A stretch of DNA of 64,000 bases, taken from contig NZ_CP113361.1 in NCBI RefSeq assembly GCF_026684035.1, positions 434,001-498,000 of the forward strand. Reading direction: 5' to 3'. Shown here piece by piece: positions 1 to 64,000 of the stretch. A program made the translations under genes and the position numbers. Below the pieces are notes generated by a model that did not search any database, was not told the origin of the DNA, and saw only the letters and a program-made list of their open reading frames with translations. How positions within the stretch are numbered: position 1 is the first letter of the stretch; every line of letters begins with the position of its first letter. This DNA is from Methanogenium organophilum. GTDB lineage: Archaea; Halobacteriota; Methanomicrobia; Methanomicrobiales; Methanomicrobiaceae.

Positions 1-198
1 TCAGGAGGGCTCATTCCATCTTTTGCAGCGTTCCTTGGCGTCTTTGCCGTTACACAGATCCCCCTTGCGATCATTGAAGGTCTGGTCTTTGTCGTCATCT
101 TCAAGTACATCGTCATCCTGAAGCCGGAACTTCTGGTAAAACTGAAAGTGCTGACTGCAGAAAAAATGGAGAAAGTAAAAGGAGGACTGGAAGAATGA
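1..198 (+). CDS. cbiM: CbiM, cobalt ECF transporter S component (3' end only)
   Basis: Open from the first base of the window, giving about 65 C-terminal residues and a TGA stop. The segment has a hydrophobic helix (FAAFLGVFAVTQIPLAI), then a second one (EGLVFVVIFKYIVIL), then a Lys/Glu-rich tail. This matches the end of CbiM, the membrane subunit that binds Co2+ in the CbiMNQO importer. The stop overlaps the cbiN start (ATGA), and cbiN, cbiQ and cbiO follow in the usual order, so the assignment rests on both sequence and context. The N-terminus, with the metal-binding residues, lies outside the window. Confidence 0.9.
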   Translation, partial: SGGLIPSFAAFLGVFAVTQIPLAIIEGLVFVVIFKYIVILKPELLVKLKVLTAEKMEKVKGGLEE

Positions 199-506
199 AA
201 TATCTCTTTGAAATAATTACCGTGATTGCGCTTATCCTCTTTACCGGGGTTTTCCTCTATACCGACACCATCGTTCAGGCATCAGGGGAAGAAGGCTGGG
301 GAGGAACTGACGGTGTCGGTTCCGAGATGGTTGAAGAACTCGGCTATGAGCCATGGATTGACAATTCAGACTATACCTTCACCCCTCCGTCAGGCGAAAT
401 CGAATCCTGCCTGTTTGCTCTTCAGGCGGTATTCGGCGGTCTCCTGATTGGATGGATATTCGGGTCATGGGCCACAGAAAGAAGGATCAAAAAGAACCCA
501 AATTAA
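195..506 (+). CDS. cbiN: CbiN, cobalt transporter accessory subunit
   Basis: 103 residues, the normal size for CbiN. One membrane helix at about residues 5-27, an outward loop of about 45 residues rich in Gly, Asp and Glu, and a second helix at about 72-92 followed by a short basic tail. In known CbiMN systems the loop of CbiN touches CbiM and is needed for Co2+ uptake. The start overlaps the cbiM stop by 4 bp, which implies translational coupling. cbiQ follows after 18 bp. Confidence 0.92.
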   Translation: MKYLFEIITVIALILFTGVFLYTDTIVQASGEEGWGGTDGVGSEMVEELGYEPWIDNSDYTFTPPSGEIESCLFALQAVFGGLLIGWIFGSWATERRIKKNPN

Positions 507-524
507 TTTTTTTACGATACGTCG

Positions 525-1328
525 ATGAATTACGAATTATTTGAAAATATCGCCCAGACCAGCGGACTCAGGGATGTACATCCGGCGGTAAAGCTGATAT
601 TAGGACTGGGTTGTATCCTTATCTCCGTTTCCTCGAACAGTTTTCTCACACCAGTTATTATCGCAGTTTCTATCAGTCTCATAACAATTGTTCTGGGGAA
701 AATTCATCTGATGTTTTATCTCAGGCTGCTTTTCATCCCCCTTGGATTTGCACTCCTGAGTGTGCTGGTGATAGTATTCATCAGAAACAGTGGAGATGTC
801 CTCTTTTCGGCATCCGTCTTCGGATGGCTGACTCTGACCATTACTACAGGGAGTGTCAATGAAGGGATGCTCATACTATCACGAATTTTCGGTGGGATGT
901 GTTCCCTTTTTTTTATATCCCTCTCTACACCTGTTACTGAGATATTCTCACTCGCAAAAAAATGCCGTTTGCCGGACTGTTTTATTGAGCTGGCCATGCT
1001 CATCTACCGGTATATCTTCATTCTCTTTGAACAGGCGGAGATGATTTACCAGGCGCAGGTAATGCGTCTGGGGTACATGAAACGAAAAGGTTCTGTTGAA
1101 TCATTTGGATGTATGGCCGGTTCACTTTTCATCCATTCATGGGAATCGGGAGAAAAACTCCTTGGGGCAATGGACTGCAGATGCTATAACGGAAAATACG
1201 CATTGCTTGGGGAACAGGGTGTGTTCTTTGGCCCCGCTCTTTTCCTGACGATACTCTTTCTGGCATCCCTTTTCAGAATTATGATCCTCTCCTGTAATAT
1301 ACAACTCTTTGGTGGTCTGATCACGTGA
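525..1328 (+). CDS. cbiQ: CbiQ, ECF transporter transmembrane (T) component
   Basis: 267 residues with several hydrophobic helices, the integral membrane coupling subunit of the cobalt ECF importer. The conserved cytoplasmic region is visible as AQVMRLGYMKRKG, with a second coupling segment at LLGAMDCRCYNG, where most family members read Ala-Arg-Gly-like; here the motif is CRC. These helices normally dock on the ATPase. The gene ends 4 bp inside cbiO, so the two are translationally coupled. The Cys substitutions in the coupling motif are unusual but do not argue against the assignment. Confidence 0.93.
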   Translation: MNYELFENIAQTSGLRDVHPAVKLILGLGCILISVSSNSFLTPVIIAVSISLITIVLGKIHLMFYLRLLFIPLGFALLSVLVIVFIRNSGDVLFSASVFGWLTLTITTGSVNEGMLILSRIFGGMCSLFFISLSTPVTEIFSLAKKCRLPDCFIELAMLIYRYIFILFEQAEMIYQAQVMRLGYMKRKGSVESFGCMAGSLFIHSWESGEKLLGAMDCRCYNGKYALLGEQGVFFGPALFLTILFLASLFRIMILSCNIQLFGGLIT

Positions 1329-2500
1329 ACTGTATCCTTGAACTAACCGATCTCGAATATCATTATCCAAACGGACCAAAGGCGCTGGAAAGTGTCAGTC
1401 TGCGTCTGATGCAGGGTGAGAAAATCGCTCTTGTCGGGCCAAACGGGGCAGGGAAATCAACTCTGCTCCTCATGCTGAACGGAATGCTCAGACCGGATTC
1501 CGGGACCGTCCGTTTTCGGGGAGAACCGATCTCATACTCGCGCAAAGCGCTGATGAACCTGAGAAAACAGGTTGGGTTCGTATTCCAGAATCCGGATCAC
1601 CAGATCATCGCCCCTACCGTATTCCAGGACGTGGCATTCGGGCCGGTAAATCTGGACTACACCGAAGAGGAGACGAAAACGTCAGTGGACGAAGCCCTCA
1701 TGTATGTAGGCCTTACAGAATTCGGGAGGCGTCCACCCCACAATCTCTCCGGCGGGGAGAAGAAAAAAGTGGCCATGGCGGGCGTGCTTGCGATGAACCC
1801 TGATGTGCTGGTATTCGATGAACCCACCAGCGCTCTTGACCCGGACAGTGCCCGGAGCATTATGGAGCTACTGGATGAACTCCATCATGCAGGAAAGAGC
1901 ATCATCATCTCAACCCATGATGTAGAACTCGCCTATACGTGGGCCGACCGGATCGTCCTCATGGATCAGGGGAAGATAATTCTCTGCAGCAAACCAACAG
2001 ATGCATTTTCTGACAAGGAATTACTGGCTGAAGCCAAATTATCAAAACCCGTTCTTGTCGAGCTATATGATGCACTGTGTGAACTGGGGATGGCAAAATC
2101 AGAGAAAATTCCCCGGTCCGTCCTTGATATTGTGGGGATACTTGGCATGGAGCATCATTGCTGCCGCGGTTGCAAAGCCCCGGGGTTCATTGTCCTTGAA
2201 GATGCTGATTTCCTGAACGAAGATCTGGCAGAGAGAATCGTCCATGATGAAGCAATACAGATTATTGGAGGAATGGGCTCTGTTGCAAAGAAACAGGCAA
2301 AAGATTACGGGATACCTCTCACCTACACGCATGGCGTTATTGATAAATGCCTTCTGAAAGCAATTTCGGGACAAAACTGCCTTATTATCACAAGCGGAGG
2401 CATGATAAAAAGAGTTCTTAGTCGTGTTGAAGAATTTAATGCCGAAAGCGGGAATACTATTGAAATTGTCACATTTGATAATTATCTGCACAACAATTGA
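1325..2500 (+). CDS. cbiO: CbiO, cobalt ECF transporter ATPase with an extra C-terminal domain
   Basis: 391 residues. Residues 1-260 form a standard ABC ATPase: Walker A GPNGAGKST (38-46), Q-loop QNPDHQ (88-93), signature LSGGEKKKVA (141-150), Walker B VLVFDEP (161-167) and switch His in STHD (196-199). It powers Co2+ import through CbiMNQ. The usual CbiO is about 270-280 residues; this one continues for about 125 more (265-391). The extension holds a Cys/His cluster HHCCRGC (277-283), then GGMGSVAKKQAKDYGI and LIITSGGMIKRVL, which look like a small alpha/beta domain. I do not recognise the domain; a metal-sensing or regulatory role is only inference from the Cys/His cluster. Confidence 0.93.
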   Translation: MNCILELTDLEYHYPNGPKALESVSLRLMQGEKIALVGPNGAGKSTLLLMLNGMLRPDSGTVRFRGEPISYSRKALMNLRKQVGFVFQNPDHQIIAPTVFQDVAFGPVNLDYTEEETKTSVDEALMYVGLTEFGRRPPHNLSGGEKKKVAMAGVLAMNPDVLVFDEPTSALDPDSARSIMELLDELHHAGKSIIISTHDVELAYTWADRIVLMDQGKIILCSKPTDAFSDKELLAEAKLSKPVLVELYDALCELGMAKSEKIPRSVLDIVGILGMEHHCCRGCKAPGFIVLEDADFLNEDLAERIVHDEAIQIIGGMGSVAKKQAKDYGIPLTYTHGVIDKCLLKAISGQNCLIITSGGMIKRVLSRVEEFNAESGNTIEIVTFDNYLHNN

Positions 2501-2655
2501 CCATTATCAATCATATTCATGATTCAGATAACCACAGCACCGTAACACACAACCTACAAGCACTCATCCCAATTTTATGGGTTGGATTTCCGGAGATGGT
2601 GCAATTACATCTCCCCGATACCCATCATTTTTCTAATTACTATGGCAAATGGACG

Positions 2656-3237
2656 CTAAAAATCGCCTGCCATAAGCACAAACAGGTCTGATCCGGGAAC
2701 AGGCGGAGTATCCGTATCACCAATAGCAATTCTTTCATCCGGATACCCCAGCCGCTCACAGATGGCGATCCTGCACTGCAGGGAATGTGCCTTCAGTGCT
2801 TCTGCAGGAATTGAGGGAACAAAGGCAGGATCTGCAATGACAAAGGCAGTCCTGCCTCTCCTGATTTCAAAAATTATATCCAGAATGGCCTGTTCATGAT
2901 CCTTCGCATGGGCGTTCACGATGGCAGTCTTCGTCAGGGGAATGTGCAATTTTGCACAGGCATACTGGTATGACGAGATGCCGGAGATGACATCACCCCC
3001 AAGATACCCGAGCCCTGCAAGCATCGGGTCTCCTGTGGAGAGCACAACCGCCGTCTCCGGGAGATCCCGGAGCGCCTTATAGTCCGTGATGACATGGACG
3101 GAGCAGCAGGCAGGGATCTGCCCTGCAGCCCGTTCAATTGCCCGCTCGGAACCATAGATCTCTTTCGCATCCCGGATGGCTGCAATCGCCGCTTCGGTGA
3201 GCATGCCCGGCCCGCACCCGACACCGACGACCTTCAT
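2656..3237 (-). CDS. cbiE: CbiE, cobalt-precorrin-7 (C5)-methyltransferase
   Basis: 193 residues, the size of a stand-alone CbiE. The N-terminus VGVGCGPGMLTEAAIAAI has the glycine-rich SAM-binding signature of the corrin methyltransferase family, followed by VVLSTGDPMLAGLGYL, the substrate-side GDP motif. The enzyme methylates C5 of cobalt-precorrin-7 with S-adenosylmethionine to give cobalt-precorrin-8. CbiT, with which it is often fused as CobL, is a separate gene at the other end of this operon. It is the last gene of the minus-strand operon and its start overlaps the cbiD stop by 4 bp. It converges on cbiO across a 155-bp gap. Confidence 0.9.
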   Translation of the reverse strand: MKVVGVGCGPGMLTEAAIAAIRDAKEIYGSERAIERAAGQIPACCSVHVITDYKALRDLPETAVVLSTGDPMLAGLGYLGGDVISGISSYQYACAKLHIPLTKTAIVNAHAKDHEQAILDIIFEIRRGRTAFVIADPAFVPSIPAEALKAHSLQCRIAICERLGYPDERIAIGDTDTPPVPGSDLFVLMAGDF

Positions 3238-4244
3238 TGCGAATCCCCCTGCACATGCCCCTCACGGTCAACAATGACCACCCGCATATTCGGCATTCTT
3301 CGTTTGTAGTCCAGGAGATTCTGCTCCAGTAGTCTTGTCCAATTTTCTGACATCGTCGACTCCTCAACCGTTTCATACCCGCTGCCATCCAGAATATCCG
3401 GATTGATAAATTTCAGGATAAGCGCCGGAAGACCGCAGAGAACTGCTTTCCCTCCAGCCGCTTCAATCCCCTTTCCCATAAATTTGCCCACCAGCACCAC
3501 CTCACTATCCGGAAAGAGCATCCTCGCATACCGGAGGCCCACTCTCCCGGTGGTCAGGACCGGCCTTTCTGCACGACGAATTCTCTCAAACACATCATCT
3601 GAGAGATGGTCATCCCACGGTTCAACAAGCCCGGTCGACCCCAGAACAGAAATCCCTCCGATAACACCTACTTTCGGGTTGAGGGTCTCTCTTCCAATTG
3701 CTGCACCGTCCGGGATGGTGAGTTTAACCACAACCCCGGGGAGGTGCAGCTCATCTGCCGCCTCCTTTGCTGCACCCCGGATTGTCGTCCACGACGGCGG
3801 GCTGACGGCGGGATCACCGACAGCATATCGCGGTGTCTCCCGTACAAACCGCCCGATGCCTTCCCCCACATGGATGGTGATGCCGGATGCCGTTTCCTGC
3901 GCTTCTGCACAAAACAGCATGTTGGCCGTGATATCATCCGTATAATCCCCGGAATATTTCCTCGCAGAACCAGACCCGTCCTTCCCGACTGCAGCGACTT
4001 CGCACCGGAGGCCACAGGGAAGAGTGATGAACACCGACGATACCGGTTTCCGCAGGGAAAGCACCGCAGCCTTGCAGGCGGCAGCGGCGGTTGTCCCGGT
4101 GGTAAACCCCCTTCTCAGGATCGTGCCCCCCGATGTGAGAACGGCAAGCCCGTCTACCACCTGCCTGCGGGCATCTGCATCCGTGCATGCCAATACCCAT
4201 CCTTCGGGATACTCATAGCCGGTAACCGGGTCTCGGATACTCAT
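3234..4244 (-). CDS. cbiD: CbiD, cobalt-precorrin-5B (C1)-methyltransferase
   Basis: 336 residues. The family hallmark RRGFTTGTTAAAACKAA lies near residue 45, and GVIGGISVLGSTGLVEP and TGRVGLRYAR further on are also typical. CbiD transfers a methyl group to C1 of cobalt-precorrin-5B in the anaerobic pathway; it is unrelated in fold to the other methyltransferases of the operon. About 40 residues precede the hallmark (MSIRDPVTGYEYPEGW...). Coupled to cbiE by a 4-bp overlap and separated from cbiC by 3 bp. Confidence 0.93.
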   Translation of the reverse strand: MSIRDPVTGYEYPEGWVLACTDADARRQVVDGLAVLTSGGTILRRGFTTGTTAAAACKAAVLSLRKPVSSVFITLPCGLRCEVAAVGKDGSGSARKYSGDYTDDITANMLFCAEAQETASGITIHVGEGIGRFVRETPRYAVGDPAVSPPSWTTIRGAAKEAADELHLPGVVVKLTIPDGAAIGRETLNPKVGVIGGISVLGSTGLVEPWDDHLSDDVFERIRRAERPVLTTGRVGLRYARMLFPDSEVVLVGKFMGKGIEAAGGKAVLCGLPALILKFINPDILDGSGYETVEESTMSENWTRLLEQNLLDYKRRMPNMRVVIVDREGHVQGDSQ

Positions 4245-4247
4245 ATG

Positions 4248-4880
4248 CTATCGCTGGTTTTCAACGTACATGGTGATAATCTCATTTAGGGAAGAGACCG
4301 CAGGAGGGGTCCCTCCCCGTGTTCCTACGTTTGATATTGATGGAAGGTCCTTTGTCCGGAGAACCTCTTTTGATTCCTTTGCATTGACAAAACCGACTGG
4401 CGTGCCAATAACAAGCGCAGGGCGGACACCTTCGTCGATCATCCTGCAAACGGTGAGAAGGGCAGACGGAGCATTGCCGATCACAATGATTGCATCTTCA
4501 AGAGTATGCCGCAGTGACATAAACCCTGCTGAAGTCCGCGTTATTCCATATTCCTGAGAGAGTGCGGCACCGAAATCCAGAGCACAGATCACCTCGGAAT
4601 GATGTTCAGTCTTCCGGATTCCCGTCTGGACCATCCTGATGTCCGTAATGACCGGTCTCCCTGCAGAGAGGGCACGAAGCCCCGCTTCTATCGGATTGTT
4701 TCTGAACGCCATCAGGTCAGCCATGATGAAATCCCCGACGGATATGGCGCAACGCTGTCGGATTCTGTCCTCGGGGGTCTCATTGCCGACCACCATGCGG
4801 GCAAGCCCCCTGCTTGTCGAAGATATCTGGTATCCTTCTTTTGTGTCCGCTCCCGGATCAATATACGTATTTTCTGTCAT
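4248..4880 (-). CDS. cbiC: CbiC, cobalt-precorrin-8 methylmutase
   Basis: 210 residues, normal for CbiC/CobH. Recognisable segments are DPGADTKEGYQISSTSRG (start), GIRKTEHHSEVICAL with the catalytic His region, IGNAPSALLTVCRMIDEG and VGTPVGFVNAKESKE. The enzyme moves the methyl group from C11 to C12 and so makes cobyrinate. The chosen ATG lies 23 bp inside the end of cbiH, which fits the tight packing of the operon. Confidence 0.93.
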   Translation of the reverse strand: MTENTYIDPGADTKEGYQISSTSRGLARMVVGNETPEDRIRQRCAISVGDFIMADLMAFRNNPIEAGLRALSAGRPVITDIRMVQTGIRKTEHHSEVICALDFGAALSQEYGITRTSAGFMSLRHTLEDAIIVIGNAPSALLTVCRMIDEGVRPALVIGTPVGFVNAKESKEVLRTKDLPSISNVGTRGGTPPAVSSLNEIITMYVENQR

Positions 4881-5634
4881 AACCCCTCGGTGTGATCATC
4901 ATATCTTTTTCGCCAATGGTCCCGATGCGTGACTCATCTCCGCCGATGATGACAATGGAGCGCATATCAACAAAGCTGTCATCCAAAAACAGCGATTTCA
5001 GGGTAAAGAACCGGACCTCCTGTTCGTCACGGAATGCGTTTTTAACCACGGTTACCGGCACGTCGTCGTCCCGGTATTTCAGCGCAATGGTGAGCGCCTG
5101 TGCAAGGTTATCCGGCCGTCCTCTGCTCTTCGGGTTGTACACGGCAACCGGCACCCCCATCTGAAAGGCACAGTCCATCCGTTTACAGATCACCTCCCAT
5201 GGGGTCAGAAGGTCTGAGAGCGAGAGAGTGACATAGTCTCCCGAGAGGGGAGAGCCTGCAAGGGAAGCAGCCGCAGTCGCCGCGGTCACCCCGGGCACCA
5301 CCTCATAATCGATCACGGACGCATCATGCTCAAGCACTTCCAGCACAATACTGGCCATGCCATATACACCCGGGTCCCCGCCGCTCACCATGCAGACCTT
5401 CTTCTCTCTGGCAAGTTCAACACAGCGCCGGGCACGCTCAACCTCCCTGCCCATCGAGCTCCGGATGACCTCCTTTCCCTCAGCAAGGTCCTCAACAAGG
5501 CGGAGATAAAAATCATTTCCGATGATAATATCCGATTCAAGAATGGCTTCTTTCGCCCGTCCGGTAAGCTGTTCGGTTCTTCCTGGGCCAATACCCACAA
5601 TGAAGAGTTTTCCTCTGTTATCTGATGACGGCAA
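4858..5634 (-). CDS. cbiH: CbiH, cobalt-factor III (C17)-methyltransferase, ring contraction
   Basis: 258 residues. The N-terminus LFIVGIGPGRTEQLTGRA is the SAM-methyltransferase signature, and VCMVSGGDPGVYGMASIV with EVVPGVTAATAAASLAG are the conserved core motifs of the CbiH/CobJ group. It methylates C17 and contracts the ring, giving cobalt-precorrin-4. The gene overlaps the cbiG stop by 17 bp and the cbiC start by 23 bp. Confidence 0.92.
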   Translation of the reverse strand: MPSSDNRGKLFIVGIGPGRTEQLTGRAKEAILESDIIIGNDFYLRLVEDLAEGKEVIRSSMGREVERARRCVELAREKKVCMVSGGDPGVYGMASIVLEVLEHDASVIDYEVVPGVTAATAAASLAGSPLSGDYVTLSLSDLLTPWEVICKRMDCAFQMGVPVAVYNPKSRGRPDNLAQALTIALKYRDDDVPVTVVKNAFRDEQEVRFFTLKSLFLDDSFVDMRSIVIIGGDESRIGTIGEKDMMITPRGYDRKYVY

Positions 5635-6493
5635 TGGTCACTCCTCCATATTTTTGTTTTTTCATGATGACTTCCTTCCTCTTCGAGAGAGCCATTGCGG
5701 CGGGTTCTGCCACCCCCGGCAGTCCCAGTTTGTCACGGGCACGTGACGGCGAGGGGGGGTTTTCCGCCCGGATGAATGCATCATCCACAAAGATCAGGGT
5801 CCCGCCCAGTTCCCCGATCGCCTGAATGAGACCGCTTTCATCTTTTTTTATCTCGGCTGTCGCATATGCGAGGACATCCTCTTTGGTGATGCCTGCATCA
5901 GCATATGCCGATGCAAGTGCGTGGAGAATCTCCTCTTTACCCGCCCCTCTCCTGCAGCCGACGCCGACGATATATTCACCGTTCTTCAGGAGCACCGACA
6001 CGCCGGGGGGTGCAATGGCGATGGCCGGCGGCTCAATCAGGTGCACGGCGACATCACCGTTGAGAATTGCCGCATTAACCGCCCGTGTCGAGTCCTTGTT
6101 AATGATTTCAAGCCCCCGTTCCTGTGCTGTGGATTCCACCGACGGCAGTCCACGCGTCTCGGTTGCGGTCGTGATCACCGGATGCAGCCCAAACTCTTCC
6201 AGACGTTTTGCCGTATCATTTCCTCCGTGATGGCCACCAAGGACGGGGATCGCGTACCGGAAGTCCGGGCTGACGACCACCAGACAGGGGTCGGTCCATT
6301 TGTCGCGGAGATGCGGGGCGGCGGACCGGACCGCAATCCCCGTGGACATCACGGCGATGATGGTGGTGTAATCTTCAAACGCCCGGCGGAATGCGTCTTT
6401 GGAATATGCAACAACGTCGGCATCCATCCGGTCAGCGAGCTCTTGTGCCCGTGCATCCGGTTCGTTCAGGGTGATTACGACAGTGTCTGTCAT
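5618..6493 (-). CDS. cbiG: CbiG, cobalt-precorrin-5A hydrolase
   Basis: 291 residues with the three expected parts: an N-terminal domain with VMSTGIAVRSAAPHLRDKW, a central segment GGHHGGNDTAKRLEEFGLHP, and a C-terminal domain with GVGCRRGAGKEEILHAL and GLPGVAEPAAMALS. CbiG opens the delta-lactone of cobalt-precorrin-5A and releases the two-carbon fragment as acetaldehyde, a step unique to the anaerobic route. Its presence, with cbiD and CbiH-type enzymes, confirms that the pathway inserts cobalt early and does not need oxygen. Confidence 0.93.
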   Translation of the reverse strand: MTDTVVITLNEPDARAQELADRMDADVVAYSKDAFRRAFEDYTTIIAVMSTGIAVRSAAPHLRDKWTDPCLVVVSPDFRYAIPVLGGHHGGNDTAKRLEEFGLHPVITTATETRGLPSVESTAQERGLEIINKDSTRAVNAAILNGDVAVHLIEPPAIAIAPPGVSVLLKNGEYIVGVGCRRGAGKEEILHALASAYADAGITKEDVLAYATAEIKKDESGLIQAIGELGGTLIFVDDAFIRAENPPSPSRARDKLGLPGVAEPAAMALSKRKEVIMKKQKYGGVTIAVIR

Positions 6494-7215
6494 CCGTAGA
6501 GGTGGGAATGGGTATAGGACGGCCCATCGGGATTCACCACTTCACCGATGATGATGAGTGCGGTTTTCTCAATGCCCGCGGCCCGTGCCTTCTCTGCGAT
6601 ATCAGCGACCGTCCCCCGCACAATCTTCTCGTCGGGCCATGTCGCGTGATAGATGACCGCCGCAGGCGTCTGGGGGGGGCACTGCACCTGTTCAAAGATC
6701 TTCTCCATGTGCTCTGTCCCCAGAAATACGACCATCGTCTGCCCGAGTCCAGAGAATTCGCGAATCTGGTCCTCGTCCAGCGTCTTTCCAGCCGGACGGG
6801 TGATGATGACCGATTCCGAGACACCTTTCAGGGTATACTGAATGCCAAGCGACGCTGCCGCTCCGAAAAAGGACGAGACGCCCGGAACCCGAACGACCTC
6901 GATCCCCGCATTGTTCAGGATCTCCACCTGCTCGATGATTGCACCGTAGAGTGCCGGGTCTCCGGAATGGAGGCGAACGACCGTTTTGCCGTCCTTTGCC
7001 GCCGCAATCATGATCTCTGTCATCTCCGCCAGTTTCATCCCCCAACTGTCATATTTTTCTGCCGCAGGGCAGGCATGAACAAGTTCCGGGTTGACAAGAG
7101 ACCCGGCATAGATGAGGACATCGGCCCGGTCCAGGATCTCTTTTCCCTTTACCGTGATCAGGCCCGGATCGCCGCATCCGGCCCCGACAATGAATATTTT
7201 CTGCATCTCTCTCAC
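6490..7215 (-). CDS. cbiF: CbiF, cobalt-precorrin-4 (C11)-methyltransferase
   Basis: 241 residues. IFIVGAGCGDPGLITVKG is the family SAM signature; DVLIYAGSLVNPELV and LHSGDPALYGAIIEQ are specific to CbiF/CobM, as is PGVSSFFGAAASLGIQYTLKG. The enzyme methylates C11 of cobalt-precorrin-4 to give 5A, the substrate of the neighbouring CbiG. Overlaps of 4 bp on both sides. A second ATG three codons downstream is an equally possible start. Confidence 0.94.
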   Translation of the reverse strand: MREMQKIFIVGAGCGDPGLITVKGKEILDRADVLIYAGSLVNPELVHACPAAEKYDSWGMKLAEMTEIMIAAAKDGKTVVRLHSGDPALYGAIIEQVEILNNAGIEVVRVPGVSSFFGAAASLGIQYTLKGVSESVIITRPAGKTLDEDQIREFSGLGQTMVVFLGTEHMEKIFEQVQCPPQTPAAVIYHATWPDEKIVRGTVADIAEKARAAGIEKTALIIIGEVVNPDGPSYTHSHLYG

Positions 7216-7820
7216 TTCCCGGCATATAATATACTAAAATACGGACTCTCTTCCGGGAGTTCGTCTGTATGATAGATCTTCTGGCCGTCCATATACATTT
7301 TTTCAGCCAGAATAAAGGTAGTATATCCTGATTTCTTCAGTTCGTCTGCCGTTTCTCTGGGCCTTCGTACCTTCATCCGGAGCAGTGCGGTATTCTCAGA
7401 CCCGTCTGAGATCTCAATACCCCCGGAGAGGGAGAGACCGGTAGCAGCAGCGAACGCCGTTATTGAGCTGACACCGGGGACAGTGCTATACTCAATATCC
7501 GGATATTTCTCATCCAGCACCGCACAGAGCCTGCCAAATGTCCCGTAAAAATTCGGGTCACCCAGAATACAGAATACGGCAAGACCGTTTTCTGCAGCCG
7601 GTGCGATTGTGTCAGCGTTTGTCTCCATGCATTCTGTGATGTAGCCTTCATCAGCAGTCATGGGAAAGGAGAGCACCACCGGGTCCTCCCGGTATGGTGC
7701 AATAATCTCCTTTGCCACATTTCCGGGTACAAATACCTGATCGGCTTCTTCAATCAGTTTCACTGCCTTTACGGTCAAAAGCTCTGAGTCTCCTGGGCCA
7801 ATACCAACAGCAACAAGCAT
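7212..7820 (-). CDS. cbiL: CbiL, cobalt-factor II (C20)-methyltransferase
   Basis: 202 residues, a little short for CbiL (often 220-240). Motifs: VAVGIGPGDSELLTVKAV (SAM signature), AVFCILGDPNFYGTFGRL and TVPGVSSITAFAAATGLSL. It adds the C20 methyl group, the first peripheral methylation after cobalt insertion. It lies between cbiT (1 bp away) and cbiF (4-bp overlap). The pathway order and the GDPNFYGTF motif favour CbiL over the other methyltransferases. Confidence 0.9.
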   Translation of the reverse strand: MLVAVGIGPGDSELLTVKAVKLIEEADQVFVPGNVAKEIIAPYREDPVVLSFPMTADEGYITECMETNADTIAPAAENGLAVFCILGDPNFYGTFGRLCAVLDEKYPDIEYSTVPGVSSITAFAAATGLSLSGGIEISDGSENTALLRMKVRRPRETADELKKSGYTTFILAEKMYMDGQKIYHTDELPEESPYFSILYAGK

Positions 7821-8348
7821 CTACTGCTTCACCTCTCCAACGATAATAAAAACAGGATGAATCGGTTTGAACATCAGATCACCCACCAGTTCATAGGACC
7901 GTGACACCTGAAGATGTACGACTTCAACAAATATACCAAGCTCTTTCATTTTTGCAACCGCCCGTGAGACAGTGTCCAGAAGAACAGCATTTACCACGAT
8001 TCTTCCACTGACTTTCTCTGCCAGTTTGTCGAGGACTGTCTCGATGTTTCCCGAACCACCAATAAAGGCACAGTCAAGGGCACCGATCTCATCTAAGGCA
8101 TGGACAGCATCTCCATGCAGCAGGGTGATATTCTCTGCTCCCGCGTTTTCAATCTCCCGCTTTGCATAATCAATTGCTTCAGCACGCCGGTCAATCGCGT
8201 ATATGTGACAGCAGATGCCGGACGCCTGAATGGAGATTTTGCCGGTCCCGCACCCTACGTCAGCCATGACATCCCCGTCCTGTATTCCGAGTTTAAAGAG
8301 GGATACTGCCATCACCTCGTCCTGTGTCGGTCCGCCTTTGAGTCGCAT
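7821..8348 (-). CDS. cbiT: CbiT, cobalt-precorrin-6B (C15)-methyltransferase, decarboxylating
   Basis: About 175 residues from the ATG at 8348. The GGPTQDEVMAVSLFKLG segment followed by ADVGCGTGKISI is the start of a class I Rossmann SAM methyltransferase of the CbiT type; FIGGSGNIETVLDKL is the second hallmark. CbiT methylates C15 and decarboxylates the C12 acetate. The frame stays open to an ATG at 8417 (198 residues), but those extra codons read through an AT-rich stretch with a perfect dyad (8359-8382) and a TATA-like sequence about 25-30 bp before 8348, so I prefer the shorter, probably leaderless form. First gene of the minus-strand cbi operon. Confidence 0.88.
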   Translation of the reverse strand: MRLKGGPTQDEVMAVSLFKLGIQDGDVMADVGCGTGKISIQASGICCHIYAIDRRAEAIDYAKREIENAGAENITLLHGDAVHALDEIGALDCAFIGGSGNIETVLDKLAEKVSGRIVVNAVLLDTVSRAVAKMKELGIFVEVVHLQVSRSYELVGDLMFKPIHPVFIIVGEVKQ

Positions 8349-8358
8349 CAATATAGAA

Positions 8359-8382
8359 TTTATTTGTTTTAATTCAAATAAA
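8359..8382 (-). promoter_or_regulatory. Putative promoter/operator dyad of the cbiT-E operon
   Basis: Perfect 8-bp inverted repeat TTTATTTG-N8-CAAATAAA in an AT-rich patch just upstream of the ATG at 8348. On the minus strand it overlaps a TATA-like ACTTTATTTGAA at the distance expected for a leaderless start. A repressor site for a cobalt or cobamide regulator is an inference. Confidence 0.45.
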
Positions 8383-8535
8383 GTTTTAATTGTTCGTGGG
8401 CGAATTTGAGGTGCCATAAAAATGCACGGATGATAAACCGCTAAAATCGCGTAATTGGAATAAACGGAGGAAAAAAGGAATACACTCCCCTGTAGAAGAA
8501 TTCAGGATACTTTTCTGTCGCAATAAATTGAAAAG

Positions 8536-8564
8536 TTATTAAAGTTATCTTGTTATAAATCAAG
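8536..8564 (+). promoter_or_regulatory. Putative promoter of the DUF2162-ExbB-DUF2149 operon
   Basis: TTATTAAAG (8536-8544) lies about 27 bp before the ATG at 8567, where a TATA box of a leaderless archaeal gene should be. Between them is a 4-bp inverted repeat CTTG-N8-CAAG (8549-8564) with an AT-rich centre. No Shine-Dalgarno site is seen before the ATG. Confidence 0.4.
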
Positions 8565-8566
8565 TA

Positions 8567-9283
8567 ATGCAGGACATCACCATAATCCTCACAAGCGGCA
8601 CCCTCATTGGAATCGCCATTCTTGCGATAAAATCAGGCCTCGGGTGCGGCCTGTCAGGACTGAATAATAAGGAAATCATCGGTTTTGCCGCTGGATACGG
8701 CATAATTGCATTCCTTGTCGGACTGGTTGCAACCATGGTATCTCCCGACGTGACCGATATGGTATTAGGCGCGGGTATTGGCATGCACCTAATCATTGCT
8801 GCCGGACTGCTCTATTTCGGAATACAAACACGAAAACGATGGTTATCCGGGAAAAAAGACATCTCAAGAAGAACATTTCTCTGGGTATCCGTTCCGTGTC
8901 CGGCATGCATGACCGCAACCTTCCTCGCCTGTATTGTCCTCATCGATACGACCGGCATTTCAGGTATCGCCATTAGTGTTCTGGTATCCCTGATCCTTGC
9001 AGCTGGCATTGTCATATCAGCGATCGGAATTTCCCTGGCATCCACCCGTGGCGGATGGAACAATCCGTCCAGCCTGGGAAGCGCCATGATTATGCTTGGC
9101 CTCTTCTATTTGCTCTGCCCGCTCTTCATCCCGGCATACATTGAGGCGCAACAGATCAAGGGTCAGATCACCATGTCATTCCCGACAAACACAGGAACCG
9201 GACTCCTCATTCTCTTCATACCCATCTGTGCCGGGTTCGTGATCAGTAGAATACAGCGAGCACGGTCAGGAGGGATATTATAA
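8567..9283 (+). CDS. DUF2162-type predicted transporter
   Basis: 238 residues, mostly hydrophobic, about six or seven membrane helices. Cysteines lie in membrane-border motifs: SGLGCGLSG (23-31) and VPCPACMTA (109-117, a CPxC motif). It resembles the DUF2162 family of predicted transporters, whose members occur beside MotA/ExbB-type channels and CobN-like proteins. The substrate is unknown; the CPxC motif and the cobalt/cobamide neighbours suggest a metal, a metal chelate, or electrons through a thiol pair, all inference. First gene of a coupled three-gene set, ending 1 bp inside the next gene. Confidence 0.8.
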   Translation: MQDITIILTSGTLIGIAILAIKSGLGCGLSGLNNKEIIGFAAGYGIIAFLVGLVATMVSPDVTDMVLGAGIGMHLIIAAGLLYFGIQTRKRWLSGKKDISRRTFLWVSVPCPACMTATFLACIVLIDTTGISGIAISVLVSLILAAGIVISAIGISLASTRGGWNNPSSLGSAMIMLGLFYLLCPLFIPAYIEAQQIKGQITMSFPTNTGTGLLILFIPICAGFVISRIQRARSGGIL

Positions 9284-9900
9284 TGGAAGTCGCATCATCC
9301 GTCATGGAAGTACTGTTCCTCTTCTCTGAAGCACTGCTGTATCCGGCAATCCTGCTTTTAATCGCCCTTGTCATCTGGGCACTCGTCATGATTGGCCAGG
9401 TCGTCTCCGAATATTCAGGAAGAGTCAGGGACATCGGAAAGATTCGGGAGGCAGGAAAACAGGCACACAAAGAGATTACTGCGGATAACCCCGCCGGTGC
9501 AAGAAAGGCATTTACAAACATCCCCCTGAACCCGATGGTCAGGAAATTTGTCACCGATATCAGCGGCTTCTTTGGAGATAGCAAATTGCCCATCGAAGCA
9601 GAAAAACTGCTCCAGGACTATGAACTCATCATCGGAAAGGAATTACAGCACCTGAAGATCCTCACCCGTACCGCCCCGATGCTTGGCCTTATGGGAACAC
9701 TCATCCCGCTTGGCCCGGCACTGATGGGACTATCCTCAGGAAATATCCAGGCACTGGCATCCAATCTGGTCGTTGCCTTCAGCACCACGGTGCTGGGCCT
9801 GCTTGTTGGTGGAATCGCCTATGCTATCATGGTGGTCAGGCGTGGCTGGTATTTCCAGGACTTCTCTGACATGGAGTACATTGTGGAGGGACTTGAATGA
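9283..9900 (+). CDS. MotA/TolQ/ExbB-family proton channel protein
   Basis: 205 residues. One helix at about 19-42, a cytoplasmic part of about 85 residues, then the conserved two-helix core: TRTAPMLGLMGTLIPLG (128-144) and ASNLVVAFSTTVLGLLVG (159-176). This is the signature region of TolQ/ExbB/MotA, which form proton-conducting pentamers that turn proton-motive force into work on a partner. The next gene supplies an ExbD-like partner (DUF2149). No flagellar or TonB gene is nearby, and an archaeon has no outer membrane, so the partner is more likely the outward CobN-like protein encoded next. Confidence 0.9.
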   Translation: MEVASSVMEVLFLFSEALLYPAILLLIALVIWALVMIGQVVSEYSGRVRDIGKIREAGKQAHKEITADNPAGARKAFTNIPLNPMVRKFVTDISGFFGDSKLPIEAEKLLQDYELIIGKELQHLKILTRTAPMLGLMGTLIPLGPALMGLSSGNIQALASNLVVAFSTTVLGLLVGGIAYAIMVVRRGWYFQDFSDMEYIVEGLE

Positions 9901-10259
9901 GAAAGAGACAGAGACAAAGACAAAGACAAAGACGCTATCTCACAGAAGAGGAGGACGATGACCCCCTTGCAGGCATGGCCAACCTCTTTGATGTTGCCAT
10001 GGTCTTTGCCGTCGCTCTCCTCGTGGCACTGGTACTCTCCTATAATATGCCCGAGATGCTGGACGATCAGTCCACCGTGACTCTCGTGAAAAACCCCGGC
10101 ACACCCGACATGGAGATCATCGTCAAAGACCAGAATGAGATCACCGTGCTGAATATGACAGATCAGGTGTCAGGCGGACAGGGCACCAAAATGGGCACTG
10201 CCTATCGTTTGGAGAATGGTCAGGTCATATATGTACCTGATACCGAAACAACCGAATAA
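9897..10259 (+). CDS. DUF2149 protein, ExbD/TolR-like partner of the proton channel
   Basis: 120 residues. A basic/acidic N-terminus (RQRQRQRQRR then EEEDDD), one helix at about 32-49 that begins with an aspartate (NLFDVAMVFAVALLVA) and an extracytoplasmic domain of about 70 residues. ExbD and TolR share this plan, with the helix-border Asp as the protonation site, so Asp32 is the probable counterpart. The match to DUF2149 is from memory of the family and context. The N-terminal Arg-Gln run is encoded by a six-base microsatellite (9902-9933). Overlaps the channel gene by 4 bp. Confidence 0.82.
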   Translation: MRKRQRQRQRQRRYLTEEEDDDPLAGMANLFDVAMVFAVALLVALVLSYNMPEMLDDQSTVTLVKNPGTPDMEIIVKDQNEITVLNMTDQVSGGQGTKMGTAYRLENGQVIYVPDTETTE

Positions 10260-10287
10260 TAGTGCATTATTTCACATTACAACAACC

Positions 10288-10305
10288 CCCCCTTCACGAA
10301 GGGGG
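10288..10305 (+). terminator. Hairpin after the DUF2149 gene
   Basis: CCCCCTT-CACG-AAGGGGG, a perfect 7-bp stem with a 4-base loop, 28 bp after the stop at 10259 and followed within a few bases by a short T-run (GTTTTG). It could end the three-gene transcript or reduce read-through into cobN. Confidence 0.5.
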
Positions 10306-10353
10306 CATCTGTTTTGATCCATGTTTGTCTATCATTTTATACCCCCTCAAACA

Positions 10354-10391
10354 AGTTAAGTTACAAATAGACAATTTAATTTACTTTAACT
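10354..10391 (+). promoter_or_regulatory. AT-rich dyad upstream of the CobN-like gene
   Basis: AGTTAA (10354-10359) and TTAACT (10386-10391) form an inverted repeat around an AT-rich core that includes CAATTTAATTTAC. It lies 57-94 bp before the cobN ATG, in the right place for a promoter plus operator. The gene itself has a GAGGT ribosome site just before its ATG, so it probably has its own leader and promoter. Confidence 0.35.
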
Positions 10392-10447
10392 CAAAATAAT
10401 TTTCAGTTCGGTCGGCCAACCCGCCACACCGGATAATTGAGGTATAC

Positions 10448-13400
10448 ATGAGATTAAACGAAAAAAACCGATGGGAGTGGCTCTGTGCCATGATGCTCAT
10501 TGTTTTCCTGATCGTTGCACCGGCAGCAGCAGAGGAAATGGGCAATTCGGGAATGAATGTGACAACACCATATGAATCTGTAACAGAAGAGATTCAGGAG
10601 AACGTCACAGAAGTTGAAATACCGGTACCGACAGCAGAAACAACACCCGCACCGGAAGCACCGGTGATGGAACGCCACAGACTGGCGATCGTCACAGGAG
10701 ATCCCTGCAACACAGACGATCTGAATAACGCCACTCTGGATGCACCACTGGACGTAACACTCCTGAATAATTCCGAAGCGCTCACATACGATTTTTCTTC
10801 GGAAGCACTCATCTTTGCCGCGTCCGTGGATGAAGCAGCACTGGAACAGATCTGTGCTACGATGAAACCGAATGTGTCAGTAGTGGTCTACGACCTTCCC
10901 GACGGGATGGATGTTGGAACACCGGCAGATGCTACCATTACAGCATACTGGACCAACTGCTGTACAGAGAACTTCCACAATATGATTGTCTACATGGACA
11001 ATATCTACTTCGAAAATGATACCCCTGTAGATCCGCCTGTCATACCGGAATGTGAAACCGAACACGTCATTACCATCATTACCAATGATCCGGAAAGACA
11101 GAGTTCGGTTACCAATGCAACCGGCATGACAGATCTGATTGTCACACTCTGCAATGAAACAGAAGCAGGACTTCATGACTTCAGTGCAGATGAACTGATC
11201 TTTGCCGCATCTGTCAATAACGGAACGCTGGCACTGATTGATTCGGCCATCACTGAGAACACGACCCTTGTGGTGTATGAAGCACCGGTCAATTCCACCA
11301 TTGGAACTCCCGCAGACGAGACGATTATTCAGTTGTGGGAAGAAGGCGGCGATGAAAACGTCCTGAACCTGCTCCGGCATATCGAGGAGACCTACTTCGG
11401 AAATGAAACAGCGCTCCTCCGGCAGCAGGCAACACTCCTCGCAGAAGCAGAAGGGGAAGAACTCTCGATTGTGATCATCATCGGTGGAGAAAGCTATGTC
11501 CCGATGTATCTTGAAGCAGGAGAGAAGTGCCCCGCAAATGTCACGGTCTATTCATCCAAACTCCTGCCGGATGATCTTAACCTTACCGGATATGACCTGA
11601 TCTTCATGGAGATGTTTGGTGCAGGTATCGACATCATTGAACCTGCGGTGAACAACGCAACCGCTGCAGGCGTTCCGGTAGCGGTCATCCATGCAGGGAC
11701 ATATGAGTACCTGGGGACCGTCAATATGACTCCCCATGCGTATGTGGAAGAATACTGGGAGAACAGTGGACCAGAGAATGCACAGAGACTGATTAATTAT
11801 CTCAGTGCCGCCATCTGTGGTGCCGATATCCCCATCGAGGATCCTATTCAGACCCCTTCAGAGTGTATTTATCACCCTGACTCGGAAGAGCTGTTTGAGA
11901 CTCTGGACGCCTACATGGAATGGTACGCCACAAACGGCACCTACGATCTGACAAAACCAACGATTGGCATCATCTTCTATGACAGCCACTACAAATCAGG
12001 CGATCTCGCTGGTGACCATGCGATCATGAGAGAATTCGAGGCACAGGGCGCAAACATCCTTACTGTCTTCCTGGATTATAATAATCCACACGTCATTGAC
12101 CGCTTCTTCGTCAAAGACGGAGTTCCGGTCGTCGACGCCATCGTCAACACCCGATGCTTCAGGTTCTATGGCTCAGGGTCAAATCCCGAGAGAGGAATTG
12201 AGGAGCTCACCACCTACAACATACCAATCATCAACGCTCTGGTGGACTATTCAAAAACACCGGAAGAGTGGGTGAACTGCACGGACGGCATCACTTCCTC
12301 AAAGGTCGGTTACTCCATCGGAATGCCGGAACTGGACGGCCAGACTGAGTTCATCTGGACCGCTGGCAGAGGAATTGATCCCCGGACAGAGGCTATCGGA
12401 TTCCGCCCCATCACCCCTGTCGCAGAACAGATCAGCTGGCTTGTAGAAAGAGTCATTGCACTCTCAGATCTCAGAAACAACGCAAATTCCGGGAAAAAAG
12501 TCGCCATAGTCTACTATAACCACGGCGGTGGCAGGGACAATCTTGGCGCCAGCTACCTTGACATCGTGCCGAGTCTGACCAATCTCCTGGATGCCATGGA
12601 GGATGAGGGCTACGCAATTGATGGCGAGGTCCCAACCGAGGACGAACTCCTTGACCTGATGCTCCTTCAGGGAAGAAATGTCGGTACATGGGCTCCCGGA
12701 GAGCTTGACAGCATGGTAGAAGAAGGGGACGTGGTCCTGCTTCCTGCCGAACAGTATGCTGAATGGTTCCACGAGCTCCCGGCAGACAAGCAGGAAGAGG
12801 TGATCGCGAAATGGGGAGAGCCACCTGGCGAGATCATGGTCTATAACAACGGCGGACAGGACTATCTTGTGATTCCCACCGTCTCCTTTGGTAATGTAAT
12901 TCTTACTCCACAGCCTACCAGAGGATGGCTGCAGGACGAGGCAGTACTGTACCACGACACAGATCTTCCTCCCCACCACCAGTATATCGCCTTCTATCTC
13001 TGGCTGCAGAATCAGTTTGATGCTGACGCCATTGTGCACTTCGGAAGACACGGCACGCAGGAGTGGCTCCCCGGAAAAGAACGTGGACTCTCCGCAACAG
13101 ACGACTGGCCACCGCTCCTCATTGGTGACATTCCCAACATCTACCCATACATTATGGACGGACTCGGTGAAGGAACACAGGCAAAGAGGAGAGGCAATGC
13201 CGTCATTATTGACCACCTGACTCCGCCAATCGTTGCGGCAGGTCTATACGGTGACTTTTCGACTCTTCACGAAAAGATACACGCATACAGTGCAACAAAC
13301 ATCACCGTGAAAGAGGAATACCGGAAAAGCATCACCACCCTGTACCAGGAGATGAATATCAACGCCACCCTCGACTGCTCCGTAGATGAGATTGAGGCGA

Positions 13401-15499
13401 TGTCGGATGACGAATTCAGCGAATTCATCAACGGTGACCTCCACGAGTACCTGCACGAACTCGGTGACGAGTTCATCCCCTATGGACTGCATATTCTCGG
13501 GGAACCGCCGGAAGATGGCGATCTTGTATCCCTCGTCAGGGCGATGCTCGGTGAGGAGTTTGAGGAAGATGTCGGAACCATCTATCCGGAACCGGATAGT
13601 ATTTCAGCGGCACACGGCAACTGCACGGTCATTGAAGCCCTCCTTACAGAAGTGCTTCTCAATGGAACCGACCCTGCAGCGGCACAGGAAACCGTTCTCG
13701 GCGATTCTTCAGCTGCTGTAACCGCAGACCTGAACACGGCAATCGATTATGCCGCAGACATCGAAGCGTGCTCTGTTGAAATCCCCGCAATCATCAATGC
13801 GCTTGGCGGCGGCTATATCCCACCCAATACCGGCGGCGATCCGGTCAGAAGCCCTGAAAGTCTCCCCACCGGCAACAATTTCCACTCCTTTGACTCACGA
13901 CTGATGCCCACAGAGGAGGCATGGAATGTCGGTGTGCAGATGGCAGAGGAGATGCTCGAGCAGTACGGCGAAGCACACGACGGTGCCTATCCTGACAAGG
14001 CAGCATTTGTCCTCTGGGCATGTGAATCGATGCGTCATGAGGGTGTGACAGAATGTGAAGCACTCTACCTTCTCGGGGTAAAACCTGTATGGAGCAAAGG
14101 GAAGGTCAAAGGCGTGGAACTCATCCCGTCCGCTGAACTCGGACGGCCCAGAATTGATGTGGTCTTTATCGCATCAGGACTCTACAGGGATACTTTCTCG
14201 GATAAAATTGAACTGCTCGATGATGCAGTACGCCTTGCAGCACAGGCCGAAGACGACCTCTATCCGAACTATGTGTCAGAGAACAGCGAGGAGCTGTATG
14301 CAACGCTCATCACCAACGGATATGACGAGGAAACCGCCCGGCGCCTCTCAATGTCAAGAATATTCTCCGCCGCACCGGGTGCATACGGCACCGGCCTGTC
14401 TTCTGCGATTGATTCCAGTGACACATGGGAGAATGAGGACAAACTCACTGACCTCTACCTCAGTAAACTGGGATATGTCTATAATGGCGAAGACTGGGGC
14501 GAACCAAACAAAGCTCTCTTCCGGGATAACCTCGGGGATGTAGATGCAGCGGTCCACAGCCGGAGTTCCAATCTCTACGGACTTGTTGACAACGACGACT
14601 GTTTCCAGTATTTCGGAGGTCTCTCAATGGTGATTAAGTCAATCTCAGGCACAGGGCCTGATATGTTCATCACCGATCTCCGGTCCGCCGGCAAACCGCA
14701 GACCACAACCCTCAGTGATTTCATCCTGAAAGAACTGGATGCACGTTATTTCAATCCGAAATGGATTGAAGGGATGATGGAACACGGCTATGCAGGGGCA
14801 CGCTACATGGACAAAAAATTCCTGGAGAACCTCTGGGGATGGAGTGTGACAAACCCTGACATCATCTCGAGCGATGTCTGGGACAAGGTCTTTGATGTCT
14901 ATGTCAATGACAAGAACAATCTCGGTCTCGATGAATTCTTCGCCGAGAACCCCTACGCATACCAGTCCATGGTCGGACGGATGATGGAAGCCGCCCGCAA
15001 AGGCTACTGGGACGCTGACAGTGAAGCACTGGAAACACTTGCACGTGAATACCAGGAGTCTGTCCGGACGAATGGTGTTACATGCTGCCACCACACATGC
15101 GGTAACCTTGCACTTTCAAGCTATATTCAGGGTGTGATGAATGCCTTGGCGCAGAAAAACGCTGATGACAGCTCTGATGACCCGTCAGCAGAAGTGCTGA
15201 AGCAGACTGCAGCGGCAGCGGCACCAACAACGGAGATACCGTTGGCAGTGGAGGACGACCAGTCCGGTGCGGAATCCATGACCAACACGACAGTCACCGG
15301 CGGATATGGTGAAAACGCACAGGAACCCGCTGCTCCTCAGGTGGCACCACCCGATGTCGGTGTCTCCGGACAGGTGATGGAGAAAGTTACGAAAAATAAC
15401 GCGGACAGCGGATCAACCAGCACACCCATTGCACCGATTATCATCGTGTGCATTATCATCGCTGCCGTCTTTGTAGGTATCCGGTGGAAGAAAATATAA
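10448..15499 (+). CDS. CobN-like chelatase, exported and membrane-anchored
   Basis: 1683 residues. An N-terminal signal sequence (about 1-29), three related domains of about 120 residues each (about 77-193, 206-319, 338-459), then the CobN/BchH-type chelatase core (about 480-1550) with the conserved block HFGRHGTQEWLPGKERGL near residue 864 and a Cys/His cluster TCCHHTCGN near 1545. A low-complexity linker and one helix (about 1657-1677) with a basic end form a C-terminal anchor. CobN proteins bind tetrapyrroles and handle their metal, but the cobalamin enzyme is cytoplasmic and needs CobS/CobT. This one faces outward, has no AAA+ partner here, and follows an ExbB/DUF2149 pair. Likely role: surface capture or metal removal/insertion on a corrinoid or porphyrinoid, driven by the proton-motive force (inference). 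Confidence 0.88.
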   Translation: MRLNEKNRWEWLCAMMLIVFLIVAPAAAEEMGNSGMNVTTPYESVTEEIQENVTEVEIPVPTAETTPAPEAPVMERHRLAIVTGDPCNTDDLNNATLDAPLDVTLLNNSEALTYDFSSEALIFAASVDEAALEQICATMKPNVSVVVYDLPDGMDVGTPADATITAYWTNCCTENFHNMIVYMDNIYFENDTPVDPPVIPECETEHVITIITNDPERQSSVTNATGMTDLIVTLCNETEAGLHDFSADELIFAASVNNGTLALIDSAITENTTLVVYEAPVNSTIGTPADETIIQLWEEGGDENVLNLLRHIEETYFGNETALLRQQATLLAEAEGEELSIVIIIGGESYVPMYLEAGEKCPANVTVYSSKLLPDDLNLTGYDLIFMEMFGAGIDIIEPAVNNATAAGVPVAVIHAGTYEYLGTVNMTPHAYVEEYWENSGPENAQRLINYLSAAICGADIPIEDPIQTPSECIYHPDSEELFETLDAYMEWYATNGTYDLTKPTIGIIFYDSHYKSGDLAGDHAIMREFEAQGANILTVFLDYNNPHVIDRFFVKDGVPVVDAIVNTRCFRFYGSGSNPERGIEELTTYNIPIINALVDYSKTPEEWVNCTDGITSSKVGYSIGMPELDGQTEFIWTAGRGIDPRTEAIGFRPITPVAEQISWLVERVIALSDLRNNANSGKKVAIVYYNHGGGRDNLGASYLDIVPSLTNLLDAMEDEGYAIDGEVPTEDELLDLMLLQGRNVGTWAPGELDSMVEEGDVVLLPAEQYAEWFHELPADKQEEVIAKWGEPPGEIMVYNNGGQDYLVIPTVSFGNVILTPQPTRGWLQDEAVLYHDTDLPPHHQYIAFYLWLQNQFDADAIVHFGRHGTQEWLPGKERGLSATDDWPPLLIGDIPNIYPYIMDGLGEGTQAKRRGNAVIIDHLTPPIVAAGLYGDFSTLHEKIHAYSATNITVKEEYRKSITTLYQEMNINATLDCSVDEIEAMSDDEFSEFINGDLHEYLHELGDEFIPYGLHILGEPPEDGDLVSLVRAMLGEEFEEDVGTIYPEPDSISAAHGNCTVIEALLTEVLLNGTDPAAAQETVLGDSSAAVTADLNTAIDYAADIEACSVEIPAIINALGGGYIPPNTGGDPVRSPESLPTGNNFHSFDSRLMPTEEAWNVGVQMAEEMLEQYGEAHDGAYPDKAAFVLWACESMRHEGVTECEALYLLGVKPVWSKGKVKGVELIPSAELGRPRIDVVFIASGLYRDTFSDKIELLDDAVRLAAQAEDDLYPNYVSENSEELYATLITNGYDEETARRLSMSRIFSAAPGAYGTGLSSAIDSSDTWENEDKLTDLYLSKLGYVYNGEDWGEPNKALFRDNLGDVDAAVHSRSSNLYGLVDNDDCFQYFGGLSMVIKSISGTGPDMFITDLRSAGKPQTTTLSDFILKELDARYFNPKWIEGMMEHGYAGARYMDKKFLENLWGWSVTNPDIISSDVWDKVFDVYVNDKNNLGLDEFFAENPYAYQSMVGRMMEAARKGYWDADSEALETLAREYQESVRTNGVTCCHHTCGNLALSSYIQGVMNALAQKNADDSSDDPSAEVLKQTAAAAAPTTEIPLAVEDDQSGAESMTNTTVTGGYGENAQEPAAPQVAPPDVGVSGQVMEKVTKNNADSGSTSTPIAPIIIVCIIIAAVFVGIRWKKI

Positions 15500-15897
15500 T
15501 ACCGGACTCCAAATCCTCTGACTCCCCTGAAATGACCGGATGTCAAAAGGGGGGATAAACAGAGAACACGGGCACGGATTTCCGCTGCCCCAACCCTTTT
15601 TTCAGACCTTGTTTTACCGAGAGGAAAAACCCTGAAATGTTTTCGTAAAGTGCGACACTGTGTACCGAATGGAAAAAACGAAACCATGAATTTGGCAAAT
15701 TCATAAAAAAAGGACATTACATTAAAGGTTAGATTTGGAAAAACGCTCAGGAGAATACAAGAGACAGGGGGGGCAGAAGAGAGAAAAAGAGAGAATGAGA
15801 CCGATACCAAAAATCAGAACTGCTCAGGGGTAAAAACAGCCCAATTCCCATACCCTGCGACGGATTTGATATCCGGATCAATATCCGGTTCAGTACC
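15500..15897. other. Gene-free gap between convergent cobN-like and cbiA genes
   Basis: 398 bp between two convergent stops. The short open frames here lack ribosome sites and recognisable products. I see no RNA gene, repeat or strong hairpin. Confidence 0.6.
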
Positions 15898-17217
15898 TCA
15901 TTGCACAGACTGAATGGTATGCACCAGCCCGGATGCCATTTTTTCCGTGAAATATGCATGGGTATACCCTGCCAGCACATTCTGAAGATAAATCCCGTCT
16001 TTGCCGTCTTCAATACCACGGCCACGCTTTAATTCAAGGGCGAACCGCACATCTGCGGCGGCATCCACTTTGGTATAATGGAATTCATGCCCCCGGTATG
16101 AGGTTCCTTTCGGAAGGAGACAGTCTTCTGCCGTGCACGCTGCATCCACATATCCCAGTGCCTGAAACCGCCCCATCTTCACCGTCTCCGCCGGTATGAC
16201 ACCGCACATCTTTGTGCGTATGCCGTCCATCTCGATACTCTCCGTGAGATAGGTAAGCCCCCCGCATTCTGCATAGATGGGAAGTCCCCTGTCTGCTGCC
16301 CTCTTCACCTCTGCCCTGCAGGGCGATTGTTCCAGTTCTGTGCGGTGAAGTTCGGGATATCCGCCGCCGAAATACAGTGCATCCACATCAGGCAGGTGCT
16401 CTGTGAGGGGACTGAAGAAGACCAGTTCTGCACCCGCATGTCGTAGCCGGTCAAAATTATCCGCGTAATAGAAATTGAAGGCCGGATCATAGGCAACCCC
16501 AATCCGGACCGCATGTGCCGTAAGAGCACCATCAGGTTCACCGTCCCGGACAGCAAAATTGCTCTGTGCAATTCCTATGATTGCATCGACATCACAGTTC
16601 TCCTCAAGAATATCCCTGAATTCAGAAATTGAACTGGTTTCATGTGCCATCTGGAGACCGAGATGCCTGCTCTCAACACTTTTCTCCCTATCCCAGGGGA
16701 CATACCCGAACGCAGGTGCGGCAAGAGACACCGCAATCATCGCTGCGTGTCGTTTACTGCCGACCCGGTTGAAGATGGCACCACCGATGTTCACATTCCG
16801 GTCAAATGTGGCAAACCCCAACACCTGCGCATTAACACTGCGTGAGGCACCTTTTGCATCAACAACCAGAACAACCGGACAGCCAAGAATCTTTGCCACA
16901 TGTGCGGTGCTGCCGGTGTCCTCCCCTTCAAGCCCGTCAAAAAGGCCCATGACTCCTTCAATCACGGCAATATCGGCACCGGCAGACGCACGCGTGAACG
17001 TGTCAATGACCCCGTCCTCTCCCATCATATAGGGGTCAAGGTTCCGGGACTGTCTCCCGCATATAGCGGTGTGATGGGTGGGGTCAATAAAATCCGGGCC
17101 GACTTTGAACGGCTGGACGATGAGCCCCCGTTTCACGAGAGCGGACATCAGTGCACCCGAGATGGTGGTCTTTCCGCACCCGCTGTGGGTGCCGGCGATG
17201 ATGATGGTGGGAATCAT
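15898..17217 (-). CDS. Cobyrinate or Ni-sirohydrochlorin a,c-diamide synthase (CbiA/CfbB family)
   Basis: 439 residues. The N-terminal ATPase domain starts IIIAGTHSGCGKTTISGAL with a P-loop, followed by KVGPDFIDPTHHTAICGR. The C-terminal class I glutaminase-like domain has DALYFGGGYPELHRTELEQ and the nucleophile region PIYAECGGLTYLTES. The enzyme amidates the a- and c-acetate side chains using glutamine and ATP. Methanogens have two close relatives, CbiA (cobyrinate) and CfbB (Ni-sirohydrochlorin, for F430); the sequence alone does not separate them for me. Nearness to the cbi operon favours CbiA, but it is not in that operon and stands alone. Confidence 0.88.
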   Translation of the reverse strand: MIPTIIIAGTHSGCGKTTISGALMSALVKRGLIVQPFKVGPDFIDPTHHTAICGRQSRNLDPYMMGEDGVIDTFTRASAGADIAVIEGVMGLFDGLEGEDTGSTAHVAKILGCPVVLVVDAKGASRSVNAQVLGFATFDRNVNIGGAIFNRVGSKRHAAMIAVSLAAPAFGYVPWDREKSVESRHLGLQMAHETSSISEFRDILEENCDVDAIIGIAQSNFAVRDGEPDGALTAHAVRIGVAYDPAFNFYYADNFDRLRHAGAELVFFSPLTEHLPDVDALYFGGGYPELHRTELEQSPCRAEVKRAADRGLPIYAECGGLTYLTESIEMDGIRTKMCGVIPAETVKMGRFQALGYVDAACTAEDCLLPKGTSYRGHEFHYTKVDAAADVRFALELKRGRGIEDGKDGIYLQNVLAGYTHAYFTEKMASGLVHTIQSVQ

Positions 17218-17348
17218 TGAAACATAAATTGTATCTTAACCATTTTTGTTGTTCTGTTTTATGGCACCATACCGGTGACCCCCTGCCCACCCAATGCAGA
17301 TGGCTTATGCGGCTTCACTGACAACCACTCCGCAGAGGGAAAACAGAG

Positions 17349-18068
17349 ATGGACGTAATCATCGGCGGCGGCAAATACGGCGAGCATGCCTTTCAAAAAC
17401 TCCAACAGGACAAGACTCCCGTGGTCGTTCTGGACACAGACCCTGCATGTATACTCCGGACACACCGGCAGATCCCTTCGATTACGATGGATGAACTTGC
17501 GGTTTCAGGCCTCCCCCCGGCAGGTGCCGGGTTCATCCAGGGCGGCATCGCAGAAACAGCGGACGTGATCGCCCGCTGCCGTCCGGAGCGGATCTTCCCC
17601 ACCGTGCCCGTCCATGTCGCTGCCGGCATCATCTCCGCCATCACAGGACTCCGTCCCGATCCGGTCGGCGCCGCCGCAATGGACAGCTGCATCCCGGACA
17701 AGCTGGTGGTCGGCCGCAACGGTGCTGACATCTATTGTTCCCTCAACCGCGTCGGCCGCTGCCCGGACCACTGCCCCGCACCACCTGCTTGTCCGGTGAC
17801 CGGCGTTCGGCGTGCAGAACCCCTTTTTGCCCTGCTCCGCGAATCCCTAACCGCGTGCCCCGGTGATGATACAGAAACACGACCCACACCTGCCGTGATC
17901 ATCGAAAGCCGGCAGTTCGGCCCCGGTCTGGGATATATCCTGACAGAAGACCTCACCTGTGCCATCGCAGACCTCCAAAACACAGGTGCGGATACGGCAT
18001 GGGTTGCGACTGCGTGCCGATGCCACGGGGTTGCAACCGCACTCACCTGCGGGAAGCCGGGTGACTGA
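17349..18068 (+). CDS. Unrecognised Rossmann-like protein with a Cys-rich centre
   Basis: 239 residues, divergent from cbiA/cfbB with 131 bp between the starts. The N-terminus VIIGGGKYGEHAFQKL, then TPVVVLDTDPACILR, reads as a nucleotide-binding beta-alpha-beta unit like TrkA-N domains. The middle has clustered cysteines (CSLNRVGRCPDHCPAPPACP, about 128-147) and the C-terminus another pair (TACRCHG). This spacing could hold a metal or an iron-sulfur cluster. I do not recognise the family. The pairing with a tetrapyrrole amidase and the absence of a precorrin-6A reductase gene here make a redox role in tetrapyrrole synthesis a possibility, no more. Confidence 0.75.
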   Translation: MDVIIGGGKYGEHAFQKLQQDKTPVVVLDTDPACILRTHRQIPSITMDELAVSGLPPAGAGFIQGGIAETADVIARCRPERIFPTVPVHVAAGIISAITGLRPDPVGAAAMDSCIPDKLVVGRNGADIYCSLNRVGRCPDHCPAPPACPVTGVRRAEPLFALLRESLTACPGDDTETRPTPAVIIESRQFGPGLGYILTEDLTCAIADLQNTGADTAWVATACRCHGVATALTCGKPGD

Positions 18069-18180
18069 AACGGACTATGCCGCCGGCCCATCCCATATCT
18101 GTATAGACAATTATTGGCCGTCAAATATCCATGCCGCTGAACCAACCGGTTGACTCATTACAACAAAAAAATGCAACGGC

Positions 18181-18186
18181 TATAAA
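18181..18186 (+). promoter_or_regulatory. TATA box of the MFS exporter gene
   Basis: TATAAA about 27 bp before the ATG at 18211, with no Shine-Dalgarno site between, so the transcript is probably leaderless. Confidence 0.55.
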
Positions 18187-18210
18187 CCACAACACCCTTA
18201 TCTCTCTACT

Positions 18211-19710
18211 ATGGATGAACCGACCCCACCGCCATCGGACACCGGTTTTGGCCTTCTGATTCTCGCCATCTCGCTTGCCACCTTCATGTCCGCACTGGAC
18301 GGGACTATCGTAAACATCGCCCTCCCCACCATCTCCCAAGCCTTTGACGTCTCGTCGAGTACGGTCAGCTGGGTCGCGACCGCCTATCTCCTCGTCATGG
18401 CAGGCGCGGTTCTTATTGTCGGGAAGATCTCGGATATCATCGGGTTCAAACGGATCTTTCTTTCGGGGTTCGTCATCTTCACTCTCGGGTCGTTCTTCTG
18501 CGGATTTCTGCCGGAACTCTTCGACTCCTTTATCACCCTTATCGGTTCACGGGTCTTCCAGGGCATCGGCGGTGCGATGATCACCGCCATCGCACCTGCC
18601 ATGGTGACTGCGTTCATTCCCATGGAACAGAAGGGCAGGGCGATGGGAATAATCATGACCATCGCTGCGCTGGGTACCGCCATTGGCCCGACAGTGGGTG
18701 GTATGCTCACCCAGTACATCTCATGGCACTGGATCTTCTTCATTAATGTACCGGTCGGCATCATCGCCGTCATTCTCGGGCTGAAAGTCATCCCCGGCGG
18801 TGCAACCGGAAGCATTCGAAACCTGACCGACTTCGACCGGTCGGGGGCAGCTCTTATCTTCATCGGTCTTGCAACGCTCCTCTTCGCCGTATCGGAGGGG
18901 CAGGATCTCGGGTGGACGTCTGCCCCTATCCTTCTCGCACTGGGCATCGCAGCGGTCTCCCTGGGGTCTTTCGTGGTGAACGAACTGCGTGCAAAAGAAC
19001 CTCTTCTCGAGCTCAGGCTCTTTGCAAAGAGGAACTTCCTCTTCACCAATCTGATCATGGTACTCGTCTTCCTGAGTTTTGCGGGCATCAACTACCTCCT
19101 GCCGTTTTACCTCCAGTATGTGCAGGGATACGACTCTTCGACGGCAGGCCTCATCCTCACGTCTCTATCCATCGCGATGATGATAGCAGGCATTCTTGCC
19201 GGAGCGCTCTTCAACAGGACAGGAGGACGGCCCCTCTGCATTGCAGCAGCGGCGGTGCTCGTAGTCGGATACTATCTCCTCACCCGCCTGCACACCGAAA
19301 CCGGAACGGGATACGTCGTCCTCTGCCTGCTTCTGGTCGGATTCGGGCTTGGGCTTATCGTCACCCCTGCCTCCAATATGATCATGAATTCTGTTGCAAG
19401 GAAATACCAGGGCATGGTCTCCAGCCTGACCAGCCTGGAGCGCTTTGCTCCGATGACAATAGGCATCGCGCTCTTCAACCTCATCTTCATCCAGGGGATG
19501 CTGCTGGTGGCCGAACACCGGCATATCACAAGCGAGGCGCCCGTCAATATCAAACTGGAGATTCTCACGGCAGGATTTGACATCGCATTTCTCGCAGCAC
19601 TAATTCTCGGAATCGCGATTCTCGTGCTGACCCTCATTGCAAAACAGGAAGTTCACCCGGATTATCGCGAATCAGATGGAGAAAGTACAGACCTGCCCGG
19701 GATGATCTGA
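18211..19710 (+). CDS. MFS drug:H+ antiporter, DHA2 (14-helix, EmrB-like) family
   Basis: 499 residues with about 14 hydrophobic helices. The first helix carries the DHA2 signature FMSALDGTIVNIALPTI and the loop between helices 2 and 3 reads GKISDIIGFKRIF, the classic MFS loop motif. GSRVFQGIGGAMITAI and GRAMGIIMTIAALGTAIGP match motif C-like regions of proton antiporters. It probably exports small toxic or amphipathic molecules in exchange for protons; the substrate cannot be told. It stands alone. Confidence 0.9.
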   Translation: MDEPTPPPSDTGFGLLILAISLATFMSALDGTIVNIALPTISQAFDVSSSTVSWVATAYLLVMAGAVLIVGKISDIIGFKRIFLSGFVIFTLGSFFCGFLPELFDSFITLIGSRVFQGIGGAMITAIAPAMVTAFIPMEQKGRAMGIIMTIAALGTAIGPTVGGMLTQYISWHWIFFINVPVGIIAVILGLKVIPGGATGSIRNLTDFDRSGAALIFIGLATLLFAVSEGQDLGWTSAPILLALGIAAVSLGSFVVNELRAKEPLLELRLFAKRNFLFTNLIMVLVFLSFAGINYLLPFYLQYVQGYDSSTAGLILTSLSIAMMIAGILAGALFNRTGGRPLCIAAAAVLVVGYYLLTRLHTETGTGYVVLCLLLVGFGLGLIVTPASNMIMNSVARKYQGMVSSLTSLERFAPMTIGIALFNLIFIQGMLLVAEHRHITSEAPVNIKLEILTAGFDIAFLAALILGIAILVLTLIAKQEVHPDYRESDGESTDLPGMI

Positions 19711-19766
19711 CCATACGGATACCATTCACCACCCAATTCATTTTTGCCCCCCCGGCCTGACATGAA

Positions 19767-20618
19767 TCAGTACACTCCATCCCCGGTTACCAGAACACCT
19801 TTCACCCAATATGTCCCGTTCGCCTCCCCGGTAAACTCATGGGATATTCTCTCATGGTATGAATTCGACTGCCATCCCCCAACCCACCACTGGTTTATCC
19901 CCTGGAACTCAGTGGAAATAGTGAGGACATTGTGATCATCAGCAGTATATGACAGGATAAACGGCACCTCGATGAAAGAACCGGCATCACCTTCGCTCAG
20001 ATAGGAGCCATCATACATCCCTCCTTCAGCACCGTGGAAATTTACCTGAATACGGTATGGCATGAAGAGCGGCTCATTTCCGACCGGCGATTTGGTATCA
20101 ATCTCATGCCCGGCATCACTATCATACATATGCAGCTCCAATTCAATCAGGAGAGGCGTTTCTTCAGAATAGCTGTCTGAATAGATGTGCGTTGGCTGTG
20201 GAAGTTCGGACTCGTTTTGGCCCGGCAGAATCGCAATTGGTTCAATCCGGTTTTTATAGAGAGGAGTTATTCGGTCAGCCGATATGTTCAGCATGGGAAC
20301 ACCGTTTACCGGCTCTATTTTCGTCGATATACTGCCGGCATGGTCAACATTTTTGAAACTGACACTGGACATATTGATGACCGTCTCATTTTGTCCGGTT
20401 TCCGGATTGTAATACGAAGGAACCGGAATCAGAAGGGTTACATTGTCAATCGGCTCTGATGTGGAGAATTTCAGTTCGTAGATATACACCGATTGTGCAC
20501 TCTCCGTTGCAGTGAAATGAAAAAATCCCATGATAATTACAGAGAACATGATCAGAACGATAATCAGAACAATGATCGCAAGATTTATTCTCCCCGCATC
20601 ATCCGGAAGATTCAACAT
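19767..20618 (-). CDS. Membrane-anchored extracytoplasmic protein, function unknown
   Basis: 283 residues. One N-terminal helix at about 13-33 (INLAIIVLIIVLIMFSVIIM) is followed by an outward beta-rich domain with several N-glycosylation-type Asn-X-Ser/Thr sites. The C-terminal part ends WVKGVLVTGDGVY. No catalytic motif stands out and I do not recognise the family; proteins of this plan are common in Methanomicrobiales. A TATA-like GTATTTATCC (20643-20652, minus strand) lies about 30 bp before the start, with no ribosome site, which fits leaderless expression. Confidence 0.75.
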   Translation of the reverse strand: MLNLPDDAGRINLAIIVLIIVLIMFSVIIMGFFHFTATESAQSVYIYELKFSTSEPIDNVTLLIPVPSYYNPETGQNETVINMSSVSFKNVDHAGSISTKIEPVNGVPMLNISADRITPLYKNRIEPIAILPGQNESELPQPTHIYSDSYSEETPLLIELELHMYDSDAGHEIDTKSPVGNEPLFMPYRIQVNFHGAEGGMYDGSYLSEGDAGSFIEVPFILSYTADDHNVLTISTEFQGINQWWVGGWQSNSYHERISHEFTGEANGTYWVKGVLVTGDGVY

Positions 20619-20817
20619 AATAAAATATCTTCGAACAGAGGAGGGATAAATACGTTTTTATCTGTTTTCAGGAAGGAAAACTGTTCGATGTAAAATGTCT
20701 GCCCGGTGTTTTTGATAAAAATGGAAGATATCAGGATATCTTTGCCGGATATTCGATATTTCTTCCGCGGTTTTCGTTTCGTCACAGAAATGACGGACAA
20801 ACAGGTGGGCTCATGTT

Positions 20818-21690
20818 CTAAACTGTCGCGGTGAATGTCAGTATGGTCTTCCCTGACGAGTCCTGCACAGTTAAGGAATCTCGCTCAATTACGTAGCCTG
20901 CTGCCGTGTTCAGGAGGTTTAGATAGGTAGTCTCCTGTGCCATGATCCCTTCAGGTTCTTCGCAGAACATCTCGGTTGAACCGATCATTCCAAACGAGAG
21001 TGCATTGCCATCAGTTTCGTAAGAAGCGAAGTACGTGTTGCACCCGGCAGAACCTGCGATTTCCCCATCTTCATCAAGGTTCAGGGTGATCTCCGTTCCC
21101 GCGATGACAGAGACAACTGCTTCATTGCCGTTATTGTATGAGGTAAGCATCCACGTGGTTCCCGTCAGAGGCACGGCTGCCGGCGGCACGGCCCTCTCAA
21201 AGACAAGCAGGACGTTTCCGTCTGAATCGCAGAGGTTCAGTTCATCTCCGACACCACTGAAGGAAACGGTTTCGTTGAGCAGTGTGAGGTAATCCGTCTC
21301 CTGCGTCATCAGGTCTTCAGGCCCGGCCATCATGGTGCTCCCGATGAGCCCGAATGAGAGTGCATCGCCATCAGATTCATAAGATGCGAAATACCGGTTA
21401 ACACCGGCAGAGCCTGCGATACCACCGTCTTCATCGAATTCAAGGGTAATCTCCGACCCTTCGATGACAGAGTTCATTCCCCCTGTCACAGTATCATAGG
21501 ATGTCAGCAGCCAGTGGGTTCCGTTTAATCCCGGTGCACGATCTGTTTTGGTATCTGTTCCATTCAGGGCGTCACCATCCGTGCCGGGGGATGCAGAAAG
21601 GCACCCTGCACTGAACAGACAGATTCCCAGAACAAGGGCTGTTCCAAAGAGGATTGATATGCCTGTTTTCCGGCTGTTCTTCGTTGTCAT
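20818..21690 (-). CDS. Lipoprotein with two META (HslJ-like) domains
   Basis: 290 residues. A signal peptide ends in a lipobox (LFSAGC), so the mature protein should be lipid-linked and outside the membrane. Two META domains follow in tandem, about 55-170 and 176-288. Each opens with a W-LTSYN/D segment (HWLLTSYDTVTGG; TWMLTSYNNGNEA), then ITLEFDEDGGIAGSAGVNRY or ITLNLDEDGEIAGSAGCNTY and LSFG-IGST-M. META domains occur in HslJ and related bacterial and archaeal envelope proteins, with a possible stress role. The second copy has two Cys (SAGCNTY and MFCEEP) that the first lacks. Confidence 0.88.
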   Translation of the reverse strand: MTTKNSRKTGISILFGTALVLGICLFSAGCLSASPGTDGDALNGTDTKTDRAPGLNGTHWLLTSYDTVTGGMNSVIEGSEITLEFDEDGGIAGSAGVNRYFASYESDGDALSFGLIGSTMMAGPEDLMTQETDYLTLLNETVSFSGVGDELNLCDSDGNVLLVFERAVPPAAVPLTGTTWMLTSYNNGNEAVVSVIAGTEITLNLDEDGEIAGSAGCNTYFASYETDGNALSFGMIGSTEMFCEEPEGIMAQETTYLNLLNTAAGYVIERDSLTVQDSSGKTILTFTATV

Positions 21691-22053
21691 ACACTATCTC
21701 ATTGTCAAACAAACAGCATAAACAAACCTTTGACTTCGAATAAATTGGAAGTCAATACACCAACAAATATTAAAAATATAGCCATAATGACCTTTTTTGA
21801 TCCACCACACAACGCCTTCAAAGACACCGAATAACCATCTCTTTCACCAAGAGGAAAAAGAGACAGCATCGAAACTATCACGATGGTCGTATCTGCAGCT
21901 GCTTGCAGGAGCCGGGTGTAACCTGAGAGGTACAGAAAACCGGGCAGACATCCACAGGATGAACAGGAACCAGAAAAGAACGAAGGCAATCGATTAAACA
22001 CATGAACTCCTGAAAGACTGATGCAGGAATCTGCAAAAAAATGGAAAATTCGA
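21691..22053. other. Gene-free gap upstream of the META lipoprotein
   Basis: 363 bp. A minus-strand frame (21705-22067) is open but has poor codon composition and no ribosome site. No RNA or repeat seen. Confidence 0.5.
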
Positions 22054-22533
22054 TTATGACCCGACAAAGGCCTCAGTCACCATTCCGTGGAATTCCTCAC
22101 CGGAGCGTTCGATCTCCCGGTTCACCGCATCGATACCAGTGGGATGGTCAATCTTCAGCAGGGCCGCTGCCGTCAGGACACGGCAGCACTCGGAGGACTC
22201 CTGCTCCAGGATGCGGACAAGCGGTTCCACCGCATGGGGACTTTTAATCTCGGCAAGCGCCCAAATGGCAGGATTTCTGACCGTATCATCCCGGGTAGTC
22301 ACTATCTCCAGCAGGGGCCCGACGGACGGTTCGCCCACATGGGCAAGTGCCATAGCAGCCCGCCAGCGAAGGTTCTGGTCTCCACCTGAGAGCAGTTCTA
22401 TAAGGTGCGGGATCGCATCTTCCCCATACTCCCGCAGGGATTGCATTGCCTGCAGGCTCGCATAGGTATCCGGCCCCTGCATCTGCTTCACAATGCGTGT
22501 CACCCCTGTCTCGTTGGATTCTTCTTCTGACAT
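22054..22533 (-). CDS. HEAT-repeat protein
   Basis: 159 residues from the ATG at 22533, which follows a GGGGGGAG-like ribosome site; a GTG one codon earlier is also possible. Four helical repeats are visible: YASLQAMQSLREYGEDAIPH, LRWRAAMALAHVGEPSVGPL, VRNPAIWALAEIKSPHAVEP and CCRVLTAAALLKIDHPTGID. This is the HEAT/PBS-lyase-like pattern used for protein binding or as scaffolds in methanogens. A larger relative lies at 33778-35196. No enzymatic residues are evident. Confidence 0.82.
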   Translation of the reverse strand: MSEEESNETGVTRIVKQMQGPDTYASLQAMQSLREYGEDAIPHLIELLSGGDQNLRWRAAMALAHVGEPSVGPLLEIVTTRDDTVRNPAIWALAEIKSPHAVEPLVRILEQESSECCRVLTAAALLKIDHPTGIDAVNREIERSGEEFHGMVTEAFVGS

Positions 22534-22644
22534 CACATTCTCCCCCCTTGTATGTCATATCCCGCATAGACTTCTGTAACAATAGTAATTTTCAATGCAG
22601 CTTTGCCTCCCTGAAAGCAGTACAGTGCCGTATTGCATACCATT

Positions 22645-24567
22645 TTATAATTGTAAAGGGTTGGAACCCGTATCATGTTCTTCCGGGACCGTAGCCATAT
22701 CCTGGAAGAGGAGCACGGTCCCCATCATCACCCCGTCGGTGTTCCGTACAGGGGCAGGAATTGCAACCACATAAAAGGTGGACCCATTCCGTCTGTGGGC
22801 TGTCAGCACCGCTGCTTCGTCACTGACTTCTGCTGCCGGGTACATTTCATTGCTGTCTTCATCACCCTTGGTCCAGAAGTCTTCCACCGGACGTTCTGCC
22901 AACTCTGCAACCGAAGAATATCCCCACCGCATCAGAAATGCCGGGTTTGCATATTTGATCTCACCACCGTTCGTAATAGCGACCGGCGCACCCAACGCAA
23001 AGAGAGCTTTGCTCTGCAGGCGCAGGTCATCAGAGGCATGCATTAGGTTGGCAATATCGGCGAGAAGAACAGAATGTGCCCGTCGCAGTTCGGTGATATC
23101 TTCGAAGGTGAGGAACTGCGTGGCATCGCAGAGAGTCATCGCCCGGATCAGGATGCTCCTCATATCCCCGTCTTTGCACTGTACCGGCAACCTGCGGGTC
23201 CGAACCTGATTCACCTTCGCCTCCCGACAGTCCGTCCGCCATCCCGCGATCACCGTGCTCCGCAGCACCGGGTCAGGGAAGGCCAGTTCCATCCACTCCC
23301 TTTCAGTCCGGATATCTGTGACCTTATACCCAAACATCCGGGTGAATGCATGATTGATGAAGGTGAAACAACCCTTTGCATCGAGAATGGCTGCCGGGAA
23401 GGGAAAATGTTCAACGACCTCTCGGAACCGCTCGTTGCTCCGCCGGAGCCGCTCCTCGGTCATCCGCCTGCTGATGGCGATCGAGGCCTGCCGGATGAGG
23501 GACTCCAGCGCCCGAAGGTCACCCACATCTTCATCCTCCGACACAAAGATGCCGACATCTCCGAGGAGGCTGCCCTTCCATACAAGAAACGCCACATAGA
23601 CTGTTTTCAGGTTCATTGAAGATACAATGCGATCACAGATATCTGCCGGAATACAATGGAAGGCCAGGTCATAGAAGGAGAGAGACCCGTCCCCGGACGT
23701 GGACCCCAATGTGATCTTGCGAATGCCCCGTTCAATCGCTGCAGGGTCATCAAGAAAGGGCGAATGTAATACCTCTCCCAGAGGGAAGACCATCCCCACC
23801 GGATCACGCTCGATGATGGTGGCGAGGGTGTCGCGGAATGCCTGATCTTCAACCGCCCGGATGACGAACTGATTTGTCTTGTCGTCATAGGACTGAATAA
23901 AAACCCGTCCATACGGAACAAATTCGCGGATCATACCTGCAATACGCGTGTAGATATCCGTCTCCTCAGGAAGATCCACAAACTCCATCGCCGTTTCTGC
24001 GAGAAACGCCATATTTCGAAGACACCTCTGCTTATCAGTGGTGTCCTCCAGAACGACGGTATGACCCTGTCCGCCGTCCGCAAAGACGGTGGGGAACACC
24101 TGCATCCGGAAGAAGAGCTCGGAATTCCGGTGGGGATACCGGATATCTTTGACACACTGCTCACACTTGACCCCTTCAATGAGAGAGAGCGTCTCTTCAG
24201 CAGATATAATGGGGAGCGCAGTTTCCCGGACATTCTTTCCGATGACGTCCGCTTTCTCAAGGGCGGCGAGACCGAGCAGGCGATCATTTGCCTGCAGAAC
24301 CGTGCCATATTCGTCAAGTACTACAATCAGGTCACGGGTAAAACAGAGAAAGGCGGAGAGGGGAACTCGCTGGGCGAGAGAGTAGACCTTTGCGTTGCCG
24401 ACTTCATGCATATCCACCTGTCCTCCCATCCGCAATACCTCGAGGTACTTGGCAACAGAATTTCGGGTGATGCGGGTCGCTTTGGCAATCTCAGTAATTG
24501 TCATCCCCCGTGGCCGAAATCGGAGGGTATTCAGGATGCGATCCGGGGAACCTTGCTCCCGCTCCAT
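22645..24567 (-). CDS. HTH-PAS-GAF-PAS-PAS sensor protein
   Basis: 640 residues. An N-terminal winged-helix domain (about 8-66, ITEIAKATRITRNSVAKYLE) is followed by PAS 1 (about 72-185, LIVVLDEYGTVLQANDRLLG, with a CEQC pair), a GAF-like region (about 195-370), PAS 2 (about 380-500, AAILDAKGCFTFINHAFTRM) and PAS 3 (about 520-630, VAITNGGEIKYANPAFLMRW). There is no histidine kinase or output domain, so it should act directly on DNA as a one-component sensor. Such proteins are abundant in Methanomicrobiales. A TATA-like TAATTTATAG on the minus strand (24595-24604) lies about 30 bp before the ATG, suggesting a leaderless mRNA. Confidence 0.85.
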   Translation of the reverse strand: MEREQGSPDRILNTLRFRPRGMTITEIAKATRITRNSVAKYLEVLRMGGQVDMHEVGNAKVYSLAQRVPLSAFLCFTRDLIVVLDEYGTVLQANDRLLGLAALEKADVIGKNVRETALPIISAEETLSLIEGVKCEQCVKDIRYPHRNSELFFRMQVFPTVFADGGQGHTVVLEDTTDKQRCLRNMAFLAETAMEFVDLPEETDIYTRIAGMIREFVPYGRVFIQSYDDKTNQFVIRAVEDQAFRDTLATIIERDPVGMVFPLGEVLHSPFLDDPAAIERGIRKITLGSTSGDGSLSFYDLAFHCIPADICDRIVSSMNLKTVYVAFLVWKGSLLGDVGIFVSEDEDVGDLRALESLIRQASIAISRRMTEERLRRSNERFREVVEHFPFPAAILDAKGCFTFINHAFTRMFGYKVTDIRTEREWMELAFPDPVLRSTVIAGWRTDCREAKVNQVRTRRLPVQCKDGDMRSILIRAMTLCDATQFLTFEDITELRRAHSVLLADIANLMHASDDLRLQSKALFALGAPVAITNGGEIKYANPAFLMRWGYSSVAELAERPVEDFWTKGDEDSNEMYPAAEVSDEAAVLTAHRRNGSTFYVVAIPAPVRNTDGVMMGTVLLFQDMATVPEEHDTGSNPLQL

Positions 24568-24864
24568 GACAATTGAGCGTCTAATACCATCCTGCTATAA
24601 ATTACTGTGCCAGTCAAAGAAGGATGACCATTTCTGTAGAAATATGGAGTGTTACCGCCTCACGGAGCTATTCCGGGTGATGTGTTCCCGGAGACTTGCC
24701 GTACCCCGCAATTCCTGCTGCAGGGCACAGTCCGGTGAGCAAAAAGAGAGGAGGGGTGTCTTTAAGAGGTTCCCTGTTCTACGGAGAGCAATACCAACTT
24801 CCGGAAAAGGGGTGAAACAAAGATGCAGCGGCAGGATCACAGGCGGACCGGGACGGGTGGAACT

Positions 24865-26580
24865 ATGGTGACAAACAAAGATGTAGCCGCCATCTTCCGT
24901 GAGATGGCCGATCTCCTCACCCTGGAAGGAGTGGCATTCAAACCACAGGCCTATCTCCGGGCGGCACGTGCCATTACGGCTTTGGATGAGGACATAACAG
25001 CCATCGCCGAACGCGGGGAACTTGAGGCAATTGCCGGCGTGGGAACAGCTATCGCCGCAAAGATTACGACGATCATCGACGAGGGACACCTCCCGGCACT
25101 CGACACGCTTCGAAACAAACAGCCATCCGGTCTACGGGACCTGATGAAGATCGAAGGGATCGGGCCAAAAACAGCCCGCCGGCTTTCGACCGAGCTCGGG
25201 ATCACCAGTATCGAAGAGCTCGAGACGGCCGTCGATCAGCACCGGCTGCGCAGGATGAAAGGATTTGGCGCACAATCAGAGAAACAGATAAAAGAAGGGA
25301 TTGAAGCCCTGAAGGGACGGACGAACCGATTTCTCCTCGGGTACATTCTCCCCGATGCAGAGACAATAGAAGCACAGCTTCGGGGACATCCGGCGGTCCT
25401 CAGGGTCTGCCTCGCGGGCTCTATTCGGCGCCGCAAAGAGACCATCGGGGATGTGGACATTCTTGTTGCCGCCGACGACCCGGATGCTGTCTCTGCGTTC
25501 TTCTGCTCCCTGCCGGAGGTGCAGCGGGTGCTGATGCAGGGGCCGAAACGCTCCTCCGTTGTGCTCGCAGCGGACCTGCATGTCGACCTCCGCGTGGTGC
25601 AGGAAGAGGCATTCGGCGCCGCCCTTCAGTACTTCACCGGTTCAAAGGGCCACAACATCCACCTGCGGCAGCGGGCCATCGAACGGGGATGGAAACTGAA
25701 CGAATACGGTCTCTTTGCACGCGAGGGGGAGACCTTGATCGCCCGTACCCATGAGGAAGAGATCTATCGGGCGCTTGACCTCGCCTTCATCCCGCCTGAA
25801 CTGCGTGAGAACAGGGGTGAGGTCGAGGCCGCAGCAGCGGGAGCCCTCCCAACACTCATCGGGTATGATGCGGTGAAGGGTGACCTGCACGTACATACCC
25901 GCTGGAGTGACGGGGCCCATACCATCCGGGAAATGGCAGAGGCGGCACGGGAACGGGGGTGCGAATATATCACCATCTGCGATCACTCGGCAGGGCTCGC
26001 CGTCGCCCATGGCATGACAGACGACAGAATCCGCGAACAGGGAAAAGAGATCGCAGACCTGAACCGTGACCTCAATGACATCACCATCCTGCACGGCATT
26101 GAGGCGAACATCGACCGCGACGGCAACCCGGATGTCAGAAAGGAGATCCTCCGCGATCTCGACTTTGTCGTTGCGAGCATCCACTCCGGGTTCCGGCAGA
26201 CGAAAAAAGAGATGACCGAACGGATGCAAACCGCCATCCATAACGACCACATTGACATGATCGGCCACCCCACCGGCCGGCTCATCCAGAAACGGGAGCC
26301 ATACGCCCTTGATATGGACGCAGTCTTTGAAGCGGCAGCGGCAGCCAATGTCCTGATGGAAATCAACGCATTTCCCTCCCGACTCGACCTCTCCGACGTT
26401 CACTGCCGCCGGGCACGCACATTTGGTGTGATGATAGGTATCGGGACGGATGCCCACCACACCAACCATCTTGGGTATCTGGACTTCGGTGTCGCAGTGG
26501 CACGGCGGGGATGGCTGGAAGAAGCAGATATCCTCAATACCCGGACGCTTGCGGGGCTGCGGAAGTGGCTGGAAACGTAA
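24865..26580 (+). CDS. polX: DNA polymerase X family protein with PHP domain
   Basis: 571 residues from the ATG at 24865, which has a GGGTGG ribosome site; the frame continues upstream to 24823 but those residues are not family-like. N-terminal helix-hairpin-helix region (AIAGVGTAIAAKI, IEGIGPKTARRL), then the nucleotidyltransferase motif GSIRRRKETIGDVDILV near residue 185 with the metal-binding Asp pair, and a C-terminal PHP phosphoesterase domain starting GDLHVHTRWSDG near 340 with further His/Asp motifs (CDHSAG, GTDAHH). Members fill short gaps in base-excision repair, and the PHP domain adds 3'-exonuclease or AP-endonuclease activity. Confidence 0.92.
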   Translation: MVTNKDVAAIFREMADLLTLEGVAFKPQAYLRAARAITALDEDITAIAERGELEAIAGVGTAIAAKITTIIDEGHLPALDTLRNKQPSGLRDLMKIEGIGPKTARRLSTELGITSIEELETAVDQHRLRRMKGFGAQSEKQIKEGIEALKGRTNRFLLGYILPDAETIEAQLRGHPAVLRVCLAGSIRRRKETIGDVDILVAADDPDAVSAFFCSLPEVQRVLMQGPKRSSVVLAADLHVDLRVVQEEAFGAALQYFTGSKGHNIHLRQRAIERGWKLNEYGLFAREGETLIARTHEEEIYRALDLAFIPPELRENRGEVEAAAAGALPTLIGYDAVKGDLHVHTRWSDGAHTIREMAEAARERGCEYITICDHSAGLAVAHGMTDDRIREQGKEIADLNRDLNDITILHGIEANIDRDGNPDVRKEILRDLDFVVASIHSGFRQTKKEMTERMQTAIHNDHIDMIGHPTGRLIQKREPYALDMDAVFEAAAAANVLMEINAFPSRLDLSDVHCRRARTFGVMIGIGTDAHHTNHLGYLDFGVAVARRGWLEEADILNTRTLAGLRKWLET

Positions 26581-26756
26581 GGATATTGAACACACAGCCA
26601 GTAACAACGCTGATGAAAGTATGTGAACACAAGTATATGCACGGTGAAGTTCCCTGCTTCCCTCTTCCCAATGGAAATACCCTGTCTCTCAAATAACGAT
26701 AAAGTAGTGATAACTATCCAAAAATCAGTATATGAAAAATAGAACGATTGGGATTA

Positions 26757-27227
26757 TTACGTTGCTTCTGATAACCGTACTTGTGCATTACCGCTTAATA
26801 TACCGCAAAAAATCGTATCGCCCTGTGAATTCGCGAAACATACATGGTCATCCCCAACCATCTTTGAACCTTCTCCATGATCACAAACAAAGAGGGCGTA
26901 TCCGTCTTCCAGAGAGAGAACGGCATTGGTATAATACCCGCCATCTAAGCACCAAATGATCTTCTCTACGTCTAACTTTAATTTTTCTTTCGTATCGTGG
27001 TAGACGATTGTAACCTGTCCCTTTACTTCGCTATCCGCTCCGTTCGTATCTTCTGTGCAGGGCCCCTGAGCATGAAAGGCAATCGTAACATCACCGATAT
27101 CTTCATCATACACCTGACCTCCGCCATTAACCTTGCAGTAATTCGCTTCACAGCTCATTACCGGTGCGACACATGTTATCGCAAACAGAAGGGCACATGC
27201 AATCAACCCCACATAAATCCTCTTCAT
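26757..27227 (-). CDS. Small secreted cysteine-containing protein, unknown
   Basis: 156 residues. A clear signal peptide (MKRIYVGLIACALLFAITC...) is followed by an exported domain with Cys at NYCKVNGG, GPCTED, IIWCLDGG, LFVCDHGE, HVCFANS and IFCGIL, an even number that could pair as disulfides. A strong ribosome site (GGAGGTAAGAG) precedes the ATG, which supports real expression. I do not recognise the family. It has no co-directional neighbour and faces a long AT-rich gap. Confidence 0.72.
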   Translation of the reverse strand: MKRIYVGLIACALLFAITCVAPVMSCEANYCKVNGGGQVYDEDIGDVTIAFHAQGPCTEDTNGADSEVKGQVTIVYHDTKEKLKLDVEKIIWCLDGGYYTNAVLSLEDGYALFVCDHGEGSKMVGDDHVCFANSQGDTIFCGILSGNAQVRLSEAT

Positions 27228-28295
27228 TTTCTCTTACCTCCGTTTACCTAGGGCATTTCCCCGGGTACCATCCTTACGTTGACACCCTGGAGAAGGTTAT
27301 ACTCAACATATACGGCCTGATGAAAATCAGAATTCGTGCATACGAAATAATTTTTCATCAGGCTCTCACCCAACGCATCCCCCCCCAGAGATAATCCCCC
27401 AAATACTCCTCAAACCACATATATGTTTTGGCGACAGAAAATCCACCGTTCGGCATTTAAATCAATATTTAACACCCGTTTTAAATTTATAATTTACATA
27501 AAATAGCAATTTGCACACGATATTTCATTCGAGCAATTATTGACCGTATTAAAGAATTATCTGGAACAATTGGTCATCACATGACCAGATTCAAAATTGG
27601 GATCTGTCACGTTCATCTGCTGCAACACCCTGCTGATCCCCTTCCATATACCGATCTTTTTGCAGACAATCGTCATGACCGTAGATTCTATTTTATTTCT
27701 CAATAACTCCTCCCAATGCGAAAAAAATGTCCAAAACAATGATACACCGGGCTATCTGCACATATCGACCGGAACATACGAGGGAATAACAAAAAGAGCC
27801 CTAAAATATCGATGATCTCTGCCAAAATTTAGGAAAATCCGCAGATTATACCCATAATAGTACAAAATCATCCAAAACAAACACCACATCGCCACCAAAA
27901 TCAGATAAAATGGGTAATATTCACTCAGATTCGGACACACCCGCCAAAAAACGGACAAAAATCCAATATTTTCCTAAATTATCGATAAATATCAATTATT
28001 TGTACGATACCCCCGCCAATACAGCAATGGCCCCTGTAGATCAAAATATAACCAAATTGAAGCGCATTTCTCCAATTAAGGCACAAATTGCCGTTTTTTC
28101 CACAACACATATATGGGGTGAACAAGAGAGGTACATGGGCAGGGGTGCAATACCTTCAAATACGGCACCGATTGCGTTGATATGCCTATCATGCAGATTA
28201 CAGAAGAGGGGACCCTATGCTTCGCGAAACGATTGCTCCCTTCATCACCTGCAAAATCAATTCCAATCAGATAATCCAAACCGGACTGAATATTC
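27228..28295. other. AT-rich 1.07-kb gap upstream of ablA
   Basis: No convincing gene: the frames here are short, lack ribosome sites and have odd composition. It holds a 13-bp inverted repeat AATTTAGGAAAAT (27826-27838) and ATTTTCCTAAATT (27968-27980), and related CCTAAAnTATCGAT motifs at 27799 and 27973. The length and composition suggest a regulatory region for the ablAB operon and the divergent secreted protein gene, or the scar of a lost gene. Confidence 0.5.
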
Positions 28296-29609
28296 ATGAC
28301 CATTTACTCATCCAATCAGCAGCAGATTGCTGCCAAAATCGATCCTGACTCACAACTCTCCCAATGGAAAGACTGGCAATGGCAGATTCGTCATGCCATT
28401 AAAGACATTGCAACCGCCGAACGGCTGCTGGGCATCCGGCTTCCTCCCGAAAAACGGGCCCGACTTGAAGAGACGATTGACACATTCCCTCTCAGCATCA
28501 CCCCGTACTACCTCTCGCTCATCGAGGCAGAGGACTACGAAAACGACCCCGTCTTCATGCAGGCCGTCCCCTCTGAAGCAGAGCTCATCATCGAGGACTG
28601 CGACATGCCAGACCCCCTTGCAGAAGATACCGACAGCCCCGCCGCCTGTATCACCCACCGCTACCCCGACCGGGTACTCTTTCTCGTCAGTAATGTCTGC
28701 GCCATGTACTGCCGTCATTGCACCCGTAAACGGCGGGTGGGTGACATCGACTCCATCCCGGACCGGGACGCCATCCGCGAGGGGCTCAACTACATCGCCG
28801 AACACCCTGCTATCCGTGACGTCCTCCTCTCCGGGGGTGACCCCCTCATGCTGCCCGACGAATACCTCGACTGGATCCTTACCGAACTGCGGGCCATCCC
28901 GCATGTCGAAGTCATCCGGATCGGCAGCCGTGTCCCCGTGGTTCTTCCCTACCGGATCACCTATGACCTCGTCCGTGTCCTGCAAAAGCACCATCCGCTC
29001 TATCTCAACACTCACTTCAACCACCCACGGGAGATCACCGCATCATCCCGCGAGGCCCTCCGGAAACTCGCCGATGCAGGCATCCCCCTCGGCAACCAGA
29101 CGGTGCTCCTTGCAGGCGTCAACGACTGCCCGCGAATCATGAAGAACCTCATGCACAAACTCGTCCGTGAGCGGGTCCGCCCGTATTATCTCTACCAGTG
29201 CGACCTCTCCGAAGGGCTTGCCCACTTCCGCACCCCCGTGGGCAAGGGTATCGAGATCATCGAGAGCCTCATCGGCCATACCAGCGGATTTGCGGTCCCG
29301 ACCTATGTCATCGATGCCCCGGGCGGCGGTGGCAAGATCCCGGTGATGCCCAACTACCTCCTCTCGTGGTCAACGAACAAGGTGGTGCTGCGCAACTACG
29401 AAGGTGTCATCTCCACCTACCGGGAACCCGACTGCTATGAGCCGGTCTACTGCGACCGCAACTGCGAGGCCTGCACCCTCCAGCTGAAACTGGATGACGC
29501 CGATGAGTCGAAGGCGGTCGGCCTTGAAAAACTCCTCTCGGATTATGATGACACCTACATGCTGATCCCGCAGGACACCGAGCGTATCGACAGGCGTTCC
29601 GATGAATGA
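28296..29609 (+). CDS. ablA: Lysine 2,3-aminomutase
   Basis: 437 residues. The radical-SAM cluster motif CAMYCRHC (Cys 135, 139, 142) is followed by TRKRRVGD; the family segments [25 protein letters not shown] and HFNHPREIT are all present, as is the PLP-lysine region near [17 protein letters not shown]. It converts L-alpha-lysine to L-beta-lysine, the first step to the osmolyte N-epsilon-acetyl-beta-lysine. The next gene, overlapping by 8 bp, is the acetyltransferase for the second step. There is no ribosome site before the ATG; the long AT-rich upstream gap may hold a salt-responsive promoter. Confidence 0.96.
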
Positions 29610-30444
29610 CCAGATTGCCCGTCTCGGTGCCTCCCTCATCCAGCACGGCCCCTCCAATGACCGCGTCTACCTGATGCATCTCGCACCGGGGGAGACGGAA
29701 ACCGTCATCCCGGCAATCGAAGCACTCGCAGAAAAACACGGCTACTCAAAACTCTTTGTGAAGGTTCCGGACGCTGCCAAAGAGAAGTTCACGGAAGCCG
29801 GATACCGCATCGAGGCACATATCCCCGGCATGTACGGCGGTACAGAAGACGGCTGGTTTCTGGCCCGCTACCCGGACCCGTCACGGGCCGACGCCGGAGA
29901 GGCAAAAACAGCCATTAGTGATGTGCTGACGGCTGCAAAAAAGACAGCTGCAACCCCCACGACATGTCCGCTCCCGGACGGGTACGAGATCGCTGAAGCA
30001 ACCCCGGATGACGCACCGGCACTCGCTGCACTCTACCGGGAGGTCTTTGCAACCTATCCCTTCCCCGTTCATGACCCCGCCTATCTCCGGGATACAATGG
30101 ACGATGATGTCCGCTACTTCCTCATCAAAAACGGGGACACAGTGGTCGCGGCCTCGTCAGCTGAGGTTGACCACGCAGGCCAAAACGCGGAGATGACGGA
30201 CTTTGCGACCCATCCGGCCGCCCGCGGCAGGGGGTTTTGCCCGGTGCTGCTGCAGACCATGGAAGAAGAGATGCGGCGGGCCGGTATCTGCACCGTCTAC
30301 ACCATCGCACGGGCCGCCTTTTATCCCATCACCATCACCTTCGCCCGTGCCGGGTACCGGTTCGGCGGGACACTCATCAACAACACCCAGATCTGCGGGG
30401 CGTTCGAGAGCATGAACGTCTGGTACCGGTCGCTTGGGGAATGA
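29602..30444 (+). CDS. ablB: Beta-lysine N6-acetyltransferase
   Basis: 280 residues. An N-terminal domain of about 120 residues ([20 protein letters not shown]) precedes a GNAT acetyltransferase domain (about 130-275) with the acetyl-CoA-binding stretch [10 protein letters not shown]-like strand, [19 protein letters not shown] and [20 protein letters not shown]. It acetylates beta-lysine to N-epsilon-acetyl-beta-lysine. Position directly after ablA with an 8-bp overlap and the domain order identify it well. Confidence 0.94.
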
Positions 30445-30464
30445 TTTCTGCCCCACCCCATCCC

Positions 30465-30470
30465 TTTTAT
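30465..30470 (+). promoter_or_regulatory. TATA box of the photolyase gene
   Basis: TTTTAT about 25-30 bp before the ATG at 30495, with no ribosome site between them, indicating a separate leaderless transcript from ablAB, which ends at 30444. Confidence 0.45.
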
Positions 30471-30494
30471 CATCTTCCCGCCTGAGAATACGGC

Positions 30495-31841
30495 ATGGAA
30501 CGCCACCTCACGCACCACGACATCGGGCGGGGTGACTATGTCCTCTACTGGATGCAGGCATCCCAGCGGGCAGAGCGGAACGCTGCGCTGGACGCCGCCA
30601 TCCGGGAGGCAAACCAGCTTCATAAACCGGTTTTGGTCTGTTTCTGTCTTGACCCACGGGGTGAGGGGCGGCAAATCCGCCACCTCAGGTTCATGCTGGA
30701 AGGACTCACCGAAACCCAACATCTGCTGGAAGAGCAGGGCATCACATTTATGCTCAGGAGCGGCCCGCCGCATGAAGTGGTTCCCGTCCTTGCAGAGGAT
30801 GCATGCCTGGTGGTCACCGACCGGGGATACCTGCGGGGCCAGCGTGAGGACCGCTCCCGCCTTGCAGAACGGCTGGACATCCCGTTCATCGAAGTCGAAG
30901 GGGACGTCATCGTCCCGGTGGAGGTCGCCTCCCACAAAGAGGAATGGTCAGCGGCAACCTTTCGGCGGCGGATCACTCCCCACCTCGACCACTTCCCAAT
31001 GCAGTCACCAACACCAGCGGTGACGGTCAGGGGAGCTCCCACGGAATATGAAACGCTCCCATTGGACCGGCCGGAAGACCTCATACGTTCCCTCAACCCG
31101 CTTGAGGACGCCGGGCCTGCTGCTTTCGCGGGGGGACTCTCCGAAGCCCGCCGTCTCCTTGAATGGTTTATGACCGGGAAACTCAGCCGATACGCAACAG
31201 GACGGAACGACCCGAACGCGGATGTCCTCTCCTGCATGAGTCCATACCTCCACTTCGGGCAGATTTCACCCCTCGAAGTCGCACTCCGGGTCAGGGGACA
31301 CAGAGGAAATGGAGAGAACGCCGCCGCATATCTCGAAGAACTCATCGTCCGCCGTGAACTCTCGATGAACTTTGTGCACTACGACCCCGACTACGCAACA
31401 CCTGCCTGCCTCCCGGACTGGGCGAAGAAGACGCTTGCAGAACACGCCCGTGATCCCCGCGAATACGTGTATACCCTCAGGGAACTGGAGGAGGCATTGA
31501 CCCATGACCCCTACTGGAACGCCGCACAAACCGAGATGCGGATGACCGGGAAGATGCACGGCTACATGCGGATGTACTGGGGAAAGAAGGTCATCGAATG
31601 GTCACAAACACCTGAAGAGGCATATAACACTCTCCTCACCCTGAACAACCGCTATGAACTGGACGGGCGTGACCCGAACAGTTACGCGGGCATTGCCTGG
31701 TGTTTCGGAAAGCATGACCGGGCATGGAAGGAGCGGCCCGTCTTCGGGAAGGTGAGATACATGAATGCCAAAGGGCTCCGGCGAAAGTTCGATGCCGGCC
31801 GGTATGCGGCCCGGTTCGGTGATACATACAAAAAAGGATGA
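30495..31841 (+). CDS. phr: Class II deoxyribodipyrimidine photolyase
   Basis: 448 residues, normal for class II photolyases. The N-terminal alpha/beta antenna domain opens with YVLYWMQASQRAERNAALD, diagnostic for class II. The FAD-binding helical domain shows YLEELIVRRELSMNFVHY, THDPYWNAAQTEMRMTGKMH and YMRMYWGKKVIEWS, with the conserved Trp and Asn/Arg residues. It repairs cyclobutane pyrimidine dimers using blue light and reduced FAD. UV endonuclease lies 0.9 kb downstream on the other strand. Confidence 0.95.
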   Translation: MERHLTHHDIGRGDYVLYWMQASQRAERNAALDAAIREANQLHKPVLVCFCLDPRGEGRQIRHLRFMLEGLTETQHLLEEQGITFMLRSGPPHEVVPVLAEDACLVVTDRGYLRGQREDRSRLAERLDIPFIEVEGDVIVPVEVASHKEEWSAATFRRRITPHLDHFPMQSPTPAVTVRGAPTEYETLPLDRPEDLIRSLNPLEDAGPAAFAGGLSEARRLLEWFMTGKLSRYATGRNDPNADVLSCMSPYLHFGQISPLEVALRVRGHRGNGENAAAYLEELIVRRELSMNFVHYDPDYATPACLPDWAKKTLAEHARDPREYVYTLRELEEALTHDPYWNAAQTEMRMTGKMHGYMRMYWGKKVIEWSQTPEEAYNTLLTLNNRYELDGRDPNSYAGIAWCFGKHDRAWKERPVFGKVRYMNAKGLRRKFDAGRYAARFGDTYKKG

Positions 31842-31951
31842 CACGCTGCACAGGGGGGAGATTCCGGCATTCTCTCTCCCTAATAAGGGCAGGGAGCAGA
31901 ACGCGTAATGCGTCAGCGTGATTTCCAAAGATTCATCAGCCTGTCAGGTTT

Positions 31952-32650
31952 ATGTTCAGCATGGATCAGACGGCCTTCTTCGTCGCCTTCTTTGCGGCCC
32001 TTTTTGCCATAGCAAACCCTATCGGCAATCTCCCGTTTTTTATCATGTACACTAAAGATGCGTCCAGTACACGCATCCGCCAGGCCATCGCTATCCTTCT
32101 TGGCCCGGTCATCTTTGCGACCATCGTGCTCTGTATGTTCTTCGGCTCCTCTGTGCTCTCCTTCTTTGGAATATCACTGCCGGCATTCCAGATAGCAGGG
32201 GCTATCATCCTTGTAACGATTGCAATGTCCATGATCAGTGGAACCCATACCGAACAGGTGCATGCAGCCACCTCATCCGAACATGCGACTACGCCGTGGA
32301 AGGCAGCGGAAGCCTACATACCCACCATACTCGTCCCCCTTGTCATTCCGATCTATGTCGGGGCGGCGACGATCACCGTCTCTGTCCTCTATGGCCATCA
32401 GGCAGTTGCCAATGGGTGTCTCATCGGTGCCATCGGGGTCGTTGCCGTCATCTGTCTTATGATCGTCCTCTGTAACCTCTCCTCAGACCCTATCATGCGG
32501 GTATTGGGACCACAGGGACTTGAGATCGTGGTGCGGGTGTTTGGCATCATTCTCCTTGGCATTGCGGTGCAGATGTTTGCCGAAGGGGCAGGGGATATGG
32601 TGGCAACCTTCATTCACACCAATATGTCCGCCACGGCGGCAGGGACATAA
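31952..32650 (+). CDS. MarC-family integral membrane protein
   Basis: 232 residues with six hydrophobic helices. FAALFAIANPIGNLPFFI near the N-terminus is the family signature and the second half repeats it loosely (YIPTILVPLVIPIYVGAATI), an inverted-repeat transporter-like plan. Despite the name, MarC proteins are not shown to give antibiotic resistance and their substrate is unknown. A short hydrophobic loop insert (HTEQVHAATSSEHATTPW) separates the halves. A T-rich stretch after the stop (32664-32671) may end transcription. Confidence 0.9.
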   Translation: MFSMDQTAFFVAFFAALFAIANPIGNLPFFIMYTKDASSTRIRQAIAILLGPVIFATIVLCMFFGSSVLSFFGISLPAFQIAGAIILVTIAMSMISGTHTEQVHAATSSEHATTPWKAAEAYIPTILVPLVIPIYVGAATITVSVLYGHQAVANGCLIGAIGVVAVICLMIVLCNLSSDPIMRVLGPQGLEIVVRVFGIILLGIAVQMFAEGAGDMVATFIHTNMSATAAGT

Positions 32651-32731
32651 TACGCCCCCCCTATTTTTTTACCCGGCCGTCACCATCTTCCGGCAGGAAA
32701 GGAATGCCTATCATCCGCCATACCGTCACTA

Positions 32732-33631
32732 TCACCGCCGGATGAGTCGTACATCTGATTTTAGCGCCGCAAGGGCCCTGAGAGCACTTGCTTCCTTGTC
32801 CTTTATTTCAAGCATGATATCGACATCCAAAGGGCGGATCTCTCCTGTGAACCGGAGAAGATCGTCTATATCAATTGTGGCTGCATGCTTTCCCGGCCGC
32901 CCCTTTGTGTCCTGCGTGCTGTAGTCCACCATCGGGATGCCATCCGAAGGCCCCCATGTCGTCGCCACCTCCGGGAAGATATCCGCCACCGGTTCCTCAC
33001 CCGAGGCGTTCACCCGGTGATGAAGGGTGTCGAATATGACCGGTATCCCGGTCTCCGCATGAATCCGCAGACACTCGCGGGACGTGTACCGGCGATCATC
33101 GTTTTCGATCACAAGACGGCGGACAATCGGCTCGTCCAGGGAGAGATACCGGTCAATGAACCGGCCAATGCTCTCCTCCCGGTCACCATATACCCCCCCG
33201 ACATGGAGCTGGATCTTTGCGGTCGCGTCAAGGCCGAGGAGGTCAAGCACCTCCGCGTGATAGGCGAGTTCAGCAACGCTTCTCTCAAGCACATCCGGGT
33301 CTTTTGCGTTGAGCACAATGAACTGATCCGGGTGCATGGAAATCCGCATATGATGGTCGCGGATATACGTCCCAATCGCAGCGAACTCCTCTTGTAAGGA
33401 CTCCTGCCAGTCCGCGGTGCAGACCGGGTGCGAAGCAAACGGAACAAGGTCTGAGGTGATGCGGAAGAAGAGAATCCCGTTAGACGCATTATACCGGAGT
33501 ATCTCTCCCAGACACCGGAGATTCCCCTCCACCGTCGAGAGCAGGCGCTCGTCGGTGTATGACCGGAGGCGGAATGTCCGGCTGCTCCGGCAGGGGAGCG
33601 ACTGGTTGATGCAGGGGTACCCGATCTTCAT
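32732..33631 (-). CDS. uvsE: UV damage endonuclease (UvsE/UVDE family)
   Basis: 299 residues from the ATG at 33631 (MKIGYPCINQSL, the usual family start); the frame stays open to 33790 but that part overlaps the divergent gene's upstream region and is not conserved. TIM-barrel motifs: RISMHPDQFIVLNAKD, QLHVGGVYGDREESI, VIENDDRRYTSRECLRI, VIFDTLHHRVN and DIMLEIKDKEASALRAL. The metal-binding Glu, His and Asp residues lie within these segments. The enzyme nicks DNA 5' of UV photoproducts, giving a second UV-repair route beside photolyase. Confidence 0.93.
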   Translation of the reverse strand: MKIGYPCINQSLPCRSSRTFRLRSYTDERLLSTVEGNLRCLGEILRYNASNGILFFRITSDLVPFASHPVCTADWQESLQEEFAAIGTYIRDHHMRISMHPDQFIVLNAKDPDVLERSVAELAYHAEVLDLLGLDATAKIQLHVGGVYGDREESIGRFIDRYLSLDEPIVRRLVIENDDRRYTSRECLRIHAETGIPVIFDTLHHRVNASGEEPVADIFPEVATTWGPSDGIPMVDYSTQDTKGRPGKHAATIDIDDLLRFTGEIRPLDVDIMLEIKDKEASALRALAALKSDVRLIRR

Positions 33632-33777
33632 GGTCAGACGGGAGAGTGTTCGCCCCCATGGGTTATATCTGCCGGTGTGAGCAACTCCCGCTTCCTGAAC
33701 AGATATCATAATGCCGTCGGGGACAGTACCCTCTCCCACACTGCACCGGGAACCACAATCCTGCAGTGAGAATTCAT

Positions 33778-35196
33778 ATGGCGATATCACCAGAAGCTGA
33801 GGAAACGCTCCGCAGACTGGAAAGGACAGGAGACAGGGAGATCATCCAAACGGTCATGATGATGATCGAGACGGAAATGATACAGGACATGGGTGAAATG
33901 GTCCACCTGCTGATGAAATCGGAGTGGGAAAACCGACATTCCCTGAATACAACCGGGCAGGCTCTGGTCGCCCTCGGCGCAGAGGCAGTTCCCGCCTGCA
34001 TCGAGGCGTTCTCCGACGCCTGCTGGGGAATGTGCTTTGAGCTTCAACGCATACTCACCGTTATTGGTCCCTCGGCAGAACCCCTGCTCATCACGGCACT
34101 TAAATCGCCGGACCCACGGGTCCGGGGTTACGCTGCAGAGACCCTCGGCGAGATGCGGGCGGAAGCTGCACTGCCGGACTTGCGGGCACTCTTCACCGAC
34201 CCGGAAAGATCTGTCCGCCGTGAGGCCTCCCGTGCCATCGGGATGATGGCCCACACACCGGCGGGGTCAACACTCATTGCGGCCACCCTTGCGGACCCCG
34301 ATTCCCGTATACGCAGGAGCGCAATCCGGGCGGTTGGTATTTCCGAAGACCCCCTCTGGTGCTGGTACCTTGCAACACTCATCACCACACAGGACTGCAC
34401 CATCCGGCATGCAACCACTGCTGCACTGGGTAAACTGGGCCCTCCCGCAGTACCTCTCCTTGAAAAAGCCCTGATGGACTCATCCGGCCGTGTGCGCCAT
34501 ACAGCGGCGAAAGGACTCGGGAACAGTGCACTCACGTCTTCCATTCCCGCTCTTGCCGCAGCGCTCGCAGATACCGACCCGGACGTACGGGAGGCGGCGG
34601 CGTGGTCACTCCACCGTATCGGCAGACCGGCAACGACAGTGCTTATCCGGGCCCTCTCTCATCCTGACAACAATGTCCGGCGCATCTCAGCAGACAGCAT
34701 TGGAGAGATGAAAGAAGAGCGCGCAATTCTCCCCCTTCTCCGGACGGCAGCATCCTGGCCGGACTCACGGTGCCGTGCCTTCACGGCACTGCGGCGTATC
34801 GGCGCCCCCTCAGCCCTCCTTATCTGCACAGCCATTGCAGATGGGACCATATCTCCGTCTCTTGCAGAGAACGCCCTCACGTCCATCGGCCTGCAAGCAG
34901 TTGACGTTCTCTGCCTCGCCCTCTGGAACCCCGATGCCACGGTGCAGCTGACAGCGGTTTCGTCACTCATCAGAATCGAGGAGAACAAACGCAAACCGCA
35001 CTGTGTCTGTGATTATATCGGTCCCATTCGGGTGCAGAGGCGGGTGGGCCCTCCGCAGCCCGGTCTGGGTTCGCGTCTTGCCCCGGCGGTGCCGGCCCTC
35101 ATCATTCTGCTCCGTCATACCGACCCGGCCCTTCGCAGGCGTGCGGCGGAGGCGCTGGAATTGTTCATAGATACCCCACCCGCACAGACAAATTGA
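33778..35196 (+). CDS. Large HEAT-repeat protein
   Basis: 472 residues from the ATG at 33778, which follows GTGAG; a GTG at 33766 is an alternative. After a short N-terminal acidic/Met-rich segment there are about eleven HEAT-type repeats, for example VRGYAAETLGEMRAEAALPD, VRREASRAIGMMAHTPAG, IRRSAIRAVGISEDP, IRHATTAALGKLGPPAVPL, VRHTAAKGLGNSALTSSIPA and VREAAAWSLHRIGRPATTVL. These form a curved helical scaffold for protein contacts. The next gene (MBL enzyme) starts 38 bp later, so the two may be co-transcribed. Confidence 0.88.
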   Translation: MAISPEAEETLRRLERTGDREIIQTVMMMIETEMIQDMGEMVHLLMKSEWENRHSLNTTGQALVALGAEAVPACIEAFSDACWGMCFELQRILTVIGPSAEPLLITALKSPDPRVRGYAAETLGEMRAEAALPDLRALFTDPERSVRREASRAIGMMAHTPAGSTLIAATLADPDSRIRRSAIRAVGISEDPLWCWYLATLITTQDCTIRHATTAALGKLGPPAVPLLEKALMDSSGRVRHTAAKGLGNSALTSSIPALAAALADTDPDVREAAAWSLHRIGRPATTVLIRALSHPDNNVRRISADSIGEMKEERAILPLLRTAASWPDSRCRAFTALRRIGAPSALLICTAIADGTISPSLAENALTSIGLQAVDVLCLALWNPDATVQLTAVSSLIRIEENKRKPHCVCDYIGPIRVQRRVGPPQPGLGSRLAPAVPALIILLRHTDPALRRRAAEALELFIDTPPAQTN

Positions 35197-35234
35197 AGTG
35201 CAGGCCGGAGATTACGTACAGAGGAACGAACATT

Positions 35235-35996
35235 ATGCCAGTCCATGACATCAGGATCATCAAACCGGGCAGCATCCTCATCGATGCCTTTGAAGTGCCC
35301 GCATCACAGACCATCGCGATGAAAAAACGGACCGGCATCGGCGGTGGGTCGACGGTCACATATCTTGCGTCCGACAAGACCGTTCTTGTCGACACCGGCT
35401 ATGACTACGAGGAGAACACCTCTGCTGAGAACCGGGATGCGAACAGACAACGCCTCATCCACTGCCTCATGGATGCGGGCCTGACGCCTCAGGATATCGA
35501 TATCGTGTTCATCACCCACTGGCATGCTGATCACTTCATGAACCTCTCACTGTTCCCCGAAAGCGAGGTGATCTGCTCAGAGGCCGTGGTGCAGCGCCAT
35601 GGTCTGGCATTCACCGGGGTTGCAGACAAAACAGAGATTGCAGACGGCATACGGGTTTGCTGCACTCCAGGCCATACCGTTGACCATGCCTCCCTTCTTG
35701 TCACAACCGAACCACTCCGCTACCGGGAACGGACACAGTCAGGGGGCAGTATATCCGGCATCGGGAGCGTAACCGTCGCTGTCGCAGGGGATGCCATCAT
35801 CGATGCGGCGTATTATTGCACGGAAAAATTCTGGGACTATAACGCGGACTTTTATTCCCATGAGGCAGCACGGACAAGCAGTGAGACTCTCAGCGCACAG
35901 GCGGATTTCATCATTCCGGGTCATGGGACACTTTTCCGGAACATCCGGAAAGATGAATCCATGATAGCACGCAAAGAACAAGACCCAAATCAGTGA
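35235..35996 (+). CDS. Metallo-beta-lactamase-fold hydrolase
   Basis: 253 residues from the ATG at 35235, which has a GAGG ribosome site 9-10 bp before it. The metal-binding motif THWHADH (about residues 94-100) is complete, followed by the third and fourth ligand regions CCTPGHTVDHASLLV and VAVAGDAIIDAAYY, and FIIPGHGTLF near the C-terminus. This places it in the broad MBL superfamily with a dinuclear zinc or iron centre. The substrate cannot be told; glyoxalase II-like, lactonase or RNA-type roles are all possible. The stop overlaps the convergent SpoIIAA-like gene by 7 bp. Confidence 0.87.
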   Translation: MPVHDIRIIKPGSILIDAFEVPASQTIAMKKRTGIGGGSTVTYLASDKTVLVDTGYDYEENTSAENRDANRQRLIHCLMDAGLTPQDIDIVFITHWHADHFMNLSLFPESEVICSEAVVQRHGLAFTGVADKTEIADGIRVCCTPGHTVDHASLLVTTEPLRYRERTQSGGSISGIGSVTVAVAGDAIIDAAYYCTEKFWDYNADFYSHEAARTSSETLSAQADFIIPGHGTLFRNIRKDESMIARKEQDPNQ

Positions 35997-36391
35997 GAAG
36001 CCGCCCGCATGACAGGCAGCTGCTCCACGCCTTCGCTGACCCAGTTCCACGCCTCATCCTGACGGCAGAACGGGAAGAACCGGACGTCGGTATTCGGGAA
36101 GATGAAGAAATGGTCGACATAGGTCAAACGCCGTTCCCAGTCGCGGTCACCGATTATGGCCTCCCGCTCGACATAGAGCAGCCGTGAATCCTCCCGGACA
36201 TCATCATCCATCGCCCCCATATCCTCGCTCTGGAGATCTGAGATATCAATAAAAAGCCGTATCAACCCGAAATTCTTAATCGTCCGGCGCAACGCCGGCA
36301 GGAAATCTTCCATATAATCCTCATCCGTGATCTCGCCAATGAACCGGAACCCCAGTATTGGTCCATGGCTTTCCGGCAGTCGTTCAATCAT
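35990..36391 (-). CDS. SpoIIAA/STAS-like protein
   Basis: 133 residues from the ATG at 36391, chosen because a GGGGGTAAAGAAGAT stretch lies before it and the longer open frame (to 36610) has a basic, non-conserved leader. The body ILGFRFIGEITDEDYMEDFL, RLFIDISDLQSEDMGAMDDD, RRLTYVDHFFIFPNTDVRFF and FCRQDEAWNWVSEG matches small SpoIIAA-like proteins (CRAL-TRIO or STAS-like fold), whose roles are poorly known. Next to a redox-type HxlR regulator, so it may take part in a stress response; this is inference. Confidence 0.8.
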   Translation of the reverse strand: MIERLPESHGPILGFRFIGEITDEDYMEDFLPALRRTIKNFGLIRLFIDISDLQSEDMGAMDDDVREDSRLLYVEREAIIGDRDWERRLTYVDHFFIFPNTDVRFFPFCRQDEAWNWVSEGVEQLPVMRAASH

Positions 36392-36560
36392 ATCTTCTTT
36401 ACCCCCATCGCAACACCACCGAACCGATGCACGCACCCTCTCCGGATTCCCGTCAGTGGGACAGTGCATCACAACGTGGTGTCTGTGGTGTGGCGATACT
36501 GTGGTGAAACGGATACATATACTTTGCTGCACGGGTGATTCGCAGGGGTGCGGGCGTCTC

Positions 36561-36882
36561 TCACAGGTTACATTCCCGGCATTTCTGGCACCGGCAGTCG
36601 ATGTTGTCAATCTTATCGGTGAGCGCCCACTGTTTGAGATGCTTGATCACGTCCATCAGCCCAAGCCCCGCTCTCTGTCAGGAAATACTCACTCTGCACC
36701 GGAAAGGTTTCTGCATCAACCTGTTTCCCCACGAGCCCCTCTTCCTCCAGCTCGCGCAGCCGCTGCGAGAGTACCTTCGCAGTAATACCGTCAGGAGCCC
36801 CTTTTAATTCCGAAAACCTCCGGGTATAGTCATCTCCCTTATAGAACTCAAAAAGGACCAGAAGGACCCATTTTTTCGTCAT
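36561..36882 (-). pseudogene. HxlR-family regulator, broken by a one-base frameshift
   Basis: Starts at the ATG at 36882 (MTKKWVLLVLFEFYKGDDYT), with the winged-helix FSELKGAPDGITAKVLSQRL and LREEEGLVGKQ-like wing (LRELEEEGLVGKQVDAETF). After YFLTESG the first frame ends in a tail that is not family-like (stop at 36613). A shift of one base at a run of four C (36666-36669, plus strand) restores LGLMDVIKHLKQWALTDKID, the expected C-terminal helix, then a Cys-rich tail CRCQKCRECNL ending at 36561. The repaired protein would be 106 residues, normal for HxlR. Either a true frameshift or a sequence error in a homopolymer. It is divergent from the AlbA_2-like gene by 61 bp. Confidence 0.8.
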
Positions 36883-36943
36883 ATGGTGTGAACTCCCATT
36901 ACCACAGGTGTAATATATACACTCCAACCCCCCATCATTTTCA

Positions 36944-37336
36944 ATGGATCTTTCCCTTTCCGCATCCTCACACCACACTGTTCTTGCCCGCACCATCGCG
37001 GCTCTCGCGAACAGCGGCGGAGGGCGATGCATCATCGAGGGTGAACCGAAGGTAGGAAGAACGCTGCTCAAAACTGCCCTGCAGGAGATCCTGCCATCTC
37101 CTGACTATTCCGACACCAGCGGCACCCCCTCACCGAAATCGGCGACGGCGGGTACGGTCATCATCGTACGTCCGGCAAAGGTGGCAGTCAGAGAAGAGGA
37201 AAAACGAATAATTGCTACGGTCACACCGGGGGACTCGCTCTGCACCGTCGGGGGAACGGCTGTGGTCTATGAAGACGGGGCAGTCCGGCCCATCACTCTC
37301 ACCGAAGTCGTAAGAAGGGCCGGTTCGGGGGGATAG
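36944..37336 (+). CDS. Small AlbA_2/Schlafen-like protein
   Basis: 130 residues. The segment ARTIAALANSGGGRCIIEG resembles the AlbA_2/Schlafen ATP-binding-like pattern (helix followed by N-[ST]-x-G-G-x-hydrophobic-G), and the rest has short beta strands (GTVIIVRPAKVAVREEEKRI). The family is usually part of a larger regulator; here the domain stands alone with no HTH or C-terminal part. It starts 61 bp from the divergent HxlR gene, so the intergenic region probably controls both. Function unknown. Confidence 0.65.
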   Translation: MDLSLSASSHHTVLARTIAALANSGGGRCIIEGEPKVGRTLLKTALQEILPSPDYSDTSGTPSPKSATAGTVIIVRPAKVAVREEEKRIIATVTPGDSLCTVGGTAVVYEDGAVRPITLTEVVRRAGSGG

Positions 37337-37486
37337 GACCACGCTGCACCGATTACAACAGGATTGGAAGAGGGGAAGGAGAATGCCAGAATAATCCACA
37401 GCCACCTCATGACAGCGGGTGCGTATACTCTTTTTTGATGCATGTAACCCCCCGGTTATTCGATGTTCATCCTCCTATTTTGATCA

Positions 37487-37492
37487 TTTATA
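37487..37492 (+). promoter_or_regulatory. TATA-like box of the candidate small transcript
   Basis: TTTATA inside CATTTATACC; a start near 37513 would be expected about 25 bp downstream, giving a short leader before the small ORF at 37582 and the hairpin at 37652-37676. Confidence 0.35.
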
Positions 37493-37581
37493 CCCTACAG
37501 GATGGATGTATGTTCAGGGAGCGGGGGGCGCCTGAGGCAGCCGGTCCCGCAACCGACAACGAGAAAGGAGTGATCCACCAA

Positions 37582-37638
37582 GTGAAAATGTGTTCAAAGA
37601 CAGAGAAATGTCAGGCCCTGAAAGGGGCTCCAGATTGA
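37582..37638 (+). CDS. Candidate 18-residue peptide (MKMCSKTEKCQALKGAPD)
   Basis: A GTG-started frame of 18 codons and TGA. A near-perfect Shine-Dalgarno site GGAGTGAT (37567-37574) sits 7 bp before the GTG, which is hard to explain by chance in such a gene-poor stretch. The peptide is basic with two Cys (C4, C10). A T-run (37640-37645) and a hairpin follow. An ATG two codons downstream is a second start option. No homologue is known to me; it may be a leader peptide, a small protein or chance. Confidence 0.3.
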   Translation: MKMCSKTEKCQALKGAPD

Positions 37639-37651
37639 TGTTTTTAAGGTT

Positions 37652-37676
37652 CGGACCGGGTTTTTCCCGCCGTCCG
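37652..37676 (+). terminator. Hairpin after the candidate peptide gene
   Basis: CGGAC-CGGG-TTTTT-CCCG-CC-GTCCG: a 9-bp stem with a two-base bulge and a T5 loop, just after a T-run at 37640-37645. It could end the short transcript or be part of a structured RNA. Confidence 0.4.
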
Positions 37677-38166
37677 GACCCCGAGCCATCAGATGAGTGA
37701 TAAATTACAATATCCCGTGTATACCAAAAACCCCTGATACTACCAACCCGGGAAAAAAACCTGCTGACGTACATGATGTTCACCAGACCCAATCACACTA
37801 AAACCAATCCACCCCACAGCAGGGAAAAAATCCCGGAAATCAGGACTATACCGGTATGCCGGAAAATATCTCACACCTTCTTTATTCCGAGAGTCACCCA
37901 AAAAGATATCAATCAAACCGCGGGCTGACTCAGGATACTCATTCAGGAGAATTACCGATGATTGGCACATCCAAAAAAACCCGTCTGTTTTCTGCAATTA
38001 TCATTGCAGCGTCATACAGGCTGAACTGCGGGCGTGTAGTCAACGGTAATGACACATCTGTCGGGCAATCATTTTCAGCCAAAAACCGGTTCATAACCGG
38101 CACATATCACGTTTGGGATAGCAAAATTCCCGAAATATCGATGCCGGAACACCAGAGAGGTGCAAT

Positions 38167-38274
38167 ATGAAAATACCGATACAAAACAGGCAACACATAC
38201 AGAAAAAAAACGGCAGGAGTATACGCCCATACACGTTAGCGGCGTGCACCTGCACGGAGGTATCCTCACTATGA
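38167..38274 (+). CDS. Candidate 35-residue leader peptide, coupled to the VTC gene
   Basis: ATG at 38167 follows GAGAGGTG (38155-38162) by 4 bp. The frame runs MKIPIQNRQHIQKKNGRSIR... for 35 residues and its TGA overlaps the ATG of the VTC gene (ATGA at 38271), the classical sign of translational coupling. The peptide is basic with two Cys near the end (AACTCTEVSSL). It has no signal sequence. It may tune expression of the downstream operon. Chance overlap is possible, because the VTC gene has its own strong ribosome site inside this frame. Confidence 0.35.
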   Translation: MKIPIQNRQHIQKKNGRSIRPYTLAACTCTEVSSL

Positions 38275-39065
38275 AGATTTCACATCATGGCATCCGCAGC
38301 CTTGCAACAGAACTTGCACCATTTGAGGGAATTACCCTTGAAGAGCTGAAGAACTCAGATGCCCAGCTCCTCAACAGAAAAGAGCGTAAATTTCTGATGA
38401 CACGGGACCAGTTCTCAGACCTTCTCACCCGTCTTACCGGTTCATACCGGGTGGTTGAAATAGAGAATGACAGAATGAGCGGGTATTCGACCGAGTATTA
38501 TGATACCGATTCATTTCTGACATACCTGCAGCACCACAACGGCAAAGCCAACCGCTTCAAACTGCGGGTCAGGCATTACCTCTCATCGGGAGATTCCTAT
38601 CTTGAGATCAAGGAGAAACGAAACACCGGGCGCACAACGAAGCAACGTATCCAGGTGGCAAACGATGCGACATTATCGGAACCAAAACCCAGGGCATTTC
38701 TGACCTCGGCGTTTCCGTATGACTACCGGGCGTTTCACCCGGTACTCACGACCGACTACACGCGAGTCACCCTTGTCTCACGGAAACACCCGGAACGTAT
38801 CACGTTTGATGTGAACCTCTCATTCCACACGGATGTTTGTGAATATTCCTATCCGGATGTCGTTGTGGGAGAAATAAAACACAACTGCCCCCTGCGGCAG
38901 TCACCAGCGGGTGCGGTGCTGCATACCATGGGAATCAGGAATACCAGCTTTTCAAAGTACTGCACCGGGATATCTCTGAACTATGCAGAGGTGAAGCATA
39001 ACCGTTTCAAGAAAAACCTGCTTCTCCTTGAAAAACTTTCCAGAGGAGGGAACAGCGTATGCTGA
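38271..39065 (+). CDS. VTC-domain polyphosphate polymerase
   Basis: 264 residues from the ATG at 38271, which has GGAGGT (38256-38261) 9 bp before it. The body matches the VTC polyphosphate polymerase fold: LNRKERKFLMTRDQFSDLL (start), YYDTDSFLTYLQHHNGKANR, RFKLRVRHYLSSGDSYLEIK and KEKRNTGRTTKQRI, and near the end VVVGEIKHNCPL. The basic residues of the tunnel and the metal-binding Glu lie in these blocks. Family members elongate polyphosphate from ATP. The following DUF4956 gene overlaps by 7 bp, forming an operon with the surface protein at 39673. Confidence 0.88.
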   Translation: MKISHHGIRSLATELAPFEGITLEELKNSDAQLLNRKERKFLMTRDQFSDLLTRLTGSYRVVEIENDRMSGYSTEYYDTDSFLTYLQHHNGKANRFKLRVRHYLSSGDSYLEIKEKRNTGRTTKQRIQVANDATLSEPKPRAFLTSAFPYDYRAFHPVLTTDYTRVTLVSRKHPERITFDVNLSFHTDVCEYSYPDVVVGEIKHNCPLRQSPAGAVLHTMGIRNTSFSKYCTGISLNYAEVKHNRFKKNLLLLEKLSRGGNSVC

Positions 39066-39658
39066 GTGATACAAACCTTATATTTATCCTGGGGTTCTTC
39101 ATCAATCTCCTGTTTGCGTTCATCATCATACGCTTCGTCTACTACCCACGCCAGAGCCAGCATACGTACCTCTTTACGTTCCTCGCTTTCAACACGGTGA
39201 TCTATTTCATCATGGGTCTCTTCACGAGCGTGGAACTCTCCATAGGAGCCGGATTCGGGTTGTTTGCGCTCTTTTCAGTGTTGCGCTACAGAACAGAGAC
39301 AGTCCCGATTCATGAGATGACATATCTCTTTCTCATGGTCGCACTCCCGGTTCTGAACTCCATTCTCATCAGCAGCTCCCAGTATGAGGAGCTGATCCTC
39401 ACCAATGTGCTCATAACCGGAGTCATCTGGGCGCTCGAGAATGGCTGGGGTTTTACCAACCGGATGCACAGCAAAGAGATCGTCTACGAAAAAATCGATC
39501 TGGTGCACCAGGATAATAAGGAAGAATTGCTCGCGGACATACGGGAGAGAACCGGCCTGAATGTCGTCCGGTTTGAGATTGACAAGATCAATTACCTGCG
39601 TGATACCGTGAATGGACGGATCTTCTATCTGGAAGAATCCGGTCGAAGAAAGACATAA
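39059..39658 (+). CDS. DUF4956 membrane protein
   Basis: 199 residues with about four helices in the first half (LIFILGFFINLLFAFIIIRF, LFTFLAFNTVIYFIMGLF) and a soluble C-terminal part (about 135-199). The conserved block FSVLRYRTETVPIHEMTYLF identifies DUF4956. An AGAGGAGGGAAC ribosome site precedes the ATG, which lies inside the end of the VTC gene. DUF4956 genes often accompany VTC-type polymerases, so the protein probably anchors or gates export of the polymer; this is inference from neighbourhood. Confidence 0.88.
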   Translation: MLSDTNLIFILGFFINLLFAFIIIRFVYYPRQSQHTYLFTFLAFNTVIYFIMGLFTSVELSIGAGFGLFALFSVLRYRTETVPIHEMTYLFLMVALPVLNSILISSSQYEELILTNVLITGVIWALENGWGFTNRMHSKEIVYEKIDLVHQDNKEELLADIRERTGLNVVRFEIDKINYLRDTVNGRIFYLEESGRRKT

Positions 39659-39672
39659 AGAGGAAAAACGAC

Positions 39673-41580
39673 ATGAAAAAAATCATTGCAATACTCGCGG
39701 GACTGATGGTGGCAATAGCGCTCATCGTTGCCGTCCCCGCTATTTTTGGGAATACGAATTCAGACAGTGTAACGACAGGGGTTATTTCAGACACCGCGTC
39801 TCAATCGGGTGTGGCATACACTCCGATTTCCGTTGAATATGATGCAGATGACCTGAATGCAGGCACAACCGGCACGGGAATGTCCTCTATTATCCTGGAA
39901 GGCAATTCCATCACATTCGATGGCAGCGGTGCAACCGTTGATGGAACAACAGTAACCATCACATCTGCCGGTATGTACAACATCTACGGATCCCTGAATA
40001 ACGGGCAGATAATCGTGGATACCGATGACAAGGAGACGGTCAGGATTGTCCTGAACGGAGCGGACATCTCGTGTTCGACGAGTGCACCCATCTACGTTCT
40101 CAATGCGGAGAAGACCGTAATTACCCTGGCAGACGGCACGAAAAATTCAGTAACGGACGGGAGCTCCTATATCCTGGAGGATGCTGAATCAGACGAGCCC
40201 AATGCAGCAATCTTCAGTAAGGATGATCTCACGATCAACGGCGGCGGAACGCTCACCGTCACGGCAAACTACAATAACGGTATTCAGAGCAAAGACGATC
40301 TGAAAATTACCAGTGGCATCATCACCGTAACCGCAGTGAACGATGGCATCAAGGGCAAGGATTCCGTTGCAATCAGGGATGGAACCATCACAATAGAAGC
40401 AGGCGGCGACGGGATGCAGTCCACCAACGACAGTGATCCCGAAAAGGGATATATCGCAATTGAAGGAGGCACCATCGACATCGTCTCCGGAACAGACGGT
40501 ATTCAGGCGGAAACAAGTATCTCCATCAGTGGCGGTGATATCACCATTGCATCAGGCGGCGGAAGCGGCACCAGCAGCACCAGTGACGCCTGGGGCAGAT
40601 GGGACATGCAGACCACAGCTGCTGACAGCGATACGCAGGACAGCGCCAAGGGCATCAAGGCAGGCGTGGCAGTAATCGTTACGGGCGGCGCAATCACCCT
40701 CGACTCGTCCGATGATGCCATCCATTCGGGTGACAGTATCACGATTACCGGTGGAACGATTGAGGCCGCATCCGGAGATGACGGTATGCATGCCGATTCA
40801 TCCCTGACGATCAACGGCGGAGAAATTACGATCACAAAGTCCTACGAGGGTCTTGAAAGTGCCACCATTACGATTAATGACGGGACGATTCACATTGTCG
40901 CAAGCGATGACGGGATTAACGTCGCCGGAGGGAATGACGGCTCCTCGGTGAACGGCCGGCCGGGCCAGAATGCCTTTGACACTGTCGGGAATTACTTCCT
41001 GTATATCAACGGCGGCTACACGGTCATCAACTCCGGCGGTGACGGGCTTGATTCTAACGGGTCAATCGAGATGACCAGAGGCGTAGTAATTGTGAACGGC
41101 CCCACAAACAACGGGAACGGAGCACTGGACTGTAACGGTGCGTTCGCAATTACCGGCGGATATCTTGTCGCAGTCGGCAGTTCCGGCATGGCAGAGACCC
41201 CTGACACATCGTCCACCCTCAATTCCGTGAAGGTGACATACGCATCCACACAGACTGCAGGCACGATGGTTCACATCGAAACCGAAGACGGAGAAGATGT
41301 CCTCACCGTTGTGCCGACCAAGGCATATCAGTCGGTCGTGTTCTGTTCTGCCGAACTGCAGGATGGAGTGACCTATGTCGTCTACTCCGGCGGAAGTTCG
41401 ACCGGGACAGCCGCAGACGGCCTGTACTCCGGCGGAACATATACTCCCGGCACCGAGATAACGACCTTCACGGTCTCGGGCAGCGTGACCTATGCCGGTT
41501 CATCAACTACAGCCGGAGGTGCACCCGGCGGCGTTGCGCCCGGCGACGGGGGATTCCCCGGCGACAGGCAACCACGATAA
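39673..41580 (+). CDS. Secreted Cthe_2159-type carbohydrate-binding beta-helix protein
   Basis: 635 residues. A signal peptide (MKKIIAILAGLMVAIALIVA) precedes a long parallel beta-helix. Repeats of about 20-30 residues are seen, for example DDLTINGGGTLTVTANYNNG, DDLKITSGIITVTAVNDG, DSVAIRDGTITIEAGGDG, TSISISGGDITIASGGG and DSITITGGTIEAASGDDG, with Asp-Gly turns that probably bind calcium. This is the pattern of the Cthe_2159 (carbohydrate-binding domain) family. The C-terminus ends in a Gly/Pro-rich tail (APGGVAPGDGGFPGDRQPR) without an anchor. Third gene of the VTC-DUF4956 operon, 15 bp after the second. Confidence 0.85.
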   Translation: MKKIIAILAGLMVAIALIVAVPAIFGNTNSDSVTTGVISDTASQSGVAYTPISVEYDADDLNAGTTGTGMSSIILEGNSITFDGSGATVDGTTVTITSAGMYNIYGSLNNGQIIVDTDDKETVRIVLNGADISCSTSAPIYVLNAEKTVITLADGTKNSVTDGSSYILEDAESDEPNAAIFSKDDLTINGGGTLTVTANYNNGIQSKDDLKITSGIITVTAVNDGIKGKDSVAIRDGTITIEAGGDGMQSTNDSDPEKGYIAIEGGTIDIVSGTDGIQAETSISISGGDITIASGGGSGTSSTSDAWGRWDMQTTAADSDTQDSAKGIKAGVAVIVTGGAITLDSSDDAIHSGDSITITGGTIEAASGDDGMHADSSLTINGGEITITKSYEGLESATITINDGTIHIVASDDGINVAGGNDGSSVNGRPGQNAFDTVGNYFLYINGGYTVINSGGDGLDSNGSIEMTRGVVIVNGPTNNGNGALDCNGAFAITGGYLVAVGSSGMAETPDTSSTLNSVKVTYASTQTAGTMVHIETEDGEDVLTVVPTKAYQSVVFCSAELQDGVTYVVYSGGSSTGTAADGLYSGGTYTPGTEITTFTVSGSVTYAGSSTTAGGAPGGVAPGDGGFPGDRQPR

Positions 41581-42142
41581 TAGAGCCATAGGGATGTGGC
41601 AGGAGAATACCTGAATCCTGAACCAACACCGGATAGAAGGAGGAGAATAAACGCGAAGACCAATTTCGTTCCATGAGACGGGATGGTACAAACGACAGGG
41701 AACGGGAATATCCCTCACCCCCTTTTTTGAGCAAAATGCTCCCAATATCAACAAAAACGATTAATAACCCAACCAAAATGAGAATACTCATCCGGTGCAC
41801 AGTGCGGAACCCGTCGCAACAATTCCTGGACCGGGGATACATCGGAAATATCCCGAAGGCAACAGGCCCTATATCGTGGGGCATTCACTATTGGCAGACT
41901 CGCGCTTCTGGTATCAGCCGTCAGAAAATGAAGCAGTCTCCCTGCGGGAAAGACGTTGTGAGGCATTCCGCAGAGAAAAGCGTGAGTATGGAGAGAGAAC
42001 AGACAGACCATTGGATGAATAAGCGTTCCCGATTCGGGGATGAAATCGCTGATTTGCCATTCTGCTCCCATTATCACAAATTCACCCATATACTTATTGC
42101 CACTGCGGTTTTTTTCCTAATTGTCAGTAATGAGTGATATCT
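41581..42142. other. Gene-free gap upstream of the PEGA protein
   Basis: 562 bp. CATATACTT (42087-42095) is a candidate TATA box for the gene at 42143. No RNA gene, repeat or credible small ORF seen. Confidence 0.5.
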
Positions 42143-45100
42143 ATGAGAACAATTTCGAAATATTCAGCCCTTAGCATTTTTCTGCTGTTTCTCCTTGTCT
42201 TGCCGGTGTCGGCGGTATACGTCTGGGAGAACACCACCATCGATACCATCGATGCCGACCCGTACCAGAGCTCGTTCACCTCGCTTGCGTTCGACGCCAA
42301 CGGCAACCCGGCGATCAGCTACCAGTACCGGAACGGTATCTATGACCTGAAGTATGCATGGAAGGACGCAGGCGGATGGCACAACACCACTGTCGATGCC
42401 GAAGGAGCTGTCGGCTACAGTCCCTCTCTCGCGTTCAACGGAGACTACCCGGCAATCAGCTACCAATACGGAACCGAACGGGACCTGAAGTATGCATGGA
42501 AAGACGCAGGCGGATGGCACAACACCACCGTCGATGCCGCAGGATTTGTTGGAGATTATACCTCGCTTGCGTTCAACGGAAGCTACCCGGCGATCGGCTA
42601 CTACAACAATACCCAATCCTCCCTGAAGTATGCATGGAAGGACGCAGGCGGATGGCACAATACCACTGTTGATAACTCAGGATGGGTTGGAACATACCTT
42701 TCGCTCGCATTCAACGGAAGCTACCCGGCGATCAGTTACCGGGACGGCCCTACCAATAACAATCTGAAGTATGCATGGAAGGACGCGGGCGGATGGCATA
42801 CCACTACCGTCGATGACGCAGGAGACGTTGGTATATTCACCTCGCTTGCGTTCGACACCGATGGCAATCCTGCGATCAGTTACTACGACCTGACCAATAA
42901 GGTTCTGAAGTATGCGTGGGAGAACGGAGGCGTCTGGCATACTATCACCGTTGATGAGACAGGAGACGACGTTGGCAAGTACACATCGCTTGCGTTCGAC
43001 ACCGACGGCAATCCTGCAATCAGCTACCATGATTCCTCTCCCAACAACAACCTGAAATATGCATGGAGGGACGAAGGCGTATGGCAGACCACCACCGTCG
43101 ATGCCGCAGGATACGTTGGCCAATACACATCGCTTGCGTTCGACACTGACGACAATCCGGCGATCAGCTATTTCGACAGGACCAACGGAAAACTGAAGTA
43201 TGCATTCCGCATACCCGTCGGCACCATCACCGTCACATCAGCGCCGACAGGAGCGACGGTCTGGCTCGACGATGTGGAAACCGAGTCTACAACGCCCGCG
43301 GATCTTACGGATGTCCCGACAGGCATGCACAACGTCACGGTCCTTCTGGACGAGTATCAGCCCGGAATTAACAACTCAGTTGAAGTCCTCTTTGATCAGA
43401 CCACCGTTGTCACCTTTAGTCTTGTGCCGGTTCCCGGCAATCTCACCGTCACTTCCCATCCTGAAGAGGCGTGGATCTGGCTCAACGGGGTGAACACCAC
43501 CGAGCAGACGAACACCACGCTTGAGGGCATTTCCCCCGGCACCTATGACGTCACCGTTCAGAAACAGGGGTACGAGACGCCGGCAAACGAGACAGTGACA
43601 GTGGTGAGCAATGCAACGACTGCCATCTCCTTTGACCTGATCCGTCAGACGGGTATTCTGCAGGTAAACTCAACTCCGTCCGGAGCAAGTGTCTACCTGA
43701 ACGGCACCGACACCGGCGCCCTGACAAACGTCACACTCAGTGACAGACCGGTTGGCACCTATAATGTCACCGTTGTAAAGGACGGATATGATTCCGCCAG
43801 CCGGATTGTCACCCTCACAAAGGACGAAACGGAGGACATCAGTTTCACGCTGGTACAGCAGGTCGGGACATTGCAGGTCAACTCGAATCCGTCCGGAGCA
43901 GGTGTCTACCTGAACGGCACTGACACCGGTGCCCTCACGAATGTTACCCTCTCTGACACCCCGGTGGGGGTTTACAATGTCACCGTCGTAAAGGATGGCT
44001 ATGACACAGCAACCCGGATTGTCACCCTCACAAAGGACGAAACAGAGGACATCAGTTTCACGCTGATACAGCAGGTAGGAACACTGCAGGTAAACTCAAC
44101 TCCGTCCGGAGCAGGTGTCTACCTGAATGGCACCGACACCGGCGCCCTGACAAACGTCACACTCAGTGACAGACCGGTTGGCACCTATAATGTCACCGTC
44201 GTAAAGGATGGCTATGATTCCGCCACCCGGATTGTCACCCTCACAAAGGACGAAACAGAGGACATCAGTTTCACACTGGTGCAGCAGGTCGGGACACTGC
44301 AGGTCAACTCGAATCCGTCCGGAGCGAGTGTCTACCTGAACGGCACCGACACCGGCGCCATCACGAATGTTACCCTATCCGGCAAGCCGGCGGGGGTTTA
44401 CAATGTCACCGTCGTAAAGGATGGCTATGATTCCGCCACCCGGATTGTCACCCTCACAAAGGACGAAACGGAGGACATTAGTTTCACGCTGGTACAGCAG
44501 GTCGGGACACTGCAGGTCAACTCGAATCCGTCCGGAGCAGGTGTCTACCTGAACGGCACCGACACCGGCGCCATCACAAACGTCACGCTCAGTGACAGAC
44601 CGGTTGGCACCTATAATGTCACCGTCGTAAAGGATGGCTATGATTCCGCCACCCGGATTGTCACCCTCACAAAGGGCGAAACGGAGGACATCAGTTTCAC
44701 GCTGATACAGCAGGTCGGGACACTGCAGGTCAACTCGAATCCGTCCGGAGCGAGTATCTACCTGAACGGCACCGACACCGGCGCCATCACAAACGTCATG
44801 CTCAGTGACAGACCGGTTGGCACCTATAATGTCACCGTCGTAAAGGATGGCTATGATTCCGCCACCCGGATTGTCACCCTCACAAAGGGCGAAACGGAGG
44901 ACATCAGTTTCACGCTGATACAGCAGGTCGGGACACTGCAGGTCAACTCGAATCCGTCCGGAGCGAGTATCTACCTGAACGGCACCGACACCGGCGCCAT
45001 TACGAATGTTACCCTATCCGACAAGCCGGTGGGGGTTTACAATGTAACCGTCGTAAAGGATGGCTATGACACAGCAGCGCAGATTGTTACCCTCACAAAG

Positions 45101-46270
45101 GACGAAACGGAGGACATCAGTTTCACACTGGTACAGCAGGTCGGGACACTGCAGGTCAACTCAACTCCGTCCGGAGCGAGTGTCTACCTGAACGGCACCG
45201 ACACCGGCGCCATCACGAATGTTACCCTCTCTGACACCCCGGTGGGTGTTTACAATGTCACGGTTGAGAAAGAGGGATACGAACCCGCAACCCGGATTGC
45301 CCCTGTGACAGAGGGCACCACCGAAAATGTAGCCTTCACGCTCACACTTCTCCCCCCTGTCGCAAACTTCACTGCAGACCCGACCGCCGGCAGTGCCCCT
45401 CTTACGGTGCAGTTCAATGACACATCAACCGGCATTGGCGACACATGGCACTGGGACTTCGGCGACGGTACGAACTCAACCGAACAGAACCCCTCCCACA
45501 CCTACGCCACAGGCACCTACACCGTGGCACTAACGGTCGCAAACACTGCAGGAAACGACACCGTCGTGAAGACCGACTGCATCACGGCAGTGTACAGGAG
45601 AACTCCGAGCGACGGAGATGACGACAATGCGTTACTGGTATTCGACAGAAGAACGAGTACACTCCTCACGTCTTCAGCGGGTAAGATCCTGCGGACAACC
45701 GAAATCACATCGGATGACGACATTGCCACCCTCACCCTCCCACTGGGCACAATCGCCCTCGGAGGGGACGGGAATCCCCTGACGAATATCACCATCAGAA
45801 AGATCAGCTCATCCGATCTCCCCCCGGCAACTGACAAGGCGACATTTAGCTTCGCAGGGTTCACCTACGAGTGTAACCCGGCAGGTGCGACGTTTGCCCC
45901 ACCGATCACGCTCACCTTCACGCTCTCCGCGGAAGAATGGGAGATGCTCAACGGCGACGTAAGCGTACGGTTCTATGACGATGCGACCGGCACGTGGGTG
46001 AACGTCCCGGTGACGGTTGATGCTTCGGCACACACGGTGACCGCAACGGTCGCACACTTCTCCATCTTCGCTCTCTGTGTCGAGGCAGCGGACGATACCT
46101 TACCTGAGGCAGGAACAATACCGGTAACAACCGTTCCCACGGCAACAGAAGAAACAAATGTAGGGGATGACACAGACACGCCAGAGCCAACGCCCACCCA
46201 ACAGTCACCACTCGGTTTTGCACCAGTGGCGGCACTCGGTGCGTTGCTGCTCTTGAAAAGAAGACGGTAA
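42143..46270 (+). CDS. Surface protein: propeller-like repeats, ten PEGA domains, PKD, C-terminal anchor
   Basis: 1375 residues from the ATG at 42143. A signal peptide ends VLPVSAVYV. Residues about 20-357 hold seven repeats of about 45-48 residues (LKYAWKDAGGWHNTTVD, SLAFNG-YPAISY), consistent with a seven-bladed propeller. Residues about 358-500 hold two diverged PEGA domains, and about 503-1066 eight nearly identical 70-residue PEGA units. A PKD domain (about 1071-1152, WHWDFGDGTNSTEQNPSHTY), a ZU5-like beta domain and a Pro/Thr-rich linker follow. The end SPLGFAPVAALGALLLLKRR, a hydrophobic stretch with a basic tail, resembles a PGF-CTERM archaeosortase signal. Many Asn-X-Ser/Thr sites suggest a glycosylated adhesin or S-layer-associated protein. 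Confidence 0.88.
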   Translation: MRTISKYSALSIFLLFLLVLPVSAVYVWENTTIDTIDADPYQSSFTSLAFDANGNPAISYQYRNGIYDLKYAWKDAGGWHNTTVDAEGAVGYSPSLAFNGDYPAISYQYGTERDLKYAWKDAGGWHNTTVDAAGFVGDYTSLAFNGSYPAIGYYNNTQSSLKYAWKDAGGWHNTTVDNSGWVGTYLSLAFNGSYPAISYRDGPTNNNLKYAWKDAGGWHTTTVDDAGDVGIFTSLAFDTDGNPAISYYDLTNKVLKYAWENGGVWHTITVDETGDDVGKYTSLAFDTDGNPAISYHDSSPNNNLKYAWRDEGVWQTTTVDAAGYVGQYTSLAFDTDDNPAISYFDRTNGKLKYAFRIPVGTITVTSAPTGATVWLDDVETESTTPADLTDVPTGMHNVTVLLDEYQPGINNSVEVLFDQTTVVTFSLVPVPGNLTVTSHPEEAWIWLNGVNTTEQTNTTLEGISPGTYDVTVQKQGYETPANETVTVVSNATTAISFDLIRQTGILQVNSTPSGASVYLNGTDTGALTNVTLSDRPVGTYNVTVVKDGYDSASRIVTLTKDETEDISFTLVQQVGTLQVNSNPSGAGVYLNGTDTGALTNVTLSDTPVGVYNVTVVKDGYDTATRIVTLTKDETEDISFTLIQQVGTLQVNSTPSGAGVYLNGTDTGALTNVTLSDRPVGTYNVTVVKDGYDSATRIVTLTKDETEDISFTLVQQVGTLQVNSNPSGASVYLNGTDTGAITNVTLSGKPAGVYNVTVVKDGYDSATRIVTLTKDETEDISFTLVQQVGTLQVNSNPSGAGVYLNGTDTGAITNVTLSDRPVGTYNVTVVKDGYDSATRIVTLTKGETEDISFTLIQQVGTLQVNSNPSGASIYLNGTDTGAITNVMLSDRPVGTYNVTVVKDGYDSATRIVTLTKGETEDISFTLIQQVGTLQVNSNPSGASIYLNGTDTGAITNVTLSDKPVGVYNVTVVKDGYDTAAQIVTLTKDETEDISFTLVQQVGTLQVNSTPSGASVYLNGTDTGAITNVTLSDTPVGVYNVTVEKEGYEPATRIAPVTEGTTENVAFTLTLLPPVANFTADPTAGSAPLTVQFNDTSTGIGDTWHWDFGDGTNSTEQNPSHTYATGTYTVALTVANTAGNDTVVKTDCITAVYRRTPSDGDDDNALLVFDRRTSTLLTSSAGKILRTTEITSDDDIATLTLPLGTIALGGDGNPLTNITIRKISSSDLPPATDKATFSFAGFTYECNPAGATFAPPITLTFTLSAEEWEMLNGDVSVRFYDDATGTWVNVPVTVDASAHTVTATVAHFSIFALCVEAADDTLPEAGTIPVTTVPTATEETNVGDDTDTPEPTPTQQSPLGFAPVAALGALLLLKRRR
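43650..45330 (+). repeat. Eight tandem 210-bp PEGA-coding repeats
   Basis: Eight units of about 210 bp inside the 42143-46270 gene, each encoding GTLQVNS-PSGA-VYLNGTDTG and a following VTVVKDGYD segment. Units 6 and 7 share long identical stretches. Expansion or contraction by whole units keeps the reading frame. Confidence 0.9.
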
Positions 46271-46359
46271 AGATTGAGGCCAGTCCTCACAGTCCTGGAT
46301 TCCACAAACCACTATCTTTTTACTCCCTTACACGCCCAACAAAAAAATAGAATGTAGGG

Positions 46360-47247
46360 TTATTCCACCGGAATAGTCCGCTCCGGCGTCCACGCCGGGT
46401 CGACAAAACTCAGCATGGTCGCATTCACCTCTCCGGCATTCCTGTAGCCTTTCTCCTGGTCCGGCGCGATGTATGCGACATTCCCGGCAGGTACCTGTAT
46501 CATCGTTCCACCGGGGGTGAATACCTCAACCTCGCCTGTGATCACGTAAATTACCTCAGACGCCCCGGCGAGCTCGTTGAAATCCGCAGACCCGCCCGGA
46601 AGGATTTCGGCGTATGCGACGCTGTAGTCAACCGGGAAGTGCTTATCCGGCATCAGCACCGGATTTGCCAGGGTGTAGATCATCATGTCAGACCCGATGT
46701 CCCATTCGATGCCCTCACGGGGATCGGGGATGACAATCGGGATACCGTTTGTTGCGCCACCATCCGTTCCCGGTGCATACGCTGCCAGTTCATCTCCGGA
46801 CAGCTCAACCCCTGCTGAAAACGGCGGCTGAATGACGTCAATATAGCGGAGGGGCACATCTCCGGCCGCGGTGATTGTCTGCAGGACACCCATCGGCAGG
46901 ACGACAATCTCCCCTTCCCGGGCGGTCACGGTTGTGGCATCGCAGTGGATCTCCGCTTCACCTCCAATCACACAGACCATCTCTGATGTCCCTAAAAGCC
47001 GGTGGGGGAGTGTCCCGTTGCCCGGCGGAAGAGTCACACATCCCATGCTGTAGTTAATTGTTATATCCGGCGTTTCTTCACCGATGATCCCGGAATAGTG
47101 TCCCTGCCCGTCAAAGATGGAGAAGCCTTCATCCGGCGTAAGCAGACGGATGTCCGCATCCTCTGCCGGAGACGGACTCTGGGTAAGACATCCGGCAGAG
47201 ACGAGTGTGAGCGTTGCGATTAAGATGAGACAGACGACCCGGTGCAT
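46360..47247 (-). CDS. Lipoprotein with two cupin domains
   Basis: 295 residues. A signal peptide ends in a lipobox (LVSAGC), so it should be lipid-anchored outside the cell. Two cupin domains follow: about 60-150 (PPGNGTLPHRLLGTSEMVCV; EGEIVVLPMGVLQTI) and about 195-285 (LPGGSADFNELAGASEVIYV; VPAGNVAYIAPDQEKGYRNA). The metal-binding His residues are incomplete: one His is seen in the first domain and none in the second, so a sensing or binding role is likelier than catalysis. A TATA-like GGATTTATAC lies about 30 bp upstream, which suggests a leaderless mRNA. It sits between the two PEGA surface genes. Confidence 0.82.
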   Translation of the reverse strand: MHRVVCLILIATLTLVSAGCLTQSPSPAEDADIRLLTPDEGFSIFDGQGHYSGIIGEETPDITINYSMGCVTLPPGNGTLPHRLLGTSEMVCVIGGEAEIHCDATTVTAREGEIVVLPMGVLQTITAAGDVPLRYIDVIQPPFSAGVELSGDELAAYAPGTDGGATNGIPIVIPDPREGIEWDIGSDMMIYTLANPVLMPDKHFPVDYSVAYAEILPGGSADFNELAGASEVIYVITGEVEVFTPGGTMIQVPAGNVAYIAPDQEKGYRNAGEVNATMLSFVDPAWTPERTIPVE

Positions 47248-47381
47248 GGATTATGAATATGCGGGAGGGAGTATAAATCCGCTTATCTGCATCCGTAAGG
47301 GAGAATAAAATAGAGGGATGAGAGAGGGTTTGGTGGTATGACCGGGTGCATATGGCCGCTCCCGGTATCTTCACCGGAGGT

Positions 47382-50300
47382 TTAGTCCTTATTTTCCCTT
47401 CTTCTGCTGATGGAGAGAATTCCACCTGCCACCACAACGGCAGCGATGAGAATTCCCCAGGGCCAGAGGGCAGGCCCGTCCGATGATTCTGCTGGCGTCA
47501 GGGTCACATCCGGCACGGGCACTGCAGGCACCGTTTCGGCAAAGAGTGCGTAGGTGCTGAAATGACTGACCTGAATTGTGATGGTTCTCTCGTCTGCATC
47601 CGGAACGCCCGCGATACGCTCCCATGCACCGCTCGTTGTGTTGAACCATGCCGTTTCCGCCTCATCCCCATAGAGGGCCCATTCGTCCTCTGAAAGCGTG
47701 AATGTCAGGGTGATTGGTGGAGTGAATGTCACGCCGTCCGGCATGCAGTCATAGGCGTAGAGGGAGACCGGACGCTCTATTGCATCAAACACCCCGGATG
47801 CCGGTATGGTGGTGACAGGCACAGCGACGATGCTGATATTCTCCTGAAGAATACCTGATACACCCCGTGCGGTGACACCGGCATCGATGGTGAGGTAGCC
47901 GGTAATATCATCCGCCCAGATGGTTACGGTTCGTTCAACCGCACCGCTGGGCCCTACCGGGAGCTGTGCCGTTTCAATAAATTCGTCGGGGTTTGTCATC
48001 GCAGGCGTTGACACTACGGTCGGTTCCGCGGTCGGCACAGCCGTCGCCGGCACCGGTGTCGGGGTCGGAGTTATTGCGGGGGTTGGCGTGTCATCGCCAT
48101 CGCCGCTCGTCTGGGAGGTGACTCCAATGTAGCGTGCCTTTTCCATGATGAGGGCGCCATATGCATTCGTCGCCGTGAGGGAGACCGTGTAGAAACCAAT
48201 ACACTGGTAGGTGTGCACCGGGTGCTGTTCTGTGGAGGTCGCTCCGTCGCCGAAGTCCCAAAGCCAGGCGGTCGGGCTGCCGGTGGTCAGGTCGGTGAAC
48301 GTGACCATGAGCGGGGGATATCCGGCAACCGGTGTTGCGGTGAAGTCAACGGTCATCGGGTTCGTGACGGTGATGTAGTCCGCCTCTTCCGCCCGGTTAT
48401 CTCCCGCCGGGTTCGTGATCGTGAGAGCGACGTCGTAGGTGCCGACGGCAGTGTAGGTATGGACCGGGTTCTGTTCGGAGGAGGTTGTTCCGTCGCCGAA
48501 GTCCCAGCTCCAGGTCTCGGGGTGGCCTTCGGAGTAGTCGTAGAACTGCACCATGAGCAGGGCATTCCCGGTGAGCGGGGTCGCGGAGAACTTCGCCACG
48601 GGTGCCTCGTTCACAGAGTACGCGACGAGTGCCTTGTAGGAGAAGCCGTCCGGCGAGAGCGCAGTGAAGGTGTAGATGCCGTCTGCGTAGGTGTAAGTCG
48701 TTGCAAGGTGGGAGACCACCCCGTCATGGGAGAGGCTGAGGACGGTGAAGGTGTCCGCCCCACCCCAGGCATCCACGTATGCAGCAGATGCACTCATCAC
48801 GATGACCGCATCGGAGACATTAATCCCGCCGAATGCGGATTTGTTAATTTCCATCGTGTAGGCCACTTCTTCGAGTTCGGCACCCATCTCACCCTGTACA
48901 CCGAGCTGGAAGAGCCGGCCCATTGTCTCGTTCACGGCGCCCCGGGTAATCGTGACATCAAGGCGGGTGTCGGGGTCTGTCAGGCCGGATAGGGAGCCGG
49001 AGATGTTCGCACTGATACCGGTGTTCACAGCGCCCACGTCTCCGCTGAGGTTGACGGCGTTCGTGATGTTGCCAATCGACGCACCGGTGCAGTTACCCGT
49101 CCAGTCCGAGGAGCGGTTCTCGAGACCCGATGTGTGGATGGTGATGTCAATGCCGGGGTTATGGACAAGGATGGTCGTGTTGTCGTCTGTTATAGTGGCA
49201 TTGTGATTCCCGGTGAGGTTGATGGATACCTGCTGGGTGGCATCGTCAAAGGTCATGTTGGCAACGGTGACGGGCAGGGTGTCGTTGAGAGCGGTCTGCT
49301 CCGGCGTGATGATGATCCAGCCGGGACGCATGTCGTCGAACCGGTAGGTGGCGTTGGTTCTTGTCCACTGCGGGTTGATGAGCCGGAGTTCGCATTCACA
49401 CGGCAGACCATTCGAGTGCACCTGCATGTCGATGAGGGAGACCGCGTCCTCGCTCGTGATTGCGTCCGGTGCTGCTGCCGTGACCTGGAGCCAGCCGTTT
49501 TCATTCCGGACGTCGGAAGAGACAACGAGACCCGGGATGGTCGCGTTCGCACGGATATCCATCACGCTCATGACAGTCCGGTTGAACTCCATGATGAACG
49601 AGAGGGTGGTGACTTCATTGAGTCCGCCGGCGGTGACGGTGAGATACCGGGACGATTCTACCGGCAGGGCACCCGAGGGTGCGTCAACAGAGGTGCGTGC
49701 TTCGACCGCGATGGCGCCGTCTTCCAGGACAACCGGGCATGGGCAGCCTGCGGCATACACGGATGCGTCTGTGATGGTAAGGGATGCGGTCTGCCGGAGC
49801 CCTTCGATCTCCGGGGCGGACCGGAAGGTGAGGTTGGCAACCGCGGCGGTGTCATCAGAGGTGATGCCGGTGTCATCCGTGATTGCAATCGTTACAACGC
49901 CACCGGTATTATCGATGGTCGCCTCGAAGACGGCGTCCTCGGTGAGGGGTGCGGGGGCAGCGTCATCCACCGTGACAAGCGCCGGATCGTAGGCGAGGGT
50001 GAACGTAAGCTCCGTCACATTGTCCAGTCCGCTGGCGCTCACCAGGAATCCGGCACTCTCGTTTGCGGGGAGCCGGCCCTCAGGAGCAGTGAGGGTGACT
50101 GCCGGAGTGCTGCTCACACAAATATAGTCCTCGCGGGTGAGGGTGTCTTCACCGTATTCGCTTGCGACGGTGAGGGTGACCGTGTACGTGCCTTCCTCTT
50201 CGTAGGTGTGCACCGGGTCGGTATCGGATGAGGTGGTGCCGTCTCCGAACGACCAGTTCCAGGTCTCCGGCCCGCCGGTGGAGGTGTTGGTGAAGGTGAC

Positions 50301-53300
50301 CTGGAGCGGTGCGTCACCGGTCCGGGGTGCTGCGGTGAAGGAGGCGACCGGAGCGGTTCCCACCGGTGTGAGGGTAAACGTGGCCTCACTGGTTGCGTCC
50401 AGGGTGACCTCGATGGTCTGCGCCGGGACGGGGGTATACCCGGATTTCCCGACGGTGACCGTGTGACTGCCGACCGGGATGTCGGGGAGAGTGGTGTTCG
50501 TGAGGAAAGTGGTGTTGCAGCCGTCCAGCCAGATCCAGGCATTGTCCGGTGAAGAGGTTACATGGATGGCACCGCTCTCCTGGGTGAGGCTGAAGAAGAC
50601 TTCGCTTGTCTCATCCGGCACAACCGTTACGCTCCGGTTCGTCGGGCGGAGGTAGCCATCTTTCTCGACCGTAAACGTGTGGGTGCCGGCGGCAATACCG
50701 GTGATGGTGGTGTTCGTGAGCCGGCCGGTGTTCTCGCCGTCAAGCCAGATGGTGGCGTTCGCCGGACTGGAGGTGACGCGGATGGAACCGGGGTGGGAAA
50801 CGAGGGTGAAGTCCACCGTTTCTATGGTGCCGGTTGTGACGGTTGCAATGCCCGTTGCGGGTGCATAGCCGTCCTTCTCGACAGTGACGTTGTACGTGCC
50901 AACCGGCTGGTCAGCGAAGGTGAAGTTCGTGAGAACACCTGTGTCAGTACCGTTCAGGGAGATACGGGCACCGGAAGGAGTGGAATTTACCTGTAACGTC
51001 CCGGTCTGGCCGACGAGGGTGAACTCGACGAGTTCGGTTGCGTCCTTTGTAAGTGTGACTGTCTCGGTCTGGCTGTCATAGCCGTCCCTGACCACAGTCA
51101 CATTGTATTCACCGACAGGCTTGTCTGTGAAGGTGAAGTTCGTCAATTCACCCGTTGAAGCGTTGTTCAGGTAGATGCTCGCATTCGTTGGCGTAGAGTT
51201 CACCTGCAACGTCCCGGTCTGGCCGACGAGGGTGAATTCGATGAGTTCGGTTGCGTCCTTTGTAAGTGTGACTGTCTCGGTCTGGGAATCGTAGCCGTCC
51301 TTCACCACAGTTACATTGTACTCACCGACCGGCTTGTTTTCGAAGGTGAAGTTCGTGAAATCACCCGTGGCGACATCGTTCAGGTAGATGCTCGCATTCG
51401 TTGGCGTGGAGGTAACCTGCAACGTCCCAGTCTGGCCGACGAGGGTGAACTCAACGAGTTCAGTGGCATCCTTTGTAAGTGTGACCGTCTCCGTCTGGGT
51501 GTCATAGCCATCCTTGACCACAGTCACATTGTACTCACCCACCGGCTTGTTTTCGAAGGTGAAATTCGTGAAGTCACCTGTGGCAACATCATTCAGATAG
51601 ATACTGGCGTTCGTTGGCGTAGAGTTCACCTGCAACGTCCCAGTTTGACCAACGAGGGTGAATTCGACAAGTTCAGTGACATCCTTTGTAAGTGTGACCG
51701 TCTCCGTCTGGGTGTCGTAGCCGTCCTTGACCACAGTCACATTGTACTCACCCACCGGCTTGTTTTCGAAGGTGAAATTCGTGAAGTCACCTGTGGCAAC
51801 ATCATTCAGATAGATACTGGCGTTCGTTGGCGTAGAGTTCACCTGCAACGTCCCAGTCTGGCCGACGAGGGTGAACTCGACGAGTTCAGTGGCATCCTTT
51901 GTAAGTGTGACCGTCTCCGTCTGGGTGTCGTAGCCGTCCTTCACGACCGTAACATTGTAAACACCCGCCGGCTTGTCAGTGAAGGTGAAGTTCGTGAAGT
52001 CACCTGTGGCAACATCATTCAGATAGATACTGGCGTTCGTTGGCGTGGAGTTCACTTGCAGCGTTCCGACCTGCTGTACTAACGTGAAATCAACCAGTTC
52101 GGTGGCGTCCTTTGTGAGATTTACCATCTCCGTCTGGGTGTCGTAGCCGCCCTTCACGACCGTAACATTGTAAATACCCGCCGGCTTGTCCGTGAAGGTG
52201 AAATTTGTGAAGTAACCCGTATCTACATCATTCAGGTAGATGCTTGCATTCGTTGGCGTGGAATTTATCTGCAACGTGCCGGTCTGACCGGTGAGCGTGA
52301 ATTCGACCAGTTCAGTGGAATCCTTCGTCAGGTTTACCATCTCGGTCTGGCTGTCGTAGCCATCCTTCACGACGGTCACATTGTACTCACCAACCGGCTT
52401 GTTTTCGAAGGTATAGTTCGTAAACTCACCTGTTGAAACCTCATTCAGGTAGATGCTGGCATTCGACGGTGTGGAGTTCACCTGCAGGGTCCCGAACTGC
52501 TGCACTAACGTGAAGGAAACCCATTCAGCGGAATCCTTTGTCAGCGTGACAGTCTCAGTCTGGGTATCGTAGCCATCCTTCACGACCGTCACATTGTATT
52601 CACCCACCGGTTTGTCCGTGAAGGTGAAGTTCGTGAAATCGCCCGTTTCTACATCATTAAGATAGATACTTGCGTTTGATGGCGTGGAATACACCTGCAG
52701 AGTTCCGACCTGTTGCACCAGCGTGAAAGAAACCCGTTCAGTGGCATCCTTCGTCAGGGTAACGGTCTCGGTCTGGCTGTCATACCCGTCCATCACGACC
52801 GTGACGTTGTATTCTCCCACCGGTTTTTCCGTGAAGGTGAAATTCGTGAACTCGCCTGTAGCAACATCGTTCAGGTAGATGCTCGCGTTCGTTGGTGTCG
52901 AATTCACCTGCAGGGTGCCGACCTGCTGCACTAACGTGAAGTCAACCAGTTCAGTGGCATCCTTTGTGAGGTTTACCGTCTCAGTCTGCGTGTCATACCC
53001 GTCCTTGACCACCGTTACATTGTATACACCAACCGGTTTTTCCGTGAAGGTGAAATTCGTGAACTCGCCTGTTGAAACCTCATTCAGGGAGATGCTGGCA
53101 TTTGTCGGAGTCGAATTCACCTGCAGAGTTCCGACCTGCTGAACCAGCGTGAAGGAAACCCATTCAGTGGAATCCTTTATCACCGTGACAGTTTCCATCT
53201 GGGTATCATAGCCGTCCTTCACGACTGTCACGTTATAGTTACCTGTGTCAAGACCGCTCAACATGGTATTGGTCACCGAGGCATTCAACACTCCGTCAAG

Positions 53301-56300
53301 GTAGATGCTCGCTCCGGAAGGAGTCGAGTATATTTGCAAATCGCCGGTCTGGTGAACGAGGTCGAACGTGACCAGTGTCGTTGCGTTATTGGTGACGGTG
53401 ACTGATTCGTTCACAGCGGTCTCGTAATCGTCCAGGACAACCGTCACATTGTATATACCCTCCGGCATATCCGGGAAGGTGGTATCCGTTACCTGTACCG
53501 TGTCGACACCGTTGAGGGTGACGGATGCACCATCCGGTGTTGAGGTTACGGAAATGGTACCGGTACCAAACGGCTGGCTCTGGAAGATCGGATACTGACC
53601 TTTGTAGGTAAATACCTTCCAGATCTTTGATGAATCAGCTTCAGTGCTGATTATGCCTGCAGACCATGCAAGACCGCTTCCTTCTGCGCCGGTCAGGAAA
53701 TCATAATCCCTGAACTGCGTCGTGTCAGGAACCAATATACCAAGACCGGAACCTCCGGCTGTGGCACGGTAACAGTTCGTATAGGAAGCAGCATCGTTGT
53801 GTCCAAGGAACCCGCCAGCGGTCCCGACCACCGCCGCAACCGCAGTACCCGTCGCAAAACTGTTCGTGATGGCGGCACTATACCGGTTTAGGCCGACGAG
53901 ACCGCCGGCATCACCGATTGCCGCAGTTGCATTGCCGGTCGCATAACAATTGACAATGGTCCCGCCATTCTCGTTCGTCCCGGCAAGACCACCGACATCG
54001 TAGGCATCACCGCTGGCATCTCCGGTTGCATAACAGTTGATAATATCGCCGTCATTATTCCAGCCAACAAGACCGCCATTTGCATACGACGGGGCATAGG
54101 CATCTCCTGTTGCGTAACTGACAGAAATGGACCCACAATTCTGGCCGACAAGACCACCTGCGTGTTTGTCACTGCCGGTCACACCGGTTGTTGCAGAACA
54201 ATTCTCTATAGTGCCCGGATTATACCCAACAAGACCTCCGGTGTTCATCACACCGAATACCGTTCCTGCCGCATGACAGCCGGAAATTCTACTTCCCGCA
54301 TCATTCTGACCGACAAGTACACCAACATGGTTGTTCCCCCGCACGCCGTCATCCGTTGTCTCAACCGAGACATCCACGATCACGGCACCGGCACCTGCCC
54401 GACCAAAGAGTCCAACAGAATCAATTCCGCTCTGTGCGATTGTGAGGTTCGTGATGGTATATCCGTTCCCGTCGAACGTACCGGCAAAGGGAAGTGTGCT
54501 GTTACCAATGGGGCCGGACGGCTGACCGGAGGAAAGACAGATGTCACTACCCACGGCAAAGTGCTTCCCGGTCCAGTCCTCAGAAAATGTGACGAGTTCC
54601 TCGATATCAGAACTGGTGTTTATCCAATAGGGGCTTTCTGCAGTTCCGTTTCCGCCGCTGTAGCGGGGAAACGCAAAGAGTTCTTCCTTTGTTTCACCGG
54701 CAGATAGTATCACATTCCGCGAGAGTGGGGCAAGACCCGTGCGTTCGACCGTGACGTTATAGGTGCCGGTATCAACACCGCTTAGAGTCGTGTTCGTGAC
54801 ACCGCTTGCAGTGCCGTTCAGGTAGATGGTCGCTCCGGACGGCGTGGAGTTGATCCGCAGATTCCCAGTATGGTGAAGGAGGTCGAACGTGACCAGCGTC
54901 GTTTCGTTGTTCGTGACCGTGACGCTCTCGTTAACTGCCGTTTCGTAGTCGTCCAGCACAACGGTCACATTATATGTACCGGTATCAAGGTCACTCAGGC
55001 TTGTATTCGTGACACCACTCAAACTGTTATTTAGGTAGATGCTCGCTCCGGCAGGCGTGGAGTTGATCTGTAACCCACCCGTCTCATGGGAAAGCGCAAA
55101 GAACACATCCGTTGTCTCATACCGGGAGACGTTCACCGATTCATTCAACGCGGTATAGTACTTGTCCAGCACTACCGTCACATTGTGATCGATATCGGGG
55201 GCAATACCTCCCACCGTGGCATTCGTCTGCACCGACCGGTTCACGCCATCGATCCAGATCCACCCCTCGGACGGGGTGGTGTTTATCTGCAGCGTTCCGG
55301 TAACATTTGCAAGCGGTGCAATGGTCTGACTGGTAGAGAGGCCCTCGAGCCGTGCATAGACATACTTCTCCGCCGTGTTCACGCCGTTCGTGCCTGCCAC
55401 CTCACCCCACGTATCGTCGTTAGTGTGCCACATACTCAGTTCCGACGCATTGACCGCTGCCACATCGTCATCACGGTAGCTGATATTCAGGAGCATCCAG
55501 TTCGGTGCTGTGACATTCACGAAGTGGCTGATATTCGCGTACCCCGAGGGAGCGGCCAGCGGGGTGCCGGTGACCCCGGAGATCTGCATGGCGCCCGCGA
55601 AGGTGAAGGAAACAGACGTGTCCACATCTTTCCTGAACGTGAGATTAGTGAAGGTGACGCCGGTGCAGTCTGCCTGTACTGAGAAGTCGTCACCCGAACT
55701 GTCTTCCGCACTGATGTCGGTAAAGGCCGCGTCATCGGAGCCTGAAACCAGATAACACCCGCCCCCCTCAGTTGCAGCGGTGTTACCCGTGTAGGTGGTA
55801 TCCGTGATCACGGCATTGTCCGAATTGGAGAAATAGCAGGCACCGCCCCGATTTGTGGCAGTATTCCCGGAAAATGTCGAACCGGTAATTACTGCATTCG
55901 CTGAACCGGTGAAACAACTTCCTCCACCATAATTTGTGGCCGTGTTGTCGGTGTATTCTGTATTGGCAATTTCAGCAGATCCGGAATTGTAGAATTGAGA
56001 CCCGCCGCCGACCGTCCCCGTATTGCGGGTAAATGTCGTATCCTGAATGTCAGCAAATGATGAACTGATGAAGTAGCATCCTCCGCCATTATCATTCGCC
56101 GTGTTTTCGGTATAGGTGGTGCCGGTGATCTGTGGTGAGTCGGACTGTTCAAAGTAACAGCCACCCCCATAGTTTGCATTATTGTTCGTGAAGGTCACGT
56201 CTGTCACGGCAGCATCGTCCGATCCATAGAATGATACTCCGCCACCAAAGGTCCCTGCCGTGTTGCCGGAAAAGGTGGTATCCGTGATGCTGCTGTCGTC

Positions 56301-58202
56301 GACATAAGTGATACTCACTGCACCGCCGCTGTCCTCGGAGTCGCCTGTGGACACTTCATTCCCGGTAAAGACACAATCGTTGATGTTCAGGCCCTGCAGG
56401 TGCGAACCGACCGTCCCCAGCGCCTGAACACCGGCACCGGCGCCGGCATAGGTGTTTCCATAGATGTGTAACCCCTGCAGGGTGGTATTGTCCGCACTGA
56501 TGGTGATGGCAGGTGCGGTTTGTGAGGTGTTCGTCAGAAGCGGCCGGACGGGGGACCCCTCCCACTGCCTGATGGTCACATTTGCCGCATTAATCGTGAA
56601 CCCGCCTTCATAGGTATGACCGTTCATACCCCAGATACGCACGGTGTCGCCATCACTGATCGCAGGAATCTCCAAGACCTCCGAATAGTTCCCGGCGCCG
56701 GAAATGGCAGAGACATTCCAGAGGGTGATCTCCTGCAGGGTGACATCGACAAGTGTAGTCTCATGGTTCACGACCGTTACATCACGGAGTACAGGATTAC
56801 ACCCTGCACGCACAACAGTGACAGTATACTCTCCTCCTGCCGGCTGACCGGTAAAGGTAACGTTGGTCGTCTCTTCCGTGTTAACGCCGTTCACATAGAC
56901 TGTCGCTGAATCCGGAGTGGAATTCACCCGGAGGTCTCCCGAACCCTGTCTCTGAAATATTGGATACTGGAATTTATAGTCGGATACACGCCATACTTTT
57001 GATACATCCTCAGTAGCAGCAATACTGCCTGCAGACCAGTTCAGGCCATTACCAGTTGTTCCGGTAATGAAACCAGAGTCCATGAATCTGGACCGGTTTG
57101 ATTCGTAGATACCAACATCATTATCACCTACAGTATAGCGGTAACAGTTCCCGATAGAACCGCTGCTGTCTCCAACAAGACCACCGTAGCCTGAACCGCC
57201 GGAGACTACCGTTCCGGCTGCAAAACAATCCCACAATGTGGTGTCGGAACCTGCGATAATTATTCCTACAAGACCGCCAACGCTGCTCGCTGATGATGAA
57301 GCCGCATTCACATCACCGGTAGCATAACAGTCAACAAGGGTGCAGGTGCCTGATGAATGACCTACTTCACCGGCGAACCCGCCAACACTGCTGCCGGAAG
57401 CAGTAACATCTCCCATTGCATAGCAGTTCACCATGTTGCTGTTATAGGCCCAGCCGGCAAAACCTCCTATGGAATTACTGGAAGAAGAAGAGGAGCTGAC
57501 ATCGCCCGTCGCATAACAGTTCAGGAAATTACAACTTCCGGGCCTTCCGACAAGACCGCCAATTTCACTTCCGCCGGTAACATCGACATCCGCAGAGCAG
57601 TTTGTCAAAGTACCGCTATTGATATATCCTACGAGGCCGCCAAGTTGATTCGCTCCTGTTATACTACCGCTTACAGAACAATTTGTTATGGTGATTTGTC
57701 CGGCATACCCGGCAAGAACACCGATATATGAATATATTCCTCCCGTTACACCCTCCGGACCAGTTTCGATTCTCAGGTCCTTAATTTCTACACCGGACCC
57801 AACGTAGCCAAAGAGACCGGCATAATTGCCGTCCCTGGCCATCGTGAAATTGCTGATGGTATACCCCTGACCGTCAAAATTTCCGGTGAAATAATACCCA
57901 GATGTGGAGTTCCCAATCGTCTCAGTGGGACTGCTCGCAAGGGCAATATCATTCGTCAGGATGAAATACGTACCACTGACCCAGTTCGCGGAATCGGTTG
58001 AAAGATCTATGAGATCATCTTCTGTACTGATTTTGTAAGGATCATCCGACGTTCCGCTGCCACCGCTGTACGCGGCGGCCGGCATTACCAGTAATAGACA
58101 AAAAATGAGCATTCCAAGAATAATTATACGAAATATTGACCAATTATTGCATAAATCATTTAAATCTATAAATATTTTTCTCAAACGGGGGTTTAGAGAC
58201 AT
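47382..58202 (-). CDS. Giant multidomain surface protein (GLUG, beta-helix, 19 PEGA, PKD, cohesin-like)
   Basis: 3606 residues. A signal sequence (about 1-45) is followed by GLUG repeats (about 46-415), one PEGA, a right-handed beta-helix (about 520-840, repeats like TFSGNTA-FGGGVSFYGSD), three PEGA (about 967-1165), a second GLUG region (about 1168-1535), fifteen PEGA (about 1547-2610), PKD, two cohesin-like domains (about 2704-2970, VTELTFTLAYDPALVTVDD), a further beta domain, two PKD (about 3200-3360), a Pro/Thr linker, a ZU5-like domain and one anchoring helix (about 3577-3600) with a basic tail. Parts of the PEGA array repeat almost exactly at DNA level every 210 bp. It is probably an adhesin or stalk-like surface protein. 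A leaderless start at 58202 fits the TATA box; a later Met (58112) is possible. Confidence 0.9.
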   Translation of the reverse strand: MSLNPRLRKIFIDLNDLCNNWSIFRIIILGMLIFCLLLVMPAAAYSGGSGTSDDPYKISTEDDLIDLSTDSANWVSGTYFILTNDIALASSPTETIGNSTSGYYFTGNFDGQGYTISNFTMARDGNYAGLFGYVGSGVEIKDLRIETGPEGVTGGIYSYIGVLAGYAGQITITNCSVSGSITGANQLGGLVGYINSGTLTNCSADVDVTGGSEIGGLVGRPGSCNFLNCYATGDVSSSSSSSNSIGGFAGWAYNSNMVNCYAMGDVTASGSSVGGFAGEVGHSSGTCTLVDCYATGDVNAASSSASSVGGLVGIIIAGSDTTLWDCFAAGTVVSGGSGYGGLVGDSSGSIGNCYRYTVGDNDVGIYESNRSRFMDSGFITGTTGNGLNWSAGSIAATEDVSKVWRVSDYKFQYPIFQRQGSGDLRVNSTPDSATVYVNGVNTEETTNVTFTGQPAGGEYTVTVVRAGCNPVLRDVTVVNHETTLVDVTLQEITLWNVSAISGAGNYSEVLEIPAISDGDTVRIWGMNGHTYEGGFTINAANVTIRQWEGSPVRPLLTNTSQTAPAITISADNTTLQGLHIYGNTYAGAGAGVQALGTVGSHLQGLNINDCVFTGNEVSTGDSEDSGGAVSITYVDDSSITDTTFSGNTAGTFGGGVSFYGSDDAAVTDVTFTNNNANYGGGCYFEQSDSPQITGTTYTENTANDNGGGCYFISSSFADIQDTTFTRNTGTVGGGSQFYNSGSAEIANTEYTDNTATNYGGGSCFTGSANAVITGSTFSGNTATNRGGACYFSNSDNAVITDTTYTGNTAATEGGGCYLVSGSDDAAFTDISAEDSSGDDFSVQADCTGVTFTNLTFRKDVDTSVSFTFAGAMQISGVTGTPLAAPSGYANISHFVNVTAPNWMLLNISYRDDDVAAVNASELSMWHTNDDTWGEVAGTNGVNTAEKYVYARLEGLSTSQTIAPLANVTGTLQINTTPSEGWIWIDGVNRSVQTNATVGGIAPDIDHNVTVVLDKYYTALNESVNVSRYETTDVFFALSHETGGLQINSTPAGASIYLNNSLSGVTNTSLSDLDTGTYNVTVVLDDYETAVNESVTVTNNETTLVTFDLLHHTGNLRINSTPSGATIYLNGTASGVTNTTLSGVDTGTYNVTVERTGLAPLSRNVILSAGETKEELFAFPRYSGGNGTAESPYWINTSSDIEELVTFSEDWTGKHFAVGSDICLSSGQPSGPIGNSTLPFAGTFDGNGYTITNLTIAQSGIDSVGLFGRAGAGAVIVDVSVETTDDGVRGNNHVGVLVGQNDAGSRISGCHAAGTVFGVMNTGGLVGYNPGTIENCSATTGVTGSDKHAGGLVGQNCGSISVSYATGDAYAPSYANGGLVGWNNDGDIINCYATGDASGDAYDVGGLAGTNENGGTIVNCYATGNATAAIGDAGGLVGLNRYSAAITNSFATGTAVAAVVGTAGGFLGHNDAASYTNCYRATAGGSGLGILVPDTTQFRDYDFLTGAEGSGLAWSAGIISTEADSSKIWKVFTYKGQYPIFQSQPFGTGTISVTSTPDGASVTLNGVDTVQVTDTTFPDMPEGIYNVTVVLDDYETAVNESVTVTNNATTLVTFDLVHQTGDLQIYSTPSGASIYLDGVLNASVTNTMLSGLDTGNYNVTVVKDGYDTQMETVTVIKDSTEWVSFTLVQQVGTLQVNSTPTNASISLNEVSTGEFTNFTFTEKPVGVYNVTVVKDGYDTQTETVNLTKDATELVDFTLVQQVGTLQVNSTPTNASIYLNDVATGEFTNFTFTEKPVGEYNVTVVMDGYDSQTETVTLTKDATERVSFTLVQQVGTLQVYSTPSNASIYLNDVETGDFTNFTFTDKPVGEYNVTVVKDGYDTQTETVTLTKDSAEWVSFTLVQQFGTLQVNSTPSNASIYLNEVSTGEFTNYTFENKPVGEYNVTVVKDGYDSQTEMVNLTKDSTELVEFTLTGQTGTLQINSTPTNASIYLNDVDTGYFTNFTFTDKPAGIYNVTVVKGGYDTQTEMVNLTKDATELVDFTLVQQVGTLQVNSTPTNASIYLNDVATGDFTNFTFTDKPAGVYNVTVVKDGYDTQTETVTLTKDATELVEFTLVGQTGTLQVNSTPTNASIYLNDVATGDFTNFTFENKPVGEYNVTVVKDGYDTQTETVTLTKDVTELVEFTLVGQTGTLQVNSTPTNASIYLNDVATGDFTNFTFENKPVGEYNVTVVKDGYDTQTETVTLTKDATELVEFTLVGQTGTLQVTSTPTNASIYLNDVATGDFTNFTFENKPVGEYNVTVVKDGYDSQTETVTLTKDATELIEFTLVGQTGTLQVNSTPTNASIYLNNASTGELTNFTFTDKPVGEYNVTVVRDGYDSQTETVTLTKDATELVEFTLVGQTGTLQVNSTPSGARISLNGTDTGVLTNFTFADQPVGTYNVTVEKDGYAPATGIATVTTGTIETVDFTLVSHPGSIRVTSSPANATIWLDGENTGRLTNTTITGIAAGTHTFTVEKDGYLRPTNRSVTVVPDETSEVFFSLTQESGAIHVTSSPDNAWIWLDGCNTTFLTNTTLPDIPVGSHTVTVGKSGYTPVPAQTIEVTLDATSEATFTLTPVGTAPVASFTAAPRTGDAPLQVTFTNTSTGGPETWNWSFGDGTTSSDTDPVHTYEEEGTYTVTLTVASEYGEDTLTREDYICVSSTPAVTLTAPEGRLPANESAGFLVSASGLDNVTELTFTLAYDPALVTVDDAAPAPLTEDAVFEATIDNTGGVVTIAITDDTGITSDDTAAVANLTFRSAPEIEGLRQTASLTITDASVYAAGCPCPVVLEDGAIAVEARTSVDAPSGALPVESSRYLTVTAGGLNEVTTLSFIMEFNRTVMSVMDIRANATIPGLVVSSDVRNENGWLQVTAAAPDAITSEDAVSLIDMQVHSNGLPCECELRLINPQWTRTNATYRFDDMRPGWIIITPEQTALNDTLPVTVANMTFDDATQQVSINLTGNHNATITDDNTTILVHNPGIDITIHTSGLENRSSDWTGNCTGASIGNITNAVNLSGDVGAVNTGISANISGSLSGLTDPDTRLDVTITRGAVNETMGRLFQLGVQGEMGAELEEVAYTMEINKSAFGGINVSDAVIVMSASAAYVDAWGGADTFTVLSLSHDGVVSHLATTYTYADGIYTFTALSPDGFSYKALVAYSVNEAPVAKFSATPLTGNALLMVQFYDYSEGHPETWSWDFGDGTTSSEQNPVHTYTAVGTYDVALTITNPAGDNRAEEADYITVTNPMTVDFTATPVAGYPPLMVTFTDLTTGSPTAWLWDFGDGATSTEQHPVHTYQCIGFYTVSLTATNAYGALIMEKARYIGVTSQTSGDGDDTPTPAITPTPTPVPATAVPTAEPTVVSTPAMTNPDEFIETAQLPVGPSGAVERTVTIWADDITGYLTIDAGVTARGVSGILQENISIVAVPVTTIPASGVFDAIERPVSLYAYDCMPDGVTFTPPITLTFTLSEDEWALYGDEAETAWFNTTSGAWERIAGVPDADERTITIQVSHFSTYALFAETVPAVPVPDVTLTPAESSDGPALWPWGILIAAVVVAGGILSISRRRENKD
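51100..53160 (-). repeat. Tandem 210-bp PEGA-coding repeats
   Basis: About ten head-to-tail units of roughly 210 bp inside the giant surface gene. Adjacent units near 51540-51640 and 51750-51850 are virtually identical, including silent positions, which points to recent duplication or gene conversion. Confidence 0.85.
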
Positions 58203-58227
58203 TAAATCGTATTTTTACAGACCACAC

Positions 58228-58237
58228 ATATATATAT
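58228..58237 (-). promoter_or_regulatory. TATA box of the giant surface gene
   Basis: ATATATATAT lies centred about 31 bp before the ATG at 58202, with no ribosome site between, so a leaderless mRNA is likely. Confidence 0.55.
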
Positions 58238-58657
58238 TTGCAAATAATACTCTCATAAAAAGTGTGGGTTAATATACCACCATTACAAAAAAGGGACGCC
58301 GGGATATCTGCAATCTGGCCGGGGGTTTCCCGGCACGCTGGTTTTCCGGTTGAACTACCGGAACAGTTGTTCAGGATATTGGGGATATCCATTTCAACGG
58401 ATCTTCCCGTACCAATACCAGAACAATCATCTCTTCTGCCCGAAGAGAGATACGAAAAAAATGTTCCACCCCCTAATGGAGGCGGGCGGGGCAAGAGGTA
58501 GTGTAGATGGGGATTTTTTCCTGCCCTGCCGATAATGCCGGTCCGCAAGACACCGGCCCTGTAGTGTGTGTGGTCTGGGGGGGCCGGGTGTCTTCGGATC
58601 GCTATTCTGAGAGTGTATATATATTGATGGGATTGATGGAACTGAGGGGGAAAGGTG

Positions 58658-58696
58658 CCACTCACCCCCGGTCCTGGTGACACAGGGGGTGAGTGG
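58658..58696 (-). terminator. Strong hairpin downstream of the first small exported protein gene
   Basis: CCACTCACCCCC and GGGGGTGAGTGG form a perfect 12-bp stem with a 15-base loop, 42-80 bp after the stop at 58738 on the minus strand. It may end transcription or protect the 3' end; no long T-run follows. Confidence 0.6.
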
Positions 58697-58737
58697 AATG
58701 TTCTGGTCTCTACGATTTCCGAAACGTTCGGCGGTTT

Positions 58738-59205
58738 TTACTCAGTGGAAGGGCCGCCATGATGGAGGCCGGTGCCGGCATCAGCGGGCCGGTTTGCCTC
58801 CATGAATGCACGGACAGCTTCATGGTCACCGTTCTCAAGTGCGGTCTCAAGTTCGGTCGTGTCAACGCCGTTTGCCTGCATTTCCGTAATCATCTGCTGC
58901 ATGCGTTCTTCGTTCATTGCATGCCTCTGCCCTTCGCCCATTTCAGGAGCATCTGTGGGACGGTTCTCCTGAAGGAATGCTCGAACAGCCTCACGGTCAC
59001 CGTTCTCAAGTGCGGTCTCAAGTTCGGTTGTCTCAATACCGTTTGCCTGCATCTTTTCAAGGGCGAACTGTGATATCGTGCCGTTCTTCATCATGCCCCT
59101 CTGTCCGGATTCGTCATCCGTGGCAAGTGGTGATGCCATGGCGGCGCAGACACAGAGCACGGCAAGGCCGGCCAGTGCACATACAAGTTTGGTACCCGTC
59201 TTCAT
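58738..59205 (-). CDS. Small exported protein with two ENGD-type repeats (paralogue 1)
   Basis: 155 residues from the ATG at 59205, chosen because a perfect GGAGGTGA ribosome site lies just upstream. A signal peptide (MKTGTKLVCALAGLAVLCVC) precedes two copies of a 35-residue unit: MQANGIETTELETALENGDR EAVRAFLQENRP and MQANGVDTTELETALENGDH EAVRAFMEANRP. The unit looks like two short helices with a Gly-Asp turn. I do not recognise the family. Two paralogues lie upstream in the same orientation, and a promoter element shared with them lies at 59285-59335. The C-terminus is His/Gly-rich (GTGLHHGGPSTE). Confidence 0.75.
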   Translation of the reverse strand: MKTGTKLVCALAGLAVLCVCAAMASPLATDDESGQRGMMKNGTISQFALEKMQANGIETTELETALENGDREAVRAFLQENRPTDAPEMGEGQRHAMNEERMQQMITEMQANGVDTTELETALENGDHEAVRAFMEANRPADAGTGLHHGGPSTE

Positions 59206-59785
59206 TTTCACCTCCGGTTTTTTCGAGTCCGGGCAGGGGGTGGAACCCTCCCCGGTCCTCTGATCATAGAGTTCACCCCGAGAGGGATAAATGCATAAAA
59301 TGGAGGAGAGAGAACGATGCAACCACGAGGTTGCACACTGGTCATATGCGATACCAACAACCCCCGTTGCCCGATCCGCTCGGGACAGCACAGAAGGTGT
59401 TTCCAGGCGTATGTTCAGGATTTCCAAACGATACCATATACAACCGTTGTGACGGTTTCCCCGAATCATGAACAGGAATCGCGGCAAATACAATGCCGGC
59501 CCATCCGGACCCTGTATGAACAGGTACCGGAATCAGGAATGTTCTCTCCTCTCTGTGCTGCGGGTATGCGACAGCAACAGAGAATCATCTTCTCAGAAAA
59601 TTCAACAAAAAGGGAAAGAAAAATGGGATCTGGTATGCACCGTTCCCGGTTGTGTTTCAGGTCCGGTGCTCTCCCAGCCTGCAGGGCCTGTGACTACCGG
59701 AACCGAACCGGTAAACCCCCCGCCTTTCGCTGGCGACAACGGGGTTTATCCATCGGATCCTGGCATTCACAAACCGATTCAGCAC
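59206..59785. other. Gap between paralogues 1 and 2
   Basis: Holds the promoter element of paralogue 1 (59285-59335). In the rest I see no gene; two long plus-strand frames across it run antisense to paralogue 2 and are rejected. Confidence 0.5.
59285..59335 (-). promoter_or_regulatory. Dyad-TATA element of paralogue 1
   Basis: Read on the minus strand: a perfect dyad TGCAACC-ACGA-GGTTGCA (59318-59335), about 15 bp, then a TATA-like box within CCATTTTATGCATTTATCC (59285-59303). The same arrangement precedes paralogues 2 and 3 and one orphan position. Confidence 0.65.
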
Positions 59786-60217
59786 CTACTGTTCTGCGGG
59801 AGGCTCTCCATCCGGTCGTTCTCGGGGACCGCCGCCTTCTGGCATATCTGCGGCCATGTTCTCCTGCAAAAAGGCGAGAACAGTATCCATATCACCGTTT
59901 TCAAGGGCCAGTTCAGCCTCTGTGGTGTCGACGCCATTCTCCTGCAGCATCTGAAGCATCTCCAGGGCATGTTCACTGTCCATCTCCGGTGTGCCATCCG
60001 GTGGCATGTCATCCCGGACAGAGCCATTCTCCATCGTGTTCATCACAGGTGCATCATCAGGCATCTCTTCATCAGGGAAAGGAGCAGCGCTCCCGGTTTC
60101 TGCAACAGGTGTTGGTGTCTCTCCTCCTGCTGTTTCAGTCGTAGTGCACCCTGCCGCATAGATACAGAGCACAACAAGCCCGGCTACTACAATAATCATT
60201 TTTTTACTCTTATCCAT
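59786..60217 (-). CDS. Small lipoprotein with one ENGD-type unit (paralogue 2)
   Basis: 143 residues. The signal peptide (KKMIIVVAGLVVLCIYAAGC) ends in a lipobox, so the protein should be lipid-anchored outside. After an acidic, Met- and Pro-rich linker comes one repeat unit: LQENGVDTTEAELALENGDM followed by DTVLAFLQENM. The GGAGAC ribosome site before the ATG at 60217 supports the start. It differs from paralogue 1 in the lipobox and in having a single unit. Confidence 0.72.
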   Translation of the reverse strand: MDKSKKMIIVVAGLVVLCIYAAGCTTTETAGGETPTPVAETGSAAPFPDEEMPDDAPVMNTMENGSVRDDMPPDGTPEMDSEHALEMLQMLQENGVDTTEAELALENGDMDTVLAFLQENMAADMPEGGGPRERPDGEPPAEQ

Positions 60218-60293
60218 TCGATGTCTCCTTTCAGGTTTCCGGTCCGGGCATGCACTGAACCTTTGCCCTCATATACCAGTCCGCATACCGCGT

Positions 60294-60343
60294 GATAAAT
60301 GCGGAGAATAGCAGGGATTCTGTGTATTAACCGCGGGGTTGCA
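60294..60343 (-). promoter_or_regulatory. Dyad-TATA element of paralogue 2 (diverged)
   Basis: GATAAATGCGGAG (60294-60306) corresponds to the TATA part. The dyad core AACC-GCGG-GGTT (60329-60340) keeps the spacing of the other copies and has the GGTTGCA arm, while the other arm is diverged. Confidence 0.5.
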
Positions 60344-60473
60344 TGACAAAACCCCCGATAGCCGGATTCCGGCCGGGAGTCACCGGGGGGAACGGCTTTT
60401 CCTGCTGAAACGGATGCAAACCGCACCACCATGTGCGGTGATAAAAACGCCCCGGAACCGTGGTGTGAACCGC

Positions 60474-60794
60474 TTATTCCGAAGATGAATCCGGGGACGC
60501 CGGTCCGGGGAATACATCCCCGTGATGAGACCCTGCGCCTGCACCGGTGGGCCGGATCTTTTGGAAGAATGCATGGATGGCAGGCAGATCGCCATTCTCA
60601 ATAGCCGCCTCGAGTTCAGTGGTGTCGATGCCGTTTTCCGCAAGCATCCGGAGGGGAGACGGCATCATACCCCTCTTTTGTTCCATGCCATCCCGCTCTG
60701 TGCGGTCCCCCGTCGGGAGCCCTGCCGTAGCAGAAATGCAGACGGAGGGCACAACAGGGCCGTCCGGTGCCTGTTCATGGGGAATATTCTTCAT
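60474..60794 (-). CDS. Paralogue 3 of the small exported family, signal peptide decayed
   Basis: 106 residues from the ATG at 60794. One repeat unit is intact: LAENGIDTTELEAAIENGDL PAIHAFFQKIRP, followed by GTGAGSHHG, as in paralogue 1. The N-terminus aligns in frame with the signal peptide of paralogue 1, but Pro and Asp now replace core hydrophobic residues (APDGPVVPSVCISATAG against ALAGLAVLCVCAAMA), so export is doubtful. Probably a decaying copy or a cytoplasmic variant. A promoter element lies at 60890-60941. Confidence 0.55.
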   Translation of the reverse strand: MKNIPHEQAPDGPVVPSVCISATAGLPTGDRTERDGMEQKRGMMPSPLRMLAENGIDTTELEAAIENGDLPAIHAFFQKIRPTGAGAGSHHGDVFPGPASPDSSSE

Positions 60795-60889
60795 CTGTTT
60801 CTCTCACATCTCCTGTCTTCTCAGGGCAGGGGTCAGGACAAAGAGTGCCATACCTTCCCGGACCTCTTAACAGATGATTCTCCGGAGAA

Positions 60890-60941
60890 GGATAAATGCA
60901 TAAAATCGGAGGGATGGCATGATGCAACCATACAGTTGCAT
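60890..60941 (-). promoter_or_regulatory. Dyad-TATA element of paralogue 3
   Basis: TGCAACC-ATAC-AGTTGCA (60923-60940; outer arms ATGCAAC/GTTGCAT are perfect) followed on the minus strand by a TATA-like box within GGATAAATGCATAAAAT (60890-60906, plus-strand reading). Nearly the same as the element of paralogue 1. Confidence 0.65.
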
Positions 60942-60959
60942 GGTGGCCGTCCCTGTCGT

Positions 60960-61107
60960 TCACTCCGCCCGGAGTGCCTCAATCGGATCGAGTTTCGATA
61001 CCTGCCCCGATAATGCCGATGAACCCCGCTTCATATACAAAATTCCGCAGGATTTCGCCATTCTGCGTTCCAATACTGCGGAAAATGCCGATCTCATGTA
61101 TCCGTTC
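60960..61107 (-). pseudogene. Remnant of an ABC permease 3' end
   Basis: The stretch 60960-60999 matches 62078-62117 (the last codons and stop of the permease at 62078-63298), and 60999-61107 matches about 62281-62390 of the same gene. The two parts join at a shared CGAT, so about 164 bp is missing; this is not a multiple of three and breaks the frame. It lies directly under an orphan dyad-TATA element (61138-61191). Confidence 0.75.
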
Positions 61108-61137
61108 CGGGCTTTTTGCTCATAGATCTATGCAGAC

Positions 61138-61191
61138 GGATATACATGCATAAAATGGAAGAGACAGGACCGATGGAACCACAGGGCTGCA
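61138..61191 (-). promoter_or_regulatory. Orphan dyad-TATA element
   Basis: TACATGCATAAAATGGA (61143-61159) is the TATA part and TGGAACC-ACAG-GGCTGCA (61174-61191) a diverged dyad with the same spacing. No intact small protein gene follows; only the permease remnant does. Confidence 0.5.
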
Positions 61192-61266
61192 CGATGATCG
61201 CATCCGGATGGAGAGACCAGACACGGAGAACGATAATATTCCGGATTTGATGCACCAAAAACCATT

Positions 61267-61494
61267 TCACAAGAGTTTGTCCAGCTCTTCGACCGTCAGG
61301 TGAGCCTGTTTTAATATATGAGACAATGTTGAACGTTTGATTGGTTTATGTGCAGGGATGGTCAGTTTCAGGGTTTCTGCCTGCATGTGTTTTTGCATGC
61401 GGATATGACTGCCCTTCTGACGAACAACAACCCAGCCATCTCGTTGAAGAGCATTGATGAGCGCACCATAATTGATGCCGGGAATTTTTGTCAT
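61267..61494 (-). CDS. hicA: HicA-type toxin (mRNA interferase)
   Basis: 75 residues with the HicA double-stranded-RNA-binding-like fold. The N-terminal LINALQRDGWVVVRQKGSHI carries the catalytic His (H30) in the Gly-Ser-His context, and LTIPAHKPIKRSTLSHILKQ is the typical second half. HicA cleaves mRNA when its antitoxin is lost. It starts 4 bp inside the end of hicB, so the antitoxin gene comes first in the transcript, an arrangement found in some systems. Confidence 0.9.
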   Translation of the reverse strand: MTKIPGINYGALINALQRDGWVVVRQKGSHIRMQKHMQAETLKLTIPAHKPIKRSTLSHILKQAHLTVEELDKLL

Positions 61495-61694
61495 ATCGCA
61501 ATCTCAACCTGTTCGGCGGCATCACTGAAAATCCCGTCATCTTCAATTGGCTCCAGATAGAGATCAATCGCTTCCCTGATATTGCGCAAGGCTTCTTCAC
61601 GTGTATCCCCCTCACTGATACAACCAGGAAGTGCCGGTACAAATACGGTATACCCCCCTTCAACACTGGGTTCAAGAATGACACGTAATTTCAT
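61491..61694 (-). CDS. hicB: HicB-type antitoxin
   Basis: 67 residues, the short form. VILEPSVEGGYTVFVPALPG and CISEGDTREEALRNIREAID are the partial RNase H-like HicB core; no C-terminal DNA-binding domain is present, so autoregulation would need another factor or an atypical mode. A GGGGGAG ribosome site and a palindromic TATA-like box lie upstream. Coupled to hicA by a 4-bp overlap. Confidence 0.92.
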   Translation of the reverse strand: MKLRVILEPSVEGGYTVFVPALPGCISEGDTREEALRNIREAIDLYLEPIEDDGIFSDAAEQVEIAI

Positions 61695-61718
61695 AGAATT
61701 ATTTCTCCCCCTATGACC

Positions 61719-61728
61719 ACTTTAAAGT
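61719..61728 (-). promoter_or_regulatory. Palindromic TATA-like box of hicBA
   Basis: ACTTTAAAGT, a perfect 10-bp palindrome centred about 29 bp before the hicB ATG. Confidence 0.4.
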
Positions 61729-62077
61729 ACGGTTCAGCACCGCAGCCTTCGGGCCGGTCACCTGACAATACCTATTTGCCGACTGCATCTGCATTGGAAC
61801 CCAATCGTAGACACACTGAATAACAATCCAGAAAAAAGAACCCGCAATCAGGATCTCAAGAGAAGGATTCTTGCGTTGCATACAACATCAAGCGCCTCCG
61901 CAAATCGAAAGGAGGCACATCGGGACCACATCAACCATTATTCTCTGACGATGCGGGAAATCAGGGAACAAACCGCTCTATGATAGGAGCTATACCTTCG
62001 AGAAGTTCAAGGAGGAAAAACTGAAATAACGGGAAGGTATGCCGTCAGTGAGACAGAAAAAATGGCATGGGGTGTTT
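61729..62077. other. Gene-free gap between hicBA and the ABC permease
   Basis: 349 bp. One plus-strand frame reads VAYNIKRLRK (61875-61904), which resembles the end of some transposases, but the match is too short to call. No inverted repeat bounds it. Confidence 0.4.
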
Positions 62078-63298
62078 TCACTCCGCCCGGAGTGCCTCAA
62101 TCGGATCGAGTTTCGATGCCCGCCATGCCGGGTACACACCCGAGATGATACAGATGACGGCGCCTATGATCATGCCTTCCGGGACGTTTACGAGACTGCC
62201 CCAGGCAAAGAAGTACTCGGTTGTTCCGACCATCCCGAAGACCACCACATAGCCGATCACAAGGGACAGAACCGCCCCGATACCTGCCCCGACAATGCCG
62301 ATGATCCCCGCTTCATAAACAAACATCCGCAGAATCTCACCTTTCTGCGTTCCGATACTGCGGAGGATGCCTATTTCGCGTATCCGCTCGGTCACAGACA
62401 TCATCATCACATTGAAGATGGAGACCGCCGCCACGAGAAGCGAGATGCCTGCGATAGCAAGGGCAAAGGTGGTAATTGTCCCCAGTGTCGAGGAGATGGT
62501 CTCAAGCATCCGGCTGGAGTCCTGCACCCGGACTTCATCATCCTTCTTGTTCAGGGTCTCATCGATGCTTTCCGAGACCGCATCAATTTCATCAATGTCA
62601 TCGACAATGACATTCACCTGGGCATATTCATCCTCCCCGCCGTAGCGGCCGGTGAAGAACTTCTCTGTCGTGATGATCGCATTGTCCGAGCTGATGTCCA
62701 TCGACATGCCGCGTTCTTCGAGGATGCCCGTTACCCGGACGGTTGTCTCACCTTCGTCGTCGTCCTCATCGCCGATGGTGATCTTGCTTCCGACTTCGAT
62801 ACCATAGCGTTCGACCATGTCCGGCCCGATGACGACCTGTGATGTGGTTGAGGGGAAACTGCCCTCGGTAAGGGTGAGAACCTCCTTCATCGCCTCGTCA
62901 TCCATCGCATATATCGTGGTCCGGCCACTGCTGTCGCCGGTCTCAATACGATCGCTTTCCGAGTAGAGGTAATAGACATACGAGGAGCCCGCGGCCTTGC
63001 GGATGTCGTCGAACTGGTCGTCTGAGATGTAGTCATCTTCATCATCGTCGTCACTGCTGCTGCCGCCGCCCGGCCCGAACATGCCGCCGCCTCCGCCGCT
63101 GTCAGGGCTGACGACAAGAACATTGGCCGTTGCCGAGAGCTCTTCAGTGACCGAGAGGGTCATGTTAGCCGAGATCATGCCGATGGATGCAATCGCAACG
63201 ACGCCGATAACGATGCCAAGCGCCGCAAGCACGGATCGCAGGAGGTTCAGACGTACACTCCGCATCGAGAGCTGAAAGATAATATCGGGTTTTTTCAT
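62078..63298 (-). CDS. MacB/FtsX-type ABC transporter permease
   Basis: 406 residues. An N-terminal helix (about 21-43, SVLAALGIVIGVVAIASIGM) is followed by an outward MacB-type domain (about 45-270), then three helices (about 275-400) with the conserved TERIREIGILRSIGTQKGEI and the closing DPIEALRAE. These transporters move peptides or lipoproteins, or transmit force across the membrane, rather than pumping drugs through a pore. An odd insert of Gly-rich and then acidic residues (about 68-89, ending SSSDDDDEDDY) near the start of the outward domain may bind cations or be disordered. The ATPase gene overlaps its start by 4 bp. Confidence 0.93.
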   Translation of the reverse strand: MKKPDIIFQLSMRSVRLNLLRSVLAALGIVIGVVAIASIGMISANMTLSVTEELSATANVLVVSPDSGGGGGMFGPGGGSSSDDDDEDDYISDDQFDDIRKAAGSSYVYYLYSESDRIETGDSSGRTTIYAMDDEAMKEVLTLTEGSFPSTTSQVVIGPDMVERYGIEVGSKITIGDEDDDEGETTVRVTGILEERGMSMDISSDNAIITTEKFFTGRYGGEDEYAQVNVIVDDIDEIDAVSESIDETLNKKDDEVRVQDSSRMLETISSTLGTITTFALAIAGISLLVAAVSIFNVMMMSVTERIREIGILRSIGTQKGEILRMFVYEAGIIGIVGAGIGAVLSLVIGYVVVFGMVGTTEYFFAWGSLVNVPEGMIIGAVICIISGVYPAWRASKLDPIEALRAE

Positions 63299-63969
63299 GC
63301 AATCCTCCCGTCCTGTATCCGGATCGTGCGGTCGGCGTACTCTGCCGTCGACTCGTCGTGCGTGACCATGATGACTGTTCGCCCCTCACGGTTGAGGTCT
63401 GCGAGCATCTCCATGATCTGGGTGCTTGTCTTCGAGTCAAGGTTTCCCGTCGGCTCATCGCAGAGCAGGATGGCCGGTTCATTGATCAGTGCCCGTGCGA
63501 TGGCCACCCGCTGCTGCTGACCGCCGGAGAGTTCTGACGGCCGGTGTGCAGCAAGCGCCGCATTGATTCCCACCCGGTCCAGAAGGGTCTGCACCCGCCC
63601 GGTATCGTCATATTTCCGGTACCTGAGGAGCATGGGATATTCGACATTCTCATAGGCCGTCAGCAGGGGAATGAGATTGAATTTCTGGAAGATGTATCCT
63701 ATCGAGTCTCTCCGGAGTGCTGTTAAGTCATAGTCACTGAGAGTACCGATATCCTGCCCTTCGATACTGACAGTCCCTGTCGTCGGAACGTCCAGACAGC
63801 CGATCTGGTTCATGAGAGTCGATTTGCCGGAACCTGAGGGGCCCATGATTGCGACGAACTCTCCTTTCGTAATCTCAAGAGAGACCCCGTCGAGTGCATG
63901 GACGTCCCCGGAAAGGAGGGGGTATATTTTACGCACATCATTGAGCGCAATAACCGGTGTGGAGCCCAT
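63295..63969 (-). CDS. MacB/LolD-type ABC transporter ATPase
   Basis: 224 residues. Walker A GPSGSGKST (43-51), signature LSGGQQQRVAIARAL, Walker B AILLCDEPTGNLD and switch His MVTHD are all present, with the LolD/MacB Q-loop region IGYIFQKFNLIPLLTAYENV. It powers the adjacent permease. The segment upstream in the window (63970-64000) is too short to show a promoter. Nothing indicates a fused periplasmic adaptor here. Confidence 0.94.
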   Translation of the reverse strand: MGSTPVIALNDVRKIYPLLSGDVHALDGVSLEITKGEFVAIMGPSGSGKSTLMNQIGCLDVPTTGTVSIEGQDIGTLSDYDLTALRRDSIGYIFQKFNLIPLLTAYENVEYPMLLRYRKYDDTGRVQTLLDRVGINAALAAHRPSELSGGQQQRVAIARALINEPAILLCDEPTGNLDSKTSTQIMEMLADLNREGRTVIMVTHDESTAEYADRTIRIQDGRIA

Positions 63970-64000
63970 TTCAGGTTTCCCTCACTTCTCTTTGTGCAGG

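Follow-up and report, generated by a model that had tools for sequence, protein, structure and literature searches.

An exported CobN-like chelatase encoded with an ExbB–DUF2149 channel pair among cobalt and corrin genes of Methanogenium organophilum

The four-gene unit and its products

The window, which is the whole 64,000-nucleotide stretch of Methanogenium organophilum DNA analysed, carries a unit of four genes on its + strand between the cbiMNQO/cbi genes and cobB, and both the open reading frames and their Pfam matches agree with the sequence-only reading of this unit. The genes for a DUF2162 membrane protein of 238 residues with about 6–7 helices (8567..9283; PF09930, 3.6e-48), an ExbB/TolQ/MotA-type channel of 205 residues (9283..9900; PF01618, 2.8e-10) and DUF2149, an ExbD-like single-helix protein of 120 residues (9897..10259; PF09919, 5.8e-34), overlap successively by 1–4 bp. 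A gap of 188 bp separates the end of the DUF2149 gene from the start of the gene for a CobN-like class I chelatase of 1683 residues (10448..15499; PF02514, 1183 bits over residues 435–1527). The unit is preceded by cbiN, cbiQ and cbiO of a cobalt ECF importer (195..2500, + strand) and by the divergent cbiE-D-C-H-G-F-L-T genes of cobalt-early corrin synthesis (2656..8417, − strand), with 149 bp between them and the start codon of DUF2162. It is followed by cobB/cbiA for cobyrinate a,c-diamide synthase (15898..17217, − strand), the product of which scores 470.6 bits against a cut-off of 254 and does not reach the one set for CfbB, an F430 enzyme.

No gene of the ChlI/ChlD (CobS/CobT) type was found by phmmer in positions 1–30000 of the window or by a PF01078 search of the whole 2.65 Mb genome, where the matches are MCM, LonB, a MoxR-type AAA protein, an ABC protein and RuvB, so that the lack of an AAA+ partner noticed earlier at the locus holds for the genome. 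The genome encodes a small CbiX, suggesting that the metal needed in synthesis is inserted by an enzyme other than the CobN-like protein, and it also encodes FecCD-type importers that may carry corrinoids.

The CobN-like protein starts with a predicted signal peptide of the classic type (10448..10534, + strand; about residues 1–29), with the boundary between MRLNEKNRWEWLCAMMLIVFLIVAPAAA and EE, and ends with a membrane helix and a basic tail (15415..15496, + strand; hydrophobic segment APIIIVCIIIAAVFVGIRWKKI). As had been proposed, the protein is therefore, judging by these segments, very probably exported, membrane-anchored and extracytoplasmic. Two tandem head-type domains (10670..11422, + strand; residues 75–200 and 201–325) precede the chelatase head, and their pairwise score is 219, whereas 200 shuffles gave at most 51. 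His-868 (codon 13049..13051, + strand) lies in an HFGRHG motif, and the motif DNDDCFQYFGG (14588..14620, + strand; residues 1381–1391) matches the motif DxDDxFQYxGG of corrin CobN, which reads DSDDYFQYHGG in 7c6o and DSDDYYQFEGG in 9uk9. The predicted model of residues 345–1535 superimposes on HmuS (9d26) with TM scores of 0.85/0.81 and on CobN (7c6o) with 0.84/0.85. A structure or HMM result without a tetrapyrrole site would have counted against the sequence-only reading; the body is instead predicted to fold like both HmuS and CobN. None of the NCBIfam models for CobN and BchH gives the protein a score above its cut-off, the best curated CobN model reaching 1356.7 bits where 1619 are required.

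The ExbB-type protein is a homologue of HmuU of Bacteroidota, a member of the MotA_ExbB family, and the GLMGTLIPxGPAL and ATTVxGL region is common to both. DUF2149 is a homologue of HmuV, which matches the DUF2149 family at 3.6e-35; no Pfam ExbD match to the DUF2149 protein was found, only its own family. Asp-32 of DUF2149 (codon 9990..9992, + strand) is located where the membrane helix begins (NLFDVAMVFAVAL), and this membrane Asp is kept across 40 archaeal sequences and 30 from Bacteroidota. In ExbD, the Asp that carries protons has a similar position. The HmuT slot is occupied by DUF2162, which is above its family cut-off in 0 of 198 Bacteroidota genomes and is not detectably related to HmuT (hhalign probability 6.9%, no common Pfam family); the proposed analogy with HmuS-T-U-V holds for S, U and V and is not supported for T. 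In 35 aligned archaeal homologues of DUF2162, K22, G26, C27, Y44 and PCPxC (P110–C114) are invariant. The invariant Cys and PCPxC prompted consideration of a DsbD-like electron carrier, for which support was not found. Foldseek gave nothing below E 0.001 for the AlphaFold model of DUF2162 (pLDDT 80.7), and the structural scores, only middling, are mixed among sugar-porter, ZIP and other helical proteins, which does not allow a fold or a role in transport to be assigned to it.

Conservation of the module and two kinds of CobN

CobN was surveyed in 197 related genomes, with counts taken from the best 150 CobN matches listed, by score, and with long and short CobN split at 1500 residues after inspection of the match list. 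Among these matches, 32 of the 42 long CobN proteins are encoded within 12 kb of DUF2149, compared with 4 of the 108 short ones (Fisher p ~1e-19), in keeping with the expected conservation of ExbB/DUF2149 beside CobN. Three of these four short proteins resemble true module members, being co-directional and about 417 bp away, so that the size split, if anything, understates the link with DUF2149. Of the 197 genomes, 68 have DUF2149 and 62 have DUF2162, the two lying nearly always about 700 bp apart, and this spacing leaves room that fits one ExbB gene. All four genes stand in order on one strand at 26 of the 41 archaeal loci examined. The set is found repeatedly in both archaea and bacteria, and it is almost certainly a conserved module.

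The neighbours of the module vary. Cobalt or corrin genes are nearby at only 6 of the 41 archaeal loci, and housekeeping genes are the neighbours elsewhere. At two loci (L015, L030) cbiT-cbiL-cbiF come directly after CobN, and at three (L017, L031, L033) CbiM/CbiQ genes adjoin it. No conserved substrate genes were found around most Methanosarcina-type loci, where ribosomal, fibrillarin, NMD3 and glycan genes are the neighbours. Bacterial members lie in an hypABFCDE cluster in Runella and beside nikR in Azospirillum brasilense.

In the tree, soluble CobN is separated from the ExbB–DUF2149-linked CobN including HmuS with a bipartition support of 0.989. The C-terminal membrane helix is found in 40 of 41 archaeal members and 34/34 HmuS proteins but in none of 22 soluble archaeal CobN proteins, and a hydrophobic N-terminus, found in ExbB–DUF2149-linked CobN and in HmuS, is weak or absent in soluble CobN. 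A ChlI/ChlD-type AAA+ gene is present at 14 of 20 soluble-CobN loci, whereas none of the 41 module loci has one. Tree, topology and neighbours together distinguish two kinds of chelatase, namely soluble CobN with an AAA+ gene and anchored CobN with ExbB–DUF2149. The catalytic His at the His-868 column is common to both, being kept in 37/40 archaeal members, 34/34 HmuS and 22/22 soluble CobN proteins; three archaeal relatives (L013, L026, L040) have lost both catalytic motifs and kept the module.

TonB is found in 0 of the 197 genomes by a search that detected its positive controls, and Trichlorobacter (Geobacter) lovleyi has the four-gene set plus a separate ExbB–ExbD–TonB system, so that the ExbB–DUF2149 pair probably serves the chelatase and not an outer-membrane receptor.

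Possible function and its alternatives

The likeliest reading of these observations, though a tentative one, is that the four proteins work together in the membrane as a single machine related to BtuS/HmuS, a cobalt/corrin variant in which the proton-motive force drives an extracytoplasmic (de)chelatase acting on a cobalt tetrapyrrole. Protons would enter through ExbB5–DUF2149 and power a conformational cycle of the chelatase, so that the pair would be the counterpart of the ATP-using CobS/CobT (ChlI/ChlD) in the cytoplasm; that the proton-motive force acts on the chelatase is fairly probable. The ring would enter at the head and neck and be bent in the central cleft around His-868 and Asp-1384, and the metal would be freed, insertion being less likely; that the protein removes metal, and does not insert it or simply bind the ring, is conceivable, if somewhat doubtful. 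The product would go through DUF2162 or to the adjoining CbiMNQO importer. The likely substrate would be a tetrapyrrole containing cobalt, for example a corrinoid from the environment, and its cobalt or the corrinoid itself would supply the surrounding cbi pathway. A cobalt or corrin substrate, to which the locus flanks, the cbi and CbiM/CbiQ neighbours at other loci, the cobalamin context in T. lovleyi and the corrin-type motif point, has about an even chance of being correct. Cobalt has been reported to be trapped once inside the corrin ring (PMC10206600), which would make its removal hard, and purified HmuS takes iron from haem without a channel (PMC12583661), so that the channel may serve transport instead. 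The small number of cobalt/corrin neighbourhoods, the nickel neighbours in other branches and the three relatives lacking the catalytic motif also stand against this hypothesis. A literature search found no experiment on any archaeal member of the module.

An alternative is a binding and import machine, in which ExbB–DUF2149 would power the CobN-like protein to bind a tetrapyrrole, a corrinoid or another, outside the cell and to pass it intact to DUF2162 with its metal unchanged. The head and neck are similar to periplasmic binding proteins (PMC12583661), two copies of the head domain are present here, DUF2162 is a multi-helix membrane protein, and the relatives without both catalytic motifs have retained the module. 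However, the catalytic His is retained in M. organophilum as in most members, HmuS, which belongs to this clade, has been proven to be a dechelatase, and FecCD-type importers are already encoded in the genome, making such a machine unlikely.

Release of iron from haem, as by HmuS of the Bacteroidota HmuSTUV system (PMC12583661), is suggested by HmuS being the best solved match by sequence and by fold, by an HmuS-like DHxxEF motif in three archaeal members (L011, L019, L033) and by two Methanosarcina barkeri CobN-like proteins that increase in cells on Fe(II)/Cys and on FeS2 compared with those on Fe(II)/HS- (PMC10846266). The haem ligands Met-79 and His-254, both present in 34/34 HmuS proteins, are nevertheless missing from the M. 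organophilum protein, and only 1 of 40 archaeal members has Met at the first column and none has His at the second. The HmuS motif LSLDHxxEFMGG is replaced by DNDDCFQYFGG, the alignment placing Asp-1384 at His-1209 and Gln-1387 at Glu-1212, and the Met-rich insertion (domain IV) is absent, with at most 4 Met per 80 residues between the motifs compared with 16 in HmuS. The HFG(T/A)HG motif with His-538 is matched by HFGRHG with His-868, Arg standing for Thr or Ala. Since the residues defining HmuS are absent, the protein, judged by its sequence, is not an archaeal HmuS, which goes against the likeness to a haem dechelatase drawn earlier; the neighbours too are cobalt and not iron genes, and haem dechelation is quite improbable here.

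Scavenging of nickel from F430 or nickel chelates would be consistent with the hyp and nikR neighbours of the bacterial members, with the release of F430 by methanogens and with Methanothermobacter marburgensis CobN1, of the soluble or the anchored type, being seen only under nickel limitation (PMC12350162), yet the context of cobalt transport and corrin synthesis renders it a distant prospect at this locus. A cobaltochelatase of the ordinary kind, inserting cobalt late in corrin synthesis and simply out of place, would explain the position among B12 genes and the corrin-CobN motif, but a CobNST identity is highly improbable and was rejected, given the signal peptide and anchor, the lack of CobS/CobT in the genome search, the cobalt-early pathway genes and small CbiX, and the separate clade.

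There is also a wider, more speculative possibility, rather doubtful at present, that class I chelatases have two interchangeable motors, and that one ancient clade exchanged the AAA+ ATPase for a proton-driven ExbB–DUF2149 stator, moved outside the membrane and strips metals from tetrapyrroles or other chelates, namely iron from haem (hmu), cobalt from corrinoids (M. organophilum and T. lovleyi) and nickel (Runella and A. brasilense). If so, ExbB–DUF2149 would be a proton-motive-force motor on an enzyme and not on TonB, which would give the ExbB family a new role. The current view that the receptor HmuR is powered by HmuU and HmuV would then have to be revised, and with it our understanding of how gut Bacteroidota use haem; the first known route reclaiming cobalt or nickel from tetrapyrroles could also be revealed. 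Many archaea carry the S-U-V part, some copies within B12 gene clusters, and archaea without TonB isolate the role of ExbB–DUF2149, allowing a direct test of a proton-motive-force-driven class I (de)chelatase.

Comparison with known systems

The locus is of the BtuS/HmuS kind and may be a cobalt/corrin variant of it. The BtuS family, a third CobN type with a predicted role in metalloporphyrin salvage (Rodionov 2003, as cited in PMC6460266), has in common with it a membrane-anchored, extracytoplasmic CobN-like protein; BtuS was described from Bacteroides, and the accounts consulted describe neither an archaeal ExbB–DUF2149 partner nor a corrin link. With HmuSTUV the archaeal unit has in common the CobN fold, membrane segments at both termini, an ExbB and a DUF2149 protein homologous to HmuU and HmuV, and membership of the same clade, but DUF2162 replaces HmuT, the gene context is cobalt and the organism is without TonB; no hmuY, hmuR or HmuT homologue was found at the archaeal locus, only those of U and V. 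The T. lovleyi CobN locus on pSZ77 has the same order, DUF2162–ExbB–DUF2149–CobN, among cobalamin genes and CbiMNQO, and differs in being bacterial, with TonB receptors and a separate ExbB–ExbD–TonB system. In the published passage on this CobN, its role is reported as unknown and the other three genes are not noted (PMC3403914). The chelatase subunit fold and the HxGxHG motif are shared with the cobaltochelatase CobNST and the magnesium chelatase ChlHID, and the DD-x-x-Q motif with corrin CobN, but those systems are cytoplasmic and driven by AAA+ ATPases, whereas the M. organophilum protein is predicted to be exported and has a proton-channel pair instead of an AAA+ partner. Like ExbB–ExbD–TonB and TolQ–TolR, the unit combines an ExbB-type channel with a single-helix partner carrying a membrane Asp; unlike them, it is encoded in an organism with neither TonB nor an outer membrane, and its DUF2149 belongs to a separate family, the linked partner of which is CobN.

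Genomic context and recurrence of the module

The host genome, which its gene content and its relatives mark as archaeal, is a single contig of 2.65 Mb (completeness 99.9%) with one copy each of CobN and DUF2149, both at the window locus. Within 8567-15499, four forward-strand genes code for DUF2162, an ExbB-type channel, DUF2149 and a CobN-like protein of 1683 residues, which starts with a signal peptide and ends in a helix carrying a basic tail. The cbiN, cbiQ and cbiO genes lie upstream of this module and cobB/cbiA downstream, and 149 bp separate the DUF2162 start codon from the start of an upstream cbiE-D-C-H-G-F-L-T cluster on the opposite strand. No NCBIfam CobN or BchH model gives the CobN-like protein a score above its curated cut-off. 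A head-type domain is tandemly duplicated N-terminal to its chelatase core (window 10670-11422).

A linkage survey of 197 genomes of the phylum has shown DUF2149 in 68 and DUF2162 in 62, and where both are present they nearly always lie about 700 bp apart on the same strand, leaving space for one ExbB gene. Among the 150 CobN matches listed, 32 of 42 long CobN genes (open frames of 1500 residues or more) have DUF2149 no more than 12 kb away, compared with 4 of 108 shorter ones (Fisher p ~1e-19), and all 42 long CobN genes come from genomes with DUF2149. All four genes are ordered, close and on the same strand at 26 of the 41 archaeal loci read in detail.

At six Methanosarcinaceae-like loci (L009, L014, L018, L020, L023 and L037), a single ExbB-DUF2149 set is followed by long CobN genes in tandem arrays of two or three, suggesting that one motor serves several chelatases there. 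At two other loci (L041:10419-14284 and L042:6666-10463), ExbB and DUF2149 are paired but DUF2162 and CobN are missing, and an adjoining gene encodes a protein of about 870 residues with an S-layer domain; the pair would either work with a CobN encoded elsewhere or be the motor of a different partner.

Two kinds of CobN and their probable motors

At the C-terminus, 40 of 41 module CobN proteins and 34/34 HmuS proteins of Bacteroidota have a membrane segment that carries a basic tail, and nearly all proteins of both sets also have a hydrophobic N-terminus. Of the 22 soluble archaeal CobN proteins, none ends in such a segment. A ChlI/ChlD-type AAA+ gene is present at 14 of 20 soluble-CobN loci and at 0/41 module loci. 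A tree of 85 chelatase bodies separates soluble CobN from ExbB-DUF2149-linked CobN, HmuS included, with a bipartition support of 0.989. The HmuS group (support 1.0) is sister to mixed bacterial and archaeal members (1.0), and monophyly of the archaeal module CobN alone is unsupported (0.36). Since partner type agrees with phylogeny, the changes of motor and membrane side appear to be coupled, and we infer from this tree that the switch may have had a single origin. No description of the archaeal four-gene module, of this split or of the module's cobalt and nickel contexts was found in the open-access literature searched.

HmuV of Bacteroidota is a DUF2149 protein (3.6e-35) and HmuU a MotA_ExbB protein. 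Archaea through Bacteroides share the helix NLFDVAMVFAVAL, including its Asp, as well as the ExbB segment GLMGTLIP-GPAL. According to the HmuS paper, HmuU and HmuV power the outer-membrane receptor HmuR (PMC12583661). TonB is detected in 0/197 archaeal genomes of the phylum, in which controls are detected, and the gene order in T. lovleyi is TonB receptor, DUF2162, ExbB, DUF2149, CobN, a separate ExbB, ExbD, TonB and a second receptor. Since the archaea lack TonB and T. lovleyi has a separate ExbB-ExbD-TonB set, gene content suggests that the chelatase is the client of ExbB-DUF2149.

Metal context and proposed mechanism

The metal assignment rests on neighbouring genes. The context is cobalt in the window, in the T. 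lovleyi set, at L015 and L030, where cbiT-cbiL-cbiF follow CobN within 10 bp, and at L017, L031 and L033, where CbiM/CbiQ genes adjoin the module. It is iron in hmu, and uninformative at most Methanosarcina-type loci. On the Runella slithyformis plasmid pRUNSL01 (L121), ExbB-DUF2149-CobN lies inside hypA-B-F ... C-D-E, and in the slot that DUF2162 takes in the archaeal order, upstream of ExbB, stands a 'urease accessory protein' gene. On the Azospirillum brasilense plasmid ABSP7_p4 (L122), ExbB-DUF2149-CobN adjoins nikR and an iron-type ABC importer. The hydrogenase hyp cluster and nikR point to nickel as the metal of these two sets. CobN-like proteins of M. barkeri shift with iron/sulfur source, the authors seeing no B. 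fragilis-like operon (PMC10846266), and CobN1 of M. marburgensis, of whichever CobN kind, is seen under nickel limitation only (PMC12350162). A metal-supply role is compatible with these data, which do not settle it.

It is plausible that a tetrapyrrole would dock at the head and neck outside the cell, that proton flow via ExbB-DUF2149 would close and distort the central cleft, that His868 and Asp1384 would help the metal to leave (or enter) the ring, and that cobalt would pass to CbiMNQO or via DUF2162. A small CbiX encoded elsewhere in the host genome handles ordinary metal insertion in B12 synthesis, which argues against a synthetic role for the window CobN. Cobalt is tightly trapped within the corrin ring (PMC10206600), which counts against corrin de-chelation, the weakest step of the proposal; the main rival is that the module only captures and imports the tetrapyrrole.

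Chelatase fold and active site

The structure predicted for residues 345-1535 of the window CobN (pLDDT 89.8, pTM 0.89) resembles HmuS (9d26; E 4.4e-86, TM 0.85/0.81), CobN (7c6o; 9.8e-81, TM 0.84/0.85) and a CobN corrin-site fragment (9fpc; TM 0.94 across the fragment, rmsd 2.0). His868 in HFGRHG is equivalent to HmuS His538, Asp1384 and Gln1387 in DNDDCFQYFGG replace HmuS His1209 and Glu1212, and HmuS Met79, His254 and the Met-rich insertion are absent.

At L013:1788-6551, L026:10235-14965 and L040:4687-9426, oriented like the window, both active-site motifs of the module CobN are altered alike in an intact operon (HFGxHG to FSIFS, DNDDxFQY to EHPMVAAY), as is EGTQAKRRG (to EGIFDRRRA); these CobN proteins may form a retooled or non-catalytic subfamily. 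The archaeal module CobN proteins of L011:10754-16930, L019:13150-18735 and L033:9937-16053 have an HmuS-like DHxxEF and bodies about 120-260 residues longer, lack the HmuS haem ligands, and possibly act on different substrates within the same genomes.

In 2003 Rodionov put forward the BtuS class as a third kind of CobN that would serve metalloporphyrin salvage (as cited in PMC6460266). The T. lovleyi CobN was flagged as role-unknown in a 2012 paper (PMC3403914), and haem dechelatase activity was proven for HmuS in 2025 (PMC12583661). The DNDDCFQYFGG motif is no more than suggestive of a corrin substrate, since the corresponding sequence is DHPFEY in one nickel-linked member and DNDDFFGF in another. 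This motif is nearer to those of corrin CobN (DSDDYFQYHGG, DSDDYYQFEGG) than to those of HmuS (DHVYEFMGG) or BchH (DHYFDTLGG).
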